From Janthinobacterium agaricidamnosum NBRC 102515 = DSM 9628 (GTDB lineage Bacteria > Pseudomonadota > Gammaproteobacteria > Burkholderiales > Burkholderiaceae_D): a DNA stretch of 64,000 bases. The notes under the pieces are model-generated. The model saw only the letters and a list, made by a program, of their open reading frames with translations. It did not search any database and was not told the origin of the DNA. Below, one piece after another: positions 1-64,000 of the stretch. The stretch's first letter is position 1. Each line of letters begins with the position of its first letter. A program made the translations under genes and the position numbers. The stretch covers positions 4,147,753 through 4,211,752 of the forward strand of contig NZ_HG322949.1 of NCBI RefSeq assembly GCF_000723165.1, read 5' to 3'.

Positions 1-287
1 AATTCAGTAGCTACGACTGGCGCGACTTCCTGGACCAGCACAATCTTCAACAAAGCATGAGCCGGCGTGGCAATTGTCATGACAATGCTGTTGCCGAGAG
101 CTTCTTCCAATTGTTGAAACGGGAACGAATTCGGCGCAAGACCTTTGACACCCGGGAGGAAGCGAAGCAGGAGATCTTTGATTACATCGAGATGTTTTAC
201 AATCCAAAGCGCCGGCACAGTTTCAGCAATGGCTTGTCGCCGGTCGAATACGAAAAGCGGTATTTCCAACGGCTCTTGAGTGTCTAG
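1..287 (+). pseudogene. IS3-family transposase OrfB, C-terminal fragment
   Basis: Only the last part of the DDE integrase (rve-type) domain is present, because the frame is open at the window edge. The motif SRRGNCHDNAVAESFF carries the third catalytic acidic residue (Glu of the DDE triad), followed by the usual IS3 ending with FYNPKRRH and GLSPVEYEKRYF. It stops at 285-287. The protein would join donor and target DNA strands during transposition, but here it is separated from an orfA of its own orientation. Whether the gene is complete upstream cannot be seen. Confidence 0.85.
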
Positions 288-309
288 CAGACTCGTGGCG
301 ATTCATGGG

Positions 310-618
<309 letters not shown>

Positions 619-643
619 TCAGATGATGGATTTTCCACCTATT

Positions 644-667
644 GAGGTGTCCGGGCAAATTAGACCA
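644..667 (-). repeat. IS3 terminal-repeat-like end next to orfA
   Basis: Read on the minus strand, the 24 bases starting TGGTCTAATTTGCCCGG form the end next to the orfA start, beginning with the TG expected for IS3 elements. The dinD reading frame resumes directly on the other side. No second copy can be identified between 287 and 310. Confidence 0.6.
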
Positions 668-1259
668 CTACATTAATGTCACCCGATATGGTGCCTACCT
701 AATTGCTCAAAACGGCGACTCGAAGAAGAAGCAGGTAGCGTTTGCTCAGACATACTTTGCTGCTCAAACACGCCGCCAAGAGCTACAGACGCAGCACAGC
801 GAAGAAATCACCGAGCAGCACCGTCGCATCGCCCTACGAGACGAAATTACGGGGCACAATAAAGACTTAGCCGACGCAGCCAAGGATGCAGGAGTAATTC
901 AGCCGATCGAGTATGCTGCATTTCAGAACGCAGGCTATCGCGGCCTATACGATGGACTGGACGTAGCAGGCATCCGAACAGCCAAACATCTAGGCGGAAA
1001 CGCCAAGATCCTCGACCACATGGGCAGCACAGAACTTGCGGCCAATCTCTTCCGCGCCACCCAGACCGAAGAAAAACTGCGTCGCGAAGGAATTAAAGGC
1101 AAGTTCAATGCAAACGCTGCCCACTATGAGGTCGGCCAAAAGGTACGCAAGGCAATTGCTGATATCGGAGGCACCATGCCTGAAGAACTTGCTCCCGCCG
1201 AAGATATCAACAAAGTTCGACAACGGTTAGGCAAAAATAAGCCAAAGGAAATCAAATAA
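666..1259 (+). pseudogene. dinD: DinD-like DNA damage-inducible protein, 5' end removed by the IS element
   Basis: About 197 residues match the DinD family: [14 protein letters not shown] near the beginning, then [16 protein letters not shown] and a late [18 protein letters not shown]. Escherichia coli DinD is about 274 residues long, so roughly the first quarter is missing and the frame continues into IS sequence upstream. DinD is an SOS (LexA) regulated protein reported to act on RecA. A start inside the IS end (TTG at 642) would give a chimeric protein; no good ribosome-binding site supports it. Homology is clear, function is probably lost. Confidence 0.8.
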
Positions 1260-1392
1260 TTACGGGGTCGCAAAAAGCTAGTTTTGCGCGGGGTCTAGAT
1301 AATGACAGTCACTTCCTATGGTAATCCCCCCATTTTTAGATCGCGCTAAAAGTAGAGCTTAAGCCACCATGGCTTTCATATTTTCCGGTACA

Positions 1393-1764
1393 TCAAGCAA
1401 CCACAGTCGCTGGCTGTTTGATAAGGCACTCTGCAGGAATACCCAGACCTTCATGCAGGCGCCAGATCATCGCAAGCGTCAGCGGTCGAGTACCGTTCAG
1501 AATCTCGTAGACGCGGTTCGAGCGGCCAATCATTGGTTGCAGGTCTTTGGGCGTCAGACCTTGCTGCTCCATTCTGAATTTGATCGCATCAATTGGATTG
1601 GGCAATTCCATTGGAAAGTGCTTGGCTTCGTAAGATTCAACCAGCGTGGCCAGCACATCCAGGCGATCGCCCTGGGGAGTGCCCAGTTCGGCGGACATCA
1701 GCCCGTCTATCTCTTTGAGCACTGCCGCGTGGTCAGCGGCAGTTTTGATAGGTTTGATTTCCAT
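1393..1764 (-). CDS. higA: HigA-type antitoxin (HTH/XRE)
   Basis: The product is a 123-residue antitoxin of the HigA (COG5499) type. The N-terminal half (MEIKPIKTAADHAAVLKEI) is the usual toxin-contacting region. The C-terminal half is a helix-turn-helix (GLTPKDLQPMIGRSNRVYEI) for binding its own promoter. The ATG at 1764 is preceded by GAGG with 6 nt spacing; an upstream in-frame TTG has no such support. It lies 12 nt downstream of higB, so toxin precedes antitoxin, the normal order for HigBA. The complex is expected to repress the promoter upstream of higB. Confidence 0.88.
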   Translation of the reverse strand: MEIKPIKTAADHAAVLKEIDGLMSAELGTPQGDRLDVLATLVESYEAKHFPMELPNPIDAIKFRMEQQGLTPKDLQPMIGRSNRVYEILNGTRPLTLAMIWRLHEGLGIPAECLIKQPATVVA

Positions 1765-1776
1765 TTTCAACCTCAG

Positions 1777-2076
1777 TTAAACAGCTTGCGCATCGATGGC
1801 GTCGTACTGCTTGTGCGTACCGATAAACTTGATAAATACGATGCCGTGCGGGTAATTGACCGACGTGATAAGCCGATACTTGTTCCCTGCGATATTGAAT
1901 ACGACACGTCCGTTTTTCAGAATGCTGGCGGTTCTGAAGTCAGCCTTAATATCTGCCGGCGCTGACCACTGAGCTTTTAAGACAAATCCGTACCAAGCCG
2001 TTAAAGGGATCTTGGCATCTGCGTATGCCGGCTGCTCGTAGAACGATTTTACGGTTGGGAGTGAGAGTATTCTCAT
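1777..2076 (-). CDS. higB: HigB-type mRNA interferase toxin (RelE superfamily)
   Basis: This 99-residue toxin carries the family phrases FRTASILKNGRVVFNIAGNK and FIKFIGTHKQYDAIDA, with basic and aromatic residues typical of ribosome-dependent RNases of the RelE fold. It should cut mRNA in the ribosomal A site and be neutralised by HigA. The frame is open upstream to 2205, but family members start with the MR...S..T..F.E pattern seen from 2076. The promoter placed just upstream would put transcription start almost on this ATG, so the message may be leaderless. Confidence 0.88.
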   Translation of the reverse strand: MRILSLPTVKSFYEQPAYADAKIPLTAWYGFVLKAQWSAPADIKADFRTASILKNGRVVFNIAGNKYRLITSVNYPHGIVFIKFIGTHKQYDAIDAQAV

Positions 2077-2083
2077 GAGTTCA

Positions 2084-2112
2084 ATATTAGTCCCAAAATG
2101 GGACTTCCACAA
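2084..2112 (-). promoter_or_regulatory. higBA promoter with a palindromic operator in its spacer
   Basis: On the minus strand TTGTGG (-35, at 2112-2107) is followed by 17 nt and TAATAT (-10, at 2089-2084). The spacer contains the perfect palindrome GTCCCA-AAA-TGGGAC (2090-2104), a likely HigA/HigBA binding site. Occupation would block RNA polymerase directly. Transcription would start at about 2077, next to the higB ATG. Confidence 0.6.
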
Positions 2113-2344
2113 GCGAAATTTGCACTGTAGCGAGGATGACTGCGCCGGGATGGTTAAATTCCTGATCAATCCAGCCAGGCGGGATGGATGTAAGCGCACA
2201 GTCAAAGCCGCCCTGCCTCTGGCGCTGACAGCATGTGTACATCAAGATTCGTTCTTATTGCCCCCCTTGGGAAAGTTCCATATTTCTCTCCGCAGTGCCC
2301 CCACTATCCTGCTCATCCCAGCAACCAAACCAGCCGCTCACCCG

Positions 2345-2836
2345 CTACGCCGGCACCGGCACAATCGTCGCGATGCGCCAGCCGTCAGGGGTGCGAATCG
2401 CCGTCTCACTCATCAGGAATATCGCGGTCACGGCCAGCTTGCCGGCAGCGCCGAAGGTCACTTTGGTCGGCGCGTAGATATGGGCCGCATCCGCGTTCAG
2501 CGGCACGATACGGATCGCGTCCTGCTGCGGCTCGAAACGCCAGGTTCCCTTGAAGATCGCGCGGAAATGCTCCATTACCGCTTCCCTGCCCCAGAACTGA
2601 TAGGAGCGGGCGATAAAACTGACCGGATCGGGCTGGCCCGGCGCGGCATGGGCCAATACACGATCGATCGCATCGATATCGTGGGCGGTCGCGGCCGCCG
2701 CCTGGCGCAGGAACAGGTCGCGGATTTCTTGCGTATCGGCGGCACTGGCATGATCCGCCGCGACAGCCGGCACGGCGGACACGCATGCGCTCATGAAAAG
2801 AATGACGCTCGCGGATTGTTTCAGGAAAAATTTCAT
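2345..2836 (-). CDS. Secreted SnoaL-like (DUF4440-type) protein
   Basis: The product has 163 residues. An N-terminal Sec signal (MKFFLKQSASVILFMSACVS, probable cleavage after AVA near residue 27) is followed by one NTF2/SnoaL-like domain: an EIRDLFLRQAAAATAHDIDAI helix, a central FWGREAVMEHFRAIF helix and a C-terminal beta sheet ending WRIATIVPVPA. Such cone-shaped domains bind small hydrophobic ligands or act as isomerases; the substrate cannot be inferred. The start at 2836 has a strong GGGGGAGG site about 4 nt upstream; the ATG 15 nt earlier does not. It is a single gene with no evident partner. Confidence 0.7.
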   Translation of the reverse strand: MKFFLKQSASVILFMSACVSAVPAVAADHASAADTQEIRDLFLRQAAAATAHDIDAIDRVLAHAAPGQPDPVSFIARSYQFWGREAVMEHFRAIFKGTWRFEPQQDAIRIVPLNADAAHIYAPTKVTFGAAGKLAVTAIFLMSETAIRTPDGWRIATIVPVPA

Positions 2837-2931
2837 TTTTGCCTCCCCCAAATATGCTTATATGCCCTTATTCTACATTTATTTACCGTCGACACTACCT
2901 GACAAACGACTGCACCCGTTGAGCCCAACCC

Positions 2932-3669
2932 TTAACGTATCTCGACCTGGTAGCGGAAACCGTCCGCCGGACCGCGCGAGCGGCGCCATTCGAGCGGCTG
3001 GCGGTCGTAGCCGAAGGCAAGGCGCTCGATGATCACCACCGGTTGTCCGGCCTGAATTTCCAGCAGCCCGGCCTCGCTGTCGCTGGCGCAAGCCACCGTC
3101 AGCGTTTCCTGGGCCGAGGCGATCACCTTGCCGCAACGCTCTTCATAAAAGGGATACAGCAAGTCGGGAAAGTCCGTTATGTCGATCTTGGCCAGCGCGG
3201 AAAACTGCGCCTGCGGCAGCCAGATTTCTTCCAGCAAGACCGGCTTGCCATCCACCAGCCGCAGCCGGTCGAGGCGTATCGTATGGGCTTTCTTGCCCAG
3301 CCCCAGCGCATCGGCGACGGCGGCCGGCGGCGCCGTCAGCGTCCGTTCCAGGATGCGGCTTTGCGGCGCTACCGGCTGCCCTTCCTTCACTTGATGGCGG
3401 AAGAAGCGGAACAGCGATGCGTCGAAGCTGGGCCGGCGGATGAAGGTGCCGCGCCCCTGGTTACGTTCCAGCATGCCGTCGGCGACCAGCGTTTCGACCG
3501 CCTTGCGCACCGTGCCGATCGCCACGCCATACAATTTGGTCAGCTCGATTTCGGTCGGAATCGCCAGACCCGTCTGCCACTCGCCGCCGGCGATCCTGGC
3601 CAGCATATCGTCGCGCAGACGCTGGTAAAGAGGCAAACGGTCGTCGTACGCGGGAACGGTTTGTTTCAT
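2932..3669 (-). CDS. GntR/HutC-family transcriptional regulator with UTRA domain
   Basis: The product has 245 residues. The N-terminal winged helix (residues about 10-75; IPTEIELTKLYGVAIGTVRK and the wing GRGTFIRRP) is the GntR DNA-binding domain. The rest is a UTRA ligand-binding domain (LRLVDGKPVLLEEIWLP; PVVIIERLAFGYDRQPLEW) of the HutC subfamily. It is transcribed away from the MFS-amidohydrolase pair, and a 32-bp interrupted palindrome lies in the shared intergenic region, so it probably represses that pair until a small effector, perhaps the carrier's substrate, is present. The effector is unknown. Confidence 0.88.
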   Translation of the reverse strand: MKQTVPAYDDRLPLYQRLRDDMLARIAGGEWQTGLAIPTEIELTKLYGVAIGTVRKAVETLVADGMLERNQGRGTFIRRPSFDASLFRFFRHQVKEGQPVAPQSRILERTLTAPPAAVADALGLGKKAHTIRLDRLRLVDGKPVLLEEIWLPQAQFSALAKIDITDFPDLLYPFYEERCGKVIASAQETLTVACASDSEAGLLEIQAGQPVVIIERLAFGYDRQPLEWRRSRGPADGFRYQVEIR

Positions 3670-3759
3670 GATGGGTAAACAAGACTATAAGACACGATGC
3701 CCAGCACTGTATCTGGATATCGGCCGCCAGTCCATCCCGCGGCGATGAACACAGCCCGA

Positions 3760-3788
3760 TTGACAAAGACTTTTAAGCCGATTACCAT
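3760..3788 (+). promoter_or_regulatory. Predicted sigma-70 promoter of the MFS-amidohydrolase operon
   Basis: TTGACA (3760-3765), a 17-nt spacer and TACCAT (3783-3788) fit a sigma-70 promoter. The predicted start falls inside the adjacent palindrome, the usual geometry for repression by a GntR protein. Confidence 0.5.
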
Positions 3789-3818
3789 TCATATAAACAT
3801 ACATATGTTTAGATGAAT
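3787..3818. promoter_or_regulatory. 32-bp palindromic operator candidate for the GntR regulator
   Basis: Arms ATTCATATAAACAT (3787-3800) and ATGTTTAGATGAAT (3805-3818) are inverted copies with one mismatch, separated by 4 nt. The site overlaps the predicted -10 element and start of the downstream operon. Binding by the divergent regulator is inferred from position only. Confidence 0.55.
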
Positions 3819-3868
3819 AAATAAAATCCAGGCGCACCGTGCGGAGCGCTGGATCCAAGGAGATGGCA

Positions 3869-5137
3869 ATGTTTAACTGGTATCGGCAAGTATCCGCGCG
3901 CGAGCGCAAGACCTTCTGGGCCTGCTTCAGCGGCTGGGCGCTGGATGCGCTGGACGTGCAAGTATTTACGCTGGCGATCCCGGCGCTGATCGCCGCCTTC
4001 GGCCTCGACAAGGGCCAGGCCGGCATGGTCGGCGCCGCGACGCTGGTGTCGTCGGCGCTCGGCGGCTGGGTCATCGGCGCCGTGTCGGACCGGCTCGGCC
4101 GGGTACGCACGCTGCAATTGACGATCGTGTGGTTTTCGCTGTTCACGTTCCTGTGCGCGTTTGCGCAAACCTTCCCGCAACTGATCGTGCTCAAGGCGCT
4201 GCAAGGTTTCGGCTTCGGCGGCGAGTGGGCCGCCGGCGCCGTGCTGATGGCGGAATCGGTGCGCAGCGAACATCGCGGCAAGGCGATGGGCACCGTGCAA
4301 AGCGCGTGGGCGGTCGGCTGGGCCGCCGCCGTGATCCTGTATACCATCCTGTTTTCGTGGCTGTCGCCGGATCTCGCATGGCGCGCCATGTTCATGCTGG
4401 GGCTGCTGCCGGCGCTGCTGGTGGTGTACATCCGGCGCTCGATTCCGGAACCGGCCAAGGTAGCCAAACCCGTCGCGGCGCCATCGGACGGCAAGGTTGC
4501 GCTGGTCGGCATCTTTTCGCCGGCGCTGCTGAAAACCACGCTGATCGGCAGCTTGCTGGGTATGGGCGCGCACGGCGGGTATTACGCGCTGATGACCTGG
4601 CTGCCGACTTACCTGGGCACCGAACGCCATCTGTCGGTGCTCGGCACCGGCGGCTACCTGGCGGTGATCATCGCCGCGTTCTGGCTCGGCTGCATCGCCA
4701 GCGCGCAATTGCTCGACCGCATAGGCCGCCGTCGCAACGTGGCGCTGTTCGCGGTCTGCTCGACCATCACCGTGCTGGTCTATCTGTTGCTGCCGGTGGG
4801 CAATACGGCGATGCTGTTCCTCGGCTTCCCACTCGGCTTCTTTGCCGCCGGCATCCCGGCCAGCCTCGGTGCATTGTTCAATGAATTGTATCCGGCCGCG
4901 ATACGCGGCGCCGGGGTCGGTTTTTGCTACAACTTCGGCCGCATCGCGTCGGCCGGCTTTCCGCTGCTGGTCGGCTACATGAGCCGCTCGATGCCGCTGG
5001 GCCAAGCGATCGGCATCGACGCCGCCATCGCCTACGGCCTGGTGGTGATCACCGTGCTGATGCTGCCGGAAACCATGGGCAAGAAACTCGACGGCGCGCC
5101 CGATGCGCCGGCCACTCACTCGCACCCCGCTGCCTAG
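3869..5137 (+). CDS. MFS transporter, metabolite:proton symporter type
   Basis: This 422-residue, about 12-helix major facilitator carrier begins FWACFSGWALDALDVQVFTL, resembling AAHS/sialic-acid-type symporters. The loop 2-3 signature DRLGRVRT and its second-half counterpart DRIGRRRN are present. The ATG at 3869 is chosen because AAGGAG ends 6 nt before it; the ATG at 3863 touches that site. It sits upstream of a predicted exported amidohydrolase (5 nt gap) under a GntR regulator, suggesting uptake of the hydrolysis product or of the same class of lactone or aromatic acid. The substrate is not determinable. Confidence 0.85.
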   Translation: MFNWYRQVSARERKTFWACFSGWALDALDVQVFTLAIPALIAAFGLDKGQAGMVGAATLVSSALGGWVIGAVSDRLGRVRTLQLTIVWFSLFTFLCAFAQTFPQLIVLKALQGFGFGGEWAAGAVLMAESVRSEHRGKAMGTVQSAWAVGWAAAVILYTILFSWLSPDLAWRAMFMLGLLPALLVVYIRRSIPEPAKVAKPVAAPSDGKVALVGIFSPALLKTTLIGSLLGMGAHGGYYALMTWLPTYLGTERHLSVLGTGGYLAVIIAAFWLGCIASAQLLDRIGRRRNVALFAVCSTITVLVYLLLPVGNTAMLFLGFPLGFFAAGIPASLGALFNELYPAAIRGAGVGFCYNFGRIASAGFPLLVGYMSRSMPLGQAIGIDAAIAYGLVVITVLMLPETMGKKLDGAPDAPATHSHPAA

Positions 5138-5142
5138 CCACG

Positions 5143-6057
5143 ATGAGCACCCGACGCGATTTTACTTTTACCCTGATGCGCTCGGCCGCGGGGGCGGCGC
5201 TTGCGCCGCTGGCCGGCTGCGCGACCACGCAAAGACCGACTTCCATGACCGCTATCGATTGCCATGCCCACGTGTTCCTGCACAGCCTGCCCATGCCGGA
5301 CCCGCGCCGCGCGCCGGCGGGCTACGATGCCACGCCGGAAACTTACCTCGGCTTGCTCGATGCGCACGGCATGTCGCATGGCGTGCTGGTGCAGCCGAGC
5401 TTTCTCGGCCTCGACAATAGCTATCTGCTCAGCGTGCTGCGCGCCCATCCGGACCGCTTGCGCGGCATCGCCGTGGTGGCGCCCGGCGTCACGCCGCAGC
5501 AGCTCGACGACTTGCAGCACGCCGGCGTGGTCGGCATCCGCCTGAACCTGGTCGGCTTGCCGACGCCGGACTTTTCCAGTCCGGGCTGGTCCGCGCTGCT
5601 GCGGGAATTGGCGGCACGCGACTGGCAAGTCGAGGTGCACCAGCTGGCGCAGGAATTAAAGCCGGTGCTCGATCCCTTGCTGGCGGCCGGCTTGAAGGTT
5701 GTGGTCGACCATTTCGGCCGCCCCGGCGCGGCGCTCGGCGTCGACGATCCCGGCTTCCGCTACCTGCTGTCGCTGGGCCCATCGCGGCGGGTGTGGGTCA
5801 AGCTGTCCGGCGCCTACCGCAACGGCCCGCATGGCCGCGGAGAAGAAACGGCGCGCGCCGCGATGCCCTTGTTGTTGTCCGCCTTTGGCGTGCAGCGGCT
5901 GATGTGGGGCAGCGACTGGCCGCACACGCTGTTCGAGAAAGCAGCGCATTACGGCGCCGAGAAAAAGCTGTTGGAAGCATGGTTGCCGGACCGCGAACAG
6001 CGGCAGGCGGTGCTGTCCGACACGCCGGCGCGGCTGTTCCGTTTTACGGCCGCCTGA
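5143..6057 (+). CDS. Amidohydrolase-2 family hydrolase with a Tat lipoprotein signal
   Basis: The product has 304 residues. A TIM-barrel metal-dependent hydrolase (COG3618 type) is shown by the metal-binding IDCHAHVF near residue 37, the central VVDHFGRPG, and MWGSDWPHT near the C terminus. The N terminus is unusual for the family: TRRDFTFTL resembles a twin-arginine motif and LAGC places a lipobox cysteine at residue 26, so the enzyme may be exported folded and lipid-anchored. An internal ATG (MTAIDCHAHV) would give an ordinary cytosolic enzyme but lacks a clear ribosome-binding site. It follows the MFS gene by 5 nt. Relatives hydrolyse lactones or dicarboxylate lactones. Confidence 0.8.
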   Translation: MSTRRDFTFTLMRSAAGAALAPLAGCATTQRPTSMTAIDCHAHVFLHSLPMPDPRRAPAGYDATPETYLGLLDAHGMSHGVLVQPSFLGLDNSYLLSVLRAHPDRLRGIAVVAPGVTPQQLDDLQHAGVVGIRLNLVGLPTPDFSSPGWSALLRELAARDWQVEVHQLAQELKPVLDPLLAAGLKVVVDHFGRPGAALGVDDPGFRYLLSLGPSRRVWVKLSGAYRNGPHGRGEETARAAMPLLLSAFGVQRLMWGSDWPHTLFEKAAHYGAEKKLLEAWLPDREQRQAVLSDTPARLFRFTAA

Positions 6058-6059
6058 AG

Positions 6060-6989
6060 TCACAGATCCAGCGACCAGGTTTCGGCGATCAAGTCCTTGC
6101 CGTAACTATGGGTGGCGTGTTGTTCGATCAGCTGGAAGCCGGCCCGTTCATAATTGCGGCGGGCTTCCTGTTGCACATTGTTGGTCCCCAGGATTAACTT
6201 TTCATAACCCGCCAGTCTGGCGAAGCGCACGCATTCGGCCACCAGCGTCTTGCCGATGCCGAGCCCCCTGGCGCCCGGTTCGACGTACAGCAGGCGTATC
6301 TTGGCGCTCACGGCATCATGCCGGACCACGAACACGGAACCGACGATTTTGCCCGCCTTCTCGGCGATCCAGCCGTGGTCCGAGACGGGATCGAAGTCGC
6401 GGATATATTGTGCGGCGATCTCGGCGACCAGCGCTTCGAATTCCTGGTTCCAGCCATACTCTTGCGCGTACAGCACGCCATGCCGGTGCACCACCCAGCC
6501 GATATCGCCCGCTTGCGGATCGCGCAGCAGATACGGCGCCGGGGGCTGCGCGCCGGCGTCCAGCAATTGTTCGACCTGCGCCATCGCATCGACCAGTTGC
6601 ACCTGTTCCGGCACCGACAGCGGTTCCAGCATGGCGATGATTTCAAGCCGCGAAGCATCGCTCAGCGGAACTATCGTCGCCACTCCGTGCCCGGTCAGTT
6701 GCAAGGTCGCGATGCGGCCATCGACCGTGGAGCGGGACTTTGTCACCAGGCCCTTTTTCTCGAATCCGCCGACCACCCGGCTCAGGTAGCCGGCATCGAG
6801 TCCCAGTTCGCGGCACAGGTCGGCAGTCGCCAGCGCCGGCCGCTGCGCCAATTCGAACAGGATGCGTACTTCCGTCAACGAAAATTCGCTGTCGAGCAGG
6901 TATTCATGCAGCAGCCCCATCTGGCGGGTATAAAAACGATTAAAGCGGCGCACGGATTCCGCCCGGGCCACAAGTTGCTGATCTGACAT
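6060..6989 (-). CDS. MarR-type HTH fused to a GNAT acetyltransferase
   Basis: The product has 309 residues. Residues 1-145 form a MarR-like winged helix (FSLTEVRILFELAQRP, LGLDAGYLSRVVGGFEKKGL, wing STVDGRIATLQLT). Residues about 155-309 form a GNAT domain with the acetyl-CoA loop GARGLGIGKTLV and the ending NYERAGFQLIEQHATHSYG. This fusion is a known bacterial family, but the acetylated substrate is generally unknown. An inverted repeat just upstream could be an autoregulatory site. Convergent with the amidohydrolase gene, the stops being 3 nt apart. Confidence 0.85.
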   Translation of the reverse strand: MSDQQLVARAESVRRFNRFYTRQMGLLHEYLLDSEFSLTEVRILFELAQRPALATADLCRELGLDAGYLSRVVGGFEKKGLVTKSRSTVDGRIATLQLTGHGVATIVPLSDASRLEIIAMLEPLSVPEQVQLVDAMAQVEQLLDAGAQPPAPYLLRDPQAGDIGWVVHRHGVLYAQEYGWNQEFEALVAEIAAQYIRDFDPVSDHGWIAEKAGKIVGSVFVVRHDAVSAKIRLLYVEPGARGLGIGKTLVAECVRFARLAGYEKLILGTNNVQQEARRNYERAGFQLIEQHATHSYGKDLIAETWSLDL

Positions 6990-7005
6990 TGCATCGCTCC
7001 AATTA

Positions 7006-7020
7006 ATTGCTTAAGGCAAT
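7006..7020. promoter_or_regulatory. ATTGC-N5-GCAAT inverted repeat, candidate MarR operator
   Basis: A 5+5 bp inverted repeat in an AT-rich stretch lies 17 bp upstream of the MarR-GNAT start. MarR proteins bind such short palindromes near their own promoters. This is inferred from position. Confidence 0.4.
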
Positions 7021-7523
7021 ATAATATATGCCAAAAGCAATTAGTTGCGCAAGTACTCCATTGCCGGCCGCTACTCGCCCGTGCAACTTTTCGGCTGACG
7101 CCGCAGGCATCGAAAAACCATACCGAAAAACAACATCATTTTTTGGCAACAGTCTACAGTCGTCCCGCGACTATCTTAGTTGGCTCTGCAAAAGGGAAGC
7201 TTGCCAATTCAATATATAAACGGCGCAAGCCGGCGGCGCCCACCCCTTTTCATTTCCAAAAAATCAGCAAAACGCGTCCCTGGCGCACGGAGTTTTCGCA
7301 TATGAATATGCGTTTCCGGAGCCGCGGCGATACGGCCGCCGGCCCATGACAAAAACAGATATGCGGCGCCAAAAAGCTTCGTTCTCATCTGTTGTGCCCG
7401 GCTTTAGGCTTGCATTTCGAGACCCATGCGGTATTGCGGCACAGGCTCATTTGCGCACTATTTTGTGACGCACCGTACAGAAGCGAGCCGCTCTCCCGCC
7501 GGGTGCGCGATATTGGAACCCCC
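7021..7523. other. 503-bp intergenic region upstream of the organosulfur locus
   Basis: No credible gene is seen. It separates the divergent MarR-GNAT and CysB-like genes and contains a perfect palindrome, CGCATAT-GA-ATATGCG, at 7297-7312. A regulator site for the downstream locus is expected here, but no sigma-70 promoter stands out. Confidence 0.4.
7297..7312. promoter_or_regulatory. 16-bp palindrome upstream of the CysB-like regulator
   Basis: CGCATAT and ATATGCG are perfect 7-bp arms around GA. It lies about 210 bp before the regulator start. CysB sites are long and poorly conserved, so assignment to this regulator is speculative. Confidence 0.3.
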
Positions 7524-8555
7524 ATGAATTTTCAACAATTACGGACCATCCGCGAACTGCCCCGCCACCGCTTCAACCTGACCCGGATGGCCAGCGCCAT
7601 GGGCATGACGCAGCCTGGCATCAGCCGCCATATCCGCGACATTGAAGAAGAGATGGGCATCGCCATCTTCGAGCGCAGCGGCAAGCGCATCACCGGCCTG
7701 AGCGACTCGGGCCGGGCCATCCTGCCTATCGTCGAGCGCCTGCTGATCGAGGCCGACAAACTGCAAGGCGCCAACCTCGAATATTCGACGCTCGCCAGCG
7801 GCGTGCTGGCCATCGCCGCCACGCATACCCAGACCCGCTACGCGCTGCCGCAAGCGGTGCTGGGATTTCGCAGCGCGTTTCCGCAGGTGCGCATCGCGCT
7901 GCGGCAAAACACCCCGGAAGACATCGCGAAGTCGGTGATCTCGGGCCAGGCGGACATCGGCATCGCCACCGAAGGCCTGGCGGCCTATCCGGAACTGGCC
8001 GCCTTCCCATGCTACCGCTGGAGCCACCAGGTGCTGGTACCGGACAGCCATGCGCTGCTGGAGCGCGGCCCGCTGACGCTGCGCGACCTGGCTGAATTCC
8101 CGCTGCTGACCTACGACCATGGCTTCACCGGCCGGCGCCATATCGACCAGGCGTTCGCCGCCACCGGCTTGCGTCCCGACGTGGTGCTGACGGCGATGGA
8201 TTCCGACGTCATCAAACACTATGTGCAGCTCGGCCTCGGGGTCGGCGTGCTGGCGTCGGTGGCGTTCGACGCCGAACATGACCAGGGCTTGCGGGCGCTC
8301 GACGCCAGCCACCTGTTCGCCGCCAGCACCACCTGGCTGGCGGTCCGGCGCGGCGCCTACCTGCGCAGCTACACCTATGAATTCATGCGCCATTTCGCGC
8401 CGCAGCTGACGCGCCTGGCCATCGACCGCGAGCTGCGCGGCGAGGCGCACGGCGCATCCGCGCCGGTGGCCCGGGCCGGCGCGCCTGTGCCCTGGCAAAT
8501 GCTGGCGGCGGCCGCAACAGATATGCAAAAACAGCATATCGACATCGCATTTTAA
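7524..8555 (+). CDS. CysB/Cbl-like LysR-family regulator
   Basis: The product has 343 residues. The LysR helix-turn-helix is at about 1-60 (MTQPGISRHIRDIEEEMGI). The effector domain carries hallmarks of CysB and Cbl: THTQTRYALP, YDHGFTGRRHIDQAF, AMDSDVIKHYVQLGLGVGV and LRSYTYEFM. These proteins control sulfate-starvation genes and sense O-acetylserine, N-acetylserine or adenylyl sulfate. The ATG at 7524 matches the family start (MNFQQLR versus MKLQQLR in CysB). It is first in a co-directional set ending with a flavin monooxygenase at 16382. A C-terminal tail of about 40 residues goes beyond typical Cbl. Confidence 0.9.
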   Translation: MNFQQLRTIRELPRHRFNLTRMASAMGMTQPGISRHIRDIEEEMGIAIFERSGKRITGLSDSGRAILPIVERLLIEADKLQGANLEYSTLASGVLAIAATHTQTRYALPQAVLGFRSAFPQVRIALRQNTPEDIAKSVISGQADIGIATEGLAAYPELAAFPCYRWSHQVLVPDSHALLERGPLTLRDLAEFPLLTYDHGFTGRRHIDQAFAATGLRPDVVLTAMDSDVIKHYVQLGLGVGVLASVAFDAEHDQGLRALDASHLFAASTTWLAVRRGAYLRSYTYEFMRHFAPQLTRLAIDRELRGEAHGASAPVARAGAPVPWQMLAAAATDMQKQHIDIAF

Positions 8556-8641
8556 TCGTGGCGATCCATATGCCCGTCACCTGCGCCAGCTCTCCGGCAG
8601 CAACCCGCCGATCCACTGAACCTCACACAGGAGCACACCCC

Positions 8642-9724
8642 ATGTCCGCACCCATCGACACGCTCTGGTACACCCGCTGCCCGGCGCCCACGCCGTTCGG
8701 CATCGCCATCCAGCAAGGCTGGCTGGCGCAGGAATTCGCCGCCGACGGCTTGCACATCAAGGCCTTGCAAGACGCCGACGACCCGAATATACGGCGCTCG
8801 CATTTCACCCACTCGCAACCGCACTCGTTCCGCCAGGGCGGCAATATCCCGGCGCTGTGGGCGCGTGCCTCCGGCGCCGCCACGCGCGTGATCGGCCTGA
8901 CCTGGGTCGACGAATTCCAGGGCTTGCTGGCCTTGCGCGGCAGCGCCATCGCGAGCCCGGGACAACTGCGCGGCAAGCGCTTCGGCCTGCCGAAAAACCT
9001 GGCCTCCGGAGTGGTCGACTTCCACCGCGCCACCGCGCTGCGCGGCTTCAGCACGCTGCTCGACGTGGCCGGCCTGACGCTCGACGACGTGCAACTGATT
9101 GACCTGCCCTACGCCCCGCTCGGACTGGCCGACGCCAGGCCGGTCGACGACCAGGGTTTTGCGCGCTTGCTGCGCACTCACGGCCAGCAAGAGTTCAGCC
9201 GGGAAGCGCATGCGCTGATCAGCGGCGAAGCCGATGTGGTGTTCGCCAAGGGCGCGACCGGACTGGCCGCCGCCAACCTGGCCCAGGCCGACGTGATTAT
9301 CGACATCAGCCAGCAAGGCAACCGTTTGCTGCACGCGAATAACGGCGCGCCGCGCCCGCTGACCGTCGACCAGGCCCTGCTCGATGCCCGCCCCGACCTG
9401 GTGGCGCGGGTGCTGGCGCAAGCCATCGCGGCAGGCCGCTGGGCCGAAGCCCATCCGGCCGAAACCAGCGCCTACATCGCGCGCGAAACCAAAAGCCCCG
9501 AGCTGTGGGTGCGCCATGCCTATGGGCCGCGACTGCACCACAGCCTGCACATCGACCTGGCCCCGGACTCGGTGGCGGCGCTCGACAATTTCAAGCACTT
9601 CCTGCATCGCAGCGGCTATCTGCCGGCCGACTTCGACATCCAGCAGTGGATCGATCCGCAGCCGCTGCGCCAGGCGCTGCAACTGCTGGATGCCCGCGGC
9701 AACAGTGCCGGGCTGGCCGCCTGA
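8642..9724 (+). CDS. DszB-like sulfinate desulfinase candidate (periplasmic-binding-protein fold, no signal peptide)
   Basis: The product has 360 residues and would routinely be labelled a sulfonate ABC substrate-binding protein, yet there is no signal peptide. It resembles DszB (2-hydroxybiphenyl-2-sulfinate desulfinase): DTLWYTRCPAP corresponds to DTLTYSNCPVP, and HFTHSQPHSFRQGGNIPAL to HFTYDQPAYTRFGGEIPPL. The DszB catalytic Cys27, His60 and Arg70 match Cys13, His54 and Arg64 here, with the same His-Arg spacing. Cytosolic C-S cleavage of an organic sulfinate to sulfite is therefore proposed. Genes for a SfnG/SsuD-type monooxygenase and an importer follow. The physiological substrate is unknown; the DszB comparison is from memory of the family. 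Confidence 0.65.
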   Translation: MSAPIDTLWYTRCPAPTPFGIAIQQGWLAQEFAADGLHIKALQDADDPNIRRSHFTHSQPHSFRQGGNIPALWARASGAATRVIGLTWVDEFQGLLALRGSAIASPGQLRGKRFGLPKNLASGVVDFHRATALRGFSTLLDVAGLTLDDVQLIDLPYAPLGLADARPVDDQGFARLLRTHGQQEFSREAHALISGEADVVFAKGATGLAAANLAQADVIIDISQQGNRLLHANNGAPRPLTVDQALLDARPDLVARVLAQAIAAGRWAEAHPAETSAYIARETKSPELWVRHAYGPRLHHSLHIDLAPDSVAALDNFKHFLHRSGYLPADFDIQQWIDPQPLRQALQLLDARGNSAGLAA

Positions 9725-9778
9725 TCCGGCTCATCCAACGCATCCACCCCATACGCCAGCAGAAAGAGCCATCCGCAC

Positions 9779-11374
9779 ATGCCCTCATATTTACACCGTT
9801 CCTGCGCCGCCGCGCTGTTTTTCCTGGCCTTGGCGAGCGGCGCCGCGCCGGCCGCGCCGGTGGCCGGCGGCACGCTCAACTTTGTCGTCACGCCGGAACC
9901 GCCGTCGCTGCTGAACCTGGCCACCAGCGCGGTGCCGGTGCTGAAAGTAAGCAGCAAGGTCACCGAAGGCTTGCTGGCCTACGATTTCAATTTCAATCCG
10001 ACCCCGCAACTGGCGACCGCATGGAGCATCAGCCCGGACGGCAAGCGCTACACATTCACGCTGCGCCGCGGCGTCAAATGGCATGACGGAAAACCGTTCA
10101 CGTCGGCCGACGTGGCGTTTTCGCTGGAGCTGCTGAAAAAAGTTCACCCGCGCGGCAAGAGCACGTTCGCCAACCTGGCCGCAGTGCGCACGCCGGACCC
10201 GTACACGGCGGTGCTGGAACTGTCGCAGCCGGCGCCGTACCTGATCAAGGCCTTCGCCGCATCGGAGTCGCCGATCGTGCCCAGGCATATTTACCAGCAC
10301 GGCGACGCGCTGTCGAATCCCAATAACATCGCGCCGATCGGCACCGGCCCGTTCAAGTTTTCCAAATGGGTGCGCGGCAGTTACATCGAGTATCTGCGCA
10401 ACCCGGACTACTGGGACAAGCCACGGCCCTACCTGGACAAGATCATCGTCAAGTTCATTCCCGACGCGGCAGGACGCGCGATCGCGTTCGAGAACGGCAG
10501 CGTCGATCTGGGCGGCGACACGCCGGTGCCGCTGGGCGACCTGGCGCGGCTGAAAACCAATCCGAAGCTGGGTCTCGAAACGTCCGGCTACCAGTTCGAG
10601 GCCGGCCCGCTGCGGCTGGAATTCAATCTCGACCAGCCGATACTGGGCAAGCTGGCGGTGCGCCAGGCGATTGCCCACGCGCTGCAGCGCGAGATCATCA
10701 AGAGCGCGGTGTTCTATGGCTACGCGACTGTGATTTACGGCCCTATCCTGCCGGCCAGTCCCTACTACAGCGACAGCGCGGCGCCGTACCGGTTCGACCT
10801 CAAGCAAGCCAATGCGCTGCTCGACCAGGCCGGTTATCCGCGCCGCGCCGGCGGCAACCGTTTTACGCTGACGCTGGACCCGCTGCCGATCGGCGACGCG
10901 CCGGCGCGCACGGCCAACTACATCAAGTCGGCGCTGGCGCGGATCGGCATCGGCGTGACGATCCGGGCCCAGGACTTGCCGGCCTACCTGAAGCGTATCT
11001 ACACCGACCGCCAGTTCGATTTCGCCGTCAACGGCATGAGCAATCTGTTCGATCCGACCGTCGGCGTGCAGCGGCTGTATTGGTCGCAGGGCTTCCGCCA
11101 GGGCGTGCCGTTCACCAATGCGTCGCACTTCAGCCATCCCGAAGTCGACCGCCTGTTCGCGCTGGCGGCGGTGGAAACCGACCAGGCCAGGCGGCTGGCC
11201 CAGTTCACGCAGATCCAGCAAATCCTCGCTCGGCAACTGCCCGACATCAACCTGGTCGGCCCGCAGCAAGTGACGCTGTTTAACAAGCGGGTGCACGACC
11301 ATACGCCGACGCCGAACGGCCTCGACGGCAATTTCGCCACGCTGTATTTAACCCCCATGAATTTGACCCCATGA
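9779..11374 (+). CDS. Peptide/opine-type ABC transporter substrate-binding protein
   Basis: The product has 531 residues. A Sec signal (residues 1 to about 26, AALFFLALASGAAPAAP) precedes an SBP_bac_5 domain with the family phrases LATAWSISPDGKRYTFTLRR, VKWHDGKPFTSADV and GTGPFKFSKWVRG. This is the cluster C type used for peptides, glutathione, nickel-opine and other solutes. Its stop overlaps the start of the first permease by 4 nt, so the importer is one transcript. Given the sulfur enzymes around it, an organosulfur substrate is likelier than plain peptides, but that is inference. Confidence 0.88.
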   Translation: MPSYLHRSCAAALFFLALASGAAPAAPVAGGTLNFVVTPEPPSLLNLATSAVPVLKVSSKVTEGLLAYDFNFNPTPQLATAWSISPDGKRYTFTLRRGVKWHDGKPFTSADVAFSLELLKKVHPRGKSTFANLAAVRTPDPYTAVLELSQPAPYLIKAFAASESPIVPRHIYQHGDALSNPNNIAPIGTGPFKFSKWVRGSYIEYLRNPDYWDKPRPYLDKIIVKFIPDAAGRAIAFENGSVDLGGDTPVPLGDLARLKTNPKLGLETSGYQFEAGPLRLEFNLDQPILGKLAVRQAIAHALQREIIKSAVFYGYATVIYGPILPASPYYSDSAAPYRFDLKQANALLDQAGYPRRAGGNRFTLTLDPLPIGDAPARTANYIKSALARIGIGVTIRAQDLPAYLKRIYTDRQFDFAVNGMSNLFDPTVGVQRLYWSQGFRQGVPFTNASHFSHPEVDRLFALAAVETDQARRLAQFTQIQQILARQLPDINLVGPQQVTLFNKRVHDHTPTPNGLDGNFATLYLTPMNLTP

Positions 11375-12354
11375 ACCGTCTGCCACGCTTGATCAAGGCG
11401 CTGCGGCGCGCGCTGCTGTACGCGCTGCCGACCGTGCTCGGCATCGTCATCCTCAACTTCCTGCTGCTGCAACTGGTGCCGGGCGACGCCGCCGACGTGC
11501 TGGCCGGCGAATCCGGTTCGGCCACGGCGGAAACGATGGCGATGATGCGCAGCCATTTCGGACTCGACCTGCCGCTCTGGCACCAGTTGCTGAATTACCT
11601 GAATCACCTGGCCCATTTCAGCCTCGGCTTTTCGCCGCGCTTCAATATGCCGGTGATGGAACTGATCTGGAGCCGGTTGCCGAACACGCTGCTGCTGATG
11701 GCCGGCGCGCTGCTCATTTCGGTGCTGCTCGGCATCCTGTGCGGCGTGGTGATGGCGGCGTGGGCCGGCAAGTGGCCGGACCGCGTGCTGACCTTATTGT
11801 CGCTGCTGCTGTATTCGACGCCCGGCTTCTGGATCGGCCTGATGGCGGTGGTGCTGTTTTCGGTGCACCTGGGCTGGCTGCCCAGCGACGGCAGCATGAC
11901 CATCGGCGCCGCGCTGACCGGCTGGGACGCGCTGCGCGACCGCCTCAGCCACGCGCTGCTGCCGGCGCTGGCGCTGTCCAGCGTGTTCATCGCCATCTAT
12001 GCGCGGCTGACCCGGGCCGCGATGCTGGAAGTGCAGACCCTCGATTATGTGCGCACCGCCGAAGCCAAGGGCCTGCATCCATTCTTTATCCAGCTGCGCC
12101 ACGTGCTGCGCAACGCACTGATCCCGGTCACCACGGTGGCCGGCATCCACCTCGGTAATTTGCTGGGCGGCGCGGTCGTCATCGAAACCGTGTTCAGCTG
12201 GCCCGGCCTGGGCCGGCTGGCGCTGGAAGCGGTGCAGGGACGCGACTACGCCGTGTCGCTCGGCGTGCTGCTGCTGTCGTCGTTCATGGTGATCTTCGCG
12301 AATCTGCTGATCGATGTGCTGCAAGCGTGGCTGGACCCCCGAATCAAGGCTTGA
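11371..12354 (+). CDS. ABC transporter permease, DppB/OppB type
   Basis: This 327-residue inner-membrane permease has an N-terminal helix (LPTVLGIVILNFLLLQLVPGD), a long periplasmic segment, then five further helices. The cytoplasmic EAA loop EAKGLHPFFIQLRHVLRNAL contacts the ATPase. The starting ATG overlaps the previous stop. With the next gene it should form the heterodimeric channel of the importer. Confidence 0.9.
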   Translation: MNRLPRLIKALRRALLYALPTVLGIVILNFLLLQLVPGDAADVLAGESGSATAETMAMMRSHFGLDLPLWHQLLNYLNHLAHFSLGFSPRFNMPVMELIWSRLPNTLLLMAGALLISVLLGILCGVVMAAWAGKWPDRVLTLLSLLLYSTPGFWIGLMAVVLFSVHLGWLPSDGSMTIGAALTGWDALRDRLSHALLPALALSSVFIAIYARLTRAAMLEVQTLDYVRTAEAKGLHPFFIQLRHVLRNALIPVTTVAGIHLGNLLGGAVVIETVFSWPGLGRLALEAVQGRDYAVSLGVLLLSSFMVIFANLLIDVLQAWLDPRIKA

Positions 12355-12358
12355 AACG

Positions 12359-13351
12359 ATGGAACCGACGACTATTGACGAACCGGCCCGGACTGCCGCC
12401 ACGCCCGCGCAGCAGCACAATCCGCACAATCTGCGCATCAATCTGGCGCCGCCGCTACCGGCCATGCGGCCGGCCGTCCCGGCGCCCGCCAGCGCGGTGA
12501 CACGGCGCCCAGGCAGCCAGGCGCTGCGCCGCTACCTGCGCAACCCCGCCGCGATGGCCGGCGCCATCTTGCTGCTGCTGATCGTGCTGATGGCCCTGGC
12601 CGCGCCCTATTGGTATCCGGGCGACCCGCTCGACATGGTGGCGCAGCCGCTGCTGTGGCCGGGCCAGGATACGCAATACTGGCTCGGCACCGACTCGCTG
12701 GGACGCGACATGCTGGCCGGCGTCATGCACGGCGCCCGCGCCTCGCTGCTGATCGGCGTCGCGGCGGCCGCCGTCGGACTGTCGATCGGCACGCTGGCCG
12801 GCGCCTGCGCCGGCTATTTCGGCGGCCGCATCGACAGCGCGCTGGTGCGCTTGATGGAGCTGTTCCAGGCCACTCCGTCATTCCTGCTGATGATCGTCAT
12901 CGTGTCGATCGTGCCGCCGACCATCGGTATCATCGCGCTGACCATCGGCATCACCTCGTGGACCACGGTGGCGCGGCTGGTGCGGGCCGAATTCCGCTCG
13001 CTGAAACAGCGCGACTTCGTGCTGGCCGCGCGCAGCCTCGGCTATAGCGACAGCCGCATCATCTTCGTCGAAATCCTGCCCAACGCGCTGCCGCCGATTA
13101 TCGTCACCACCTCGGTGATGGTGGCCAGCGCCATCCTGATGGAATCGGCGCTGTCCTTCCTGGGCCTGGGCGATCCGAACCGGGTCAGCTGGGGCAGCCT
13201 GATCGGCAGCGGCCGCGACATGCTGCGCAGCGCCTGGTATTTGACGGCGATTCCCGGCAGCGCGATCATCGTCGCGGTGCTGTCCCTGAACCTGGTGGGC
13301 GACGGCTTGAACGACGCGCTGAACCCACGCCTGCGGAGCCGATCAGAATGA
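12359..13351 (+). CDS. ABC transporter permease, DppC/OppC type
   Basis: The product has 330 residues. A long non-conserved cytoplasmic N terminus (about 60 residues, Pro/Ala rich) precedes the OppC N-terminal helix (LRRYLRNPAAMAGAILLLL) and the permease domain, including TDSLGRDMLAGVMHGAR and the EAA loop ARSLGYSDSRIIFVEILPNA. The ATG at 12359, 4 nt after the upstream stop, is preferred; the frame open from 12314 lies inside the previous gene. Its stop overlaps the ATPase start by 4 nt. Confidence 0.88.
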   Translation: MEPTTIDEPARTAATPAQQHNPHNLRINLAPPLPAMRPAVPAPASAVTRRPGSQALRRYLRNPAAMAGAILLLLIVLMALAAPYWYPGDPLDMVAQPLLWPGQDTQYWLGTDSLGRDMLAGVMHGARASLLIGVAAAAVGLSIGTLAGACAGYFGGRIDSALVRLMELFQATPSFLLMIVIVSIVPPTIGIIALTIGITSWTTVARLVRAEFRSLKQRDFVLAARSLGYSDSRIIFVEILPNALPPIIVTTSVMVASAILMESALSFLGLGDPNRVSWGSLIGSGRDMLRSAWYLTAIPGSAIIVAVLSLNLVGDGLNDALNPRLRSRSE

Positions 13352-15135
13352 GCCTGCTGCTGGAAGTGAACCAGCTGGACGTGCGTTTCGGCGCCCACCA
13401 TGCGGTGCGCGGCCTGGATTTTTCCATCGCCGCCGGCGAGACGCTGGCGCTGGTCGGCGAGTCCGGCTGCGGCAAATCGAGCACCGCGCTGGCGCTGATG
13501 CGGCTGCTGCCGGCCAGCGCCCGCGTCAAAGGCCAGGTGCTGTTCGAGGGACAAGACCTGGTGACGCTGCCGCCGCCGGCGTTGCGCGCGCTGCGCGGCA
13601 ATGCGATCTCGATGATTTTCCAGGAACCGATGACGTCGCTCAATCCGGTGCTGACGATAGGCCGGCAAATCGTCGAAGTGCTGCGGCTGCACCAGCCGCT
13701 GTCGGCTGGCGCGGCGCGCCGACGCGCGATCGAATTGCTGGAACTGGTCAAGCTGCCCGAACCCCGCCGCCGCATCGACGACTATCCGCACCAGTTGTCG
13801 GGCGGCCAGCGCCAGCGCGTGATGATCGCGATGGCGGTGGCGTGCCACCCGCGGCTGCTGATCGCCGACGAGCCGACCACCGCGCTGGACGTGACGATCC
13901 AGGCCCAGATACTGGAATTGCTGGATGCGCTACGGCGCGAGTTTTCGATGGCGCTGCTGCTGATCACCCACGACCTGGGCGTGGTCGGCCAATGGGCCGA
14001 CCGGGTCGCGGTGATGTATGGCGGCGAAAAGCTGGAACAGGGGACGACCGGACAAATCTTCACGCGGCCGCAGCACTCTTACACGCGCGGCTTGCTGGGC
14101 GCGTCGCTGACGCTGGAGCGCAACCTGCATTATCGCCAGCAGCGGCTGCTGGAAGTGAGCGCCAGCATCGATCCGCTCAGTGGCCAGCGCAGGTTTATCC
14201 TCAGCCACGGCAGCCAGCCGCCGGCACGGCAAGCGCAGACCGAGCTTCGGCTGGCCAGCTCCGGGACCGAAGAACCTGCAAGCGCCGGCCAGCCGCTGCT
14301 GCGGCTGACCGGACTGGCAACCCACTATGCGTCGGAACAAGGCCTGGTGCGGGCGGTCGATGGCGTGTCGTTCGACATCGCCGCCGGCGAAACCGTCGGC
14401 CTGGTCGGCGAATCCGGCTGCGGCAAGTCGACGCTGGGCAAGACCATCTTGCGCCTGATCGAACCGTCGGCCGGCCAGATCCTGTTCCGCGGCGCCGATA
14501 TCACGCGCCTCAGCCAGCGCCAGTTGCAGCCGTTCCGGCGCCAGGCGCAAATGATTTTCCAGGACCCGTACGCCTCGCTGAACCCGCGCCACAGCGTCGC
14601 CGATATCCTCGACAGCGCGCTGCGCGTGCATGGCGTCGGCGATCGCGCGGAACGGCAGCGGCGCGCAAGCGGCATCATCGACCGGGTCGGCTTGCCGGCG
14701 GCGGCGCTGCGGCGCTTTGCGCACGAATTCTCCGGCGGCCAGCGGCAGCGCATCGGCATCGCCCGCGCGCTGGTGCTGCAACCGTCGCTGCTGATCTGCG
14801 ACGAGCCGGTGTCGGCGCTGGACGTCTCGGTGCAAGCGCAGATCCTCAACCTGCTGGTCGACCTGAAGCAGGAATTCGGCTTGTCCTACCTGTTCATCTC
14901 GCACGATTTGTCGGTGCTGCGCTATATCGCCGACCGCGTGCTGGTGATGAATGGCGGCAAGATCGTCGAAAGCGGCGACCATCGCAGCATCTGGCATACG
15001 CCCGTCAACCCGTACACGCGCAGCCTGATCGGCGCCGTGCCGACCTCGGCCTTTGCCGCCGGCATCGGCCAGCGACAACCGCCGCCCGTGCACGAGCAGA
15101 CGCTGCCGTTCTCGTATTACCGCTTCGCGCTGTGA
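13348..15135 (+). CDS. Double ABC ATPase (DppD-DppF fusion)
   Basis: The product has 595 residues and carries two complete nucleotide-binding domains in one chain. Walker A motifs GESGCGKS sit at about 37-44 and 354-361, with signatures LSGGQRQR and FSGGQRQR, Walker [13 protein letters not shown] and [12 protein letters not shown], and switch histidines in ITHDLG and ISHDLS. The Opp/Dpp-specific C-terminal extension follows each domain. The layout matches GsiA and YejF rather than the usual split DppD/DppF pair. It energises the two preceding permeases. Confidence 0.92.
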
Positions 15136-15200
15136 ACCCCAACGCCTCGGAATCCGGCCAGTCACGACTGGCCCAACTCACCCACCTTACGGAAAACATC

Positions 15201-16382
15201 ATGTCGATCGCCAGCGCCATTCCTTCTTCCACCACCGCCAGCGGCTTTGCCGCGCCGGCCGATTTCCCCGACAGCCCGGTGTCGCAAATCCTGCGCCAGC
15301 CGATGATGCTGGGCCTGTTCCTGCCGATCCAGGCCGGCGGCTGGAGCGCCTCGCACCTGCAGCGCAGCACCAGCTGGACCTTCGATTACAACCTGGCGCT
15401 GGTGCAGCGGGCCGAGGAATTCGGCTTCGACCTGGCGTTCGCGCTGTCGCAATGGCTGCCCAAGGGCGGTTACGGCGGCGTCTTCAACGGCGAGGCGATC
15501 GACTCGTTCACGTCGCTGGCGGCGATGACGGCAGTCACCAAACGCATCATCCTGGTGGCCACCACCCACGTGCTGTACGGTCCCTGGCACCCGCTGCACT
15601 TCGCCAAATACTGCGCCACGCTGGACCATGTGTCGAAAGGCCGCTGGGGCATCAACGTGGTCACCGGCCACCGCGCGGTCGAGCATGAAATGTTCGGCTG
15701 GCAGCGCATCGAACATGACCACCGCTATGCGATGGCGGCCGAATTCCTCGACGCGGCGCAGCACCTGTGGGCGGCCGACGATAATTATTCGGTGACGCCG
15801 GCGCTGTCGTCATGGAAGCTCGACAAGGCCTTCGTCACGCCGCGGCCGCAGTATGGCCGGCCGCTGCTGGTCAACGCCACCGGTTCCGACGCCGGCATCG
15901 ATTTCGCCGCGCGCCATTCCGACCTGGTGTTCATCACCAGCCCGGGCGGCGGCGCCATCGCCGACGCGCTGGCCTCGCTGCCGGCGCATACCGCCAAGGT
16001 CAAGGCGGCCGGCGCCGCCGTCGGCCGCAAGCTGCGCACGCTGATCAACCCGATGGTGGTATGCCGCGACACGGAACAGGAAGCGTGGGCCTACCACGAT
16101 GAAATCGTGGCCCATGTCGACCCGGTCGCCAGCATGCAGAATTTTAATAGCGACGCGCACGCCTGGCGCGGCCGCAAGGACCATGGCCAGGACGCGGCGC
16201 GCGCGGTCGGCGGCAATATCCGCCTGATCGGCAGCCCGGAACAAATCGTCGAGCAGATCATCGCCCTCAAGGAGGCCGGCATCGACGGCATCCAGTGCAG
16301 CTTCTTCGACTTCAAGCCGGACCTGGAGTTTTTCGGCGAACGCGTGCTGCCGCTGATGAAGCAAGCCGGCCTGCGCCTGTAA
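15201..16382 (+). CDS. LLM-class flavin-dependent monooxygenase, SfnG/SsuD-like
   Basis: The product has 393 residues. It is a luciferase-like TIM barrel (RSTSWTFDYNLALVQRAEEF; GPWHPLHFAKYCATLDHVSK; GRWGINVVTG; IRLIGSPEQIVEQI) closest in pattern to FMNH2-dependent dimethylsulfone monooxygenase SfnG and alkanesulfonate monooxygenase SsuD. The reaction would be oxidative C-S cleavage giving a sulfinate or sulfite. No flavin reductase is encoded nearby, so FMNH2 must come from elsewhere. The first about 30 residues (Ser/Ala rich) have no match to these families; a later start is possible but none has a better ribosome-binding site. Confidence 0.8.
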   Translation: MSIASAIPSSTTASGFAAPADFPDSPVSQILRQPMMLGLFLPIQAGGWSASHLQRSTSWTFDYNLALVQRAEEFGFDLAFALSQWLPKGGYGGVFNGEAIDSFTSLAAMTAVTKRIILVATTHVLYGPWHPLHFAKYCATLDHVSKGRWGINVVTGHRAVEHEMFGWQRIEHDHRYAMAAEFLDAAQHLWAADDNYSVTPALSSWKLDKAFVTPRPQYGRPLLVNATGSDAGIDFAARHSDLVFITSPGGGAIADALASLPAHTAKVKAAGAAVGRKLRTLINPMVVCRDTEQEAWAYHDEIVAHVDPVASMQNFNSDAHAWRGRKDHGQDAARAVGGNIRLIGSPEQIVEQIIALKEAGIDGIQCSFFDFKPDLEFFGERVLPLMKQAGLRL

Positions 16383-16415
16383 CGGAAAATCATCGACCAT
16401 GACCGCCCTGCCTCA

Positions 16416-16693
16416 ATGACCGTCCTGCACATCTGGCGCAGTAATTTCATCCCGCTGCGCACGCCTGCGGTGCGGCGGTACCTGGCCGGCACCGGCATTT
16501 CGATGCTGGGCAACTGGCTGCAGCAGACGGCCCAGGCGCTGCGGGTGTACCAGTTGTCGGGTGGTTCGGCGGCGGCGCTGGGCACGGTATCGTTCTGCAC
16601 CGGCCTGCCGCCGCTGCTGTTCAGCTTTTTCTGTCGCCGTTCGTCAACCGCATCGCCCGCATGGGCCGCGCTGCTGATGCGCTGTCAGCAGAC
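16416..16693 (+). pseudogene. MFS_3-type exporter, frameshifted and truncated
   Basis: The first about 70 codons read as an EntS-like major facilitator protein (AVRRYLAGTGISMLGNWLQQ; FCTGLPPLLFSFF). Near 16630 the expected continuation, PFVNRIARMGR, moves into another frame, and at about 16694 the gene is cut by a fragment of an inverted-repeat element. Only about 90 of about 400 residues remain, so the carrier is dead. It may once have belonged to the organosulfur transcript. Confidence 0.75.
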
Positions 16694-16720
16694 GACGCTC
16701 ACTACCGGGACAGGTTCTTA
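16694..16720. repeat. Right-end fragment of the AGAGCCTATCCC inverted-repeat element
   Basis: GACGCTCACTACCGGGA is identical to the right end of the full element at 19370-19529, and the following bases differ from it at two positions (CAGGTTCTTA for TAGGCTCTTA). Only the right end is present. It lies exactly where the MFS reading frame is lost. Confidence 0.7.
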
Positions 16721-16722
16721 AG

Positions 16723-16781
16723 AGTGCCTGACAAAATGTTCAGGGCAATGCAACGCCGCTATGGACGTTTTGTCTGGCGCT
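16723..16781. repeat. 59-bp inverted repeat (AGTGCCTGACAAAA...)
   Basis: The left arm AGTGCCTGACAAAATGTTC and the complement of the right arm, AGCGCCAGACAAAACGTCC, match at 15 of 19 positions. It directly follows the fragment of the other repeat and ends 10 bp before the aldo/keto reductase stop codon. It could act as a bidirectional structure or be a REP/MITE-like element. No second copy was found in the window. Confidence 0.5.
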
Positions 16782-16790
16782 CAAGCTTCC

Positions 16791-17810
16791 TCAAGCTTCA
16801 TTGCGCGGCTTGCGGCCGACAATCACGTGGCTGGGATCATTAAAACCGGGCGTCGATGGATGGCCGGTAACCACCAGGCTGTCGACCAGCGCCTCGTCCT
16901 CGGCGGTGAATTGATACTTCAGCGCGGGCAGGTAATCGTCCCATTGCTGTTCGGTGCGCGGGCCGGTGATGGCCGACGTGACCAGCTGGTTGTTCAGCAC
17001 CCAGGCCAGCGCGAACTGGCCGGCGCTGATGCCGCGTGCCTCGGCGTGCTGCTTGATCTGCTGCGCCAGTTGCAGCGACTCCGGGCGCCACTCGGTCTGG
17101 TGGATGCGCTGGTCGTTGCGGCCGGCGCGGCTGCCTTCCGGCGGCGGCAGCGTTGGATCATATTTACCGGTCAGCACGCCACGCGCCAGCGGGCTGAACG
17201 ACACCACGCCGACGCCATAATATTCCGCCGCCGACAGGTGTTCCGCTTCCGGCTGGCGGTTCGCCAGGTTGTAGCATGGCTGCGTCGCGGCCGGCCGGTC
17301 GACGCCGAGCAAGTCGGCGGTGCGCACGAATTCGGCCAGTTTCCAGGCCCGGTGATTCGACACGCCCCAGTAACGCAGCTTGCCGGCCTGGACCAGGTCG
17401 CTCAAGGCGCGCACGGTTTCTTCCGGACGCGTTTCATGGTCTTCGCGGTGCAAATAAAACAAGTCGATGTAATCGGTGCCCAGCCGTTGCAGACTGCTCT
17501 CGACCGACTGGATCAGGTTCTTGCGCGACGCGCCCTTGTCGTTCGGTCCGCTGGCGCCGGGATTCTGGTTGACGAACTTGGTCGCCAGCACCCACTGCTT
17601 GCGCCGCTCGGCGATCAGGCGCCCCACCACCTCTTCCGACTGGCCGCCGTTGTAGACGTTGGCGGTATCGATGAAATTGACACCCTGCTCGAACGCCTTG
17701 TCGGTGATGCGGCGCGCCACCTGTTCATCGGTCTGGCCGCCGAACATCATGGTGCCGAGGCACAAGGACGACACCTTGATGCCGGTCTGTCCCAAATTTC
17801 TATACGTCAT
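16791..17810 (-). CDS. Aldo/keto reductase
   Basis: This 339-residue (alpha/beta)8 NADPH-dependent reductase has the full catalytic tetrad Asp48, Tyr53, Lys78 and His121 (NFIDTANVY, LATKF, YLHRED). SNHRAWKLAEF and SFSPLARGVLTGKY are family signatures, and the C-terminal ITGPRTEQQWDDYL contacts NADP. The sequence is of the YghZ/Kv-beta-like group that reduces aldehydes and ketones. It is a single gene with no informative partner. Confidence 0.9.
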   Translation of the reverse strand: MTYRNLGQTGIKVSSLCLGTMMFGGQTDEQVARRITDKAFEQGVNFIDTANVYNGGQSEEVVGRLIAERRKQWVLATKFVNQNPGASGPNDKGASRKNLIQSVESSLQRLGTDYIDLFYLHREDHETRPEETVRALSDLVQAGKLRYWGVSNHRAWKLAEFVRTADLLGVDRPAATQPCYNLANRQPEAEHLSAAEYYGVGVVSFSPLARGVLTGKYDPTLPPPEGSRAGRNDQRIHQTEWRPESLQLAQQIKQHAEARGISAGQFALAWVLNNQLVTSAITGPRTEQQWDDYLPALKYQFTAEDEALVDSLVVTGHPSTPGFNDPSHVIVGRKPRNEA

Positions 17811-18031
17811 GAACTACGCTCCTGTTGAATGAATGGGCGAAACGGCCAGCCGCCGCTTCAGCTGCGCTGACTATATCGGCAAAGATTTCACGTCCAAACG
17901 AATTTTTTCACGCTTGTTTATGATTCCCCGGCGCCGCAACTGCGCGGCGCCGTAACAACATATCCCTATGCCCAATGATTGGTTTCCCGGGCGCCGCGGC
18001 TTGACCATATTGATACTCGCCGCCGCGCCAA

Positions 18032-19336
18032 CTAGGCTGCCTGCCTGGTTTTGTTACTTTGAACCCACAGGGACTGGCCCGGCGCGCTGCGCACGTCCGG
18101 CCAGTCGTGCCGCGACGTCGCGGCGTGGCCCTGTTCGAATGCGGCAATCGACTTGCGCACCGCCTCGAAGCCGTGCTCCAGCATCTGCGCCTCGTAGTCG
18201 TGCAGCGCGTCCAGCAGCCCCTTTCCGCCATCGCGGTGGGCCAGGATCTGGCGCAGAAAAAACGCCGCATCGGCCATCGCCGTGTTGGCGCCCAGCGCGC
18301 GGAAATACGTCATGCTGTGGATCGCGTCGCCGAGCAGCGTCACCGCCCGGGTCGGCCACGGCTCGACCGGCAGCGAGGTGCGGATCGGCAGCACGCCGAG
18401 GGTCGAGGTATCGCTCAGGTCGAACAACTGACGGTAGGCCGGATGCCACTGCTCCACCACCTGGTTGATGAAGCCGCGCAGTTGCGCACCGTCGTAGCCG
18501 AACAGTTCATCGTCCGGCGGCAGTTGCTCGCGCAAGCCGCTGAGCGCCCACATGATGTAGCTTTTGGCATTGTCGAACAACAGGCCGCCGTGCTCGCCGA
18601 GGGCGGCCGTGTCCTCGCCGCCGATCACGCCGATGGCTTCGTGACCGGGACGGAATTCATGACTGGTGAAGAACAGGTTGTAGCCGCTGTCCGATTTCAC
18701 CGACACGGTTTTTTTATAGAATAATTCCGGCACGCTGCGCTTGACCGCGTCCGTCAATGCGATCTTGCCGGCCAGCCGGCGCGCGCCGGTATCGACCCAG
18801 CGCGCATGCGGCACCAGTTGCCGCCGTACCCGCGAATTGGCGCCGTCCGCGCCGACCAGCACGTCGCCGACCACGCTGCTGCCGTCGGTGAAATAGGCGA
18901 CCACCTTGCCATCGGCGCGCTCCTCGTACCGGTCATAGGTTTTCTGGTAGTGCAGCACGCCGTCCAGGCCGGACAGCAGCACCTGGCGCAGCGTGATGCG
19001 GCTGACCGATTTTTCGCGCTCGCTGTGTTCCAGTTCCGGGTCCGGGGTACGGCGCGGCAGTTGCTCCAGTTGTTCCGACAGCAGCGCGTATTCGCCCGGC
19101 GCGGCGGCGTAGGTCGATGCGAACGACTGGTACAGCGCATCCGGCAGGCAGGCCTTCAGCGCATCGATGCCGCGGCTGCGGATTTGCAGCCGGAAGCCCT
19201 GCAAATAATCGGTGCGCGCCGCGTCGCGTTCATACACGGCGACGCCGATGCCGTGCTTCTTCAAGCCTTGCGCCAGCAGCAGGCCGCCCGGGCCGGCGCC
19301 GATGACGATGACTTGCAATCCTTGGTACTCGCTCAT
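18032..19336 (-). CDS. FAD-dependent aromatic-type monooxygenase
   Basis: The product has 434 residues. The Rossmann motif GAGPGG at 13-18 with the acidic end VAVYERD binds ADP-ribose, the mid-chain VLVGADGANSRVRRQL is the DG motif, and TLLGDAIHSM is the GD motif contacting FAD ribityl. That is the class A flavoprotein hydroxylase pattern (salicylate hydroxylase, TetX, PgaE relatives). Substrate unknown. The neighbours do not form a recognisable aromatic pathway. The ATG at 19336 directly starts the Rossmann strand, so it is well placed. Confidence 0.88.
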   Translation of the reverse strand: MSEYQGLQVIVIGAGPGGLLLAQGLKKHGIGVAVYERDAARTDYLQGFRLQIRSRGIDALKACLPDALYQSFASTYAAAPGEYALLSEQLEQLPRRTPDPELEHSEREKSVSRITLRQVLLSGLDGVLHYQKTYDRYEERADGKVVAYFTDGSSVVGDVLVGADGANSRVRRQLVPHARWVDTGARRLAGKIALTDAVKRSVPELFYKKTVSVKSDSGYNLFFTSHEFRPGHEAIGVIGGEDTAALGEHGGLLFDNAKSYIMWALSGLREQLPPDDELFGYDGAQLRGFINQVVEQWHPAYRQLFDLSDTSTLGVLPIRTSLPVEPWPTRAVTLLGDAIHSMTYFRALGANTAMADAAFFLRQILAHRDGGKGLLDALHDYEAQMLEHGFEAVRKSIAAFEQGHAATSRHDWPDVRSAPGQSLWVQSNKTRQAA

Positions 19337-19369
19337 GCTTTACCTTTCGCTGCTTCAAAAATGCTACTT

Positions 19370-19529
19370 AGAGCCTATCCCATTAGATGAATACGCCCTC
19401 TTCTGGCGCTCCTCAGGAACGGGGACTGCGTTGATCGTCGTCGCGTGGCCCGCCACGCGTCCTCCTCACGCCTGGTCCGCGCTCCCGATGCGCGGCCAGA
19501 ACAAGACGCTCACTACCGGGATAGGCTCT
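19370..19529. repeat. 160-bp element bounded by AGAGCCTATCCC inverted repeats
   Basis: The left arm AGAGCCTATCCC (19370-19381) and right arm GGGATAGGCTCT (19518-19529) are perfect 12-bp inverted repeats. The interior is GC rich, has its own short palindromes (for example CGCGTGGCCCGCCACGCG at 19442-19459) and no coding capacity. It has an internally deleted relative at 22529-22575 and a right-end fragment at 16694-16720. This resembles a MITE or long REP element. Confidence 0.75.
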
Positions 19530-19667
19530 TAAATGAGCGGAGCCTGTTTCAGCGCGATCAACTGCTCGACCGTTTGTTCATGACAGAGACAGCGCGCCGG
19601 CGCCCAATGCGCCGATAAAACTATGCCGCGATATCAGCATGGCGCTCTCCGCTTCGATGCCAGTGCA

Positions 19668-22199
19668 TCACCAGCTCACATCCAGGCGGGCATAGTAATA
19701 ACCGCCGTCGATGCCGTACGGCGAATACCAGCTATACGACGGACTGGTGACGGGAATCGCGAAAAATTTCTTCGCTTCCGCATTCAGCTCGTTCGGCCGC
19801 TTGCCGAACAGGTTGTCGGCGCCAATCGACAGGCGCGCATGTTTATTCAATGCGTAGCCGAGGTTCAAGTTGGTGATCAACGCGGCATCGACCACTTCGT
19901 CGCGCGCGGCCGCCACCGAACTGGCGTTGCTGACCTTGGAATAGCGGGTTTCCTTGATCGTCAGGTCGAACTTGTCGACCTTCCACAGCGCGCTCAGCGA
20001 CGTGATGTTCTTCGGATTGTTTTCCGTCAGCGCGCTGATGGTGGCCCGGTTATAAGAAATGCCGCTGTCGGCCAGCACCGCCGGAATGCCGGCCAGGCTG
20101 TTGACCTTGGTCTGGTTCTGGTTGCTGGTGAAGATCCAGTCGATCTTGCCGTAACCGGCCGGCAGCAGCGTGCGGTGGTCGATCACCAGGTCCAGACCAC
20201 GGGTGACGGTGCTGGCCGCGTTGGTGAAATAGGTCACCGAGGTGATCGCCTCGGCGCCCAGGCCGGCGCTGTTGAGGATATTGTTGACGGTGGCGCCTTG
20301 CAGCGTCGGCGTCGAAATGATGCGGTTGCGGATCGCGATCTGGTAGGCGTCCAGGCTGATATTGGTCGACGCCGACGGTTTCAGCACGATCCCGACACTT
20401 TGATTGACCGAGCGTTGCGGCTGCAAGTCCTGCGCCCCCAGCGCCCTGGCGACGACGCTGTTGGCCGGCGCCGACAGCGCGAACGACTGGCGCAGCGCGC
20501 CCGTCAGCGGATCGGTGGTGTAACCGCCGACCTTGGTGGTGTAATACTGCTGCTGCAGCGTCGGCGCCGAAAAGCCGTTGCTGAGCGTGGCGCGCAGCGC
20601 GACCCCATCGCTGACTTCATAACGGGTCGACAGCTTGCCGGTGCGGACGTTGCCAAAGTCGTTGTAATGCTCGAAGCGGGCCGCCGCCGCGCCGCTCCAC
20701 TTCTGCGTGAAGGCCTGGCTGAAATCGGCGTACAGCGCGTCGTTGGTGCGCGCATGCGAGCCGGCCACGTCGGGCGAGAACCCGGCCATGCCGGACGCGC
20801 CCGAATTGGGCCGCTGTCCGGTCAAGGGGCCGGAAGTGAACGCGTAGCCGCCATTCGCATACGAAGCCCACTCGCCGGCCTGCTGCTGGAACTGCTCGCG
20901 GCGGTGCTCGTAGCCGGCCGCTACCGACAGCGGCTTGGCGAACCAGCGGGTCTGGACGTTGCGCGTCAGGTCCAGGTTGGTGACCCACTCACCCGATACC
21001 AGCGCGCCGTCGTAAAAGTCATGCTGGCCCTGGTAAGCCGGTCCCAGCGAGCCGTTCAGGGAATCGCGGGTAGCGATGTCGGCCTTGTCGTGGCCATAAC
21101 TGCTGCTCAAGTCCCAGTTCCAGCCCAGCAGGCCGGTGCCGCGCGCACCGGCCACCAGTTGGTAGTCGTTTTCCCGGGTTTCAAACTTCGGGATAAAACC
21201 GTCCGGATAAACGTCGGCATAGTTTTGCGGCGAATTCGCCGGCCGGTAATAACCCCAGCCTTGCGAGCGCCGGTTGCCGGCCGTTCCATACGAATACAGC
21301 GTCACGTTCGGCCCGACCGGCAGCTCGGCGTTATAAGCCAGGTTATAGGTTTCGCCGGCCGGTTTACCCATGATCATCTTGTAGCGCGACTGGCTGGTCT
21401 CGCGCGGGTCGTCGCCGAAATACAGCTTGGTGGCCTGTGGAATCGGGCCCTGGTCGTTGGTGGCGCGGTGCGCGTCGGCGCTGGCGCTGATGCTGATGAA
21501 GCCGCCGTCCTGGCCCAGCTCGAAACCCTGGTTGAACAGCAGGTTATTGGTCTTGCCCTTGCCGTCGAAATCGCCGACGGTGTCGCCGTACTGGCCGTAC
21601 AGATAGCTCAGGGCGCCGCCGCTGCCATTGGTCTTCAGGATGATGTTGATCACGCCGCTGATGGCGTCCGATCCGTACTGCGCGGCGGCGCCGTCGCGCA
21701 GGATTTCGATATGGTCGACGGCGCTCGCCGGTATCAGGTCCAGGTCGGTCGGCGACTGGCCATTGATGATCAGCGGCGTCTTGTGGCGGCGCTTGCCGTT
21801 GACCAGCACCAGCACGCTGTTGGCGTCCAGGCCGCGCAGCGTGGCGGTGGCCACGGCGATGCCGGTCTGGCCCTTGAAGCCGGGCGTATTGCTGTACGAC
21901 GGATACAGCGTGGCCAGCGCGTCGCGCAGGTTTTGCTTGCCGGTCGCGGCCAGTTCCCTGGCGCCGACCACGTCGATCGGCGACAGGCTCTTGGCAATGC
22001 TGCGCGCTTCGCCGCGGGCGCCGGTGACCACCACCACGTCCTGCGCCCGGACCGCCGTGGCATCGGCCGCGGCGGCGCCCTGCGCACTCTGCCCGAACGC
22101 CGGCGCAGCCGCGCACAGGCCGCCGACCAGCATCGACAGCACCGGCAAACGCGGCGCACGAGCGTGAGATTTTTTTGTTGCGACTGACGTAAGCGGCAT
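19668..22199 (-). CDS. TonB-dependent outer-membrane receptor
   Basis: The product has 843 residues: a signal peptide (to about residue 35, LVGGLCAAAPAFGQ), a TonB-box-like VVVVTGARGEAR, a plug domain (about 60-180; LRGLDANSVLVLVNGKRR, IEILRDGAAAQYGSDAISGV), then a 22-stranded barrel ending in an aromatic residue (YYARLDVSW). The plug pattern resembles receptors for organic ligands more than siderophore receptors. RBS GGGAG lies 7 nt before the ATG. It is monocistronic; the only co-oriented neighbour downstream is the FAD monooxygenase, across the repeat element. The ligand cannot be inferred. Confidence 0.9.
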   Translation of the reverse strand: MPLTSVATKKSHARAPRLPVLSMLVGGLCAAAPAFGQSAQGAAAADATAVRAQDVVVVTGARGEARSIAKSLSPIDVVGARELAATGKQNLRDALATLYPSYSNTPGFKGQTGIAVATATLRGLDANSVLVLVNGKRRHKTPLIINGQSPTDLDLIPASAVDHIEILRDGAAAQYGSDAISGVINIILKTNGSGGALSYLYGQYGDTVGDFDGKGKTNNLLFNQGFELGQDGGFISISASADAHRATNDQGPIPQATKLYFGDDPRETSQSRYKMIMGKPAGETYNLAYNAELPVGPNVTLYSYGTAGNRRSQGWGYYRPANSPQNYADVYPDGFIPKFETRENDYQLVAGARGTGLLGWNWDLSSSYGHDKADIATRDSLNGSLGPAYQGQHDFYDGALVSGEWVTNLDLTRNVQTRWFAKPLSVAAGYEHRREQFQQQAGEWASYANGGYAFTSGPLTGQRPNSGASGMAGFSPDVAGSHARTNDALYADFSQAFTQKWSGAAAARFEHYNDFGNVRTGKLSTRYEVSDGVALRATLSNGFSAPTLQQQYYTTKVGGYTTDPLTGALRQSFALSAPANSVVARALGAQDLQPQRSVNQSVGIVLKPSASTNISLDAYQIAIRNRIISTPTLQGATVNNILNSAGLGAEAITSVTYFTNAASTVTRGLDLVIDHRTLLPAGYGKIDWIFTSNQNQTKVNSLAGIPAVLADSGISYNRATISALTENNPKNITSLSALWKVDKFDLTIKETRYSKVSNASSVAAARDEVVDAALITNLNLGYALNKHARLSIGADNLFGKRPNELNAEAKKFFAIPVTSPSYSWYSPYGIDGGYYYARLDVSW

Positions 22200-22436
22200 T
22201 GCAAAACTCCCGTGAGAATGTGTGACAATTTGAAGGCTGATCGACTATAACAACAGCTTTTGTCGACGAAAACGAATCTTTTTGTCGCGTCTTATTACAT
22301 TTCGTTAGCACGGTTTTTGCCGCGGCGACGGCAGCTTGGGGGGGATGGCGCGCGCTTGAAAGCGGCGCTGGATCGCGCCACGATGTGGCGGGCGCTTGCA
22401 AAAAATGGCGCGCGGCGCTATCATGGCGGCCCTTCC

Positions 22437-22512
22437 GGGTCGTTAGCTCAGCTGGTAGAGCAGCGGACTTTTAATCCGTTGGTCGCAGGTTCGAATCCCG
22501 CACGGCCTACCA
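22437..22512 (+). tRNA. tRNA-Lys (anticodon UUU), slightly irregular
   Basis: This 76-nt cloverleaf has a D arm GCTC/GAGC, anticodon arm GCGGA-CTTTTAA-TCCGT (anticodon TTT), T loop TTCGAAT and encoded CCA at 22510-22512. The acceptor stem GGGTCGT/ACGGCCT has two G-U pairs (1-72 and 4-69), and the T stem GCAGG/CCCGC has an A-C mismatch at its third pair. The identity is clear but folding is weaker than expected for a housekeeping tRNA, so it may be a secondary or decaying copy. Confidence 0.85.
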
Positions 22513-22528
22513 AGAATTTGCAGTACTA

Positions 22529-22575
22529 AGAGCCTATCCCAGTAGATGAATACGCCCTCTTCTGAGATAGGCTCT
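22529..22575. repeat. 47-bp deleted copy of the AGAGCCTATCCC element
   Basis: The left end (AGAGCCTATCCC then GTAGATGAATACGCCCTCTT in shared part) matches the 160-bp copy for about 35 bp, then joins almost directly to the right arm GAGATAGGCTCT. The internal 110 bp or so are missing. It lies between the tRNA-Lys and its terminator. Confidence 0.7.
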
Positions 22576-22580
22576 AAAAA

Positions 22581-22608
22581 AGCCAACCGTACGCGGTTGG
22601 CTTTTTTT
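22581..22608 (+). terminator. Rho-independent terminator after tRNA-Lys
   Basis: AGCCAACCG-TACG-CGGTTGGCT forms a 9-bp stem with a tetraloop, followed by seven T. It is oriented to end tRNA-Lys transcription, about 70 nt past the tRNA because of the intervening repeat. Confidence 0.85.
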
Positions 22609-22652
22609 CGTCCGCAGTGCGGTACGCTGTCCCACTCAACCATGCCGATGCC

Positions 22653-23267
22653 ATGCCCCAGACCCTACTCGCCGCCGCGCACAGTGAATTGCTGATCAAG
22701 AAAAGCCGCTTCCTCGGCTGCGTGCAGCCGGTGGACGGCCGCGCGGCCGCGCAGCAAGTGGTGGCCGGACTGTGGGCGCGCCATCCCGGCGCGAGCCATG
22801 TGTGCTGGGCGCTGCTGGCCGGCGGCCAGTCGGCGGCGGTCGATGACGGCGAACCGGGCGGCACCGCCGGCCGGCCGATGCTCGACGTGCTGCGCCACCA
22901 GGACCTGGAGGGCGTGCTGGCCACGGTGGTGCGCTATTACGGCGGCATCCAGCTGGGCGCCGGCGGCCTGGTGCGGGCCTATACCGACAGCGTGGCGCAA
23001 GCGCTGTTAACCGCGCAGAAGGTGCGCATCGTCAAGCTGCGCACGCTGCGCTGCCAGTTTCCGTATGCGCTGGAAGGCTTGCTGCGGCGCGAGCTCGAAC
23101 TGGCCGGCGCGACCCTGCTGCACGTCGCGCATGGCGCGCAGGTCGGCTTCGATTTCAGCCTGCCCGACGATGCCGCGCAGGCGCTGCTGGCGCGCCTGCG
23201 CGAAGCGGGACAGGGACGCATCGCCTGGCTGGACGCGGACCAGGATGGATCGTTGAGACGGACTTAA
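22653..23267 (+). CDS. yigZ: YigZ/IMPACT family protein
   Basis: This 204-residue protein has an N-terminal UPF0029 (IMPACT) domain with ELLIKKSRFLGCVQPV, DDGEPGGTAGRPML and VRYYGGIQLGAGGLVRAY, and a short C-terminal DUF1949 domain. Bacterial members are about 200 residues and are linked to translation or nucleotide binding, without a settled reaction. The ATG at 22653 matches family starts; the frame is open to 22617 without a better site. Its last 4 nt overlap the end of the convergent ROK gene. Confidence 0.9.
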   Translation: MPQTLLAAAHSELLIKKSRFLGCVQPVDGRAAAQQVVAGLWARHPGASHVCWALLAGGQSAAVDDGEPGGTAGRPMLDVLRHQDLEGVLATVVRYYGGIQLGAGGLVRAYTDSVAQALLTAQKVRIVKLRTLRCQFPYALEGLLRRELELAGATLLHVAHGAQVGFDFSLPDDAAQALLARLREAGQGRIAWLDADQDGSLRRT

Positions 23268-24397
23268 AACTGATTGGCGGACAGCGCATGCGTCAGCGCG
23301 TGGATCGGCAGCAAGGCCGCTCCCAGGGCGATCGAACTGCGGCCGAGGTTGGACACCCGCACGCTGCAAGGGGAGCGGTGCTCGCCGACGATCAGGCGGC
23401 CGTTGTTCAACCTGGCGGCCAGCCGCGTCAACAGCGAAAAAGGCAGCGAGCCGGACAAGATAATCTCGGCCGGATCGAACCACACGACAGCGCTGTTTAA
23501 CGCCGTCTCAAGCTGTTGCGCCGCCCGGTCCAGCCAGCCCTCGATCAATGCTTCGTAGCCGCGCGTCTGTTGGTCGAAACTGGCAACCGATTCGATGGCG
23601 CAGCCGGCCTCGCGCAGCATCGCCAGCAAATCGAGCGTGGTGGGACGCGGCTGCGTTCCCGGATAGAGCATGCCGATGTCGCCGGCGCCGCCCAGTCCTC
23701 CGCGCAGCAGGCGGCCGTCTTCGATCACGCCCGCGCCGACGCCGTAACCGAGCAGTATCACCACCACGGTGGAGGTTTGCCGCACCGGCCCGCCGCGGTA
23801 ATACTCGGCCAGCGCCGCCGCGTTGGCGTCGTTTTCCAGCATCACGCGCAGGCCCAGGGTGTCGTCCAGAATCTGCCGCAGCGGCACATCGCGCCATCCG
23901 GGCAATTCCTTGACCACATGCCAGCGCTTGCCATCGCGCGCCAGGGCCGGACCGGGTATGCCGATGCCGATCCCCAGGAAGCGCCGGCCCAGCAAGCGGT
24001 GCTTGACCGATTCGTCGATAATCCTCTGGTCCAGCAGCCGCGCAAAATCGACCGGGTCCGGCGCGACCACGGCTTCGCTGGTCAGCGAGATCAGGTCGCC
24101 GGCAAAATCGACGAACGCGATTTCCAGCATCCCTTTATGGACTGCCGCGCCCACCGTATAACCGCCGTCGGCGGACAGCGCCAGCGGAATCGTCGGACGC
24201 CCGCGACGCGGCGCATCCGGCGCGGCCAGCTCCTCGACCAGGCCCAGGTTCAGCAGTTCATGCGACAGTTTTGTCACCGTCGAGTTGCTGACATCCATGG
24301 CCAGCGACAGTTCGGTGCGCGCCGTCGGCCCCTTGGTCCGCAAATGCCACAGCAGGTGCTTTGCCTCTGAATTCAAGTTCAGGCGTCCAATATTCAC
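23264..24397 (-). CDS. ROK-family transcriptional regulator (NagC/XylR-like), lacking kinase and zinc residues
   Basis: The product has 377 residues. An N-terminal winged helix (ELSLAMDVSNSTVTKLSHEL) precedes a ROK actin-like fold (GIGIGIPGPAL; ENDANAAALAEYYRG; LGYGVGAGVIEDGRLLRG). The ROK catalytic and zinc motif normally reading EIGH plus CxCGxxGC is replaced by DIGML and PTTLDLLAML, so it is a sugar sensor, not a kinase, and lacks the structural zinc. The start is a GTG with AGGA 8 nt upstream, directly before the conserved NSEAKHLLWHL helix. It is divergent from a TonB receptor, with a 10-bp-arm palindrome between them that should be its operator. Confidence 0.85.
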   Translation of the reverse strand: MNIGRLNLNSEAKHLLWHLRTKGPTARTELSLAMDVSNSTVTKLSHELLNLGLVEELAAPDAPRRGRPTIPLALSADGGYTVGAAVHKGMLEIAFVDFAGDLISLTSEAVVAPDPVDFARLLDQRIIDESVKHRLLGRRFLGIGIGIPGPALARDGKRWHVVKELPGWRDVPLRQILDDTLGLRVMLENDANAAALAEYYRGGPVRQTSTVVVILLGYGVGAGVIEDGRLLRGGLGGAGDIGMLYPGTQPRPTTLDLLAMLREAGCAIESVASFDQQTRGYEALIEGWLDRAAQQLETALNSAVVWFDPAEIILSGSLPFSLLTRLAARLNNGRLIVGEHRSPCSVRVSNLGRSSIALGAALLPIHALTHALSANQF

Positions 24398-24458
24398 ACG
24401 ATTATCCTGTCCGGCAACATGACCATGGTGGGGGAAAAAGAGACATAATAGTTGATTT

Positions 24459-24486
24459 TTTATTTATTTCGCAAGTAATAAATAAA
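24459..24486. promoter_or_regulatory. Palindromic operator candidate for the ROK regulator
   Basis: TTTATTTATT (24459-24468) and AATAAATAAA (24477-24486) are perfect 10-bp inverted arms around TCGCAAGT. AT-rich palindromes of this kind are typical NagC/Mlc-family sites. Lying between divergent genes, it could control both. Confidence 0.6.
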
Positions 24487-24553
24487 GCTGTCATATGCCC
24501 TCGGTAGTATCGCCATCGACTTCGGTCCACGCTAACTATCACTTGAGGAAATC

Positions 24554-27106
24554 ATGTCTAAAAGAAAGTCGACGCGTACGCAAGGTTGTGCCCTTGTCGC
24601 GTTATGTGCGATTGCCGGTCCCGCTCTTGCCCAGGCGACAACGCCCGAATCGGCTGCGCTGCCCCAGCAGCAAGATGTCGTCGCGCAAGCGCCGGCCACC
24701 AATACTGCGGAACCAGCGCCGGACCAGCCCGATGCGTCGGTGGTCGTCGTGACCGGATCGGCGCGTCCGCAGCGGCGTTTCGATGTGTCTTACGCGGTCA
24801 ATGCGCTGTCGCAAAAAGAGGTGCAAAAGCTGGCGCCGCAAAATATGGCGGACTTGCTCGGCAAGCTGCCTGGCATCCAGGTCGAGGCGACCGGCGGCGA
24901 AGTGCAGAACATCACCCGCGTGCGCGGCATTCCCACCGACGATGGCCTGGCCTTGTTCCAGCAGGACGGCTTGCCGCTGTTTACTGAAATCAACGGCTTT
25001 TTCTTCCGGGGCGACAGCCTGAACCGCTACGACCTGATGACCAACCGGCTCGAAGTGGTGCGCGGCGGACCGGCGCCCATCTATGCCAGCCAGGCCGCGG
25101 CCATCATCAACAGCAGCACGGTCACCGGCACCGAAAAAACCAAGGGCAAGGCGCAAGTAACGCTGGGCACCACCGGACTGGCCCGGGTCGACGCCTACCA
25201 GGCGGGACAGATCGACGAGCGCACCTTTTACGCGGTGGGCGGCTTCCTGCGCCAGGACGACGGCCACCGCGATAACGGTTTCCCGAACGACCGCGGCGGA
25301 CAGATTCGCGCCAATATCAAGCGCATCACCGATGCCGGCGTCCTGAAATTGAGCGTCAACTACCTGAACGACCATAACCAGTTTTACCTGCCGATTCCGA
25401 TTGCCGACCCGCGCAATCCGTCGGTCTCGCTGAACAAGTACATCGATTATTTCGATGGCACGATGAACTCGCCATCGCTGCGGAACGTCAGCCAGAAATA
25501 CCTGGACGGCTCGGGCAAGCTGCAAACGGACCAGCGCGACCTGGCCAATGGACGACACATTCAATTTGGCAATGTGGGCGTGCAATTCGACGGCGACATC
25601 GGCGACTGGCGCCTGTCGGCCAAGGGCGGCTACACCAAGGGCCGCCTGGATTTCGACGCGTACTACTCGACCTCCAATCCGGCGGATGCGGCCACCTTCG
25701 CCAACAGCTTTAAAAAGGCCGCCAGCGCCGCCTTCGGCCCGGTCGACCATTTCGGCTACGCGATTGCCGGCAGCAATGGCGCCCAGGTCTACGATCCGGC
25801 CGGCGCCTCGGGCCTGGTGGTGCAGGGCCAGTACCGCGCCGCCAGCTCCAGCTTTTACTCGGCGCAGAGCGACGTCAACCTGACCAGGAACTTCCAGACC
25901 GCCCATGGCAGCCATGACGTCAAGTTCGGCCTGTATACCAGCGCCTACGGCCAGACCAGCAAGACGGTCTACAACGATATGCTGACCGAAGTCAGCGGCA
26001 AGCCGCGCACGCTCGACCTGATCGCCTATGCGGCCAACGGCGCCATCCTCGGTTCGGTGACCGACAACGGCGTGCTGCACTACAGCTCGACCCTGAACCA
26101 GGGCGACAGCGACGCCAGGATGGGCGCATTCTATGTCAACGACACCTGGGAAGTGTTTGACGGATTGCGGCTCGACGCCGGCGTGCGCGCGGAACACTAT
26201 CGCTACAACGGCTATGCGCTGCTGACCACCCAGACCAACCTGGGCGATCCGAAGACGCTGGCCGACGACACCACCCGCTCCTTCACCGGCCTGCGCCAGG
26301 ATCACACCTATGGCACCAGCACCAAGAACTGGACCGCCGGCGCCAATTACGATTTGTCGGAAAAGCTGGGCGCGTATGCCCGCGTGTCGCACCTGGAAGT
26401 GCCGCCGTCGCTGCAGGTCGCGGCGAGCGTCGACCCGCTGGTGCTGACCACCAAGGCCAACCAGTATGAAGTCGGCCTGAAGACCAAGGGCGACCGTTCC
26501 TATCTGTACGTGACCGCGTTTTACACGCAGTTCAATCCGCTCAATGCCTCGTTCACCGCCTTCAATCCGGTGACCGGACGCAATGACCAGACCGTGCCGT
26601 TCTTTGGCGAGGCCATCGTCAAGGGCGCCGAGTTCGACGGCGCCTGGTATCTGACGAACCGTTTTTACCTGAATGGCTCGCTGACGCTGCAAGATCCACA
26701 ATACAAGAACTTCGTCAGCAGCGTCGGCGCCGATCCTTCGCAAGTGGTCGGCAACCAGATCATCCGCGAACCCAAGATCTTCGGCAACATCCGCCCCAAC
26801 TACAGTTTTAATGTCGGCGACAAGCAGGTGGACGTGTATGGCAGCTATTCCTACACCGGCAAGCGTTACGTCGATTTCTTTAACGCAACCGAACTGCCAG
26901 CCTACCATTCGATCGGCGCCGGCGTGACCGTCACGCATGGCGACTGGACCTTCCAGCTGGTCGGCGACAACCTGACCAATGCCAAGGGTTTAACTGAGGG
27001 CAATACGCGCACCGATACCTTGTCCGGCCAGGGCAGCCAGCAGGCGATTTACGGCCGTCCGGTATTTGGCCGCAGCGCGCGGCTGGTACTGAGCAAGGCG
27101 TGGTGA
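24554..27106 (+). CDS. TonB-dependent outer-membrane receptor
   Basis: The product has 850 residues: a signal peptide ending near ALAQ (residue 26), a Pro/Ala linker, VVVVTGSARPQRRFDVSY as the TonB-box region, a plug (NMADLLGKLPGIQVEATGGE; LEVVRGGPAPIYASQAAAII) and a barrel ending RSARLVLSKAW. GAGGAAATC precedes the ATG. Control by a ROK regulator suggests a carbohydrate or sugar-derived ligand. The next gene starts 4 nt after the stop, so the two are co-transcribed. Confidence 0.9.
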   Translation: MSKRKSTRTQGCALVALCAIAGPALAQATTPESAALPQQQDVVAQAPATNTAEPAPDQPDASVVVVTGSARPQRRFDVSYAVNALSQKEVQKLAPQNMADLLGKLPGIQVEATGGEVQNITRVRGIPTDDGLALFQQDGLPLFTEINGFFFRGDSLNRYDLMTNRLEVVRGGPAPIYASQAAAIINSSTVTGTEKTKGKAQVTLGTTGLARVDAYQAGQIDERTFYAVGGFLRQDDGHRDNGFPNDRGGQIRANIKRITDAGVLKLSVNYLNDHNQFYLPIPIADPRNPSVSLNKYIDYFDGTMNSPSLRNVSQKYLDGSGKLQTDQRDLANGRHIQFGNVGVQFDGDIGDWRLSAKGGYTKGRLDFDAYYSTSNPADAATFANSFKKAASAAFGPVDHFGYAIAGSNGAQVYDPAGASGLVVQGQYRAASSSFYSAQSDVNLTRNFQTAHGSHDVKFGLYTSAYGQTSKTVYNDMLTEVSGKPRTLDLIAYAANGAILGSVTDNGVLHYSSTLNQGDSDARMGAFYVNDTWEVFDGLRLDAGVRAEHYRYNGYALLTTQTNLGDPKTLADDTTRSFTGLRQDHTYGTSTKNWTAGANYDLSEKLGAYARVSHLEVPPSLQVAASVDPLVLTTKANQYEVGLKTKGDRSYLYVTAFYTQFNPLNASFTAFNPVTGRNDQTVPFFGEAIVKGAEFDGAWYLTNRFYLNGSLTLQDPQYKNFVSSVGADPSQVVGNQIIREPKIFGNIRPNYSFNVGDKQVDVYGSYSYTGKRYVDFFNATELPAYHSIGAGVTVTHGDWTFQLVGDNLTNAKGLTEGNTRTDTLSGQGSQQAIYGRPVFGRSARLVLSKAW

Positions 27107-27110
27107 GCAG

Positions 27111-28280
27111 ATGATACGGTCGATCTTATTGGCGGCTGCCTTGCTGTCGATGGCGCAAGCGGGGCTAGCCGCGCCCGTGCATGACCTGCATTGGTCGCGG
27201 CTGGGGAACCAGCTGTTTCCCGCCTTGACGGACCTGGGGCTGGGCCGAGCCAACGCAAAACCGGATATGGCGTCCTTGAGCAGCCTGCTCGATAGCCGCA
27301 CGGTCCGTATCGACGCCTGCCGGCATGTGCCGGGCTGCGTGCTGCACGCGGCGCTCTGGAGCGATGCCGAGATCGCTGGCCTGGCGTCATCGGCCGCCAG
27401 CCGCCCCGCAGCGGCATGGCGAAAAGGGGCGCTCGCCGACGATGGCGTACCAGCCCAGGTGGTGCGCGAGCTTCGCGGCCTCAACAGCATCATCCAGGTC
27501 TACGGCCTGGGACAGGCGCCACGTTATCCATTGATCGACGGCCCGCTCGAACCGGCCGGCGCAGCGCGATTTAATGATGACGTTGCCGATGCAATACTGT
27601 TGAGCGAGGCAAGCGCAAACGATCCCGCCGCCAGCCTCGATCCGAGCATCGGCCTGGCCTTGGCTTTGCTTGACGTCAATGACCGGAACGAGGCGGCGGA
27701 CTTCGAACCGCTCGACGCACAATTCAATGCCGGGGCGCTGGCACTGGCCCATACGATAGACTGGAAGACATACCGTTACAGCGCCATCGTGGTACCGGGC
27801 ATGGGGCCGGAGAACTTGTCGACGCCATTGAGCGCGCGCGGCAAACTCCGGGTGCGCCTGGCGGCCAGCCGCTTCCTGCAGGGCGAGGCGGCATTTGTGA
27901 TGGTCAGCGGCGCCTCGGTGCATCCGAAAGGCAGCCGGTTCGTGGAAGCGGTGGAAATGCGCCGCGCGCTGATCGAGCGCTTCGGCATTCCCGCCAACCG
28001 CATCATTATCGAACCGTATGCGCGCCACACCACGACCAACCTGCGCAATGCCACGCGCAGGCTGCTGGCGCTGGGCGTGCCGCTGAACCGCGAGGCGCTG
28101 ATCATTACCGATGCCGATCAGAGCAGCTATATCGACAGTGCGGAATTCAGCAAGCGCAACCAGCAGGAACTCGGCTACCAGCCGGGTGCGATAGGCGCCC
28201 GCCTGTCGCCGACCGAGCTGGTCTTCAAGCCGGACGCGTCGTCCGCGCGAATCGACCCGGCCGACCCGCTCGATCCGTAA
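27111..28280 (+). CDS. Exported DUF218 (YdcF/SanA-like) protein
   Basis: The product has 389 residues. A Sec signal (1 to about 20, LAAALLSMAQAGLAAP) precedes an N-terminal half without recognised homology. The C-terminal DUF218 Rossmann-like domain (from about 220) has YSAIVVPGMGPEN, FVMVSGASVHPKGS, FGIPANRIIIEPYARHT and NLRNATRRLL. DUF218 proteins such as SanA and ElyC act in envelope maintenance; some bind S-adenosylmethionine. It follows the receptor by 4 nt, so a role in handling the imported ligand or the envelope is suggested. The function is not known. Confidence 0.75.
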   Translation: MIRSILLAAALLSMAQAGLAAPVHDLHWSRLGNQLFPALTDLGLGRANAKPDMASLSSLLDSRTVRIDACRHVPGCVLHAALWSDAEIAGLASSAASRPAAAWRKGALADDGVPAQVVRELRGLNSIIQVYGLGQAPRYPLIDGPLEPAGAARFNDDVADAILLSEASANDPAASLDPSIGLALALLDVNDRNEAADFEPLDAQFNAGALALAHTIDWKTYRYSAIVVPGMGPENLSTPLSARGKLRVRLAASRFLQGEAAFVMVSGASVHPKGSRFVEAVEMRRALIERFGIPANRIIIEPYARHTTTNLRNATRRLLALGVPLNREALIITDADQSSYIDSAEFSKRNQQELGYQPGAIGARLSPTELVFKPDASSARIDPADPLDP

Positions 28281-28312
28281 AACGCGGGCAGCTTCGCTGG
28301 CGATGTTCAAAA

Positions 28313-28347
28313 GGGGGAGGCGCGCAAGATTGCGCCTCCCCCTTATT
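28313..28347 (+). terminator. Rho-independent terminator of the TonB receptor-DUF218 operon
   Basis: GGGGGAGGCGC (28313-28323) pairs with GCGCCTCCCCC (28332-28342) around an 8-nt loop and is followed by TTATTT. An 11-bp GC-rich stem 33 bp past the stop is a strong terminator despite the short T tract. Confidence 0.75.
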
Positions 28348-28453
28348 TGATTATGCACCGGCATTGAACTTATCCATCTGCATGGCGCCACCGGCGGCGC
28401 CACATACGGTATATTAATCGCCGAATTGCTATTTAATTTAGCGGAATCCTGCC

Positions 28454-28855
28454 ATGGCTTTAATGATCATCGCGGTTTGCCTGATGTGCGTAGCGGCATG
28501 GCTGGGCGGCGCCGCGCCCACTCCGTATTGCCGCAGAACGTGCCAGGGGCGCGGCTGGCGCAAGACATTTCCCGAAGCATCGAAACAGCAAATCCGCGAA
28601 TTCCTCGGGCTGTTTGCCCAAGCCTTCGCATTCCGCCACGCCGGCCAATTGCAGTTCCGCCCGGACGATACGCTGCTGCAGATTTACCGCACCGTGCATC
28701 CCGGCCGCCGGATACCGGACGCGCTGGAACTCGACACCCTGGCGTGCAACTTGAAACGCCGTTATGCGCTGGACCTGGGCGCCCTCTGGAACGAACACTT
28801 GACGCTGGGAGAGTTGTTCGGCCGCTCGCTGGCCGCCAGGGCGTCAGCAAGATAG
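28454..28855 (+). CDS. Hypothetical protein with N-terminal hydrophobic segment
   Basis: The product has 133 residues. A short hydrophobic start (MALMIIAVCLMCVAAWLGG) may be a membrane anchor or signal. The rest is a small helical domain, LQFRPDDTLLQIYRTVHPGR then ALELDTLACNLKRRY, whose pattern (acidic turn, DTL, LELDTLACNL) recalls the DUF1493/acyl-carrier-like folds, but the Ser of a carrier is not evident. The family was not recognised with certainty. It stands alone after a terminator. Confidence 0.5.
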   Translation: MALMIIAVCLMCVAAWLGGAAPTPYCRRTCQGRGWRKTFPEASKQQIREFLGLFAQAFAFRHAGQLQFRPDDTLLQIYRTVHPGRRIPDALELDTLACNLKRRYALDLGALWNEHLTLGELFGRSLAARASAR

Positions 28856-29176
28856 GCACGCCGCCTGGCATGAATGACTGGACGATGCCTTTCTAAATAT
28901 CCCATGGAAACCATTTTTTAGTTAATAATAATTTCCAACAAAATTATTTAATATTGGAAATACTCCGCCTATTTTCCATTTTTCACATAAACATATGATT
29001 TAATATTCGTAGCCTTATTTCACCATTATCCAAATCATCCTGTACAGTGCCCGGATTTAGTCGCTTGATTTGCGCATCATTGTCGATTTACTGAAAACAC
29101 CTGCAAAACGCTATTCACATCCAATAGCGGCATCAGCATGTTGACGTTTTTCGGATAAATCAAAATAAGGGCCCTC
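28856..29176. other. AT-rich intergenic region upstream of the cystine transporter
   Basis: About 320 bp, clearly more AT rich than its surroundings, with no gene. GGAAA and TTTCC half-repeats and a TTTAATATTCG stretch are present. It should hold the tcyP promoter, probably under sulfur (CysB) control by analogy with other bacteria, but no specific site can be assigned. Confidence 0.4.
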
Positions 29177-30574
29177 ATGGAAATCAACCTCATCATCAAC
29201 CTGGCCGTCGCGCTGGCCGTCTGCGGCTGGCTGTACCGCCTGCAAAGCCGCCATGCGTCGTTCACGGTGCGCGTCTTTACCGGCATGGGCCTGGGTATCG
29301 CGCTGGGCGCGGCGCTGCAATTCTTCTACGGCGCCAGCTCGCCGGTAGTGGCCGGCACCAACCAATACCTCGGCATCGTCGGCAGCGGCTACGTCAAGCT
29401 GCTGCAAATGATCGTGATGCCGCTGATTATGATTTCGATCATTGCGGCGATCCTCAAATTGAAGGGCGCCAGTTCGCTCGGCAAAATCAGCGCGCTGACC
29501 ATCGGTACGCTGATGGTGACCACCATGATCGCGGCCGGCATCGGCATCCTGATGGCCAGGCTGTTCGGCCTGACCGCCGTCGGGCTGACGTCCAGCGCCG
29601 CCGAAGTGGCGCGCGGCCTGTACCTGCAAGGCTCGGTGAGCGCGGCCAAGGCGATTTCGCTGCCGGGCATGCTGATCAGCTTCATCCCGGCCAATCCCTT
29701 CCTCGACATGACCGGCGCGCGCAAGACGTCCACCATCGCGGTGGTGATCTTTTCGATTTTCGTCGGCATTTCGGCGACCGGCATCGCCGCCAAAAAACCG
29801 GAAATCTTCGCGTCCTTCGAACACTTCATCAAGGTAACGCACGCCATCGTGATGCGCATGGTGACGCTGGTCTTGCGCCTGACGCCATACGGCGTGTTCG
29901 CGCTGATGACGCAAGTGGTGGCCGAATCGAGCTACACCGACATCCTGAACCTGATCAGCTTCGTGGTGGCGTCGTATGGCGCGCTGCTGCTGATGTTCGG
30001 GGTTCACCTGGCCATCATTTCCGGCGTCGGCCTGAGCCCGGTGCGCTACGTCAGGAAAATCTTCCCGGTGCTGGCCTTCGCGTTCACCTCGCGCAGCAGC
30101 GCCGGCGCGATTCCGATGAGCGTGCAAACCCAGACCCGGCGCCTGGGCACGCCGGAAGGCATCGCCAACTTCGCCGCGTCGTTCGGCGCCACCATCGGCC
30201 AGAACGGCTGCGCCGGCATTTATCCGGCCATGCTGGCGGTCATGATCGCGCCGACCGTCGGCATCGATCCCTTTACCTTGAGTTTCATCCTGCCGTTGAT
30301 CGCCATCATCACCATCGGTTCGGTCGGCGTGGCCGGCGTCGGCGGCGGCGCGACCTTTGCCGCGCTGATCGTGTTGTCGGCGATGGACTTGCCGGTGGCG
30401 CTGGCCGGCCTGCTGATTTCGATCGAACCGCTGATCGACATGGGCCGCACCGCCCTCAACGTCAGCGGTTCGATCACCGCCGGCACGCTGACCAGCCGGG
30501 TGATGGGCGAAACCGACCTGGCCGTGTATGACAGCAACGCGGTGAGCGACCTGGACCAGGCCGAATTCGCCTGA
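29177..30574 (+). CDS. tcyP: L-cystine:cation symporter (TcyP/YdjN-like)
   Basis: The product has 465 residues. It is a dicarboxylate/amino acid:cation symporter (DAACS) fold with about 8 helices and hairpins. Family landmarks are KLLQMIVMPLIMISIIAAIL, the Ser-rich hairpin TSRSSAGAIPMSVQTQTRR, GATIGQNGCAGIYPAMLAVM and IGSVGVAGVGGGAT. The N-terminal segment with ASFTVRVFTGMGLGIALG fits the TcyP branch. It would import cystine as a sulfur source, complementing the organosulfur locus 13 kb away. Confidence 0.8.
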   Translation: MEINLIINLAVALAVCGWLYRLQSRHASFTVRVFTGMGLGIALGAALQFFYGASSPVVAGTNQYLGIVGSGYVKLLQMIVMPLIMISIIAAILKLKGASSLGKISALTIGTLMVTTMIAAGIGILMARLFGLTAVGLTSSAAEVARGLYLQGSVSAAKAISLPGMLISFIPANPFLDMTGARKTSTIAVVIFSIFVGISATGIAAKKPEIFASFEHFIKVTHAIVMRMVTLVLRLTPYGVFALMTQVVAESSYTDILNLISFVVASYGALLLMFGVHLAIISGVGLSPVRYVRKIFPVLAFAFTSRSSAGAIPMSVQTQTRRLGTPEGIANFAASFGATIGQNGCAGIYPAMLAVMIAPTVGIDPFTLSFILPLIAIITIGSVGVAGVGGGATFAALIVLSAMDLPVALAGLLISIEPLIDMGRTALNVSGSITAGTLTSRVMGETDLAVYDSNAVSDLDQAEFA

Positions 30575-30808
30575 TCCCGCCAACGTTGCAGTGCGCGCCG
30601 GACAGCCCTGTCCGGCGCCGGTATCCCCCCATCGTTTGCGCTGCATCAAGCAGCCCTTCCCGTTCTGCCGAATATCGTTCAAATCCCGAAAAACGCCGAA
30701 CCAGCGGCGTCATCCCCAGTCTAATTTTTTGCCAGCCGCATCAGCGCTGTTCAAGACGACGGTAATAACGACGGCAATGGCAACGACAACGATAGGGGAA
30801 GCGACGTT

Positions 30809-31784
30809 ATGGCGTTTAATTTGTACGATTCCAAAGGTTGTCCGCTGGAACAGCAGCATTTCACGTGGCGCGAGCTGGTGCAGCAGCCGATCAGCAAGCT
30901 CGACGACGACGCCTATACCCGCGTGCGCATCATCCTGATGAACAGCATCGAGCATGCGGCGCTGCGCTTCCAGCACATGGCCAGCCGTTTGTCGGGCGAT
31001 TTGCAACTGGTGCTGGCGCGCATCCGCCGCGTCGAACAGCAACAGGCGGTCATGACCGGCTGGCTGCTGGGCGCCGACCACTCGCCGCTGGAAACCACCA
31101 TCGCCAACGAACAGGCCGCCATCGGAGTGACGGCGGCGCTGGCGCAACAGGAACCGGACGCCGCGCTGGCCCAATCCTGCCGCCATACGCTGCTGGAAAA
31201 CGTCGATCACCTGTACCGCTATTCGGCGCTGCTCGACCGGCTGGAAGGCAAGGACGCCAACAACATTCTGCAAAGCTATACCGACATCCTGCCCGGCCGG
31301 CCGACCCGCGAACAGCACCGCGCGCCGCACGACGACTTGCGCCCGCCGTACCAGCGCGACACGGCGCGGCCGGCCACCAAGCTGCATGTGCTGATCCTGA
31401 ACGCGCTGGCGCAGCGCAGCCGCGATTCACAGTTGCGTGGAGCAAGAAAGCAACCACCATATGAAAGCCATCTGGGAACGTTTCCTCGATTACGAACTGG
31501 GCCATTTCCACCTGGTCAGCACGCTGTATGCTCGGCATGAACAGCGCGATCCGGCGCTGCTGATGCCGCCCGAACTGCCGGCGCCGCTGCCCTTCCGCAG
31601 CCAGCGCACATTCATCCGCCAGGTACTGGCGCAGGAACTCGGCTTGCCGGCCCGCGCCCATGCCGCGTCGGACGCCTACCGCGCGCAGATGAACCGCGAC
31701 GGTTCGCCCAGCGATTGCGTGGCCGCCGGCTACGCCTGGGTGCCCGGCACCGAATTGAACCGCACGCTGATCGCCATCGACTGA
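30809..31784 (+). pseudogene. Ferritin-like domain protein split by a frameshift
   Basis: Two overlapping frames together resemble one ferritin-like protein. Frame one (from 30809) gives a helical bundle (VRIILMNSIEHAALRFQHMA; LLENVDHLYRYSALLDRL; DANNILQSYTDILPGRPT). Frame two gives VEQESNHHMKAIWERFLDYE through to the ending SPSDCVAAGYAWVPGTELN. The join is near 31436 (TTGCGTGGAGCAAG); restoring two bases (GT) would read LRVEQESN in one frame of about 325 residues. Whether this is a real mutation or a sequencing error cannot be told. A middle helical segment may also be missing. Confidence 0.65.
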
Positions 31785-31811
31785 TATCGGTACACTGAAA
31801 AGGGAGACAAG

Positions 31812-32627
31812 ATGACATCAAGCGACGCAGCCGGCATCAACCGCACCGGCATCCACATGTCGCCGCTGGACAGCCGCGCGATGCAGCATGCCGACGGCGC
31901 CGCCGGACAAGCGTATTTCAACGATGCCGGCAGCAGCGCCTTGCGCACCGGCTACATCGTCGGCGCCGACCGGCTCGGCTCGGTACCGCTGCCGGTGGCC
32001 AGGCGCGCGGCGGCGCAAGCCGGCGGCAGGCCGGACGGCACGCCGCTCGTCAAGGATCACCGTCAAGGCGGCCGGCAGGCGGGCCGGCAAGCGAACCGGC
32101 AAGATATGCTGCTCGACAAGCTCGGCGAACGGCTGGCGTTCGAACGCACCGCCACCCGCCTGTACGATGCGCTGATCACCAAGTGCGTAGCGATGTCCGA
32201 CAGCTCCATCGGCATGACGGTCGAGGATTTGCGCGACATCCGCGACGACGAGGCGCGCCATTTCCTGACGGCGGCGCGGGCCATCGAATCGCTGGGCGGC
32301 GACGCCACCGCGCAAACCCCGAGCGCGGACATGGTCGGTCTCGAAGCGATGGGACTGGTGCAGGTGCTGGCCGATCCGCGCACCACCATCGCCCAGTCGC
32401 TGCACGCGATCCTGACCGCCGAACTGGCCGACCACGTGGGTTGGGAAGCGTTGATCGCACTGGCTTCCGAACATGGGCAAATGGACATGATCAACGATTT
32501 CAGCGTGGCGCTGGATGAAGAATTGGGTCATTTGCTGCTGGTGCAAGGCTGGTATGAAGTCGCCATCGGCCTGCCTTCGGCGGCGGCGCCGAACAGCGAT
32601 GCATTACCGGCGCTGGCGCCCGACTGA
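31812..32627 (+). CDS. Ferritin-like domain protein
   Basis: The product has 271 residues. About 95 N-terminal residues are low-complexity, with a Gly/Arg/Gln stretch (GGRQAGRQANRQ). A four-helix ferritin-like domain follows, with carboxylate and His residues spaced as metal ligands: FERTATRLYDALITK, IRDDEARHFLTAARAIESLG, LTAELADHVGWEALI and LDEELGHLLLVQGWYE. The ExxH pattern occurs in both helix pairs, so a di-iron site is plausible. It follows the split ferritin-like gene by 27 bp. The role (iron storage, oxidase, stress) is not known. Confidence 0.7.
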   Translation: MTSSDAAGINRTGIHMSPLDSRAMQHADGAAGQAYFNDAGSSALRTGYIVGADRLGSVPLPVARRAAAQAGGRPDGTPLVKDHRQGGRQAGRQANRQDMLLDKLGERLAFERTATRLYDALITKCVAMSDSSIGMTVEDLRDIRDDEARHFLTAARAIESLGGDATAQTPSADMVGLEAMGLVQVLADPRTTIAQSLHAILTAELADHVGWEALIALASEHGQMDMINDFSVALDEELGHLLLVQGWYEVAIGLPSAAAPNSDALPALAPD

Positions 32628-32781
32628 GACCGCCGCATGCAGACAAAGTATCACCTGGCACCCTGGATCGAATTCTCACACCGCAGCAGATACATGCACC
32701 CCGCAGCATCCTCCCCCTAAGCAAGCGAGGCAATCGCTAAGCAAGCCAGGCAATATTACCCACACCAAGAAAGGAAGCATC

Positions 32782-33138
32782 ATGATAACAATCTCGAATG
32801 CGTCGAAAATCATCCTGGCCGCGGCACTGCTGAGCGCAATGCTGGGCGGTTGCCGCAAACAGAATACCGAACAGACCACCGCACCCGGCACCACCGCAAC
32901 GCCGCCGGCCGACACCACCACGCCAGGCACCGGCAGCGGCACCAGCGGCACCGGCGGTGCAACGGGCACAGGCACGCCACCGGACAATAGCGCCACGCCG
33001 GGGACTACGCCCGGTACCACGCCAGGCACGACACCCGGCGCCATTCCCGGCACCACGCCGCCCGGCAGCACCAATCCGGACGGCACGCCCGCCACGCCAC
33101 CTGGCGGCACGACGACGCCACCACCACCCAGCCGCTGA
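32782..33138 (+). CDS. Small Thr/Pro/Gly-rich lipoprotein
   Basis: The product has 118 residues. A lipoprotein signal with lipobox LGGC (Cys near residue 24) precedes an entirely low-complexity tail with TPGTTPGTTPG repeats and a polyproline end. No folded domain is expected. The ATG at 32782 has AAGGAAG 6 nt upstream. Such tails serve as flexible surface spacers. It may belong with the ferritin-like genes upstream, but a 150-bp gap separates them. Confidence 0.65.
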   Translation: MITISNASKIILAAALLSAMLGGCRKQNTEQTTAPGTTATPPADTTTPGTGSGTSGTGGATGTGTPPDNSATPGTTPGTTPGTTPGAIPGTTPPGSTNPDGTPATPPGGTTTPPPPSR

Positions 33139-33304
33139 ATGCGCATTGCCGGCCGGTTCAGATGAAGTCTGGCTGCTTTGCCCGGGCGAAAAACCATCAA
33201 AGCTGAACCGTTCTCGATGCGCCGGATGGTTCAGTGTTGCATGCAGCCAAGGGCTGAGTCCTGCATGGCACCGGACTCAGCTTTTTAGCATCCGGCCTGT
33301 CCAT

Positions 33305-33341
33305 CAAAAAACCCCACAAGTCGGCGGGCAACTTGTGGGGT
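33305..33341 (-). terminator. Terminator of the RND efflux operon
   Basis: Perfect 11-bp arms ACCCCACAAGT and ACTTGTGGGGT surround a 9-nt loop. Read on the minus strand, the stem is followed by TTTTTT, so it ends transcription of the RND operon 46 bp after its stop. Confidence 0.8.
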
Positions 33342-33386
33342 GTGCGTTTGTGTGCTTGGCAGTCAAGCACCGACTCCGTGACGCGC

Positions 33387-36300
33387 TTATTGGCTATCGA
33401 TCACCTGCCCGGAAGCCAGCGTGCGCTTGCCGCGGCCGGTCAGCAACCTCACCAGGGCCACCAGCAGGCGGAAGCTCAGGCGCACGAAAACCAGCGTCAG
33501 CACCCCTTCGATAAACGTCAGCAGGAACGCAAGCGACACATGCATGCGCTCGGCGCGCCGGTGGAACTTGGCGATCGCGCCGTCACGCGAAATTTCGATG
33601 CTGTCATAGAAGGTCGGCACCACCAGCAAGGTCAGCAGCGTCGATGTGATGGTGCCGCCGATGATGGCGATCGCCAGCGGACGGTAAAACTCGCCGCCCT
33701 CGCCCAGCCCCAGTGCGACCGGGAACATGCCGGCGATCAGCGCGAAGGTCGTCATCAGGATAGGACGCAGACGCATGCGGCCGGCGTGCATCAGCGCATC
33801 TTCGCGGCTGTAACCTTCCGCTTCGCGCTTGCGCGCCGCATCCAGCAACAGGATCGCGTTCTTGGCCACCAGGCCCATCAGCATGATGATGCCGATGAAG
33901 CTCATCAAGTTCAGCGTGTTCTTCGTCACCCACAGCGACAGCACCACGCCGATCAGGCTCAGCGGCAGCGACAGCATCACCGCCACCGGCGCCGTGAACG
34001 AACCGAATTGCATCACCAGGATCAGGTACATCAGGCCGATGCCCATGATCAGCGCCAGGAACATTTCAGTAAACAATTCTTGCTGATCCTGGCCGGCGCC
34101 GCCCAGCGACAAGCCGTAGCCCGGCGGGAAATCCATCGACTTGGCCAGCTTCATCGCATCCGACGTCACTTCGCCATTCGACCGGCCCTGGGCATTGGCC
34201 GACACGGTGATGGTGCGCTTGCCGTTCTTGTGCTCGATGCCGGACGGTCCCTTGCCCATCGTGATGCGCGCGATCTGATCCAGCGGCACCATTTGCGAGG
34301 TACCAACGACATTGATCGGCAAGCGCTCGATGTTTTCCGACGCCACCCGGTCGTCCGGGTGCAGGCGTACCGCCACGTCGCGGGTTTCGCCGGTCGGATC
34401 GACCCAGTCGCCCACTTCGACGCCGGCGAACGCCACCCGCAACGCCTGCGCCGCGTCATTGACGGAAATGCCCATCGAATTGGCCAGGCCGCGGTCCATT
34501 TCGATCTTCAATTCGTCTTTCGGATCTTGCTGCGACAAGCCGACATCGACCGCGCCCGGCACCTGGCGCAGCTTGTCCATATAGGCGTTGGTAATTTCCA
34601 TCAGCTTGCGTGAATCCGGGCCGGTAAACTCGACCTGGATCGGTTTTTGCGCGCCGTTGTTCAAGTCGTCGAGCACCACATATTCGGCGCCGACCAGGCG
34701 CTTCATCTTTTCGCGCAACTCGCCGGCCACTTGCTTGGCGCTGCGCTTGCGCGTATTGCGCTTGCCGATATCGATATAGATGCGGCCGCCGCCGGCATTG
34801 ATCGAACTATTGGTTTCTTTCGTCTCGGGCAAGGTGCGCGCCAGTTCGGCGGCCTTTTCCATTTTCAGGCGCGCATATTCGATGCTGCTCGACGCAGGCA
34901 TGCGCACGTCGATCATCAGGTTGCCCGAGTCGGACGCCGGCAAGAAGCTGGTGCCGCCCCACAAACCCTGTATCGTCAGCGCGCCGATGAAGGTGGCGAA
35001 AGCGATCGAGCCCATCGCCCGGCGGTGATGCAGCGCCCAGCCGATCACGTTGCCGTAACGGTCGGCCTGGTGGTCGAACCAGTCGTTGAAGCGCCCCAGC
35101 ACCTTGCTGATGCCGGTTTTCGGCGCATGGTGATGGTCGGCCGGGTCGCCCCAGTAAGCCGACAGCATCGGATCGAGCGTAAACGAAATCCCCAGGCTGA
35201 CGATCACCGAGCAGGTCACCGTCAGCGCGAACGGCCGGAACCACTCGCCCGAGACGCCGGGCATGAACGCCACCGGGATGAACACGGCAATGATCGAGAA
35301 GGTCGTCGCGGCCACCGCCAGGCCGATCTCGGCCGTGCCTTCCAGCGCCGCCTTGCGCCGGTCGGAACCCATCTGCATGTGGCGCACGATGTTTTCGCGC
35401 ACCACGATGGCGTCATCGATCAGCACGCCGATCGCCAGCGACAGGCCGAGCAGCGTCATGAAGTTCAGCGTAAAGCCGCACAGCCATACCGCGATAAAGG
35501 CGGCGATCACCGACGTCGGCAGGCTGAGCGCGGTGATCAGCGTCGAGCGCCACGAATTGAGGAAGGCGTACACCACGAAGATGGTCAGCACCGCGCCCAG
35601 CACCAGCGATTCGATCACATTGTTCAAGCTGCTCTGCGCATCCTTGCCGCCGTCGCGGGTCACTTCCAGGCTGGTGCCCTTGGGCAGGGTCTTGTTGATT
35701 TCAACCACCATGTCGCGGATCTTGTTGGCCACGCTGACCGTGCTCGCTTCGCGGGTGCGGGTGATCGACAGGCCGACGTTCGGCTTGGCGCTGCGGATGC
35801 TCAGGCTGTCGACTTCGGCAAAACCGTCCTCGATGCTCGCCACTTGCACCAGGCGCACGATTTCATTGCCGCTGCGCTTGACCACCACGCTCTGGAAATC
35901 GGCCGGCGACACGATGCGGCCGACCAGTCGTATGCTTTTCTCATCCAGCTCGCCGCGCACCTTGCCGACCGGCGCATTGGTGTTCTGGTTGTGCAGCGCA
36001 TTGACCACGTCGCTGACCGAGACATTGTATTCGCGCAGCTTTTCGGAATGCAGCAACACGCTCAGCTCGCGTTTCAACGAGCCGCCGATATTCACCAGCG
36101 CCACCCCGTCGATCGCGCGGAAGCGGTCCGACAACACGTCTTCGGCCAGCCGCGAAATCTCGGCATGGGATTGGCTATTCGACGACAGCGCCAGTTGCAT
36201 GATCGGCTGGGCCGACGGATCGATGCGCCGCAAGATCGGTTCGCGCATTTCGATCGGCAATTTATAGCGCACCGACGCGATCGCATTGCGGATATCGTCG

Positions 36301-36614
36301 GACGCCTCGATCAGGTTGGCCTTGAAGCCGAACTCGATGCGGATCACGGCCGAACCCTCATTGGCCGAGCTGTACACATCGGTGACCCCGGAAATGCTTT
36401 GCAGCGCTTTTTCAAGCCGGTTGACGATTTCGCGCTCGACCGTATCGGGCGATGCGCCAGGATAAGGAATGCTGACCACGATGAGTGGAATGTCGACGTC
36501 CGGGCTTTGGTTGACGCGCAGTTTTTTCAGCGCCAGCAAACCCACGCACATCATCACCAGGATCAGCACGATCGTGGCGAGCGGCCGCTTGATACTAAAG
36601 TCGGATAAGAACAT
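33387..36614 (-). CDS. RND efflux transporter, inner-membrane pump (HAE1/AcrB family)
   Basis: The product has 1075 residues, the usual size. It has the N-terminal FSIKRPLATIVLILVMM helix, two large periplasmic loops, and TM4 with the proton-relay pair in GVLIDDAIVVRENIVRHM. GLVAKNAILLLDAARKREAEGY and MTTFALIAGMFPVALGLG lie in the second half. The pattern is that of drug and small-molecule exporters, not metal pumps. The adaptor gene lies 3 nt upstream. No outer-membrane factor gene is adjacent, so a TolC-like protein must be supplied from elsewhere. Confidence 0.92.
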   Translation of the reverse strand: MFLSDFSIKRPLATIVLILVMMCVGLLALKKLRVNQSPDVDIPLIVVSIPYPGASPDTVEREIVNRLEKALQSISGVTDVYSSANEGSAVIRIEFGFKANLIEASDDIRNAIASVRYKLPIEMREPILRRIDPSAQPIMQLALSSNSQSHAEISRLAEDVLSDRFRAIDGVALVNIGGSLKRELSVLLHSEKLREYNVSVSDVVNALHNQNTNAPVGKVRGELDEKSIRLVGRIVSPADFQSVVVKRSGNEIVRLVQVASIEDGFAEVDSLSIRSAKPNVGLSITRTREASTVSVANKIRDMVVEINKTLPKGTSLEVTRDGGKDAQSSLNNVIESLVLGAVLTIFVVYAFLNSWRSTLITALSLPTSVIAAFIAVWLCGFTLNFMTLLGLSLAIGVLIDDAIVVRENIVRHMQMGSDRRKAALEGTAEIGLAVAATTFSIIAVFIPVAFMPGVSGEWFRPFALTVTCSVIVSLGISFTLDPMLSAYWGDPADHHHAPKTGISKVLGRFNDWFDHQADRYGNVIGWALHHRRAMGSIAFATFIGALTIQGLWGGTSFLPASDSGNLMIDVRMPASSSIEYARLKMEKAAELARTLPETKETNSSINAGGGRIYIDIGKRNTRKRSAKQVAGELREKMKRLVGAEYVVLDDLNNGAQKPIQVEFTGPDSRKLMEITNAYMDKLRQVPGAVDVGLSQQDPKDELKIEMDRGLANSMGISVNDAAQALRVAFAGVEVGDWVDPTGETRDVAVRLHPDDRVASENIERLPINVVGTSQMVPLDQIARITMGKGPSGIEHKNGKRTITVSANAQGRSNGEVTSDAMKLAKSMDFPPGYGLSLGGAGQDQQELFTEMFLALIMGIGLMYLILVMQFGSFTAPVAVMLSLPLSLIGVVLSLWVTKNTLNLMSFIGIIMLMGLVAKNAILLLDAARKREAEGYSREDALMHAGRMRLRPILMTTFALIAGMFPVALGLGEGGEFYRPLAIAIIGGTITSTLLTLLVVPTFYDSIEISRDGAIAKFHRRAERMHVSLAFLLTFIEGVLTLVFVRLSFRLLVALVRLLTGRGKRTLASGQVIDSQ

Positions 36615-36617
36615 GGT

Positions 36618-37793
36618 TTAGTTTCCCTTGCCGGCCACAGCCGATGCCGATGTCGAGGCGACCGCGGCCGGCGCCGCCTTCGGCGCGACCAGGTCGACTT
36701 TCTGGCCGTCCTTGAAATTGGAACCGGGACGCCGCATCACGCTGTCGCCGCCGGCCAGGCCGGAACGCACTTCCCAGTCGCCGGTACGGGCGTCGCGCAC
36801 GCCGATCACCAGCGCCACCTTGTTCAGGGTCTTGTCTTTCAGGCGCCACGTGTACGCCTTGTCGCCAACCTGCAGCAGCGCCGATTCCGGCAACATCAGC
36901 GCCGACACGCTGCTCGTTTCGATGCGGCCTTCCGCATACAGGCCGGCCACGCCGGGCCGCGCGGCATCGCTAAAGTCGACCAATACCGCGACCTGGCGCG
37001 TGACCGGATTGGCGGCCGGATCGACGCGCCGCACCTTGCCGTTAAAGCTCTGGCCCGGATAACCGTTGATGGCGAAACGCACCGCCTGGCCGACCTTGAC
37101 TTCGCTGATCTTGTCGGCCGACACCAATCCTTCAAAGCGCATGCTGCTCGGATCGATCACCTTGATCAATTCCTTGCCGATTTGCGCCGTGTCGCCATTC
37201 GACACCTTGCGCTCGCTGACGATGCCGTCGAACGGCGCCCGCACCAGCGTGCGCTGCAATTGCTGGCGCGCCTGCACCGAACGGGTCTTGGCCGCGGCCA
37301 GGTCGCTTTGCGCATTGTTGCGGCGGATTTCCGCGTCTTCCAGCGCCTGGGTCGACGTCATGCCCGACGTGCGCAGGGTTTTCATGCGTTCGAACATGCG
37401 CTGCGCCTGCTCCAGCGTCTGGTTGGCGGCGCGGGTGGCTTCCTCGGCCGAATTGAGGCTGTCGCGGATCGCCGTTTCATCGAGCCGCACCAGCAAATCG
37501 CCGCGCTTGACGGCTTCGCCATTTTCTTTCAATACCTGCAACACCACGGCCGACACTTCCGCCCGCAAATCGGCGTTGCGCTCCGGCTGCACCGAACCGG
37601 TGACCGCCGGCCCGGAAGCCAGGGCGTTATTCTGGATCGTCAGCAAGTCTTCCGACGCGATCAACAATACGGCTTCGGCGCTTGCGCTGGCTGTTTTATC
37701 ACCGGCCTTACCCTTGCCGGTGTCCTTGGCTTCCTTGCCACATGCCACCAGGGCGGAAGCGATCGCCAGGACAATAATAGTTTTGCGCAACAT
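36618..37793 (-). CDS. RND efflux periplasmic adaptor (membrane fusion protein)
   Basis: The product has 391 residues. A lipoprotein signal with lipobox LVAC (Cys near residue 18) is followed by lipoyl half-motifs flanking a coiled-coil hairpin (LNSAEEATRAANQTLEQAQR to QLQRTLVRAPFDGIVSERKV), a beta barrel (PGQSFNGKVRRVDPAANP) and a membrane-proximal domain. It bridges the pump and an outer-membrane channel. GGAGAA precedes the ATG. The region just upstream has a duplicated 11-bp sequence that could be a regulator site. Confidence 0.9.
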   Translation of the reverse strand: MLRKTIIVLAIASALVACGKEAKDTGKGKAGDKTASASAEAVLLIASEDLLTIQNNALASGPAVTGSVQPERNADLRAEVSAVVLQVLKENGEAVKRGDLLVRLDETAIRDSLNSAEEATRAANQTLEQAQRMFERMKTLRTSGMTSTQALEDAEIRRNNAQSDLAAAKTRSVQARQQLQRTLVRAPFDGIVSERKVSNGDTAQIGKELIKVIDPSSMRFEGLVSADKISEVKVGQAVRFAINGYPGQSFNGKVRRVDPAANPVTRQVAVLVDFSDAARPGVAGLYAEGRIETSSVSALMLPESALLQVGDKAYTWRLKDKTLNKVALVIGVRDARTGDWEVRSGLAGGDSVMRRPGSNFKDGQKVDLVAPKAAPAAVASTSASAVAGKGN

Positions 37794-37824
37794 AGGGTAG
37801 TTCTCCGAAATTTATTGATCTGTG

Positions 37825-37846
37825 ATTCAGGCGGAATTCAGGCGGA
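37825..37846. repeat. Two tandem copies of ATTCAGGCGGA
   Basis: Two perfect 11-bp direct repeats, one helical turn each, lie 32-53 bp upstream of the adaptor start. Position and phasing suit a regulator site, though this is unproven. Confidence 0.5.
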
Positions 37847-38016
37847 ATTTTTTTATTAAAGCAGCAAGCGCCAGAGTATCCATGTCGCTAGTAGGGCTGT
37901 CAATCAGCGGATTCCTGGAATGTGGGAATTCATGCCTGAAACGCAGATTTCGGCTACTGAAATGCAATCGAGTGGTTTTTTAGTGAAACCCGCCGCCGGG
38001 GAGACGGTTGTAGGCA

Positions 38017-38043
38017 AGGTATGCAAGATATGCAAGATATGCA
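38017..38043. repeat. Three tandem 9-bp repeats (AGRTATGCA)
   Basis: The units AGGTATGCA, AGATATGCA and AGATATGCA are consecutive in noncoding DNA downstream of the DUF212 gene. Their role is unknown. Confidence 0.6.
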
Positions 38044-38166
38044 TACAGGACGCCAGACCCGCCGGGCGGCGGGCTGAATAAGACAGCGCCTGGCAATACG
38101 TTCAACAGTACGAATGGTCGGCAAGGCAAGGCAACGCCGCCCTGGACGTATTGCCGGACGCTCGCC

Positions 38167-38592
38167 TTACCAGCCGCGTCCCAGCACGGCATTGATACCA
38201 TGCGCAATCAAAATACCGGTGCACAAACCGCCGGCGATCTCGACCAGCGTGTGGCCCATGCGCTCGCGCAGCCATCGATGGCCGCCGTCCTCCTTGGCCA
38301 GGCGATTGATCGCGGCCGCCTGCTTGCCGACGTGCTGGCGCAAGCTGTTGGCGTCGATGATGACGATGAACAACAAAGTCACGGCGACGCCAAAGGCCGG
38401 CGAACTGATCCCTTCACGCAAGGCGATCAGCGTCGCCATGCTCGACACCACCGCGCTATGGTTGCTGGGAAAGCCGCCATTGCCGACCAGCCCGAACGCC
38501 CATTGCCGGGTACGTATGCTGTTGATCAAGAACTTGATCGGACCGACCAATGTCCAGGTAATCAGGGGCGTGACGAGGTAGGCGATATCCAT
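38167..38592 (-). CDS. Divergent PAP2 (DUF212) family membrane protein
   Basis: The product has 141 residues. Family signatures are LITWTLVGPIKFLINSIR, the phosphatase-like GGFPSNHSAVVSSMATLIAL and GVAVTLLFIVIIDANSLRQHVGKQA. It is a small membrane protein related to acid phosphatase/vanadium haloperoxidase superfamily enzymes, with the His of PSNHSA retained. The ATG at 38592 (MDIAYLVTP) with AAGGAA upstream fits the family; the frame opens earlier without support. Substrate unknown, probably a lipid phosphate. Confidence 0.85.
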   Translation of the reverse strand: MDIAYLVTPLITWTLVGPIKFLINSIRTRQWAFGLVGNGGFPSNHSAVVSSMATLIALREGISSPAFGVAVTLLFIVIIDANSLRQHVGKQAAAINRLAKEDGGHRWLRERMGHTLVEIAGGLCTGILIAHGINAVLGRGW

Positions 38593-38730
38593 ACGGTGTT
38601 CCTTGTGCAATATAAATAATAAAAATAATCCACAATTATCGCAGATCGCCTGCCGCTGGCGAACCAGCCGGCGACCTCGCCGCCGCAAAACGCCGCCAAC
38701 CTGCCTGCGTGCCTACGCGCTGATTGCCGC

Positions 38731-40386
38731 TTATTGCCTTGCCAGCCACAGTTTAAAGTCGGCAACAAAATCGCTTTCGCTGATGCCAAAACTTTCTTCA
38801 AACGCTAGCTGATGATTCTGGCCGGCATGTCCGCTCAGGCGATAATAGTTGGCCAGTCCGGTGAAAAAATGCTCGCCGCTGACAGCCTTCAGATACATCA
38901 GCATCAGCGTCGCCATTTCGTAGTTGCCGCGATGATCTTTCATCATCTTCAGCCAGCCGGGACCACTACCGGCATCCACCAGCTCCTCTGGCGTCAACCC
39001 GGTCTTGTTACCGGTACGCCACCATTTGAGCGAGGCCTGGCGCCATGCATAGACGGCTTCCGGTTCGCCGTCGCCCAACGGCATTTGTTCCGAAAACAGG
39101 TATTCGATCAACTTGGCCGGCCCCTCCATCATCCAGTGCGGCGGACGGAAACCGGACTTGCCATCAGCCAACTGGTACTGGATCTGATGCGTCAATTCGT
39201 GCATCGTGGTGCGCACCGCCCGCTGATTCGCCTTATCGGGATTGTCCTTGCTGTTGAACTTGATCGCGATCTGCCCGCGCCGGTTCGACATGCCGCCGCT
39301 GACTTCGCTTTCCGTTTCGGCGATCGCCTCTTTGGTGTGCATGTCTTGCGCCAGCACCTGTTTATAGTCTTCGGCCCCGGCCGCCAGATAGACCGTGACA
39401 TCGTGCCCGACCCGGACATGCCACAGCTCGCCCATCAAGTCATCGAAGCGCACGGTGGCCTGGCGCACCAGCGGCAGCGCGTTTTGCTCGACCCGGTCGG
39501 CGTAGCCGTCCCTGACGTAGCCGCCCATGCGCACAGTGATATGCGGGCTCACTGCAGCGCCGCCCGCCTGGGCAGACGCGGCCGGCGCCGGACGCTGACT
39601 CCATTGACGCTCAGCCATGGCGGCCAATTCGCGTTCGCTTATGCCGAGCTGGGAAGTGAACGCATCCGACGCATTAAAATCGCTGCGCCCGCTGGCCATC
39701 AGATACGACTTCATGGCACGATGAAATCGATCGCCCAGGCGGTCGCGCAAGATGGCCATGGCGATCCGGCTTTTCGGCGAAGGACGCAGCACCACGCGCT
39801 CCACGCTGCCGGCTGGCGCCGGCGGCCGGCGCTTCGCCGTATCCCACAAGGGTATGTCCTTTTCGAGTTCCGCCGGCGGCGGCAGGCGCAAGGCGTCGAC
39901 CGATTCCCGGGCAAGCGTATCGGCCAGCGCGGACGGCAGCCACGCCGGCAATCGGCTCAGATTGCCTGCGCTCAGGCGGTCAAACGCCTGGTACATGACG
40001 ACCCTGAGCGGATGCAGCAGCGCCCTGTCGCGCAGCTCGGCTTCGGTCAAGCCCGCTTCGAGCAGGATGCGCGCGGCCGCCCCATCCACCACGTCGGCGG
40101 CCGAGGTAGCGATTACCCAATGCCGCGTCTGGTCTGGGCTGATGTCGTATTGATCATGCAATAATGCATACGCCGAGGCCAGCGCCGCGTCGGTACGCGG
40201 CAGCCAGTCGCGGGCCACGGCCAAGGACCAGCGATCCTTGCCGACGGCCATCTGGACCGTCGACAGGGGAGCCGCGGCAGCGGTGTGCGGGACCAGCAGC
40301 GCGCCGGCCAGGTACAGTGAAAACAATACAGGCGAAAGCAACTTGGCGGCGCGGCGCGCTTGCACAGGAAATGAAGGGGACATCAT
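38731..40386 (-). CDS. Exported zinc metallopeptidase (peptidase MA-like, HELTH)
   Basis: The product has 551 residues. A Sec signal (to about residue 38, AGALLVPHTAAAA) precedes a poorly conserved N-terminal half. A C-terminal gluzincin domain carries the zinc motif HELTHQIQY (HExxH) and the downstream Glu ligand in WMMEGPAKLIEYL. Function as a periplasmic or secreted peptidase is likely; the target is unknown. Two adjacent ATG codons could start it (40386 or 40383); neither has a good ribosome-binding site. It is a single gene, not co-transcribed with a recognised partner. Confidence 0.75.
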   Translation of the reverse strand: MMSPSFPVQARRAAKLLSPVLFSLYLAGALLVPHTAAAAPLSTVQMAVGKDRWSLAVARDWLPRTDAALASAYALLHDQYDISPDQTRHWVIATSAADVVDGAAARILLEAGLTEAELRDRALLHPLRVVMYQAFDRLSAGNLSRLPAWLPSALADTLARESVDALRLPPPAELEKDIPLWDTAKRRPPAPAGSVERVVLRPSPKSRIAMAILRDRLGDRFHRAMKSYLMASGRSDFNASDAFTSQLGISERELAAMAERQWSQRPAPAASAQAGGAAVSPHITVRMGGYVRDGYADRVEQNALPLVRQATVRFDDLMGELWHVRVGHDVTVYLAAGAEDYKQVLAQDMHTKEAIAETESEVSGGMSNRRGQIAIKFNSKDNPDKANQRAVRTTMHELTHQIQYQLADGKSGFRPPHWMMEGPAKLIEYLFSEQMPLGDGEPEAVYAWRQASLKWWRTGNKTGLTPEELVDAGSGPGWLKMMKDHRGNYEMATLMLMYLKAVSGEHFFTGLANYYRLSGHAGQNHQLAFEESFGISESDFVADFKLWLARQ

Positions 40387-40610
40387 GTGAATTAACAGGT
40401 TTATTGTTTTTGGTTTGCAGACCCCATCCCCGCAAGGTCAGGATCATCGTCTCGTCATCAGGCGGCATACGCATCCATGCCGAGCAGCCCGCGCGGCGTC
40501 CAGGCATTGGGCGGCCAAGCATTGCCGCGTCAATATTCTACGCGATGCAAGGTGTGCCAATCAGAAATAAATGCGCGAATGGGATTCAATTTTAAGCAGC
40601 GCCCTGCCAC

Positions 40611-40632
40611 AAAAAAAAACGCTGCTGCAGCG
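40611..40632 (-). terminator. Poly-T terminator with no upstream gene on its strand
   Basis: A 5-bp stem CGCTG/CAGCG is followed by nine T on the minus strand. The nearest minus-strand protein gene upstream is more than 10 kb away, so it presumably ends a noncoding transcript. Confidence 0.5.
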
Positions 40633-40702
40633 TCCATGTGTGCTCGAATTTCCGCAATGACGCGCACGCCTCAATCGTTAAATTCGCATGCGCGAACTTA
40701 AC
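40611..40702 (-). ncRNA. Candidate small RNA upstream of the ter operon
   Basis: On the minus strand TTGTTG (40733-40728), a 17-nt spacer and TTATAT (40710-40705) resemble a promoter. They are followed by an 11-bp hairpin GTTAAGTTCGC/GCGAATTTAAC (one G-U) and, 45 nt later, by CGCTG-CAG-CAGCG with nine T (40632-40611). There is no open frame of note. Promoter, stem and terminator in about 95 nt with no gene between fit a small RNA. The predicted start may cut into the hairpin's first bases. Confidence 0.4.
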
Positions 40703-40810
40703 TAATATAAAATCATGGCGTCATATACAACAATTATTATGTATCAATAAATACAAGTACGGCCGACGGTACATTCATTACGACAACTAATTTTCCAACG
40801 GGGTTCATTC

Positions 40811-41845
40811 ATGCGGCATTTCACGCTTTCTTTTATTGTCACCTTCATCTTGATGGCGGTCGCCGGCTGGTGGGGTTACAGCCATGGCGGTGTGTCCGGC
40901 ATGATCCAGGGGCTGTGGATCGCCGCCGTGCTCGGCGTGATGGAAGTGTCGCTGTCGTTCGATAATGCGGTGGTAAACGCCTCCGTGCTGCGCCACTGGA
41001 ATGCGTTCTGGCAGAAACTGTTTCTCACCGTCGGTATCCTGGTGGCGGTGTTCGGCATGCGCCTGCTGTTCCCGCTGCTGATCGTATCGGTCGCCACCGG
41101 CCTCGGCCTGCTCGACGTGTGGACCATGGCCACCACCACACCGACCGAATATGCGCGTCACCTGACCGAACACCATGCGCAAGTGGCGGCCTTCGGCGGC
41201 GCCTTCCTGTTGCTGGTATTCCTGAACTTTTTGTTCGATGAAGAAAAACAATTGCACTGGCTGGGCTGGATCGAAGAAAAAGTGGGCTCGCTCGGTTCCG
41301 AAGGCTTTGCCATCCTGCTGACGCTGGGCGCGATCTTCGGCTGCGTCACGCAAGTTCCGGAAGCCAATAAGTACAGCGTGCTGGCGTCCGGCGTGCTGGG
41401 CGTGGCGATCTATGTCGCGGTGGGCTGGATCAGCAAGCTGCTGGAAGAGGAGGAATCCGATCCCGCCATCGGCAAGATGATTTCGCGCGGCAGCATCGGC
41501 GGTTTCCTGTACCTGGAAGTGCTGGATGCGTCGTTCAGTTTCGACGGCGTGATCGGCGCGTTCGCGATCACCAACGATGTCGTCATCATCATGCTGGGCC
41601 TGGCCATCGGCGCCATGTTCGTGCGTTCGATGACGGTGTTCCTGGTGCACAAAGGCACGCTGGACGAATTCGTTTACCTGGAACATGGTGCCCATTATGC
41701 AATCGGCATCCTGGCGCTGATCATGCTGGCCAGCGTCAGGTTCCATATCCCGGAATGGTTCACCGGCCTGTCCGGCGTCGCATTCATCCTGGTGTCGCTG
41801 TGGTCGTCGATACGTTATAAAAAACAACAGCCGGCACAGGATTGA
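40811..41845 (+). CDS. TerC/DUF475 family integral membrane protein
   Basis: The product has 344 residues and about 9 helices. DUF475 belongs to the TerC superfamily: MEVSLSFDNAVVNASVL early and YLEVLDASFSFDGVIGAFA later repeat the acidic SFDNA/SFDG motif that probably binds a metal ion in the membrane. TerC-type proteins are implicated in metal (Mn) export and are the membrane anchor of Ter stress complexes. It opens the operon of terD and the biosynthetic genes, 131 bp before terD. Confidence 0.88.
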   Translation: MRHFTLSFIVTFILMAVAGWWGYSHGGVSGMIQGLWIAAVLGVMEVSLSFDNAVVNASVLRHWNAFWQKLFLTVGILVAVFGMRLLFPLLIVSVATGLGLLDVWTMATTTPTEYARHLTEHHAQVAAFGGAFLLLVFLNFLFDEEKQLHWLGWIEEKVGSLGSEGFAILLTLGAIFGCVTQVPEANKYSVLASGVLGVAIYVAVGWISKLLEEEESDPAIGKMISRGSIGGFLYLEVLDASFSFDGVIGAFAITNDVVIIMLGLAIGAMFVRSMTVFLVHKGTLDEFVYLEHGAHYAIGILALIMLASVRFHIPEWFTGLSGVAFILVSLWSSIRYKKQQPAQD

Positions 41846-41976
41846 AAACGGGGACTTCATCCCCACATCGAGGAAATGCAGCGAGCATGCATACACGACA
41901 TGCGCCGCTCGCCGCATGCCTGACATGACAAACCCCACAGTGATTGTGCGGTGTTATTTAAATAAGGAGATTCACC

Positions 41977-42552
41977 ATGGCAATTAGTTTGCAAAAAGGC
42001 GGCAACGTCAACCTGAGCAAGGAAGCACCGAACCTGAAGAAGATCATCATCGGCCTCGGCTGGGATCCACGCTCGACCGACGGCGCCACCTTTGACCTTG
42101 ACGGCAGCGCCTTTCTGCTGAAAGCTGACGGCAAAGTCCGCGGCGACTCCGACTTTATTTTCTACAACAACCTGAAATCGGCCGACGGCTCGGTGCTGCA
42201 CACCGGCGACAACCAGACCGGCGAAGGCGACGGCGACGACGAACAATTGGTGATCGACCTGGAAAAAGTTCCAGCCGGTATCGAGCGCATCGCCATCACC
42301 GTGACCATCCATGACGCCGACGCGCGCCGCCAGAATTTCGGCATGGTGTCGAAAGCGTACATCCGCTGCCTGAACGCCGATGGCCAGCGCGAAATCGCGC
42401 GCTACGACCTGTCCGAAGACAGCTCGACCGAAACCGCGATGATTTTCGGCGAAGTCTACCGCCACAACGGCGAATGGAAATTCAAGGCGATCGGCCAGGG
42501 TTTCAACGGCGGCCTCGGACCACTCGCACGCTCGTTCGGCGTCAACGCATAA
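41977..42552 (+). CDS. terD: TerD-domain stress protein
   Basis: The product has 191 residues and is a single TerD domain: [38 protein letters not shown], the acidic calcium-binding loop [14 protein letters not shown], and the ending [20 protein letters not shown]. Aspartates of the two Ca sites are kept. AAGGAG lies 8 nt before the ATG. TerD/E/Z proteins work with TerC in resistance to tellurite, phage and colicins. A repeat element and a terminator follow it, so expression of the next genes may be attenuated. Confidence 0.92.
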
Positions 42553-42674
42553 AGGGCGGCTCTAAAAACCTGCTGCGCGGCCCGATTTCCGGCCTGCGAT
42601 GCGCAGTGTGCCTGCGTACACTTGCGCTTCTCTGCCGGAACTTGAGCCGCTCGCTACGGTTTTGAGAGCTCCCT
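42553..42674. repeat. 122-bp inverted-repeat element inside the ter operon
   Basis: It starts immediately at the end of terD. The ends AGGGCGGCTCTAAAAACC and, as complement, AGGGAGCTCTCAAAACC are imperfect inverted repeats, and the arms continue with CGCGGC/GAGCGGC. The interior has further short palindromes. No frame is coded. It looks like a REP/MITE-type intergenic repeat, though only one copy lies in this window. Confidence 0.55.
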
Positions 42675-42697
42675 GAAGGCAAATTCAATGCTGTTAC

Positions 42698-42732
42698 AGC
42701 CGCCGTGACATCGCTCAGGCGGCTTTTTTTTG
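42698..42732 (+). terminator. Terminator or attenuator between terD and the AIM24-like gene
   Basis: AGCCGCC (42698-42704) pairs with GGCGGCT (42718-42724) and is followed by a run of T. It lies only 10 bp before the next start, so either a promoter overlaps it or read-through sets the level of the biosynthetic genes. Confidence 0.75.
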
Positions 42733-42742
42733 GGAGATTCCT

Positions 42743-43453
42743 ATGCCAGTATTTACCACCACCGGCGACGTCGATCCATTTTTGCACGTCAGCCTGAAAC
42801 AGGGCGAAACCATCTATTGCGAATCGGATGCGATGGTGATGATGGAAACCGCGCTCGACTTGAAGGGCAAGATGACCGGCGGCATCGGCAGCGCCATCAT
42901 GCGCCGCTTCGCCAACGGCGAATCGTTTTTCCAGCAGCATATCGAAGCGGTGCGCGGCAACGGCGATTGCCTGTTGTCGCCGACGCTGCCCGGCGCGATC
43001 GAAGTGGTCGACGTCGGCGCCCGCCAATATTTGCTGAACGACGGCGCCTTCGTCGCCGCCACCTCCGGCACCGAAATGAAGGTGCGCACGCAAAGCCTCG
43101 GCAATGCGCTGTTCGCCCAGTCGGGCGGCTTTTTTGTCATGGAAACCTCCGGCAGCGGCCAGGTAGTGGTGTCCGGTTTCGGTTCGATGTTCCAGCTCGA
43201 CGTCGAACCGGGCAAGGATGTGGTGATCGATAATTCGCACGTGGTATGCTGGGACAATACGCTGAAATATGAAATCTCGGTGACCACCGGCGGCGGTAGC
43301 GGCGGCATCGGCGGTTTCCTCGGCAATATCGTCAACAGCGTCACCAGCGGCGAAGGCATCGTGCTGCGTTTTTCCGGCGCCGGCAAGGTCTTCGTCTGCT
43401 CGCGCAACCGCGATGCGTTCCTGAAATGGACGCAAACCGGCAAGCCCGGTTAA
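42743..43453 (+). CDS. AIM24/TIGR00266 family protein
   Basis: The product has 236 residues. It has the AIM24 beta-solenoid-like fold: VSLKQGETIYCESDAMVMME, FANGESFFQQHIEA, GDCLLSPTLPGAIEV, GGFFVMETSGSGQVVVSGFG and a late GEGIVLRFSGAGKVFVCSR. The family is found with TerD genes in many bacteria and may assemble on membranes; no biochemical activity is established. It lies between terD and the ATP-grasp gene. Confidence 0.88.
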   Translation: MPVFTTTGDVDPFLHVSLKQGETIYCESDAMVMMETALDLKGKMTGGIGSAIMRRFANGESFFQQHIEAVRGNGDCLLSPTLPGAIEVVDVGARQYLLNDGAFVAATSGTEMKVRTQSLGNALFAQSGGFFVMETSGSGQVVVSGFGSMFQLDVEPGKDVVIDNSHVVCWDNTLKYEISVTTGGGSGGIGGFLGNIVNSVTSGEGIVLRFSGAGKVFVCSRNRDAFLKWTQTGKPG

Positions 43454-43556
43454 TCGAGCCGGCATTCAAACCCTGCCCCAGGCAGGTCGGGTTGGCGTCG
43501 ACCAAACGCCAACCGCCGATTTTCCCCTACCAACCCGTCCCACTCACAGGTCTCGA

Positions 43557-44579
43557 ATGCAACGCGTCTGGTTCAATAAAACTTTTTCCTCGGTCGGCAC
43601 GGCCATCAAACTGATACGCGACGCCGATGGCGAACAGCGTTATCACATCGTCTGCAGCAATACCAACGCCCACGCGGCGGCCTTCCTGGCGGCGCATGAA
43701 TACGCGGTCGAGCCGGCCGGCCTGACCGGCCAGGCTTACCTGGACTGGTGCCTGGTCTTTTGCCGCGAGCGCGGCATCACGATTTTCTGGCCCGGCAAGG
43801 AAGCGGGGCTGATAGACGCGCAGCGCGAACGATTCGCCGCCATCGGCGTGCGCGTGCTGAGCGTCGCCAGCGCCGCAACGCTGCTCCTGATGCATGACAA
43901 GGCGCGCTTTTGCGCCGGCCTGGATTTGCCGCTGGCGCCGCCGGCGCAATTTCGCGCCGTGTCGACCATCGCGCAATACGATGCCGCCTACGCCGAGCTG
44001 CGGCCGCTGCACGATACACTGTGCATCAAGCCGTCCGAATCGGTGTACGGCCTCGGCTTCGCGGTGCTGGATGAAGAGCGCAACGGCGCGCAATTGCTGC
44101 TGGCCGGCGCCGCCTACCAGATCAATGCGCAAGAGCTGCGCGCCGGCCTGGCGCAGATGGCCAGCTTCAAGCCGCTGCTGCTGATGGAATACCTGGACGG
44201 CCATGAATACAGCGCCGATTGCGTGGCCGACCATGGCCGGCTGGTGTGCGCCATCCCGCGTAAGAAACCGCATACCGGCGGCGCCGGCCAACTCATCGAC
44301 AGCCGCGCCGACATCCTGGCGTGTTGCGAAAAACTCGCGCGCGACTATCAGCTGAACGGCGTGTTCAACATCCAGTTCCGCGAAGGCCGCAATGGCCTGG
44401 CGCTGCTGGAAATCAATCCGCGCATGTCGGGCGGCATCGGCATGGCGTGCGCCGCCGGTCCCAACCTGCCGTATATCGCGCTGGTCGGTTTCGACCGGGG
44501 CTTTGACCAGGTCAGCGTGCCGCCGGTACAGGACGGCAAGCGCATCGGCGAACTGGCGTACGCGGTGGAGCTGCCATGA
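43557..44579 (+). CDS. ATP-grasp ligase of the ter-associated pathway
   Basis: This 340-residue ATP-grasp enzyme has an N-terminal Rossmann-like pre-domain, LHDTLCIKPSESVYGLGF as the ATP-binding lysine strand, LLLMEYLDGHEYSADCV, and the magnesium-binding LALLEINPRMSGGIGMA. Such enzymes form amide-like or thioester bonds with ATP to ADP. Genes of this type in Ter operons were described as part of a nucleoside-like biosynthetic set. Its stop overlaps the next start by 4 nt (ATGA). Confidence 0.88.
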   Translation: MQRVWFNKTFSSVGTAIKLIRDADGEQRYHIVCSNTNAHAAAFLAAHEYAVEPAGLTGQAYLDWCLVFCRERGITIFWPGKEAGLIDAQRERFAAIGVRVLSVASAATLLLMHDKARFCAGLDLPLAPPAQFRAVSTIAQYDAAYAELRPLHDTLCIKPSESVYGLGFAVLDEERNGAQLLLAGAAYQINAQELRAGLAQMASFKPLLLMEYLDGHEYSADCVADHGRLVCAIPRKKPHTGGAGQLIDSRADILACCEKLARDYQLNGVFNIQFREGRNGLALLEINPRMSGGIGMACAAGPNLPYIALVGFDRGFDQVSVPPVQDGKRIGELAYAVELP

Positions 44580-45736
44580 GCGGCCGGATTACCCGCCACA
44601 TGCCGACCGGCGCACTGACTGTGCAAGTCGACCAGGCGCGCTTCCCGCTCGATGACCTGATCGGTTTTGCCGCGCGCGCCAACGCCAGGCGCGGCTTCCT
44701 GTTCCTGTCCAAGGTGCTCGGCAAGCATTGGCCAGTCACTCCCCGCGTCATGCAAAGCCTGCATGACGACCTGGCCGCGCAAATCCCCGGCAGCCTGCAA
44801 GGCACGGTGGTGTTCATCGCGATGGCGGAAACCGCGATCGGCCTCGGCCAGGGCGTGTTCGAAGCGTGGCTGCGCGCCAATCCGGGCCGTCAGGCGCTAT
44901 TCCTGCACAGCTCGCGCTACCGGGTCGGCAGCGTGCCGTTCTTTGAATTCGAAGAGTCGCACAGCCATGCGCCGCGCCAGTTCCTGCACCTGTCGCCGCA
45001 AGCGAGCGCGCTGTTCGACAGCGCCTCCAGCCTGGTGCTGGTCGACGATGAGGCGAGCACCGGCAATACCTTCGTCAACCTGGCCCACGCCTGCCGCGCG
45101 CGCTATCCGTCGCTGCAGCGGCTGCACCTGGCGCTGATCACCAACTTCATGGGCGAGACCGCCAATGCCGGGTTGTCGGAGCGCTTCGGCATGCCGGTCA
45201 CGGTCGGCGCCGCGCTGTCCGGCCAATACCATTTCACGGCGGGTGAGCAGCCGGCGCCGGCGGCCGCGCCGGCCCAGCGTTTTGAAGCCGACGCCGAACG
45301 CGGCGCCAGCGCATCTTTCGGCCGCATCGGCATCGAACGGCCCCTGGCCGCGCCGGCGGCGCTGGCCGAAAAATTAGCGGCGCAGATCGGCGACGATGAA
45401 AGCGTGCTGGTGCTCGGCACCGGCGAATTCATGCACCCGTCGTTCTTGCTGGCACGCGCGCTCGAAGCGCTGGGCAAGAACGTGGTGCTGCAATCGACGA
45501 CACGCTCGCCGATCCTGTCGTGGGGCGATGTCGGCGCTATCGTGTCGTGCCCCGACAATTACGGCGAAGGCGTGACCAACTACCTGTACAACGTCGCAGC
45601 GGGACAATACCGGCACGTCTTGATTTGTCACGAAACACCGGCCAGCGACGCCCTGTTTCAACTCGCCGGCCAATTGCATGGCCGCCTGTTCCACTTTCAG
45701 TCAGAGACCCAAATTGAAGAAATTCCTGTTCGTTGA
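44576..45736 (+). CDS. Ter-associated phosphoribosyltransferase with TRSP domain
   Basis: The product has 386 residues. A phosphoribosyltransferase fold in the first half includes the PRPP loop region LVLVDDEASTGNTFVNLAHA (acidic pair then T/G loop). The C-terminal domain (about 240-386) has SFGRIGIERPL, LVLGTGEFMHPSFLLARAL and the TRSP motif TTRSPI followed by Y.EGVTNYLYN. This matches the PRTase_2-TRSP architecture of ter operons. Expected to move a ribose-phosphate unit on a base or from a nucleotide. It overlaps both neighbours. Confidence 0.85.
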   Translation: MSGRITRHMPTGALTVQVDQARFPLDDLIGFAARANARRGFLFLSKVLGKHWPVTPRVMQSLHDDLAAQIPGSLQGTVVFIAMAETAIGLGQGVFEAWLRANPGRQALFLHSSRYRVGSVPFFEFEESHSHAPRQFLHLSPQASALFDSASSLVLVDDEASTGNTFVNLAHACRARYPSLQRLHLALITNFMGETANAGLSERFGMPVTVGAALSGQYHFTAGEQPAPAAAPAQRFEADAERGASASFGRIGIERPLAAPAALAEKLAAQIGDDESVLVLGTGEFMHPSFLLARALEALGKNVVLQSTTRSPILSWGDVGAIVSCPDNYGEGVTNYLYNVAAGQYRHVLICHETPASDALFQLAGQLHGRLFHFQSETQIEEIPVR

Positions 45737-46466
45737 CCTCGACGACACCCTGTTCCAGACGCCCAAAAAATGCGCCTCGGAAGTCGACCTGCAAGCGGCC
45801 GCCTACCTGAAAAACGGCGACGCCTGCTCGTTCACGACGCCGCGCCAACGCGCCTTCATGGAATTCGCCCACGGCGGCATGACCCTGATCCCGGCCACCG
45901 CGCGCAACGCCGACGCGTTCAGCCGGGTCGACTTGCCGTTTTCCAGCTACGCCGTGCTCGATTACGGCGGCATCGTGCTGCAACCGGGCGGCGCGCTGGA
46001 CGGCGGCTGGCTGTCGCTGATGCAAAACGATATGCAGCTCGCCCTGCCCGGCCTGCGCGAAGCGATGCGCGTCATCGACGACTTCCAGGCCAAGGCCGGC
46101 TTGCCGTCGCGCGCGCGCCTGATCGAAGATTACGCGACGCCGTTTTATGTCGTCGTCAAGGACCATGAGGCGCGCGCCGAACGGCTGGCCGACATCGAAC
46201 AGCAAGTGCTGCAGGACTGGCTCGCCACGGAAGGCGCCGACTACTTCATCCACCGCAACGGCAACAACCTGGCGCTGCTGCCGAAAAGTTTGAACAAGGC
46301 GCGCGCGGTATCGTACCTGCGCGCCGAACTGGAGGCGGAGCACGGCCCCATCCTCAGCTTCGGCATGGGCGACAGCCGCTCCGACGCGCGCTTCATGGCG
46401 GCCTGCGACTACGCCATCGTACCGAAGGGCACCCAGCTGGCGGCGCTGACGGTGGCGGCCTTATGA
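45714..46466 (+). CDS. HAD-superfamily phosphatase of the ter-associated pathway
   Basis: The product has about 250 residues. Motif I FVDLDDTLFQT gives the nucleophile and acid Asp8 and Asp10, and motif IV GMGDSRSDARFM lies near the C terminus. The start is uncertain. The TTG at 45714 places motif I right after MKKFL, as in homologous HADs; the ATG at 45678 gives 12 more residues with no homology and a longer overlap with the upstream gene. Presumably it removes a phosphate from a pathway intermediate. The stop overlaps the next ATG. Confidence 0.8.
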   Translation: MKKFLFVDLDDTLFQTPKKCASEVDLQAAAYLKNGDACSFTTPRQRAFMEFAHGGMTLIPATARNADAFSRVDLPFSSYAVLDYGGIVLQPGGALDGGWLSLMQNDMQLALPGLREAMRVIDDFQAKAGLPSRARLIEDYATPFYVVVKDHEARAERLADIEQQVLQDWLATEGADYFIHRNGNNLALLPKSLNKARAVSYLRAELEAEHGPILSFGMGDSRSDARFMAACDYAIVPKGTQLAALTVAAL

Positions 46467-47575
46467 TGGTGAATAAAAGCGCCGTCGATTTTTCCGGCAG
46501 CTACCGCGCCGACGATGTCACCTTCCTGTTGAAACCGATCGCGCTGGAACCGATCCTCGACATCGACGAGAAGGAAAGGCTGATCCAGTCCGGCCAGCGC
46601 CACTACAGCGAAATGCTGTCGCCCGAAGCGCTGCCGTCGCCGGCCTACCTGGAACTGTTCCGCAGCGCCTATGCGGCCAACCGCCGGCAAATGGCGCGCG
46701 ACTGCCTGCGCCTGGCCGCGCTGATCGCGGTGCGCCGCGACGGCCCCATCGCGCTGGTGTCGCTGGCCCGCGCCGGCACGCCGGTCGGGGTGATCCTGGC
46801 CCATCTGCTGCGCCGCGTGTTCCAGCGCGACTGCCAGCATTACTCGGTGTCGATCATCCGCGACCGCGGCATCGACGCCGTCGCGCTGCGCCACATCCTG
46901 CAACAGGGCCATGCCCCGGAGTCGCTGGTATTCGTCGACGGCTGGACCGGCAAGGGCGTGATTTCGCGCGAATTGCGCCATGCCGTGGGCGCATTCAATG
47001 CAGCCCACGGCACGGCCATCGACGGCGGCCTGTACGTGCTGTCCGACCTGGCAGGCACGGCCGCCTGCGCCGCCTCGGCCGACGATTACCTGATCCCGTC
47101 GAGCATCCTGAACGCCACCGTGTCGGGGCTGGTCAGCCGCTCGGTGCTGAACGCGGCGATCGGCCCGGACGACTTCCACGGCTGCCTGTATTACGGCCAG
47201 TTCGAGGCGCACGACCAGTCGCGCCAGTTCGCCGACGGCCTGGTCGCCGACGCCATTGGATTGGCGCAAACGGAAGGCGTGCCGCGGGCGCAAGCGATCG
47301 ACGCCGCGGCCATGGCGGCCCGCTCCCACGCTTACATGGCGGCGGCACAATCGCAGTACGGCATCGGCGACATCAACCTGATCAAACCCGGCATCGGCGA
47401 AGCCACCCGGGTCTTGCTGCGGCGCGCGCCGCAGCGCCTGATCGTGCGCGACACGCATGCGCCGGACGTGGCACATTTACTGCTTTTGGCGCAAGAGAAA
47501 TCGATACCGGTGACGGTGGAACCGGCGCTGCCCTACCAGGCGGTCGCCCTGATCAGGAGTGCAGTCGATGGATAA
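46463..47575 (+). CDS. StiP-type phosphoribosyltransferase with PELOTA-like domain
   Basis: The product has 370 residues. It is a PRTase-like domain (GSYRADDVTFLLKPIALEPI at the start; LVSLARAGTPVGVILAHLL; the PRPP-loop-like LVFVDGWTGKGVISREL) with a C-terminal PELOTA-like segment (AQSQYGIGDINLIKPGIGEA; RLIVRDTHAPDVAHLLLL) that resembles RNA-binding L7Ae/pelota folds. The family is named after StiP, described as a cysteine protease, but the domain looks like a transferase. Two adjacent ATGs (46463, 46466) are possible. It overlaps the next gene by 8 nt. Confidence 0.85.
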   Translation: MMVNKSAVDFSGSYRADDVTFLLKPIALEPILDIDEKERLIQSGQRHYSEMLSPEALPSPAYLELFRSAYAANRRQMARDCLRLAALIAVRRDGPIALVSLARAGTPVGVILAHLLRRVFQRDCQHYSVSIIRDRGIDAVALRHILQQGHAPESLVFVDGWTGKGVISRELRHAVGAFNAAHGTAIDGGLYVLSDLAGTAACAASADDYLIPSSILNATVSGLVSRSVLNAAIGPDDFHGCLYYGQFEAHDQSRQFADGLVADAIGLAQTEGVPRAQAIDAAAMAARSHAYMAAAQSQYGIGDINLIKPGIGEATRVLLRRAPQRLIVRDTHAPDVAHLLLLAQEKSIPVTVEPALPYQAVALIRSAVDG

Positions 47576-48575
47576 TTCCAGCTATCAGCACAGCGCCCAT
47601 AAACCGGCGCTGGGCGCCTCTTTATATGTGCCGAGCATCCACAAGGATTTGCTGGCGATCGCCAACGGCGACAAGATGGGCCATTTGCGTTCGGTGATCT
47701 TTTGCACCGAGGACGCAATCGCCGAACGCGACCTCAGCTACGCGCTGTTCAACCTGTCGCTGGCGCTGCAAAACATGGCCGAGGAATCGGACACGCTGCG
47801 CTTTGTGCGCGTGCGCAACGCCGACATCCTGGGGCGCGTGCTGCTGATGCCGGGCGCGCATAAACTGGCCGGCTTCGTGCTGCCGAAAACCACCCGCCAC
47901 AATTTCGACCATTATTTCAGCCAGGTGCGCCACACCCAGCACTTGCTGATGCCGACGCTGGAAACGGCGGAAGTGTTCGACGACGAGGAAATGAAGCTGT
48001 TTTGCCGCCAGTTGAATGTACCGCAGGTGCGCCACCGCATCCTCGCGCTGCGCATCGGCGGCAACGATTTATTGGCGCTGCTCGGCTTGCGCCGCCCGAC
48101 CAGCGGCACCATTTACCAGACCCCGCTGGGCCAGGTGATCGCACGCCTGGTCACCACCTTCCGGCCGCACGGTTTTGCGCTGACCGCGCCGGTGTTCGAA
48201 CACCTGTCGCAGCACGCGTGGCTGGACGCCGAAGTGGCGCAAGACATGGCGCACGGCATGATCGCCAAGACCGCCATCCATCCCGACCAGGTGCCGCACA
48301 TCGAACGCCATTACCAGGTGGCGCAAGCGGACATCGAGCTGGCGTTGCGCATCATCGACCCGGACAGCCCGGCCGTATTCCGCATGCAGGAATCGATGTG
48401 CGAAGTGGCGACCCACAGCAACTGGGCGCAACGCATCATCGAACAGGCGCGCCTGTTCGGCATCCGCCACGCCGGTGATACCATGACGGCGGACCACACC
48501 ATGAACCCGCCAGTACCGAACATTCAGCACATTTCGCACATTCCGATTACCGATCAAGGGGAGATACGACCATGA
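47568..48575 (+). CDS. HpcH/HpaI aldolase or citrate-lyase-like enzyme (CitE type)
   Basis: The product has 335 residues. It is a TIM-barrel C-C lyase of the ter-associated group: LGASLYVPSIHKDLLAIANG, RSVIFCTEDAI, RFVRVRNADIL (magnesium-site region), FVLPKT, ILALRIGGNDLLALLGLRR and AHGMIAKTAIHPDQVP. It should cleave or form a C-C bond next to a carboxylate or acyl group. The ATG at 47568 has AGGAG 8 nt upstream and is preferred to the GTG at 47559. Its stop overlaps the following start (ATGA). Confidence 0.85.
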   Translation: MDNSSYQHSAHKPALGASLYVPSIHKDLLAIANGDKMGHLRSVIFCTEDAIAERDLSYALFNLSLALQNMAEESDTLRFVRVRNADILGRVLLMPGAHKLAGFVLPKTTRHNFDHYFSQVRHTQHLLMPTLETAEVFDDEEMKLFCRQLNVPQVRHRILALRIGGNDLLALLGLRRPTSGTIYQTPLGQVIARLVTTFRPHGFALTAPVFEHLSQHAWLDAEVAQDMAHGMIAKTAIHPDQVPHIERHYQVAQADIELALRIIDPDSPAVFRMQESMCEVATHSNWAQRIIEQARLFGIRHAGDTMTADHTMNPPVPNIQHISHIPITDQGEIRP

Positions 48576-49780
48576 CCAACTTCACGCGCGGCCAAAAAGG
48601 CAAACTCGCCGACCTCGGCCTGAACGGACCATTCCAGGTCACACTCGAGATCGCCTCCGGCGCGATGGAAACCGACGTCAGCTGCTTCGGCCTGGATGCT
48701 GGCGGCAAATTATCGGACGACCGCTACATGGTGTTTTTCAACCAGAAGAATGCGCCGGATAACGCCGTCACGCTGGACTTGAACGGCGCCCGTTCGGTGT
48801 TCCAGGTCGACCTGGCGCGCCTGCCGGCCAGCATCGACAAGCTGGTGTTCACCGCCGCCGCCGACCAGGGCGCGATGCGCTCGCTGGGTCCGTCGTCGCT
48901 GCAACTGGGCCAGGCCGCGCAATTCGCCTTTTTCGGCAGCGACTTCCAGGATGAAAAAGCCGTCATCGTCGGCGAGTTGTACCGCCGCGACGGCAGCTGG
49001 CGCTTCGGCGCCGTCGGCCAGGGTTTTGCCGGCGGCCTGGGGGCGCTGCTGAAGCATTTCGGCGGCAGCGAGGCGGCCCAGTCGCCAGCACCGGTCCCGG
49101 CCGCGGAAGCGCCGAAGATCTCGCTGTCGAAAATCCGCCTCGAAAAACGCGGCGATAAAATCTCGCTCGACAAGCGCGACAGCCAGGGTTACGGCCGCAT
49201 CCGCGTCAACCTGAACTGGAACCAGGGCCCGGCGCCGGCCCAGCAGCAAGATAGCGGCGGCTTCCTCGGCAAATTGTTCAGCAAGCCATCCAGCCCGGCC
49301 AACGGCATCGACCTCGACATCGGCTGCCTGTTTGAAATGAGCAACGGCGCCAAGAGCGCGGTGCAAGCGCTGGGCAATAGCTGGGGCGCGTACGAGCGGC
49401 CGCCGTACATCCACCTGGAAGGCGACGACCGCACCGGCAACGTCAGCGACGGCGAAAACATCTTCATCAATGGCGTGCATTTCGACCAGATCCAGCGGGT
49501 GCTGGTGTACGCCTTCATCTATGACGGCGTGCCGAACTGGGCCGCGACCGACGGCGTGGTGACCATCGACATCCCCGGCCAGCCTTCGGTCGAAGTGCGA
49601 ATGGACAGCGACAGCAAGCTGTCGATGTGCGCCATCGCCATGCTCGAGAACCACGGCGGCAACCTGCAAGTGACAAAATTGGTGGAATACTTTGGCGGGC
49701 AAGGTAAAATCACGGCGCACCAGGCGATGGATCAACGTTATGGCTTTGGATTGAACTGGACCGCCGGGCGCAAGGACTAA
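48572..49780 (+). CDS. TerD-TerA two-domain protein
   Basis: The product has 402 residues. Residues 1-165 are a TerD-like domain (FTRGQKGKLADLGLNGPFQV, ending YRRDGSWRFGAVGQGFAGGL) whose acidic Ca loop is reduced. After a Ala/Pro linker, residues about 185-400 resemble TerA (VNLNWNQGP; GIDLDIGCLFEMSNGAKSAV; YIHLEGDDRTG with ENIFINGVHF; YAFIYDGVPNWAATDG). It closes the coupled set that starts with the ATP-grasp gene. TerA and TerD normally come as separate genes, so this is a fusion. Confidence 0.85.
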   Translation: MTNFTRGQKGKLADLGLNGPFQVTLEIASGAMETDVSCFGLDAGGKLSDDRYMVFFNQKNAPDNAVTLDLNGARSVFQVDLARLPASIDKLVFTAAADQGAMRSLGPSSLQLGQAAQFAFFGSDFQDEKAVIVGELYRRDGSWRFGAVGQGFAGGLGALLKHFGGSEAAQSPAPVPAAEAPKISLSKIRLEKRGDKISLDKRDSQGYGRIRVNLNWNQGPAPAQQQDSGGFLGKLFSKPSSPANGIDLDIGCLFEMSNGAKSAVQALGNSWGAYERPPYIHLEGDDRTGNVSDGENIFINGVHFDQIQRVLVYAFIYDGVPNWAATDGVVTIDIPGQPSVEVRMDSDSKLSMCAIAMLENHGGNLQVTKLVEYFGGQGKITAHQAMDQRYGFGLNWTAGRKD

Positions 49781-49825
49781 ACTGCGAGGACTCGCCTGCA
49801 ACGCCCTCACCCACTCGACGACACT

Positions 49826-50200
49826 ATGACAACAACATCCAAAAAAGTCACACTGGTTCTGATCGGCTTCATCATCGCCGCCCTGCTGATTTTTGCCGCG
49901 TATTGCTGGATCACGCTCAGCTTTTCGTATTCCGAAGGCGAACGGGCCGGCTATCTGCAAAAATTTTCCAAGCGGGGCTGGATCTGCAAGACGTGGGAAG
50001 GCGAAATCCTGCTGACCGCCTTGCCCGGCACCATCCCGGAAAAGTTCCAATTCAGCGTACGCAATGAAGAAGTCGCCAGGCAATTGTCGGCGGCCGCCGG
50101 CAAGCGCCTGCTGATCACTTACAGCCAGCATAAAGGCGTACCGACGGAATGCTTCGGGGAAACCGAGTATTACGCCGACAAGGTGCAAGTGATTCAATAA
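49826..50200 (+). CDS. Small membrane-anchored hypothetical protein
   Basis: The product has 124 residues. One N-terminal helix (VTLVLIGFIIAALLIFAAYC) is followed by a soluble domain (SEGERAGYLQKFSKRGWICK, LPGTIPEKFQFSVRNEEVA). This widespread proteobacterial small protein is sometimes mislabelled 6-phosphogluconate dehydrogenase in annotations; nothing here supports that. It lies 45 bp after the ter operon, probably as an independent or read-through gene. Confidence 0.6.
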   Translation: MTTTSKKVTLVLIGFIIAALLIFAAYCWITLSFSYSEGERAGYLQKFSKRGWICKTWEGEILLTALPGTIPEKFQFSVRNEEVARQLSAAAGKRLLITYSQHKGVPTECFGETEYYADKVQVIQ

Positions 50201-50205
50201 TCAAG

Positions 50206-50234
50206 GGGAACAGACGGCGCCGCCGGCTGTTCCC
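50206..50234 (+). terminator. Hairpin after the hypothetical gene, weak terminator
   Basis: GGGAACAG (50206-50213) and CTGTTCCC (50227-50234) form a stem just past the stop at 50200, around a GC-rich loop. No T tract follows, so termination is uncertain. Confidence 0.4.
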
Positions 50235-50254
50235 GTCGCTGTGCCGGCTATCGC

Positions 50255-51613
50255 TCAGGGCTCGTAAAACCGCATTTGGCCCTGACGGAATTGCTGCAAT
50301 GCTTCTTTGCTGGAACTGCCATCGCTCAGGTTAGGGTCATGGAATACGCCGATCGGCTCGCCCTGGCGCATCTGCAAGGCGTTCATGACGTTGGACGCAA
50401 CGCGGAAATTTCCATCTGTGAAAGCATGGGTAAATTCGAGCCGGTGGTAAACCTGGAGGGCCAGCAGCGTCTTTTCCTCAGGCGTAATGCGCCGCTTCCT
50501 GATGCCGACGTAATAGTCATTCAGGGTTTTGCTGACCATTTCCTTCAAATCCGCTTCCGGCAGCGACTCTCGGGCATATTGCGCTTGATACAGCTTCCCG
50601 CCTTCCAGGCCCAATTGGGCAAGCCGGCTTCTCATTTGCTCGGGCGGGATGCTGGAGTCCCATGGCAACGGTTTATTCGAGCCGGGCACCAGCACGTGCC
50701 CTCTTCCATGATTTGGCATCCAGATGAACGTGATGTCGCCGACTTTCAGATTGGCCGAGAACTTGTTTCCGCTTTGTGTATGCAGCGCATGCATATCGTT
50801 CAGCGCGCGTATGATGCCGTCCGCGGAAAAGTGTGCGCGAAACCCCATGCCGCGTGATTCGATATCGCCGACCGAGTGTATTTTATGCAGCGCGATCACA
50901 TCGTCGGCGCTGACCTGCCCTGGTTTGGCGGCCAGTTGCGCCGTCCCGATCAAGGAGCTCGCCATGCCGTGGGCATAGCCGGCATCGGTATCGAATAAAA
51001 ATGCGTGCAAGGGATTGGGCTTGATCCCGTATTTCTGCATGTCCTCCAATTTCCGTCCATCGACCAGCAGTTGCCAGCGGTCGCTGTCCTTGATACCTTC
51101 CAAAGGCGGATGATCGTTGAAATCCTTCTTCAGCAGATTGAATGTTTCTTTAATCTTCGGCTTGCAATTATCTTTTTTAATCAGCTCCGACAGCGGTTGC
51201 GCATTCGGCGGATATTGGGTCCAGATCGATTCATGCATGGCCTTGAACATTTCTTGCACAGGCTGGTCATCGGACGTGGCCAGCGCGGTCATGCTTTTCT
51301 TATAATGCTGCTCCCATAAGACATCGAGCATCACAGCCATCGACAGATGGGACTTGGTAAAAGACCGGCCCAATACGCTATCCCCGATTGCCCACAGTCG
51401 CTTGCGCACCTCGGCGATCATCAAGTCCCGATGCTGGGCGCTCAGTTTTTGCGAGACCGCGCGATTACGGTCGGCGGACGAGGTACGCGGCCTACCGCTG
51501 GAAGCGGTGGACACCGGAGCTTGCTGCACGACCGGCATCGGATGAGAGGATCGCGAAGAATTGCTGGCCGGAACAGATGGGGGAATCCGGGAATAATTGT
51601 TATTAGGGATCAT
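50255..51613 (-). CDS. Fic-like domain protein, candidate secreted effector
   Basis: The product has 452 residues. The first about 60 residues are Ser/Pro/Asn rich and disordered, as in type III effectors. A C-terminal helix pair LALQVYHRLEFTHAFTDGNF and RVASNVMNALQMRQGEPIG resembles the Fic active-site helix HPFxxGNGRxxR; here it reads HAFTDGNFRVAS, so the second Gly and last Arg are changed. Fic enzymes transfer AMP or phosphocholine, or phosphorylate proteins. AT-rich flanks and lack of neighbours suggest acquisition. The ATG at 51613 is chosen over the TTG at 51646; no good ribosome-binding site is seen. No type III secretion genes lie in this window. Confidence 0.55.
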   Translation of the reverse strand: MIPNNNYSRIPPSVPASNSSRSSHPMPVVQQAPVSTASSGRPRTSSADRNRAVSQKLSAQHRDLMIAEVRKRLWAIGDSVLGRSFTKSHLSMAVMLDVLWEQHYKKSMTALATSDDQPVQEMFKAMHESIWTQYPPNAQPLSELIKKDNCKPKIKETFNLLKKDFNDHPPLEGIKDSDRWQLLVDGRKLEDMQKYGIKPNPLHAFLFDTDAGYAHGMASSLIGTAQLAAKPGQVSADDVIALHKIHSVGDIESRGMGFRAHFSADGIIRALNDMHALHTQSGNKFSANLKVGDITFIWMPNHGRGHVLVPGSNKPLPWDSSIPPEQMRSRLAQLGLEGGKLYQAQYARESLPEADLKEMVSKTLNDYYVGIRKRRITPEEKTLLALQVYHRLEFTHAFTDGNFRVASNVMNALQMRQGEPIGVFHDPNLSDGSSSKEALQQFRQGQMRFYEP

Positions 51614-51916
51614 GGTTGGGTTTAAATGCCTGTAATAGATAATCAATAAATGGCGCTACTTTGCAGTGCAAAAAGAAAATATTTTTTTACACACATTGCA
51701 TTATTGAGTAATCTTTTTTTGATCAAAGTTCCACGACTGGCGCCGGCATAGGCGCGACTGGCATGGACAAGGCCGCACTGGCACACCAGATTTGAGACGA
51801 TCAGACAATTAATTGACCATTATCAGCATCCAATAATCCATTCCGCTTGCTTATACTATTTTCATGCCGGTGCCACACCGGCGGTACAACCAGTCAACCA
51901 GCATAAAGGAATGATC
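51614..51916. other. AT-rich intergenic region between the Fic-like gene and grx
   Basis: About 300 bp, much richer in A/T than the surroundings next to the Fic-like start (runs of T and A around 51680-51720). It should hold two divergent promoters. No hrp-type box or other known effector signal was found by eye. Confidence 0.4.
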
Positions 51917-52177
51917 ATGAGCAATCTGTCGAGCCACGTTACCGTGTACAGCAGCAATGGCTGCGGGTATTGCGCAATGGCCAAGAAATTATTGGCGGGC
52001 AAAGGCGTGACGCCGACTGAAATCAATATCGACAGCGACCGCGGCAAAATGGCGGAAATGATGGCGCGCTCCGGCCGCCGCACCGTGCCGCAGATTTTCA
52101 TCGGCGAATACCATGTCGGCGGCTTCGACGACTTGCTGGCGCTGGACCGCCAGGGCCGGCTTGAGCCTATGCTGTGA
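51917..52177 (+). CDS. grxC: Glutaredoxin (GrxC-like) with CGYC active site
   Basis: The product has 86 residues, the usual size for a bacterial glutaredoxin 3. The active site is Cys16-Gly-Tyr-Cys19 instead of CPYC, TVPQIFI carries the cis-Pro, and GGFDDL binds glutathione. It reduces mixed disulfides using glutathione. The ATG at 51917 is 6 nt after AAAGGA; the ATG at 51911 abuts that site. Convergent with the SnoaL-like gene (3 nt between stops). Confidence 0.88.
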   Translation: MSNLSSHVTVYSSNGCGYCAMAKKLLAGKGVTPTEINIDSDRGKMAEMMARSGRRTVPQIFIGEYHVGGFDDLLALDRQGRLEPML

Positions 52178-52180
52178 GCG

Positions 52181-52579
52181 TTAATTGAAGCCGAACGCGG
52201 CCGAGACGGCCATGGTGTCTTCGACCATGTTCAGCGCGACGATCTTGCCGTCTTCGATCGTCAGGTGGGCCGCCACGGCAACGGTGAAGGTCTGGCCGGT
52301 GCTGACCAGGGTTTGGCGGAAGGTTGCGAACAGCGCTACGTCATTGCCGGAAGCGATCATTTTCGAGTTCAAGACTTCATTCTTGCCGGCCACCGTGTAC
52401 GGCCACATGGTCTCGAAAAAGTCGCGTACCTGGGCTTTCTCGGTACGCCGGCCCGACCATGGAAAATTACCCGGTACAAACCATTCGATATGGTCGGCGA
52501 ACAGGGCTACGATGGCTGGCAAGTCGCGTGCGCCTACGCTGCCGAAGAATTGCTGGGTGATGTCGAGAGGAGTGGACAT
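52181..52579 (-). CDS. SnoaL-like NTF2-fold protein
   Basis: The product has 132 residues, cytosolic. It is a single SnoaL domain (FFGSVGARDLPAIVALFADH, FVPGNFPWSGRRTEKAQVRD, AHLTIEDGKIVALNMVEDT), the fold of ketosteroid isomerases and polyketide cyclases. The ATG at 52579 has AAGGAA upstream. It is divergent from a LysR regulator with a 9-bp-arm palindrome between them, which likely makes it a target of that regulator. Substrate unknown. Confidence 0.75.
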   Translation of the reverse strand: MSTPLDITQQFFGSVGARDLPAIVALFADHIEWFVPGNFPWSGRRTEKAQVRDFFETMWPYTVAGKNEVLNSKMIASGNDVALFATFRQTLVSTGQTFTVAVAAHLTIEDGKIVALNMVEDTMAVSAAFGFN

Positions 52580-52659
52580 GCTGGTTTCCTTGTTGAATGC
52601 ATTGAAAAATCCAGTATCGTCCGCCATCATTTATTTGTCTAATCATGGTTTTTTCCAAT

Positions 52660-52682
52660 ATACATCATCCATAATGATGTAT
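52660..52682. promoter_or_regulatory. Palindrome covering the LysR start codon
   Basis: ATACATCAT (52660-52668) and ATGATGTAT (52674-52682) are perfect 9-bp arms with a 5-nt loop, the T-N11-A style of LysR sites. The right arm includes the first two bases of the regulator's ATG, so binding would affect its transcription or translation. Confidence 0.55.
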
Positions 52683-53583
52683 GCGCGATATCGACCTGCA
52701 CCTGCTGAATATTTTCGATGCCATCATGAGCGAGGGTTCGATGACCCGCGCCGCACAGCGATTGGCGCTGTCGCAGCCGGCGGTCAGCAACGCGGTGGTG
52801 CGCATGCGCCAGTTGTGGAACGATCCGCTGTTCATCAAGGACGGGCGCGGCATCAAGCCGACCCCGAAGGCACTGGAATTATGGGCCGGCATAGGCGCGC
52901 CGCTGACGGCGATCCGCGCCGCCGGGCTCCCGGCGCCATTCGACCCGGCCAGCGCGCAACGCCGCTTCCGGCTGTCGGTCAACGATTTCATCACCTATCC
53001 GGTGTGGCCGCGCTTGCGCCGCGTGCTCGAAGCGCAGGCGCCGGGCATCGATATTTTGGCCGTGCCATGGCATATCCACGATACGCGGCAAATCCTGGTC
53101 GATAACGAAGTCGACCTGGCGATGTCGGGCGCAGCTGTGCCGGGAGCGGAAATCCGCCAGCAAGCGATGTTCGACGCGCACTATATCTGCGCCATGCGCG
53201 AAGACCACCCGCTGGCCGGCACGGCGCTGGGAATGGCGGACTTCCTGGCCGCCGACCACTTGCTGGTGTCGCTGTCGGGAAATCCGGTCGGCTTGATCGA
53301 CGACTTGCTGGAACAGCGCGGCGTGCGGCGCAGGGTCGCCATGACCATCAATAATTTTTATGGCCTGGTCGATTTGCTGCTGGTTAGCGATTTGATTTGC
53401 GTGATGTCGGATAATTTCTTCCGCCACCACCCGCTGAGCCAGCATATCCATAGGGCGGCAATCCCGTTCGAGGTGCCGTCCAACAACATCAGCCTGGCGT
53501 GGCACCGGCGTCACGAAAGCGACGCCGGCCACCGCTGGCTACGCGAATTGCTGATACCGATGTGTCGCGAACTATTCGCTTAA
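52681..53583 (+). CDS. LysR-family transcriptional regulator
   Basis: The product has 300 residues. The helix-turn-helix is at 1-60 (HLLNIFDAIMSEGSMTRAAQ, LALSQPAVSNAVVRMRQLW), followed by a substrate-binding domain of the NodD/NahR-like branch (FIKDGRGIKPTPKA; FITYPVWPRLRRVLE). It probably controls the divergent SnoaL-like gene. No Shine-Dalgarno sequence is visible before the ATG, which lies in the palindrome. Its end overlaps the RelB-like gene by 12 nt, in convergent orientation. Confidence 0.88.
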   Translation: MRDIDLHLLNIFDAIMSEGSMTRAAQRLALSQPAVSNAVVRMRQLWNDPLFIKDGRGIKPTPKALELWAGIGAPLTAIRAAGLPAPFDPASAQRRFRLSVNDFITYPVWPRLRRVLEAQAPGIDILAVPWHIHDTRQILVDNEVDLAMSGAAVPGAEIRQQAMFDAHYICAMREDHPLAGTALGMADFLAADHLLVSLSGNPVGLIDDLLEQRGVRRRVAMTINNFYGLVDLLLVSDLICVMSDNFFRHHPLSQHIHRAAIPFEVPSNNISLAWHRRHESDAGHRWLRELLIPMCRELFA

Positions 53584-53808
53584 CGCGCCGAGCGCGCGCA
53601 GCTGTTGTCCAGCGCCTTGCTGCTCCACCCGGCCGGCCCCATTGGACACCTTGAGTTCGAATGGGATTGCCTGGTCGGCAACCACGCGATGCAAGAACAA
53701 ACGCACCGCATCCGACACGGTCATCCCCATCGCCGCCAGGGTTTGATGGGCTTGCAACTTCATTTCTTCGTCCACGCGTACATGCAGCATTGATGTTTGT
53801 ACAGCCAC
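53572..53808 (-). CDS. Orphan RelB/DinJ-type antitoxin
   Basis: The product has 78 residues. It is a ribbon-helix-helix antitoxin of the RelB/DinJ family: LHVRVDEEMKLQAHQTLAAM, TVSDAVRLFLHRVVADQAIP. A GTG at 53808 lies 6 nt after GGAG and gives the usual family start; the ATG at 53790 is an alternative. No RelE/YafQ toxin follows, because the next 900 bp are the convergent LysR gene. It is solitary and may regulate other loci or be a remnant. Confidence 0.75.
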   Translation of the reverse strand: MAVQTSMLHVRVDEEMKLQAHQTLAAMGMTVSDAVRLFLHRVVADQAIPFELKVSNGAGRVEQQGAGQQLRALGALSE

Positions 53809-53889
53809 TATTATCTCCAGTGATAAATGATTATGCATCTCCAGGGAGATACCGCGAGCTTACCGTTGGCGGCGCCTTATCGGGTCCCG

Positions 53890-56241
53890 TTATCGGGTGC
53901 GCCAGACACCGCCCACCGCTTCTCCGGCCTGGGTCAGGCGTTCGATGACTTCGCGGGCGATGCTGGCCGACTTGGCTTGTTCGGCCTTGACGCGGGCGGC
54001 GGCCAACGTCGCCGAAAAACCGCCCTGGTCTGCCTGTAATTTTGCTTGCAAGGCAGCCAGTTCCTGTTGCTGCTCTTGTTCGAAGCGGGTTTCCCGCTCC
54101 AGTAATTGTTGCTTGGCAATCGCCATCAAACGCGTGGTGTCCGCCGCTTTGCGTTGCAAGGCGGCATGCGCTTGTGCACTGGTCAGCAAGTCTTTTTGCG
54201 CCGCCAATTTTTCCTGGCTCGCTTGCTGCGCGGCTTGTTCTTCCACTTCGCGCTGTAACATCGCATCGGCCTGTTCCTGCTCGATACGAACTCGCGCGGC
54301 GGCGGAGATCGCCAGGTTTTTCTCCGATTCCAGGCGGCTGGCGATCGCTTTCGAGGCGCGCTCTTCGGACGCGGTCGCCTGACGCTGCTGCACCAGCTTT
54401 TGTTCGATCAAGGCCAGCGACTCGCGTTCGGCACGCACAAAATCTTGTTCCAGCGCCAGCAATTCAGCGGCGGCAGCCGCTTTTTGATGCTCGATGCGGG
54501 CCCGTTCGCTATGCACCTGGCCCAGTTCCACAGCCAAGCGCGCCTGTGCCTGCACGGCTTGCGCAGCGGCAGCTTTTTGTTCGCCTTCGACCAGCGCCTG
54601 GTCCATCAGGATGCGCATCGCATCGGCGGCTTTATCGGCGGCTTCCTTCAATGCCTGCTCGGCTTGCCGCTGCTCGCGCAAGACAGAAGCCTGCGCCTGT
54701 TCGGCCTGGATACGCGCTTGCGCGGCATCAAAAGCGGCTTGTTCGGCTGCCCGTTTTTCTTTCAGGGCGGCAATCGCTTGCTGCTCCGCGCTAGCGCGGG
54801 CTTGCTCAGCATCCAGCAAACACGCCGCTTGCTGCGCCTTTTGCGACGCCAGTTCAGCCTGGGCTTGTTGCGCTTCGACATGGGCCGCGATAGCCGTGAT
54901 TTCGGCTTGCTCGGCGGCATTCTGTTGCGCCGCCAGTTCGGCAGCCTTGCGCGTCAATTCCGCACGTTCATGGGCCAAACGGGCGGCATGTTGCTGCTCT
55001 TCCGATTCCAGCACGGCGGCAGCGGCGGCGGCTTGCTGCGCCGCTTCGCGTTGACGCGCATGTTCCATCGCAATGGTTTCTGCCTCGACCTTGGCGTGGC
55101 CCTGGATTTCAGCATCCTGTTCGGCGGCGATGCGCGCCAGCGCAACCGTGCGTAATTGACGGTCGACTTCGATGCGCGCCTCGGTTGCGGCCAAGATACG
55201 CAGGTCGGCGTCGCGGCGCGCTTCGGCGCTGGCGGCGGCGATCATTTCCAGGCGTTCGCGGTGGATCGCCGCATCGCGCAATTCTTTTTCGGTTTGCAAA
55301 CGCAGGCGCAGCGATTGCGCCGCATGGCGTTCGGATTCCGCTTGCGCCAGAGCAATCGCTTCACGCTCTTGCTCCAGGTGTGCCAAGGCGCGGGCCTCTT
55401 CCAGCGCGCGCACTTCGGCGGCGGCGCGGTTGAATGCCGATTCCAGCGCGATCTGGTCGGCCCGCTCGCGCTGCATCGTCAATTCCAGCGCTTCGCCTTC
55501 CGCTTCGGCCAGCATTTGCGCGGTTTGACGCGCGCCATGGGCGTGACGTTCGCGCTCGCGCGCCAGCACGCTCAGGCGCGCATCGGCCGATGCGATGCCG
55601 ACCATCTGATCTTTGGCCGCCTGCACGGCGGCAACCCGCTCCACCGCTTGCAGACGGGCTTGTTCGGTTTGTTGCTGCAATTCTTCGGACGCGCGTGCCG
55701 CTTGTTCGGCCAGCTCGGAATGCACGGCGATCTGTTCGCTGGCGCGCAAGCGGTTTTCCTGCTCGGCCCGGGCACGCTGTTCGGCGGCCACGCGAATTTG
55801 CGTATCGGATTCGACGCGGGCGCGCAATTCGGCGGTTTCCTGCTTCACCGCTTCCAGCCGGGCCACGCTGGCCAGCGCGGCGGCACGCATGGTTTCCAGC
55901 CGTTCGCGGTTGGCGGCGATCGCGTCTTCGGCGGCATCGGCATTTTGCTGCGCGGCGGCGGTGGCGGCGGCATCGATCGCGGCGCGGTCTTCGGCCAGCG
56001 AACGGACCCGGGCTTCAGCCAGCGCACGGGTTTCGGCGGCGCAAGTGGCCTTGGCTTCCGCTTCGACCCGGGCGATGGCTTCGTGGATCGCCTTCATTTC
56101 CATCTGCTCGCGGCCGGCCACGGCTGGTCCCGCTATCGCCACTACATCTTCTTGCTCATGCACCACGCCAGCCACCTGATCGTCCGGCAATTGGTCGATG
56201 GTCAGGGTATCGCTGTTGCGTTGATCTTGTTGTGCTTGCAT
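53890..56241 (-). CDS. Large Ala/Glu/Gln-rich coiled-coil protein
   Basis: The product has 783 residues. After about 50 acidic N-terminal residues (TIDQLPDDQVAGVVHEQEDV) nearly the entire chain is heptad-repeating, Ala/Glu/Gln/Arg rich (for example ALAEARVRSLAEDRAAIDAA), with no transmembrane segment or signal peptide seen. No enzyme domain is recognisable. It resembles cytoskeletal or tropomyosin-like proteins by composition only. The ATG at 56241 is preceded by GAGAA; the frame is open to 56331. It is monocistronic between an orphan antitoxin and a two-gene membrane-protein unit. Confidence 0.7.
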   Translation of the reverse strand: MQAQQDQRNSDTLTIDQLPDDQVAGVVHEQEDVVAIAGPAVAGREQMEMKAIHEAIARVEAEAKATCAAETRALAEARVRSLAEDRAAIDAAATAAAQQNADAAEDAIAANRERLETMRAAALASVARLEAVKQETAELRARVESDTQIRVAAEQRARAEQENRLRASEQIAVHSELAEQAARASEELQQQTEQARLQAVERVAAVQAAKDQMVGIASADARLSVLARERERHAHGARQTAQMLAEAEGEALELTMQRERADQIALESAFNRAAAEVRALEEARALAHLEQEREAIALAQAESERHAAQSLRLRLQTEKELRDAAIHRERLEMIAAASAEARRDADLRILAATEARIEVDRQLRTVALARIAAEQDAEIQGHAKVEAETIAMEHARQREAAQQAAAAAAVLESEEQQHAARLAHERAELTRKAAELAAQQNAAEQAEITAIAAHVEAQQAQAELASQKAQQAACLLDAEQARASAEQQAIAALKEKRAAEQAAFDAAQARIQAEQAQASVLREQRQAEQALKEAADKAADAMRILMDQALVEGEQKAAAAQAVQAQARLAVELGQVHSERARIEHQKAAAAAELLALEQDFVRAERESLALIEQKLVQQRQATASEERASKAIASRLESEKNLAISAAARVRIEQEQADAMLQREVEEQAAQQASQEKLAAQKDLLTSAQAHAALQRKAADTTRLMAIAKQQLLERETRFEQEQQQELAALQAKLQADQGGFSATLAAARVKAEQAKSASIAREVIERLTQAGEAVGGVWRTR

Positions 56242-56407
56242 GAGTTTCTCGCTGTCTGGGTATGTTCCGAACGACTGACGGAATTTCTTAGTACCCATTA
56301 TCGGGCAGCACCCAAACAGACCGAGCAGCAAGCAGAGGGGGAAATGCCCCCCTTTTCATGATTTATCGCGCGTTAACGTTGTCGCTTAAATAATTTCCCC
56401 AGCAGAA

Positions 56408-56770
56408 TTATCGAGGACGCTTGGGGAAAAGGTAGCTCATGATGGCGATGAAACCGATGCCCGTTTGAACCACCGTCGCACCGATCAATGCCATCACCAC
56501 ATTGGACGTGATCAAGCGATCAGCCGCTGGCATCGGGGGCGATGCCAGCATCCTGGCGCTATCGTGTGCAAATGCATCACGAATGAATGACATGACGCCC
56601 ATATTGAGCCAGATAAAAATTCCGCAAACGACCGCGACCATGCAACCGCGAAACCACATGTCTGCTGTCATGCTGCGTGCTGTGGCAGACTCAACTGGCG
56701 TCGGTCCCAGCCTGGCTTCTTCGTCACCAAGAATAACCGTTCTACCTTGGCCGGCACGATGCAGGCTCAC
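56408..56770 (-). CDS. Small two-helix membrane protein
   Basis: The product has 120 residues. Two predicted transmembrane segments (about 42-64, GCMVAVVCGIFIWLNMGVM, and about 90-113, NVVMALIGATVVQTGIGFIA) flank a short periplasmic or cytosolic loop. No family recognised. Its start overlaps the stop of the upstream small gene by 4 nt, so the two are translationally coupled. Confidence 0.55.
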   Translation of the reverse strand: MSLHRAGQGRTVILGDEEARLGPTPVESATARSMTADMWFRGCMVAVVCGIFIWLNMGVMSFIRDAFAHDSARMLASPPMPAADRLITSNVVMALIGATVVQTGIGFIAIMSYLFPKRPR

Positions 56771-56967
56771 CGCAAAATGACCTTGACATCTTGTTCCTTG
56801 TGCCGAATGGTGACACTGCCATCCTCATTTTCATTGCGGCTAACGACGTTCAACAACGCAATCGCCTTGCGAAGAACCTCAGCCTTCGAAGCAGCACCAT
56901 AGTGTATCTTGAGATCTTCCAAGGTGTTATCAAGCTTGCTATCAATATTAAATGATGTGATTGCCAT
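56767..56967 (-). CDS. Small ribbon-helix-helix-like protein
   Basis: The product has 66 residues. The pattern KLDNTLEDLKIHYGAASKAEVLRKAIALLN suggests a short RHH or helical dimer of the kind found in small antitoxin-like regulators. The C-terminal strand HKEQDVKVILR is basic. It is coupled by ATGA to the membrane protein gene. Together they may be a small regulator-membrane unit; no known module with both is recalled. Confidence 0.5.
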   Translation of the reverse strand: MAITSFNIDSKLDNTLEDLKIHYGAASKAEVLRKAIALLNVVSRNENEDGSVTIRHKEQDVKVILR

Positions 56968-57063
56968 AGTTTTTCCTCAGAAATTTCACATAGAATCTAC
57001 ATTGATTCTATATCAAAACCCAATAAAATCAAGATTTACAAGGAAGTGCAGCCGATTCATCCC

Positions 57064-58077
57064 TTACACGGGCCACAACGGCGCCTCATCCATCAGCGCC
57101 ACTTGTTCGCGCAATTCCAGGATGCGGTCTTGCCAGTAACGTTGCGTGTTAAACCATGGAAATGCGACGGGAAAGGCCGGGTCATCCCAGCGGCGCGCCA
57201 GCCAGGCCGAATAATGAATCAGGCGCAAGGTGCGCAACGCTTCGACCAGGTACAGCTGGCGCGGCTCGAAATCGCAGAAATCCTCGTAACCGGCCAGGAT
57301 ATCGCTCATCTGGCGCACCTGGTCGCTGCGTTCGCCCGACAACATCATCCACAAATCCTGGATCGCCGGTCCCATGCGGCTATCGTCGAAATCGACGAAG
57401 TGCGGCCCGGCGTCGGTCCACAGCACGTTGCCGCCATGACAATCACCGTGCAGGCGCAACAGGCTGACCTCGCCGGCCCGCTCATAGCAGCGCCTGACGC
57501 CATCGAGCGCCTGCCGCACCACGCTGGAATAGGCGGCCAGTAATTCCGGTGGAATGAAATCGTTGGCCAGCAAAAAGTCGCGCGGCTCGATGCCAAAGGT
57601 GTCCGGATTCAGCGCCGGCCGTTCCCGGTAAGACGCCAGGCCGCCGACGGCATGGATGCGGCCGATGAAGCGCCCGATCCATTCCAGCGTCAGCGGATCG
57701 TCCAGCTCGGGCGCGCGACCGCCATGGCGCGGAAACACCGCGAAACGGAAATCCTTGAACTGGTGCAAGGTCGAGCCATTTAATGCCAGCGCCGGCACCA
57801 CCGGGATTTCGCGCTCCACCAGTTCGCCCACAAAGGCGTGCTCTTCGAGGATGGCCTGGTCGCTCCAGCGTTGCGGCCGGTAAAACTTGGCCACCAGCGG
57901 CGGGCTGTCTTCGATGCCGACCTGATATACCCGGTTTTCATAACTATTCAGCGCCAGCAGGCGGCCGTCGCCGTGCAAGCCGACACTGTCGAGGGCGTCG
58001 AGCACGCAATCCGGGCTCAGTTCGGAAAAGGGATGGACAGGTTTGGCGTCGTCAGTCGGCTGGTTTTTGGTATGCAT
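57064..58077 (-). CDS. srkA: Stress response kinase SrkA (YihE/RdoA)
   Basis: The product has 337 residues. It is a choline-kinase-like protein kinase: LNSYENRVYQVG and LVAKFYRPQRWSDQAILEEH in the N lobe, the catalytic LLRLHGDCHGGNVLW and the metal motif HFVDFDDSRMGPAIQDLWM. SrkA phosphorylates proteins (Ser/Thr) and protects cells from stress in enterobacteria. The ATG at 58077 matches the family start; an in-frame ATG at 58086 is also possible. It is divergent from the UPF0149 gene. Confidence 0.9.
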   Translation of the reverse strand: MHTKNQPTDDAKPVHPFSELSPDCVLDALDSVGLHGDGRLLALNSYENRVYQVGIEDSPPLVAKFYRPQRWSDQAILEEHAFVGELVEREIPVVPALALNGSTLHQFKDFRFAVFPRHGGRAPELDDPLTLEWIGRFIGRIHAVGGLASYRERPALNPDTFGIEPRDFLLANDFIPPELLAAYSSVVRQALDGVRRCYERAGEVSLLRLHGDCHGGNVLWTDAGPHFVDFDDSRMGPAIQDLWMMLSGERSDQVRQMSDILAGYEDFCDFEPRQLYLVEALRTLRLIHYSAWLARRWDDPAFPVAFPWFNTQRYWQDRILELREQVALMDEAPLWPV

Positions 58078-58179
58078 ACGCAGCATTGTAAGGCCCCCCA
58101 CCCCGCGGTTGCGCAAACTGTTGGTCGTTCGGCCGCCGCAGGGCGTATACTGTCACCTTCCATCCATTAAGAGCACGCC

Positions 58180-58890
58180 ATGCAACTCGACCAGCCTTTA
58201 TCAGAAAAAGAATTCGACGAACTAGACCAATTCCTGTTGTCGGAGCGCAGCCCCGAAGACGCGATGACGATGGACACCCTGCACGGTTACCTGACCGCCG
58301 TCGCGATCGGCCCGGAAACCATCATGCCGGCCGAATGGCTGCCGCGAGTCTGGGGCGAAGACGGCAAGGTTGCGCCACAATTCAAGAACGCCAAGGAAGA
58401 AGAACGCATCGTCAACCTGATCATGCGCTTCATGAATGAAGTGCTGGTCACGTTCGAAGTGGCACCAAAGGAATTCGAGCCGCTGTTCGTCGAGCATGAA
58501 TACGAAGGCCAGACCCTGATCGACGCCGAAGCGTGGTGCTGGGGTTTCTGGGAAGGCATGGAATTGCGTAACGGTTCCTGGGATGAAATCTGGGATTCGG
58601 AAGTCGGCGATTTGATGCAGCCGATTTATCTGCTGGGCGCCGACGAAATCGAAGAAGAAGAATTGAAGCTGGTCGAAGATCCGGTCAAGGCCCATAAACT
58701 GGCGCTGGACCTGGAAGCGAACTTGCCGAACATCTACCGTTTCTGGGTGCCGCGCCGCAAACCGGCGGTACAAACCATCAAGCGCGAAGAACCGAAAGTC
58801 GGCCGCAACGACGACTGCCCCTGCGGCAGCGGCAAGAAATTCAAGAAATGCTGCGGCGCTGAATCGGCGACGGAAGCGGCGGCGGAATAA
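58180..58890 (+). CDS. UPF0149 (YecA) family protein with SEC-C zinc motif
   Basis: The product has 236 residues. The YecA/UPF0149 helical domain ([30 protein letters not shown]) precedes a C-terminal SEC-C motif [18 protein letters not shown] (Cys-X-Cys...Cys-Cys), as in SecA, which binds zinc and contacts ribosome or SecB-like partners. YecA is reported as a SecA-related chaperone. The ATG at 58180 fits the family. A strong terminator follows. Confidence 0.9.
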
Positions 58891-58923
58891 TTATTAAAAG
58901 AAGCACGCAGACAGCAATACCGG

Positions 58924-58951
58924 CGGCCGTTCAGTTGAACGGCCGTTTTTT
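58924..58951 (+). terminator. Rho-independent terminator of the UPF0149 gene, overlapping the hmuV end
   Basis: CGGCCGTTC-AGTT-GAACGGCCG followed by TTTTTT is a strong terminator on the plus strand. The same bases encode the last residues (RPFN) and stop of hmuV on the minus strand, so the two convergent genes share it. Confidence 0.88.
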
Positions 58952-59734
58952 ATTACGCGCAGGAATCACGCACACATCACCGTCAGCGTTTATGGCGGTA
59001 TTCAACGCGATGCCATACAGCGCTTCCAGCGCCGGCAGCGCCGCCGCATCGCTGGCCATGTCGCCCACCAACTGGCCAGACTTGACCAGCAATAGCCGGT
59101 CGAAGCCGAGCAATGCGTGATTAATATCATGCAAGATCGCAACGATGGCGTGGCCATGTTGCGATGCAAAGTTGTCCATGCTTTCCAACAAGTCGAATTG
59201 CAAGCCCGGATCGAGCGAAGCCAGCGGTTCATCGACCAGTATCAAGCCCGGCTCGGCATCCCACAGTTGCGCGAAGATGCGCGCCAGTTGTACCCGCGCC
59301 TGCTCGCCGCCGGACAGGCTATCGAGCCGGCGTCCCAGCAAATGGCCGGCGTGGGCCAGCGCCGCCGCGCCGCGCACGATCTCCGGCAAGTACGGATCGT
59401 GTTCGCGCACCACCCGGCCCAGTCCGATCACCAGCTCCGCCATCAAGCCGAAGGCGACGTCGCCGGCTTGCGGCAGCACCGCGCGGCGCCGGCTCAATGC
59501 GGCCAGATTCCAGTCCGCCAGCGAGCGGCCGGCAAACAGTACCTGGCCCGACTCCGGCTTCAATTCGCGCGCCATCAACTTCAGCAAGGTGGACTTGCCG
59601 GCGCCGCTGGGGCCGAGGATCGCGATGCGTTCACCGCCGGCGATGGCGATGTCGAACGGGCCGAAGAACTGCTGGCCCAGTTTAGCGCTGGCAAATTTCA
59701 GGCGCAACAGTGATTGGCTATGGTGTTCTGTCAT
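58931..59734 (-). CDS. hmuV: Haem ABC transporter ATPase HmuV
   Basis: The product has 267 residues. It is an ABC ATPase with Walker A GPSGAGKST, signature LSGGEQARVQLARIF, Walker B LILVDEPLASLD and switch His in LHDINHA. The length and place after the permease fit HmuV. The ATG at 59734 follows the permease stop by 7 nt; the GTG at 59740 is less likely. It couples ATP hydrolysis to haem uptake through HmuU. Confidence 0.9.
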   Translation of the reverse strand: MTEHHSQSLLRLKFASAKLGQQFFGPFDIAIAGGERIAILGPSGAGKSTLLKLMARELKPESGQVLFAGRSLADWNLAALSRRRAVLPQAGDVAFGLMAELVIGLGRVVREHDPYLPEIVRGAAALAHAGHLLGRRLDSLSGGEQARVQLARIFAQLWDAEPGLILVDEPLASLDPGLQFDLLESMDNFASQHGHAIVAILHDINHALLGFDRLLLVKSGQLVGDMASDAAALPALEALYGIALNTAINADGDVCVIPARNKKRPFN

Positions 59735-59741
59735 GTGCACA

Positions 59742-60785
59742 TTAAATGGTTTTGTGGCGGAAGCGGCGCAGCAGCATCAGGAAGAATGGTCCGCCCAGCA
59801 GCGCCGTGAAAATCCCGACCGGCACTTCGGCCGGAATGGCCACGGTGCGCGCCAGCGTGTCGGCCACCAGCAGCAGCAAGCCGCCGGCCAGCATCGACAA
59901 CGGCAGCACCTTGCGCTGGTCCGCGCCCAGCCAGGTGCGCACCAGGTGCGGTCCGATCAAGCCGATGAAACCGATGCCGCCGCACCAGGCGATGGCGATC
60001 CCGGTCAGCAGGGCGACCAGCAGCACCACTTGGGTGCGCAGCCGGCCGACGTCGATCCCGACATGCATCGCCGCCGCTTCGCCCAGCGCCAGCGCATTCA
60101 TCGCGCGGGTCAGGTAGCGCACCGCCCACAGCGCGGCGGCCAGCACCAGCAGCAGCGCGCCGACTTGCAGCCAGCTGCCGGCCGCCAGCGATCCCAGCGT
60201 CCAGAAGGTAATCGTGCGCAACTGGTCGTCGTTGGCGATGTAGACGCACAAGCCCATCACCGCCACCGTCACCGCGTTCAAGGCGACGCCGGTCAGCAGC
60301 AAGCCGACGATGGAACCGGGCGTGGCCCAGCGCGCCACCTTGTCGAGCACGGCGCAAATCAGCATCGCGCCGCAAAACGCCGCGGCCGGCAACAGCCAGA
60401 TCCGCATGCCGGGCGCCAGGTGCAGGCCGGCCGACAGCACGATGGTCAGCGCGCCGGCGCACGCGGCCCCGCTGCTGATGCCGAGCAGGCCGGGATCGGC
60501 CAGCGGATTGCGGAACAAGCCCTGCGTCAGCGCGCCGGCCAGCGCCAGCGCGGCGCCGATCAGGATGGAAAACAGCGCGCGCGGCAAGCGTATATTCCAC
60601 AGCACATAACTGCCGCCGCCGGCCTGGGCGTCTTTCAAGAACGGCGCGCTCCAGTCCTGCCACGACACGGCCACCGCGCCGGCCTGCACCGCGACCAGCA
60701 GCACCAGCAGCAGCGCGACGATGAGCAGCAGCGCCGGACGCGGACGGATCGGCATGGCCGGCCGCGCCAGGGCCGCCTGGCTCAT
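59742..60785 (-). CDS. hmuU: Haem ABC transporter permease HmuU (FecCD family)
   Basis: The product has 347 residues and about 10 helices. It is a FecCD permease: RLPRALFSILIGAALALAGA, FRNPLADPGLLGISSGAACAG, GGIGFIGLIGPHLVRTWLG (ATPase contact) and PAEVPVGIFTALLGGPFFL. Its ATG overlaps the HmuT stop by 4 nt. The frame is open farther upstream, but that part lies inside hmuT. Confidence 0.92.
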   Translation of the reverse strand: MSQAALARPAMPIRPRPALLLIVALLLVLLVAVQAGAVAVSWQDWSAPFLKDAQAGGGSYVLWNIRLPRALFSILIGAALALAGALTQGLFRNPLADPGLLGISSGAACAGALTIVLSAGLHLAPGMRIWLLPAAAFCGAMLICAVLDKVARWATPGSIVGLLLTGVALNAVTVAVMGLCVYIANDDQLRTITFWTLGSLAAGSWLQVGALLLVLAAALWAVRYLTRAMNALALGEAAAMHVGIDVGRLRTQVVLLVALLTGIAIAWCGGIGFIGLIGPHLVRTWLGADQRKVLPLSMLAGGLLLLVADTLARTVAIPAEVPVGIFTALLGGPFFLMLLRRFRHKTI

Positions 60786-61681
60786 GCCGGCATCGCCTTG
60801 ACGAGCGCGGCGTCGAGCGCGGCGACCGCGGCCGGCAGGCGCGGACCGAAGCCGAGCAGGTACATCGCTTCCAGCGACACCACGCGGCGGCTGCGCCCGG
60901 CCGGGGTTTGTTCCAGTCCCGGCAGTTTGAGGATGCCGTCGACGCCGCCGGACGCCTGCACGCCCTGGTCGGTGACCAGCACCACGTCGGGCCGCGCGGC
61001 GATCACCGCTTCCGGCGTCAGCGGCTTGTAGCCGGCAAAACCGGCAGGACCGCCCAGCACGTTCAGCGCGCCGGCATAGGCGATCATCGCGTCGGCGCCG
61101 GTATCGCGTCCGCCGACCATGATCTGGTTCGGCGCATGCGCCAGCACGAACAGCACCCGCACCGGCGCGTGCTTGCGGCGCGCCTGCTCTTGCCGCGTCG
61201 CGCTCCATTGCTGCTGCAGCGTTTGCGCCAGCCGTGCCGCCGGTTCATCGCGGCCGATGATCTGGCCGACCCGCCTGATGCGTTCCAGCAGTCCTTCAAA
61301 GCGGTAATTGGAATTCATCACCGTCACCGGGATGCCGGCCGCCTTCACCTGCTGCAAGACCGTCGGCGGGCCGGCTTCCTCGGTGGCGATGACATCGGTC
61401 GGCGCCAGCGCCAGCACGCCTTCGGACGACAGCGTGCGGGCATAACCGACGCTGGGCAGTTTTTGCGCGCTGGCCGGATACAGCGAGGTGGTGTCGACGC
61501 CGACCAGGTCGGCCTCGGCGCTCAGCGCGTAGACGATCTCGGTCAGCGCGCCGCCGACGCTGACGATGCGGCGCGGCTTGCCGGCCGCCGCCAGCGCCCG
61601 CAGCGGATCGGCGCCGGCCAGCGCCAACGCGCCCAGGCCCAGCGTTTTCAGCGCGTTGCGGCGCGCACGGAGGGTGCTCAT
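60782..61681 (-). CDS. hmuT: Haem-binding periplasmic protein HmuT
   Basis: The product has 299 residues. An N-terminal signal with RRNALKTLGLGALALAG (Arg pair, possibly Tat) precedes a class III binding-protein fold (RIVSVGGALTEIVYALSAEA; MIAYAGALNVLGG; LTPEAVIAARPDVVLV). The start could be the ATG at 61681, which overlaps the hmuS stop by one base, or the ATG at 61693; the former is preferred for coupling. It delivers haem to HmuUV. Confidence 0.88.
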   Translation of the reverse strand: MSTLRARRNALKTLGLGALALAGADPLRALAAAGKPRRIVSVGGALTEIVYALSAEADLVGVDTTSLYPASAQKLPSVGYARTLSSEGVLALAPTDVIATEEAGPPTVLQQVKAAGIPVTVMNSNYRFEGLLERIRRVGQIIGRDEPAARLAQTLQQQWSATRQEQARRKHAPVRVLFVLAHAPNQIMVGGRDTGADAMIAYAGALNVLGGPAGFAGYKPLTPEAVIAARPDVVLVTDQGVQASGGVDGILKLPGLEQTPAGRSRRVVSLEAMYLLGFGPRLPAAVAALDAALVKAMPA

Positions 61682-62751
61682 CACGCTGCGCATAATTCAT
61701 GCTCCCGCACAACGTTATCGACTACCGCGCGCCATTCGCACAATTCGTGCGCGCCGGGTTTGCGTTCGCCAAAGAACATCACGATGGTGTCGCCCTTGTC
61801 ATCGAATAATTCCAGCGACGTGACCAGGCCGTCGACGGTCGGCTTCCTGACCACCCAGGCGCTGGCGATATGGTCTTCGCGCAAATGCAGGTTGAAACCG
61901 GGATCGAGCACATTGATCCACGGCCCCATCACGGCGACCTTGTGCACCGGCCCGGAATGGATCTGGATCATGCCGGGATTGCCGACAAACGCCATGATGG
62001 ACACGCCCTCGCGCACCGCGTCGTTGAGCAGGTCGAGCACGCAGGATTGGTCGACTTGCTGCACGAAGCGCGCTTCGGCCAGGCGCAAGCCTTGCAGGCG
62101 CGACACCGAGAATTTTTTCAGCAACATGAAAAATTCATGGGTGTCGCGCAAGTCGGCCCAGGCCGCGCGGAAACCGGCCACGTCGATCTGCTCGTCCGGC
62201 AGTTCCGGCGCGCTGGCCGGCACGACGCCGACTGCGATGCCGGCCGTTTGATTGTCGTCGGCAAAACGGCTCACCAGCGTCTCATACGCGGCCAGGTCGC
62301 TATGCGGTTTCAAGAAAATCTTGTGCACGGCGGTGCCGCTGGCGTCGAAAAACTGCAGGCTGCGCTGCGGCTCTTTTTCACCCTGCTCGCTGACTGCGAA
62401 ACCGAAGGCCCACAGCCGGTAAAACACCCGCAGGTCGATCGCGCCGCCCAGCACCAGGCCGATATGGCCGCTGTTGCTGGCCTTGCGGTAGACCCCAATC
62501 TTTTCATGCACGCACGAGGCGTTGCGGGTCAGCGCCATCACTTCGCCGAGCGGTTCCAGCGCCTCGATGATGGTCGGCCAGTCGGGCAGCAAGCGCTGCG
62601 CCGTCATGGCGCCGGTGGCGCCGATATGGGCGGCGATCAATTCGCCTTCGGAAATATCGAGTTGTTCGGCGATGTCGCGGTGGCGCGCTTTCTTTTCGCG
62701 GCGCAAGGTCGCGAAACTGGCCTGGATGGTATTAATCTGCGTGGATTGCAT
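61681..62751 (-). CDS. hmuS: Haem-degrading factor HmuS
   Basis: The product has 356 residues and consists of two tandem HmuS repeats. FATLRREKKARHRDIAEQLD is the start typical of the family; LTRNASCVHEKIGVYRKA and GHIGLVLGGAIDLRVFYRLW lie in the first repeat, MAFVGNPGMIQIHSGPVHKV and LDPGFNLHLREDHIASAWVV in the second. It acts in cytosolic haem handling or degradation to free iron. First of the hmuSTUV set; a small ORF lies 35 bp upstream. Confidence 0.9.
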   Translation of the reverse strand: MQSTQINTIQASFATLRREKKARHRDIAEQLDISEGELIAAHIGATGAMTAQRLLPDWPTIIEALEPLGEVMALTRNASCVHEKIGVYRKASNSGHIGLVLGGAIDLRVFYRLWAFGFAVSEQGEKEPQRSLQFFDASGTAVHKIFLKPHSDLAAYETLVSRFADDNQTAGIAVGVVPASAPELPDEQIDVAGFRAAWADLRDTHEFFMLLKKFSVSRLQGLRLAEARFVQQVDQSCVLDLLNDAVREGVSIMAFVGNPGMIQIHSGPVHKVAVMGPWINVLDPGFNLHLREDHIASAWVVRKPTVDGLVTSLELFDDKGDTIVMFFGERKPGAHELCEWRAVVDNVVREHELCAA

Positions 62752-62786
62752 GACGGTTCCTTTTAAAAGTCATACCGAGCGGAAAC

Positions 62787-63011
62787 TTACGAATGCTGGC
62801 TGGGAGCGGGACTGTCGGCGTCGAGCTTGTTGAGCTCGGACAAGTGCCAGTATTGTTTATCGAAGACATTCGGCATCCTGGCGCTTGTCGCCAGGTGGTG
62901 CATGAAGGCCAGCACCGTGCTTTCCGGCGAAGGGGGAACAGTGCCGCCGGTAGCCGGCGTCGGGGCGCTTCCTGGCAGATACCCCCAGGACAAGGGACAT
63001 TGATGCAGCAC
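62787..63011 (-). CDS. Small protein at the head of the haem operon
   Basis: The product would have 74 residues from a GTG at 63011, preceded by AAAGGAGT with 5-nt spacing, a near-perfect ribosome-binding site. The sequence (LHQCPLSWGYLPGSAPTPAT; KQYWHLSELNKLDADSPAPS) matches no family known to me; it is not HemP/HmuP, which has a conserved LFQG.REV.I.H pattern. A Fur-box-like site lies 150 bp upstream. Coding is supported by the RBS and position, not by homology. Confidence 0.45.
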   Translation of the reverse strand: MLHQCPLSWGYLPGSAPTPATGGTVPPSPESTVLAFMHHLATSARMPNVFDKQYWHLSELNKLDADSPAPSQHS

Positions 63012-63160
63012 GGCGTACTCCTTTGCAGGTGAACACTGGCTGGCTGAAGCTGGCTGGTGGCGAATAATCGACCGGATCAACGCATATCAACGCATCGCTG
63101 CATCGCCGTGCAGGCATGCTGATGCCGTCGGGAGCGCTGATCCTTGAAATCAATTATAAA

Positions 63161-63175
63161 TGAGAATCATTCGCA
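63161..63175. promoter_or_regulatory. Fur-box-like site upstream of the haem operon
   Basis: TGAGAATCATTCGCA fits the 7-1-7 Fur pattern (TGATAATNATTATCA) in 11 of 14 informative positions. It lies between the haem operon and the EamA gene. Iron repression of the operon is expected from such a site. Confidence 0.55.
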
Positions 63176-63258
63176 ACTAAAGGCTTATTTTAATTGGCGT
63201 GCGCAACAACTAAACCGAGGGCAAGATAAGCCGGCGGCGAGCGCCGCCGGCGGACGGA

Positions 63259-64000
63259 TCAGGCGCCGGCTTGGGCGGCCTGGCCGGCCGTGACGGTATC
63301 CGGCTTGGACGCCGGCCGCTGGGCCAGTAAGATTACCGCCGTCAAGACCATGACGCCGCCCAGCAACTGGCTGGCGCTAACCGATTCATGCAGCAGGGTA
63401 ATGCCAAAGCCCATCGTGATGACCGGCTCGAAAGTCGACAGGATCGATGCCTTGGCGGCGCCGATTTGCTGCACGCCGGCAAAAAATGCGGCTATCGCAA
63501 TCGCCGTCGAAAACAGCGCAATGGCGCCGACCGCCAGCCAGCCCTGAGCGGTCGAAGGGAAAGACAAGCCCTGCCACAGCGCCACGCCGCTGTTGCTGAC
63601 ACCGGCGGTGCCGAGTATCACCACGCACGCCGCCAATGGATGGATGTTCTCCTTACTCCTGGACAGGCTATTGCCGTACAAAATATACACCGCGTAGACG
63701 CCGGCCGCCATCAAGGCCAGCACGATGCCGATCGGCTTGCCCTGCAACTTGCCGCCCAGCGTGATCGCCATGCCGCCGATCGCCAGCGCCATCAGGATCA
63801 GCAGGCGCTTGTCGAGTTTTTCCCAGCCCAGCATCAGCGCCAAAATCGTCACCAGCACCGGATAAACATACAGCAACATGCCGACCAGGCCGCTGCTGGC
63901 ATACATCAGGGCATTAAAATAGCCTTGCGACTGGGCCGTGTACATCAGCCCCATCAGCATATAACCGGCCAGCAGACGACCGCGCGGCAAGCGCCAGCCG
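63259..64000 (-). CDS. EamA-family (DMT) transporter, 5' end outside the window
   Basis: At least 243 residues are present, with about 8 helices. The second EamA domain is complete (AAFFAGVQQIGAAKASILST; FEPVITMGFGITLLHESVSA), ending in a hydrophilic tail. The N-terminal helix pair and start lie beyond 64000. It is a drug/metabolite exporter, substrate unknown. Confidence 0.85.
   Translation of the reverse strand, partial: GWRLPRGRLLAGYMLMGLMYTAQSQGYFNALMYASSGLVGMLLYVYPVLVTILALMLGWEKLDKRLLILMALAIGGMAITLGGKLQGKPIGIVLALMAAGVYAVYILYGNSLSRSKENIHPLAACVVILGTAGVSNSGVALWQGLSFPSTAQGWLAVGAIALFSTAIAIAAFFAGVQQIGAAKASILSTFEPVITMGFGITLLHESVSASQLLGGVMVLTAVILLAQRPASKPDTVTAGQAAQAGA

Follow-up and report, generated by a model that had tools for sequence, protein, structure and literature searches.

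A candidate sulfur-starvation island combining a DszB-like desulfinase with a peptide-type importer in Janthinobacterium agaricidamnosum

A first-pass annotation read seven same-strand genes of Janthinobacterium agaricidamnosum NBRC 102515 = DSM 9628 as an organosulfur locus, which raises the question of whether these genes, together with any neighbouring partners, encode a route for sulfur assimilation. The window analysed was a 64,000-nucleotide stretch of contig NZ_HG322949.1, to whose numbering the gene coordinates below refer. All seven open reading frames were confirmed at the positions claimed, on the + strand from 7524 to 16382. The unit extends beyond 16382, the limit first given: partner genes continue on the minus strand to 22199, and the aldo-keto reductase (AKR), FAD monooxygenase and TonB receptor (16791-22199) are members of a larger unit. 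The ten genes are:

7524..8555, + strand, LysR-type regulator of the CysB family (CysB-family model NF009327)
8642..9724, + strand, predicted DszB-like desulfinase, 360 aa (DszB the only PDB sequence matches)
9779..11374, + strand, SBP_bac_5 solute-binding protein (SBP), predicted periplasmic (PF00496, 297 bits)
11371..12354, + strand, OppB/DppB-type permease (PF00528, BPD_transp_1; PF19300)
12359..13351, + strand, OppC/DppC-type permease (PF00528, BPD_transp_1; PF12911)
13348..15135, + strand, fused OppD-OppF-type ATPase with two ABC domains (PF00005 twice, oligo_HPY)
15201..16382, + strand, LLM flavin monooxygenase (LLM), SfnG-related (Bac_luciferase; best NCBIfam model TIGR04021)
16791..17810, - strand, aldo-keto reductase, conserved partner (PF00248)
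18032..19336, - strand, FAD-dependent monooxygenase, partner in some clusters (PF01494)
19668..22199, - strand, TonB-dependent receptor, likely outer-membrane gate (PF00593, PF07715)

The unit is read here, with a probability of roughly 0.7, as a sulfur-starvation island for organosulfur use, in which a 4S-type pathway would be served by a peptide-type importer. Organosulfur assimilation had been proposed from the seven genes, and this reading is supported by independent sequence evidence, namely the DszB active site, an LLM nearest to SfnG, sulfur-enzyme neighbours and Cys/Met-poor proteins. The description of most genes as coupled by overlaps was too strong, since overlaps are certain at two junctions only (11371-11374 and 13348-13351) and three junctions are gaps of 86, 54 and 65 bases; a third overlap is conditional on which ATG opens the second permease, the start-region sequence offering a possible alternative further upstream at 12314.

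Profile models and PDB matches agreed with the earlier family assignments of the CysB-like regulator, the DszB-like protein and the Opp-type importer. The peptide-type (Opp/Dpp) ABC importer is complete, with an SBP_bac_5 protein bearing an N-terminal signal peptide seen by eye, two BPD_transp_1 permeases and two ABC domains with oligo_HPY. This composition resembles that of GsiABCD and the Dpp/Opp systems, the ATPase domains being fused as in GsiA, but the equivalog cut-offs were not reached for Gsi (GsiA 590/1077, GsiB 127/594, GsiC 240/463 and GsiD 198/484 bits) or for the Dpp and Opp subunits, the exceptions being the broad ATPase models PRK11308, NikD, NikE and CntD/F. The best PDB sequence match of the SBP was AgaA, others being named heme-, peptide-, nickel- or agrocinopine-binding proteins. 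The LysR protein scored 410.3 bits on NF009327, above the cut-off of 402, and fell under the equivalog cut-offs for CysB (345/436 bits) and Cbl (345/491 bits).

Gene neighbourhoods were compared across 79 genome_contigs loci (from the best 80 of 552 confirmed candidates), 20 LLM loci and 20 stretches of the host's own genome, at identity thresholds preset in the script. Close-relative loci were those with a close DszB-like gene, of which 33 were among the matches listed. Rows omitted from alignment and composition analyses were L126 (same contig as L002), matches spanning less than 60% of the query and translations interrupted by a stop; L127 lies on the same contig as L012, so that 35 close-relative rows represent 34 distinct sequences and 134 rows represent 133. 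The 33 close-relative loci listed contained the SBP (33), LLM (31), AKR (30) and all four importer parts (28), with SfnB-like genes in 22 and NtaA-like genes in 21. A search for the same gene order in other genomes had been suggested; the gene set recurs, but in several orders. The peptide-type importer, previously contrasted with Ssu/Tau transporters, is indeed found here and in those 28 of the 33 loci, 7 of the 33 also having an SsuB-like gene nearby. The TonB receptor was present in five of the 33 and the FAD monooxygenase in none of them as fetched; S3T4 (L126) has an orthologue of the receptor, and homologues of the FAD monooxygenase occur in clusters of S3T4 (L126), Bauldia (L077), Mesorhizobium (L167), Ensifer canadensis (L169) and S. 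meliloti pSymA (L170). Rhizobial megaplasmids carry most of the gene set together with DszC-like (acyl-CoA-dehydrogenase) and DszA-like (NtaA) genes, and one rhizobial plasmid cluster includes an annotated msuE FMN reductase. The three minus-strand members and this wide distribution had both been overlooked in the first reading.

Chance clustering was rejected, since the parts recur rearranged in the 33 loci listed and each was absent (0/20) at the same thresholds from 20 random 20-kb stretches, a control drawn from the host genome only. The sole matches in those stretches were to the ABC ATPase, at 21-31% identity and in 3/20. The LysR gene was rejected as a conserved part of the module: among the 79 loci from the best 80 of 552 candidates it adjoins the locus only in S3T4 (L002), one of the 33 close-relative loci listed, and this was rechecked with a looser search.

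The LLM was placed nearest to SfnG, the dimethylsulfone monooxygenase, both in PDB sequence searches (8t0u, 2e-49) and, for the predicted model, among fold matches (8t0u/8t0w, E 7.4e-30). Its earlier designation as SfnG-like holds in the sense of relatedness but not of equivalence, the score on TIGR04021 being 195.9 bits against a curated equivalog cut-off of 382.95. RutA, a non-sulfur enzyme, was an almost equally good fold match and, with an uncharacterised Bacillus LLM protein, one of the next-best; SsuD and MsuD also matched (E about 8e-25 to 1e-21). Assignment as SfnG proper, SsuD or RutA was dropped, with scores under the model cut-offs.

The match to SsuD and MsuD allows a scheme of two parallel routes on one importer, in which the LLM would convert sulfonates to sulfite and the DszB-like protein would act on a separate, ready-made sulfinate. 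In keeping with this scheme, the LLM occurs in many genomes without its partner: within one family of 299 genomes it was found in 51 and the DszB-like gene in 30, so that they do not form an obligate pair. Twenty LLM loci picked from these 51 genomes, with no listed DszB-like gene beside the LLM (some have one elsewhere), contained SfnB-like genes in 17, NtaA-like genes in 11 and SBP, permeases and ATPase in eight. Two parallel routes are nevertheless rather unlikely. The LLM scored 88 bits on the alkanesulfonate monooxygenase SsuD model TIGR03565 (cut-off 518), SfnG is its nearest relative, and the host has a separate SsuD scoring 620 bits, above the cut-off. This SsuD belongs to an Ssu set at 1.99 Mb (L150), in which SsuE, SsuA and SsuD clear the NCBIfam cut-offs and SsuB falls short (353/395). 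Furthermore, 18 of the 33 close-relative loci listed have the LLM and DszB-like genes separated by 23 to 95 bases, and at least 8 of the 20 plasmid records listed place the two <100 bases apart, a proximity which suggests consecutive steps.

PDB sequence searches with the DszB-like protein returned DszB alone (2de2, 2de3), the identity being only about 24%. The predicted structure (model pLDDT 89.4) gave 2de3 as its best fold match (E 2.2e-19), with SsuA at E 3.0e-13; TM-scores by query length were 0.71-0.74 for DszB and about 0.50-0.67 for SsuA/Thi5 proteins. In the alignment, C13/H54/R64/G67 correspond to DszB C27/H60/R70/G73, listed as active-site residues in an excerpt of PMC12168087. The set was invariant across 22 aligned sequences (the locus protein and 21 homologues) and complete in all 34 distinct close relatives among the matches listed, while Cys/His/Arg were kept in 111 of the 133 distinct DszB-like sequences listed overall. 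DszB Ser25, which forms a dyad with H60 according to an excerpt of PMC6100217, is replaced by Thr11; of the 133 distinct sequences listed, 115 have Thr at this position and 18 have Ala. By-eye inspection of the sequence revealed no signal peptide. The single Cys of the protein, C13, is the predicted catalytic residue, and assignment as a predicted cytoplasmic desulfinase is supported.

Could the protein instead be a non-enzymatic cytoplasmic binding protein or sensor of the SsuA/NMT1 type, leaving the locus as an importer with a sulfite-making monooxygenase? It shares the SsuA/Thi5 fold, matches NMT1 in Pfam, and most named database records of its relatives say substrate-binding protein. Moreover, Ser replaces the catalytic Cys in 21 of the 134 aligned rows listed, 15 of these having Ile at the His position, which indicates that probably non-catalytic members of the family exist. 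Such a role is quite improbable for the locus protein, in view of the full residue set in it and its close relatives, a Cys already at residue 13 with no signal peptide seen, and the retention of just the catalytic Cys in an otherwise sulfur-purged protein. The binding role is already filled by the operon's own SBP_bac_5 protein with permeases of matching type, and a few relatives (P0046, P0063, P0078) are named desulfurase or desulfurizing enzyme.

Five of the ten proteins (DszB-like, SBP, AKR, FAD monooxygenase and TonB receptor) contain very little Cys and Met, as would be expected under sulfur starvation; content was ordinary in this genome's LysR, permeases, ATPase and LLM. Relative to 250 background genes, called by a simple codon-position G+C filter, the DszB-like protein lay below all, the SBP and TonB receptor ranked at 1.6%, the FAD monooxygenase at 6.0% and the AKR at 6.4%. 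When the ten genes were pooled, P was 0.0008 and none of 68 contiguous ten-gene runs was equally low. The seven genes first named were marginally poor (P = 0.048), and six of the seven in the first test gave P = 0.061. The value of P = 0.00002 for the DszB-like protein, SBP, LLM, AKR, FAD monooxygenase and TonB receptor is descriptive, since these six were picked after looking. The Cys+Met fraction of the SBP was 0.0056, compared with 0.0271, 0.0346 and 0.0326 for the three other SBP_bac_5 proteins found in the host. That of the TonB receptor was 0.0059, against 0.0198 for one other receptor in the background, too few for a control; a second receptor in the window (24554-27106) was rather low too (0.0082), so that low receptor values need not mean sulfur starvation. 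Medians among the matches listed were 0.0031 for 133 DszB-like relatives and 0.0038 for 107 SBP relatives. Other genes inside the relatives' loci were also low (median 0.0138, 68 genes), a background perhaps depressed by further sulfur genes there and hence not a neutral control.

Catabolism of a sulfur-free compound (of opine, peptide, pyrimidine or aminopolycarboxylate type) by RutA- or NtaA-like chemistry would suit RutA and the Bacillus protein as next-best LLM folds and AgaA as best match of the SBP, but is very improbable in the face of the CysB-family regulator, the DszB active site, the SfnB-like neighbours in relatives and the Cys/Met depletion.

For the sulfur-starvation island, we infer each reaction, the reaction order, the substrate class and the regulation as follows. 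An organosulfur compound would use the TonB receptor to cross the outer membrane, be captured by the SBP_bac_5 protein and be imported by the OppBCDF-type transporter. The FMNH2-dependent, SfnG-like LLM would oxidise a sulfone beside the sulfur, breaking one C-S bond to yield a sulfinate plus either an aldehyde or a ketone, and the AKR would dispose of the carbonyl product. The DszB-like enzyme would then exchange the sulfinate group for a proton from its only cysteine, releasing sulfite for cysteine synthesis, with the CysB-family regulator controlling the island. Were the substrate a sulfide, S-oxidation would have to come from the island FAD monooxygenase or from DszC/SfnB-like enzymes encoded at other sites of the genome.

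The proposed route resembles the 4S pathway encoded by dszABC (Rhodococcus IGTS8) and bdsABC (Gordonia terrae C-6) in its DszB-type desulfinase with the C27/H60/R70/G73 set and in a flavin-dependent, C-S-cleaving monooxygenase preceding it; rhizobial relatives also have DszC/SfnB-like and NtaA/DszA-like genes. It differs in having an SfnG-like rather than a DszA-like monooxygenase and no DszC, and in adding a dedicated peptide-type importer, an AKR and a TonB receptor. Profile searches of 7524-22199 found neither a DszA- nor a DszC-type gene, and a canonical dszABC operon is absent there; genes of these types occur at 1.986-1.990 Mb of the host genome, the DszC-like one scoring 353/850 bits on the DszC model. 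The Sfn/Msu dimethylsulfone pathway of Pseudomonas and Acinetobacter likewise has an SfnG-related monooxygenase expected to give a sulfinate, and SfnB-like neighbours are shared by many relatives of the locus. There, according to an excerpt of PMC13352529, methanesulfinate passes via methanesulfonate to sulfite by MsuC and MsuD/SsuD, whereas in the present locus the sulfinate would go to a desulfinase. SsuEADCB and TauABCD similarly unite an ABC importer with an oxygenase for sulfur scavenging, but the locus is without an Ssu/Tau-type transporter and the host Ssu set is separate. An excerpt of PMC3868597 describes G. terrae C-6 genes GTC6_13080-13100, a peptide-type transporter set beside an FMNH2 monooxygenase, up-regulated on benzothiophene, which offers a precedent for the proposed island. 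The kinds of gene are the same and the locus tags neighbouring, but the set as given in that excerpt is without a desulfinase, that of bdsABC lying elsewhere with sulfonate-type transporter genes. No description of a DszB and peptide-type importer module in proteobacteria was found in the open-licence literature; subscription papers may hold one.

Known bacterial sulfur routes chiefly concern sulfonates, sulfate esters and methylated sulfur. Soil sulfur is >95% organic, according to the abstract of a review (PMC4267179). A conserved importer-monooxygenase-desulfinase module shared by Burkholderia relatives and nodule bacteria would constitute an overlooked desulfurisation route, its key enzyme now mostly named 'substrate-binding protein'. 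The module would supply new DszB-type enzymes, of interest for biodesulfurisation since DszB catalyses the rate-limiting step of the 4S pathway (PMC6100217, excerpt), and an intact active site would be the test separating likely enzymes from C-to-S paralogues.

More tentatively, and on balance doubtful, DszB chemistry, otherwise familiar from the thiophenes of fossil fuels, may here belong to a widespread route that uses natural aryl, heteroaryl or vinyl sulfur compounds. The importer would take a polar substrate, the LLM would cut the alkyl side of a sulfone to give an aryl sulfinate and an aldehyde, the AKR would remove the aldehyde, and protodesulfination by the DszB-like enzyme would yield sulfite; the module would have passed between soil Betaproteobacteria and rhizobia, in part via conjugative megaplasmids. 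If so, plant-associated bacteria would gain access to a pool of sulfur in soil or plants that has yet to be tied to any genes. A search for insertion sites, partly followed, returned mostly tRNA copies. Rhizobial megaplasmids carry most of the gene set together with DszC-like (acyl-CoA-dehydrogenase) and DszA-like (NtaA) genes, and one rhizobial plasmid cluster includes an annotated msuE FMN reductase.

The locus is, with a probability of about 0.9, an organosulfur-assimilation island. The window occupies C1:4147753-4211752 of the 5.95-Mb single-contig host genome, and the seven genes were found on the forward strand at the positions assigned in the first-pass annotation. Searches against Pfam and NCBIfam bore out its CysB-like regulator as a LysR protein of the CysB family and its Opp-type importer as an SBP_bac_5 solute-binding protein (SBP), two permeases and a fused two-domain ATPase, and placed the DszB-like protein in the NMT1/SsuA fold. 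The SfnG-like monooxygenase (LLM) had SfnG as its best named model but scored only half of that model's cut-off. Coupling by overlaps, claimed for most of the genes, held surely for two junctions (4 bases each), whereas three are separated by gaps of 54 to 86 bases; at the remaining junction the choice of start codon for the second permease determines whether there is an overlap. The unit is larger than seven genes, with three further genes on the strand opposite to LLM:

7524-16382, forward strand, the seven genes, ending in LLM (15201-16382)
16791-17810, opposite strand, aldo-keto reductase (AKR), adjoining LLM
18032-19336, opposite strand, FAD monooxygenase
19668-22199, opposite strand, TonB receptor

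The DszB-like protein is probably a desulfinase. Its PDB sequence matches were DszB structures only, and its predicted structure (mean pLDDT 89.4) returned DszB (2de3) as the best fold match (E 2.2e-19), with SsuA weaker at 3.0e-13. According to one account, the active site of DszB comprises C27, H60, R70 and G73 (PMC12168087). These residues align with C13, H54, R64 and G67 of the window protein, which were invariant across 22 sequences (the window protein plus 21 homologues, 46-83% identical). In a wider set drawn from the fetched loci (134 rows, 133 distinct), 111 of the 133 distinct sequences retained the Cys, His and Arg, among them every one of the 34 non-redundant relatives at least 55% identical. 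Ser replaced the catalytic Cys in 21 rows, 15 of which carried Ile at the His position, and Tyr replaced His in one further row. The Ser/Ile paralogues (loci L033, L035, L038, L039, L043, L044, L047, L048, L051-L053, L055-L057 and L066) lie at about 7.2 kb (about 0.2 kb in L047) and are encoded on the other strand from the main DszB-like copy; they are perhaps binding proteins or sensors derived from the enzyme. The mechanism favoured for DszB has C27 protonate the aromatic carbon (PMC6100217); if it applies here, the sulfinate substrate should be aryl, heteroaryl or vinyl. The residue beside the Cys, R12, is Arg in all 134 rows and Asn in DszB, and could bind an acidic group on a more polar substrate.

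SfnG of Pseudomonas fluorescens was the best match of LLM both by sequence (2e-49) and by fold (7.4e-30; model pLDDT 83.7), with a Bacillus LLM protein and RutA close behind in the fold search at about 3e-28. LLM is nevertheless a subfamily of its own, since the cut-offs of TIGR04021 (196 of 383 bits), RutA (154 of 498) and SsuD (88 of 518) were all missed. The 120 relatives listed included Paraburkholderia, Burkholderia, Bradyrhizobium and Mesorhizobium as well as the cyanobacteria Tolypothrix, Aulosira and Scytonema, and many were named dimethyl sulfone monooxygenase at source.

Cells short of sulfur are expected to economise on Cys and Met in the proteins that they make under such conditions. 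Against 250 genes of the same genome (mean Cys+Met 0.0308), the DszB-like protein, with one Cys and no internal Met, ranked lowest, followed by the SBP and TonB receptor (1.6%), the FAD monooxygenase (6.0%) and the AKR (6.4%); the LysR, permeases, ATPase and LLM were ordinary. Pooled, the ten genes gave P = 0.0008, and of 68 runs of ten contiguous genes none was equally low; the original seven gave P = 0.048, and an earlier test with six of them P = 0.061. The content of the window SBP was 0.0056, compared with 0.027-0.035 for the three further SBP_bac_5 proteins that the genome was found to encode. Among relatives, medians were low for amidases (0.0020, n=15), DszB-like proteins (0.0031, n=133), SBPs (0.0038, n=107), NtaA-like (0.0069, n=57) and SfnB-like proteins (0.0077, n=49), AKRs (0.0089, n=38) and LLMs (0.0133, n=62), and higher for PermC (0.0200, n=49), ATPases (0.0268, n=40) and PermB (0.0308, n=50). 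This depletion is an indirect line of evidence, separate from homology to sulfur enzymes.

A search for the same gene order elsewhere recovered the gene set, but the order varied between groups, so that common descent of a single block would by itself explain the clustering poorly. Other genomes supplied 79 loci, taken among the best 80 of 552 candidates, and 33 of these carried a DszB-like protein at least 55% identical. The 33 loci contained an SBP (33), LLM (31), AKR (30), the whole importer (28), SfnB-like (22), NtaA-like (21) and SsuB-like (7) genes, a TonB receptor (5) and LysR (1); the FAD monooxygenase was found in none of the 33 stretches as fetched. In Janthinobacterium sp. S3T4 the latter gene and the TonB receptor fall outside the first stretch (L002) and are visible in a second (L126), where they form one cluster with LLM and AKR, with a second DszB-like gene, LLM and SBP interspersed. 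The 46 more distant loci from the same selection carried LLM (10), AKR (4), SBP (11), SsuD-like (25) and SsuB-like (12) genes, counts by which about half of them are another locus type. Twenty LLM loci chosen for lacking an adjacent DszB-like gene held SfnB-like (17), NtaA-like (11) and SsuB-like (10) genes, the SBP, permeases and ATPase in eight and AKR in three, and 20 random 20-kb stretches of the host genome yielded 0/20 for every gene counted. In Robbsia andropogonis (L012, repeated as L127) and in locus L128, SfnB-like and NtaA/DszA-like genes replace LLM beside DszB-like, AKR and importer genes.

Within the order, DszB-like matches (E 1e-60) occurred in 7 of 300 genomes and LLM (1e-100) in two, both times in the same locus as the DszB-like gene. 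In the genus, 19 of 40 genomes had a DszB-like gene, and only the window genome and S3T4 combined the close type with LLM (E 1e-60). In the family of genome G119 (E 1e-60) the figures were 30 of 299 for DszB-like and 51 of 299 for LLM. There, 16 genomes had a close DszB-like gene (E <1e-120), and in 13 of them LLM lies no more than 5 kb away on that contig, one copy being interrupted by a stop; of the other three, one has its DszB-like gene 1.7 kb from a contig end, and two (G383, G349) have NtaA- and SfnB-like neighbours of the DszB-like gene in place of LLM. Internal stop codons, present in both genes on G573:C7 and in LLM only on G447:C2, suggest their loss in some lineages.

DszB-like matches at E 1e-30 were present on 82 plasmid records, 58 of them typed as conjugative. 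Six of 20 listed plasmid LLM rows had a DszB-like gene within 100 bases when compared with the 60 DszB rows that were listed out of 82, and reading of the regions added two more. Five rhizobial plasmid clusters (Mesorhizobium, Rhizobium leguminosarum, R. indigoferae, Ensifer canadensis and pSymA of S. meliloti 1021) contain AKR, two ATPases, two permeases, one or two DszB-like genes and acyl-CoA-dehydrogenase-like and NtaA-like genes; LLM and the FAD monooxygenase each occur in three of the five, and SBP_bac_5 in four, none being detected in E. canadensis by the same search. The Mesorhizobium cluster has an annotated msuE. With DszC-like, DszA/NtaA-like and DszB-like genes together, these clusters look like the 4S pathway, to which they add a peptide-type importer. 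SBPs of L168 (8282-9811 and 17613-19112), L165 (12516-14024) and L166 (13665-15173) had no Cys or Met over about 500 matched residues.

The open-licence literature yielded no description of a DszB-like gene accompanied by a peptide-type importer in proteobacteria. Growth of Gordonia terrae C-6 on benzothiophene is reported to up-regulate a peptide-type transporter set beside an FMNH2 monooxygenase (GTC6_13080-13100) and another peptide-type set, both apart from the bdsABC operon (PMC3868597). The Sfn/Msu route oxidises methanesulfinate in two stages, first to methanesulfonate and from there to sulfite (PMC13352529), whereas in the proposed scheme one desulfinase step would serve in place of this two-stage oxidation. 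The chemistry proposed for the island is already known and the variation on it new; the complete chain of import, oxidation and sulfite release is somewhat favoured.

Two further sulfur islands were found in the host genome, and the first could provide the window locus with FMNH2 and S-oxidation:

1.986-1.998 Mb (L150), NtaA-family monooxygenase, 561 bits (cut-off 280)
1.986-1.998 Mb, DszC/SfnB-like protein, 353/850 and 303/431 bits
1.986-1.998 Mb, SsuE FMN reductase, 210 bits (cut-off 164)
1.986-1.998 Mb, SsuA, 322 bits (cut-off 299)
1.986-1.998 Mb, SsuD, 620 bits (cut-off 518)
1.986-1.998 Mb, SsuB-like ATPase, 353/395 bits
1.986-1.998 Mb, SsuC-like permease and MetQ-type set, ORFs read by eye
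1.868-1.884 Mb (L148/L149), SsuB-, SsuC- and acyl-CoA-dehydrogenase-like genes, partly by reading
1.868-1.884 Mb, SsuD-like LLM, 238/518 bits
1.868-1.884 Mb, SsuA-like proteins, TonB receptors and NtaA-family gene, partly by reading

Copies of tRNA-Lys flank the window island, at C1:4144921 and 4145088 to the left of the window and at 22437-22512 (C1:4170189) to the right of the TonB receptor. In S3T4, too, tRNA-Lys is close to the island, as is a homologue of window gene 22617-23267 (yigZ-like by reading), but in a different arrangement, and the site is perhaps an insertion hot spot. A direct repeat of 64 bases (83% identical; 16658-16721 and 19469-19532) borders the AKR and FAD monooxygenase genes, and a short ORF (16416-16721), resembling by eye the start of an MFS transporter, ends in its first copy. 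At 6060-6989, on the reverse strand, a single protein combines MarR regulator and GNAT acetyltransferase domains.
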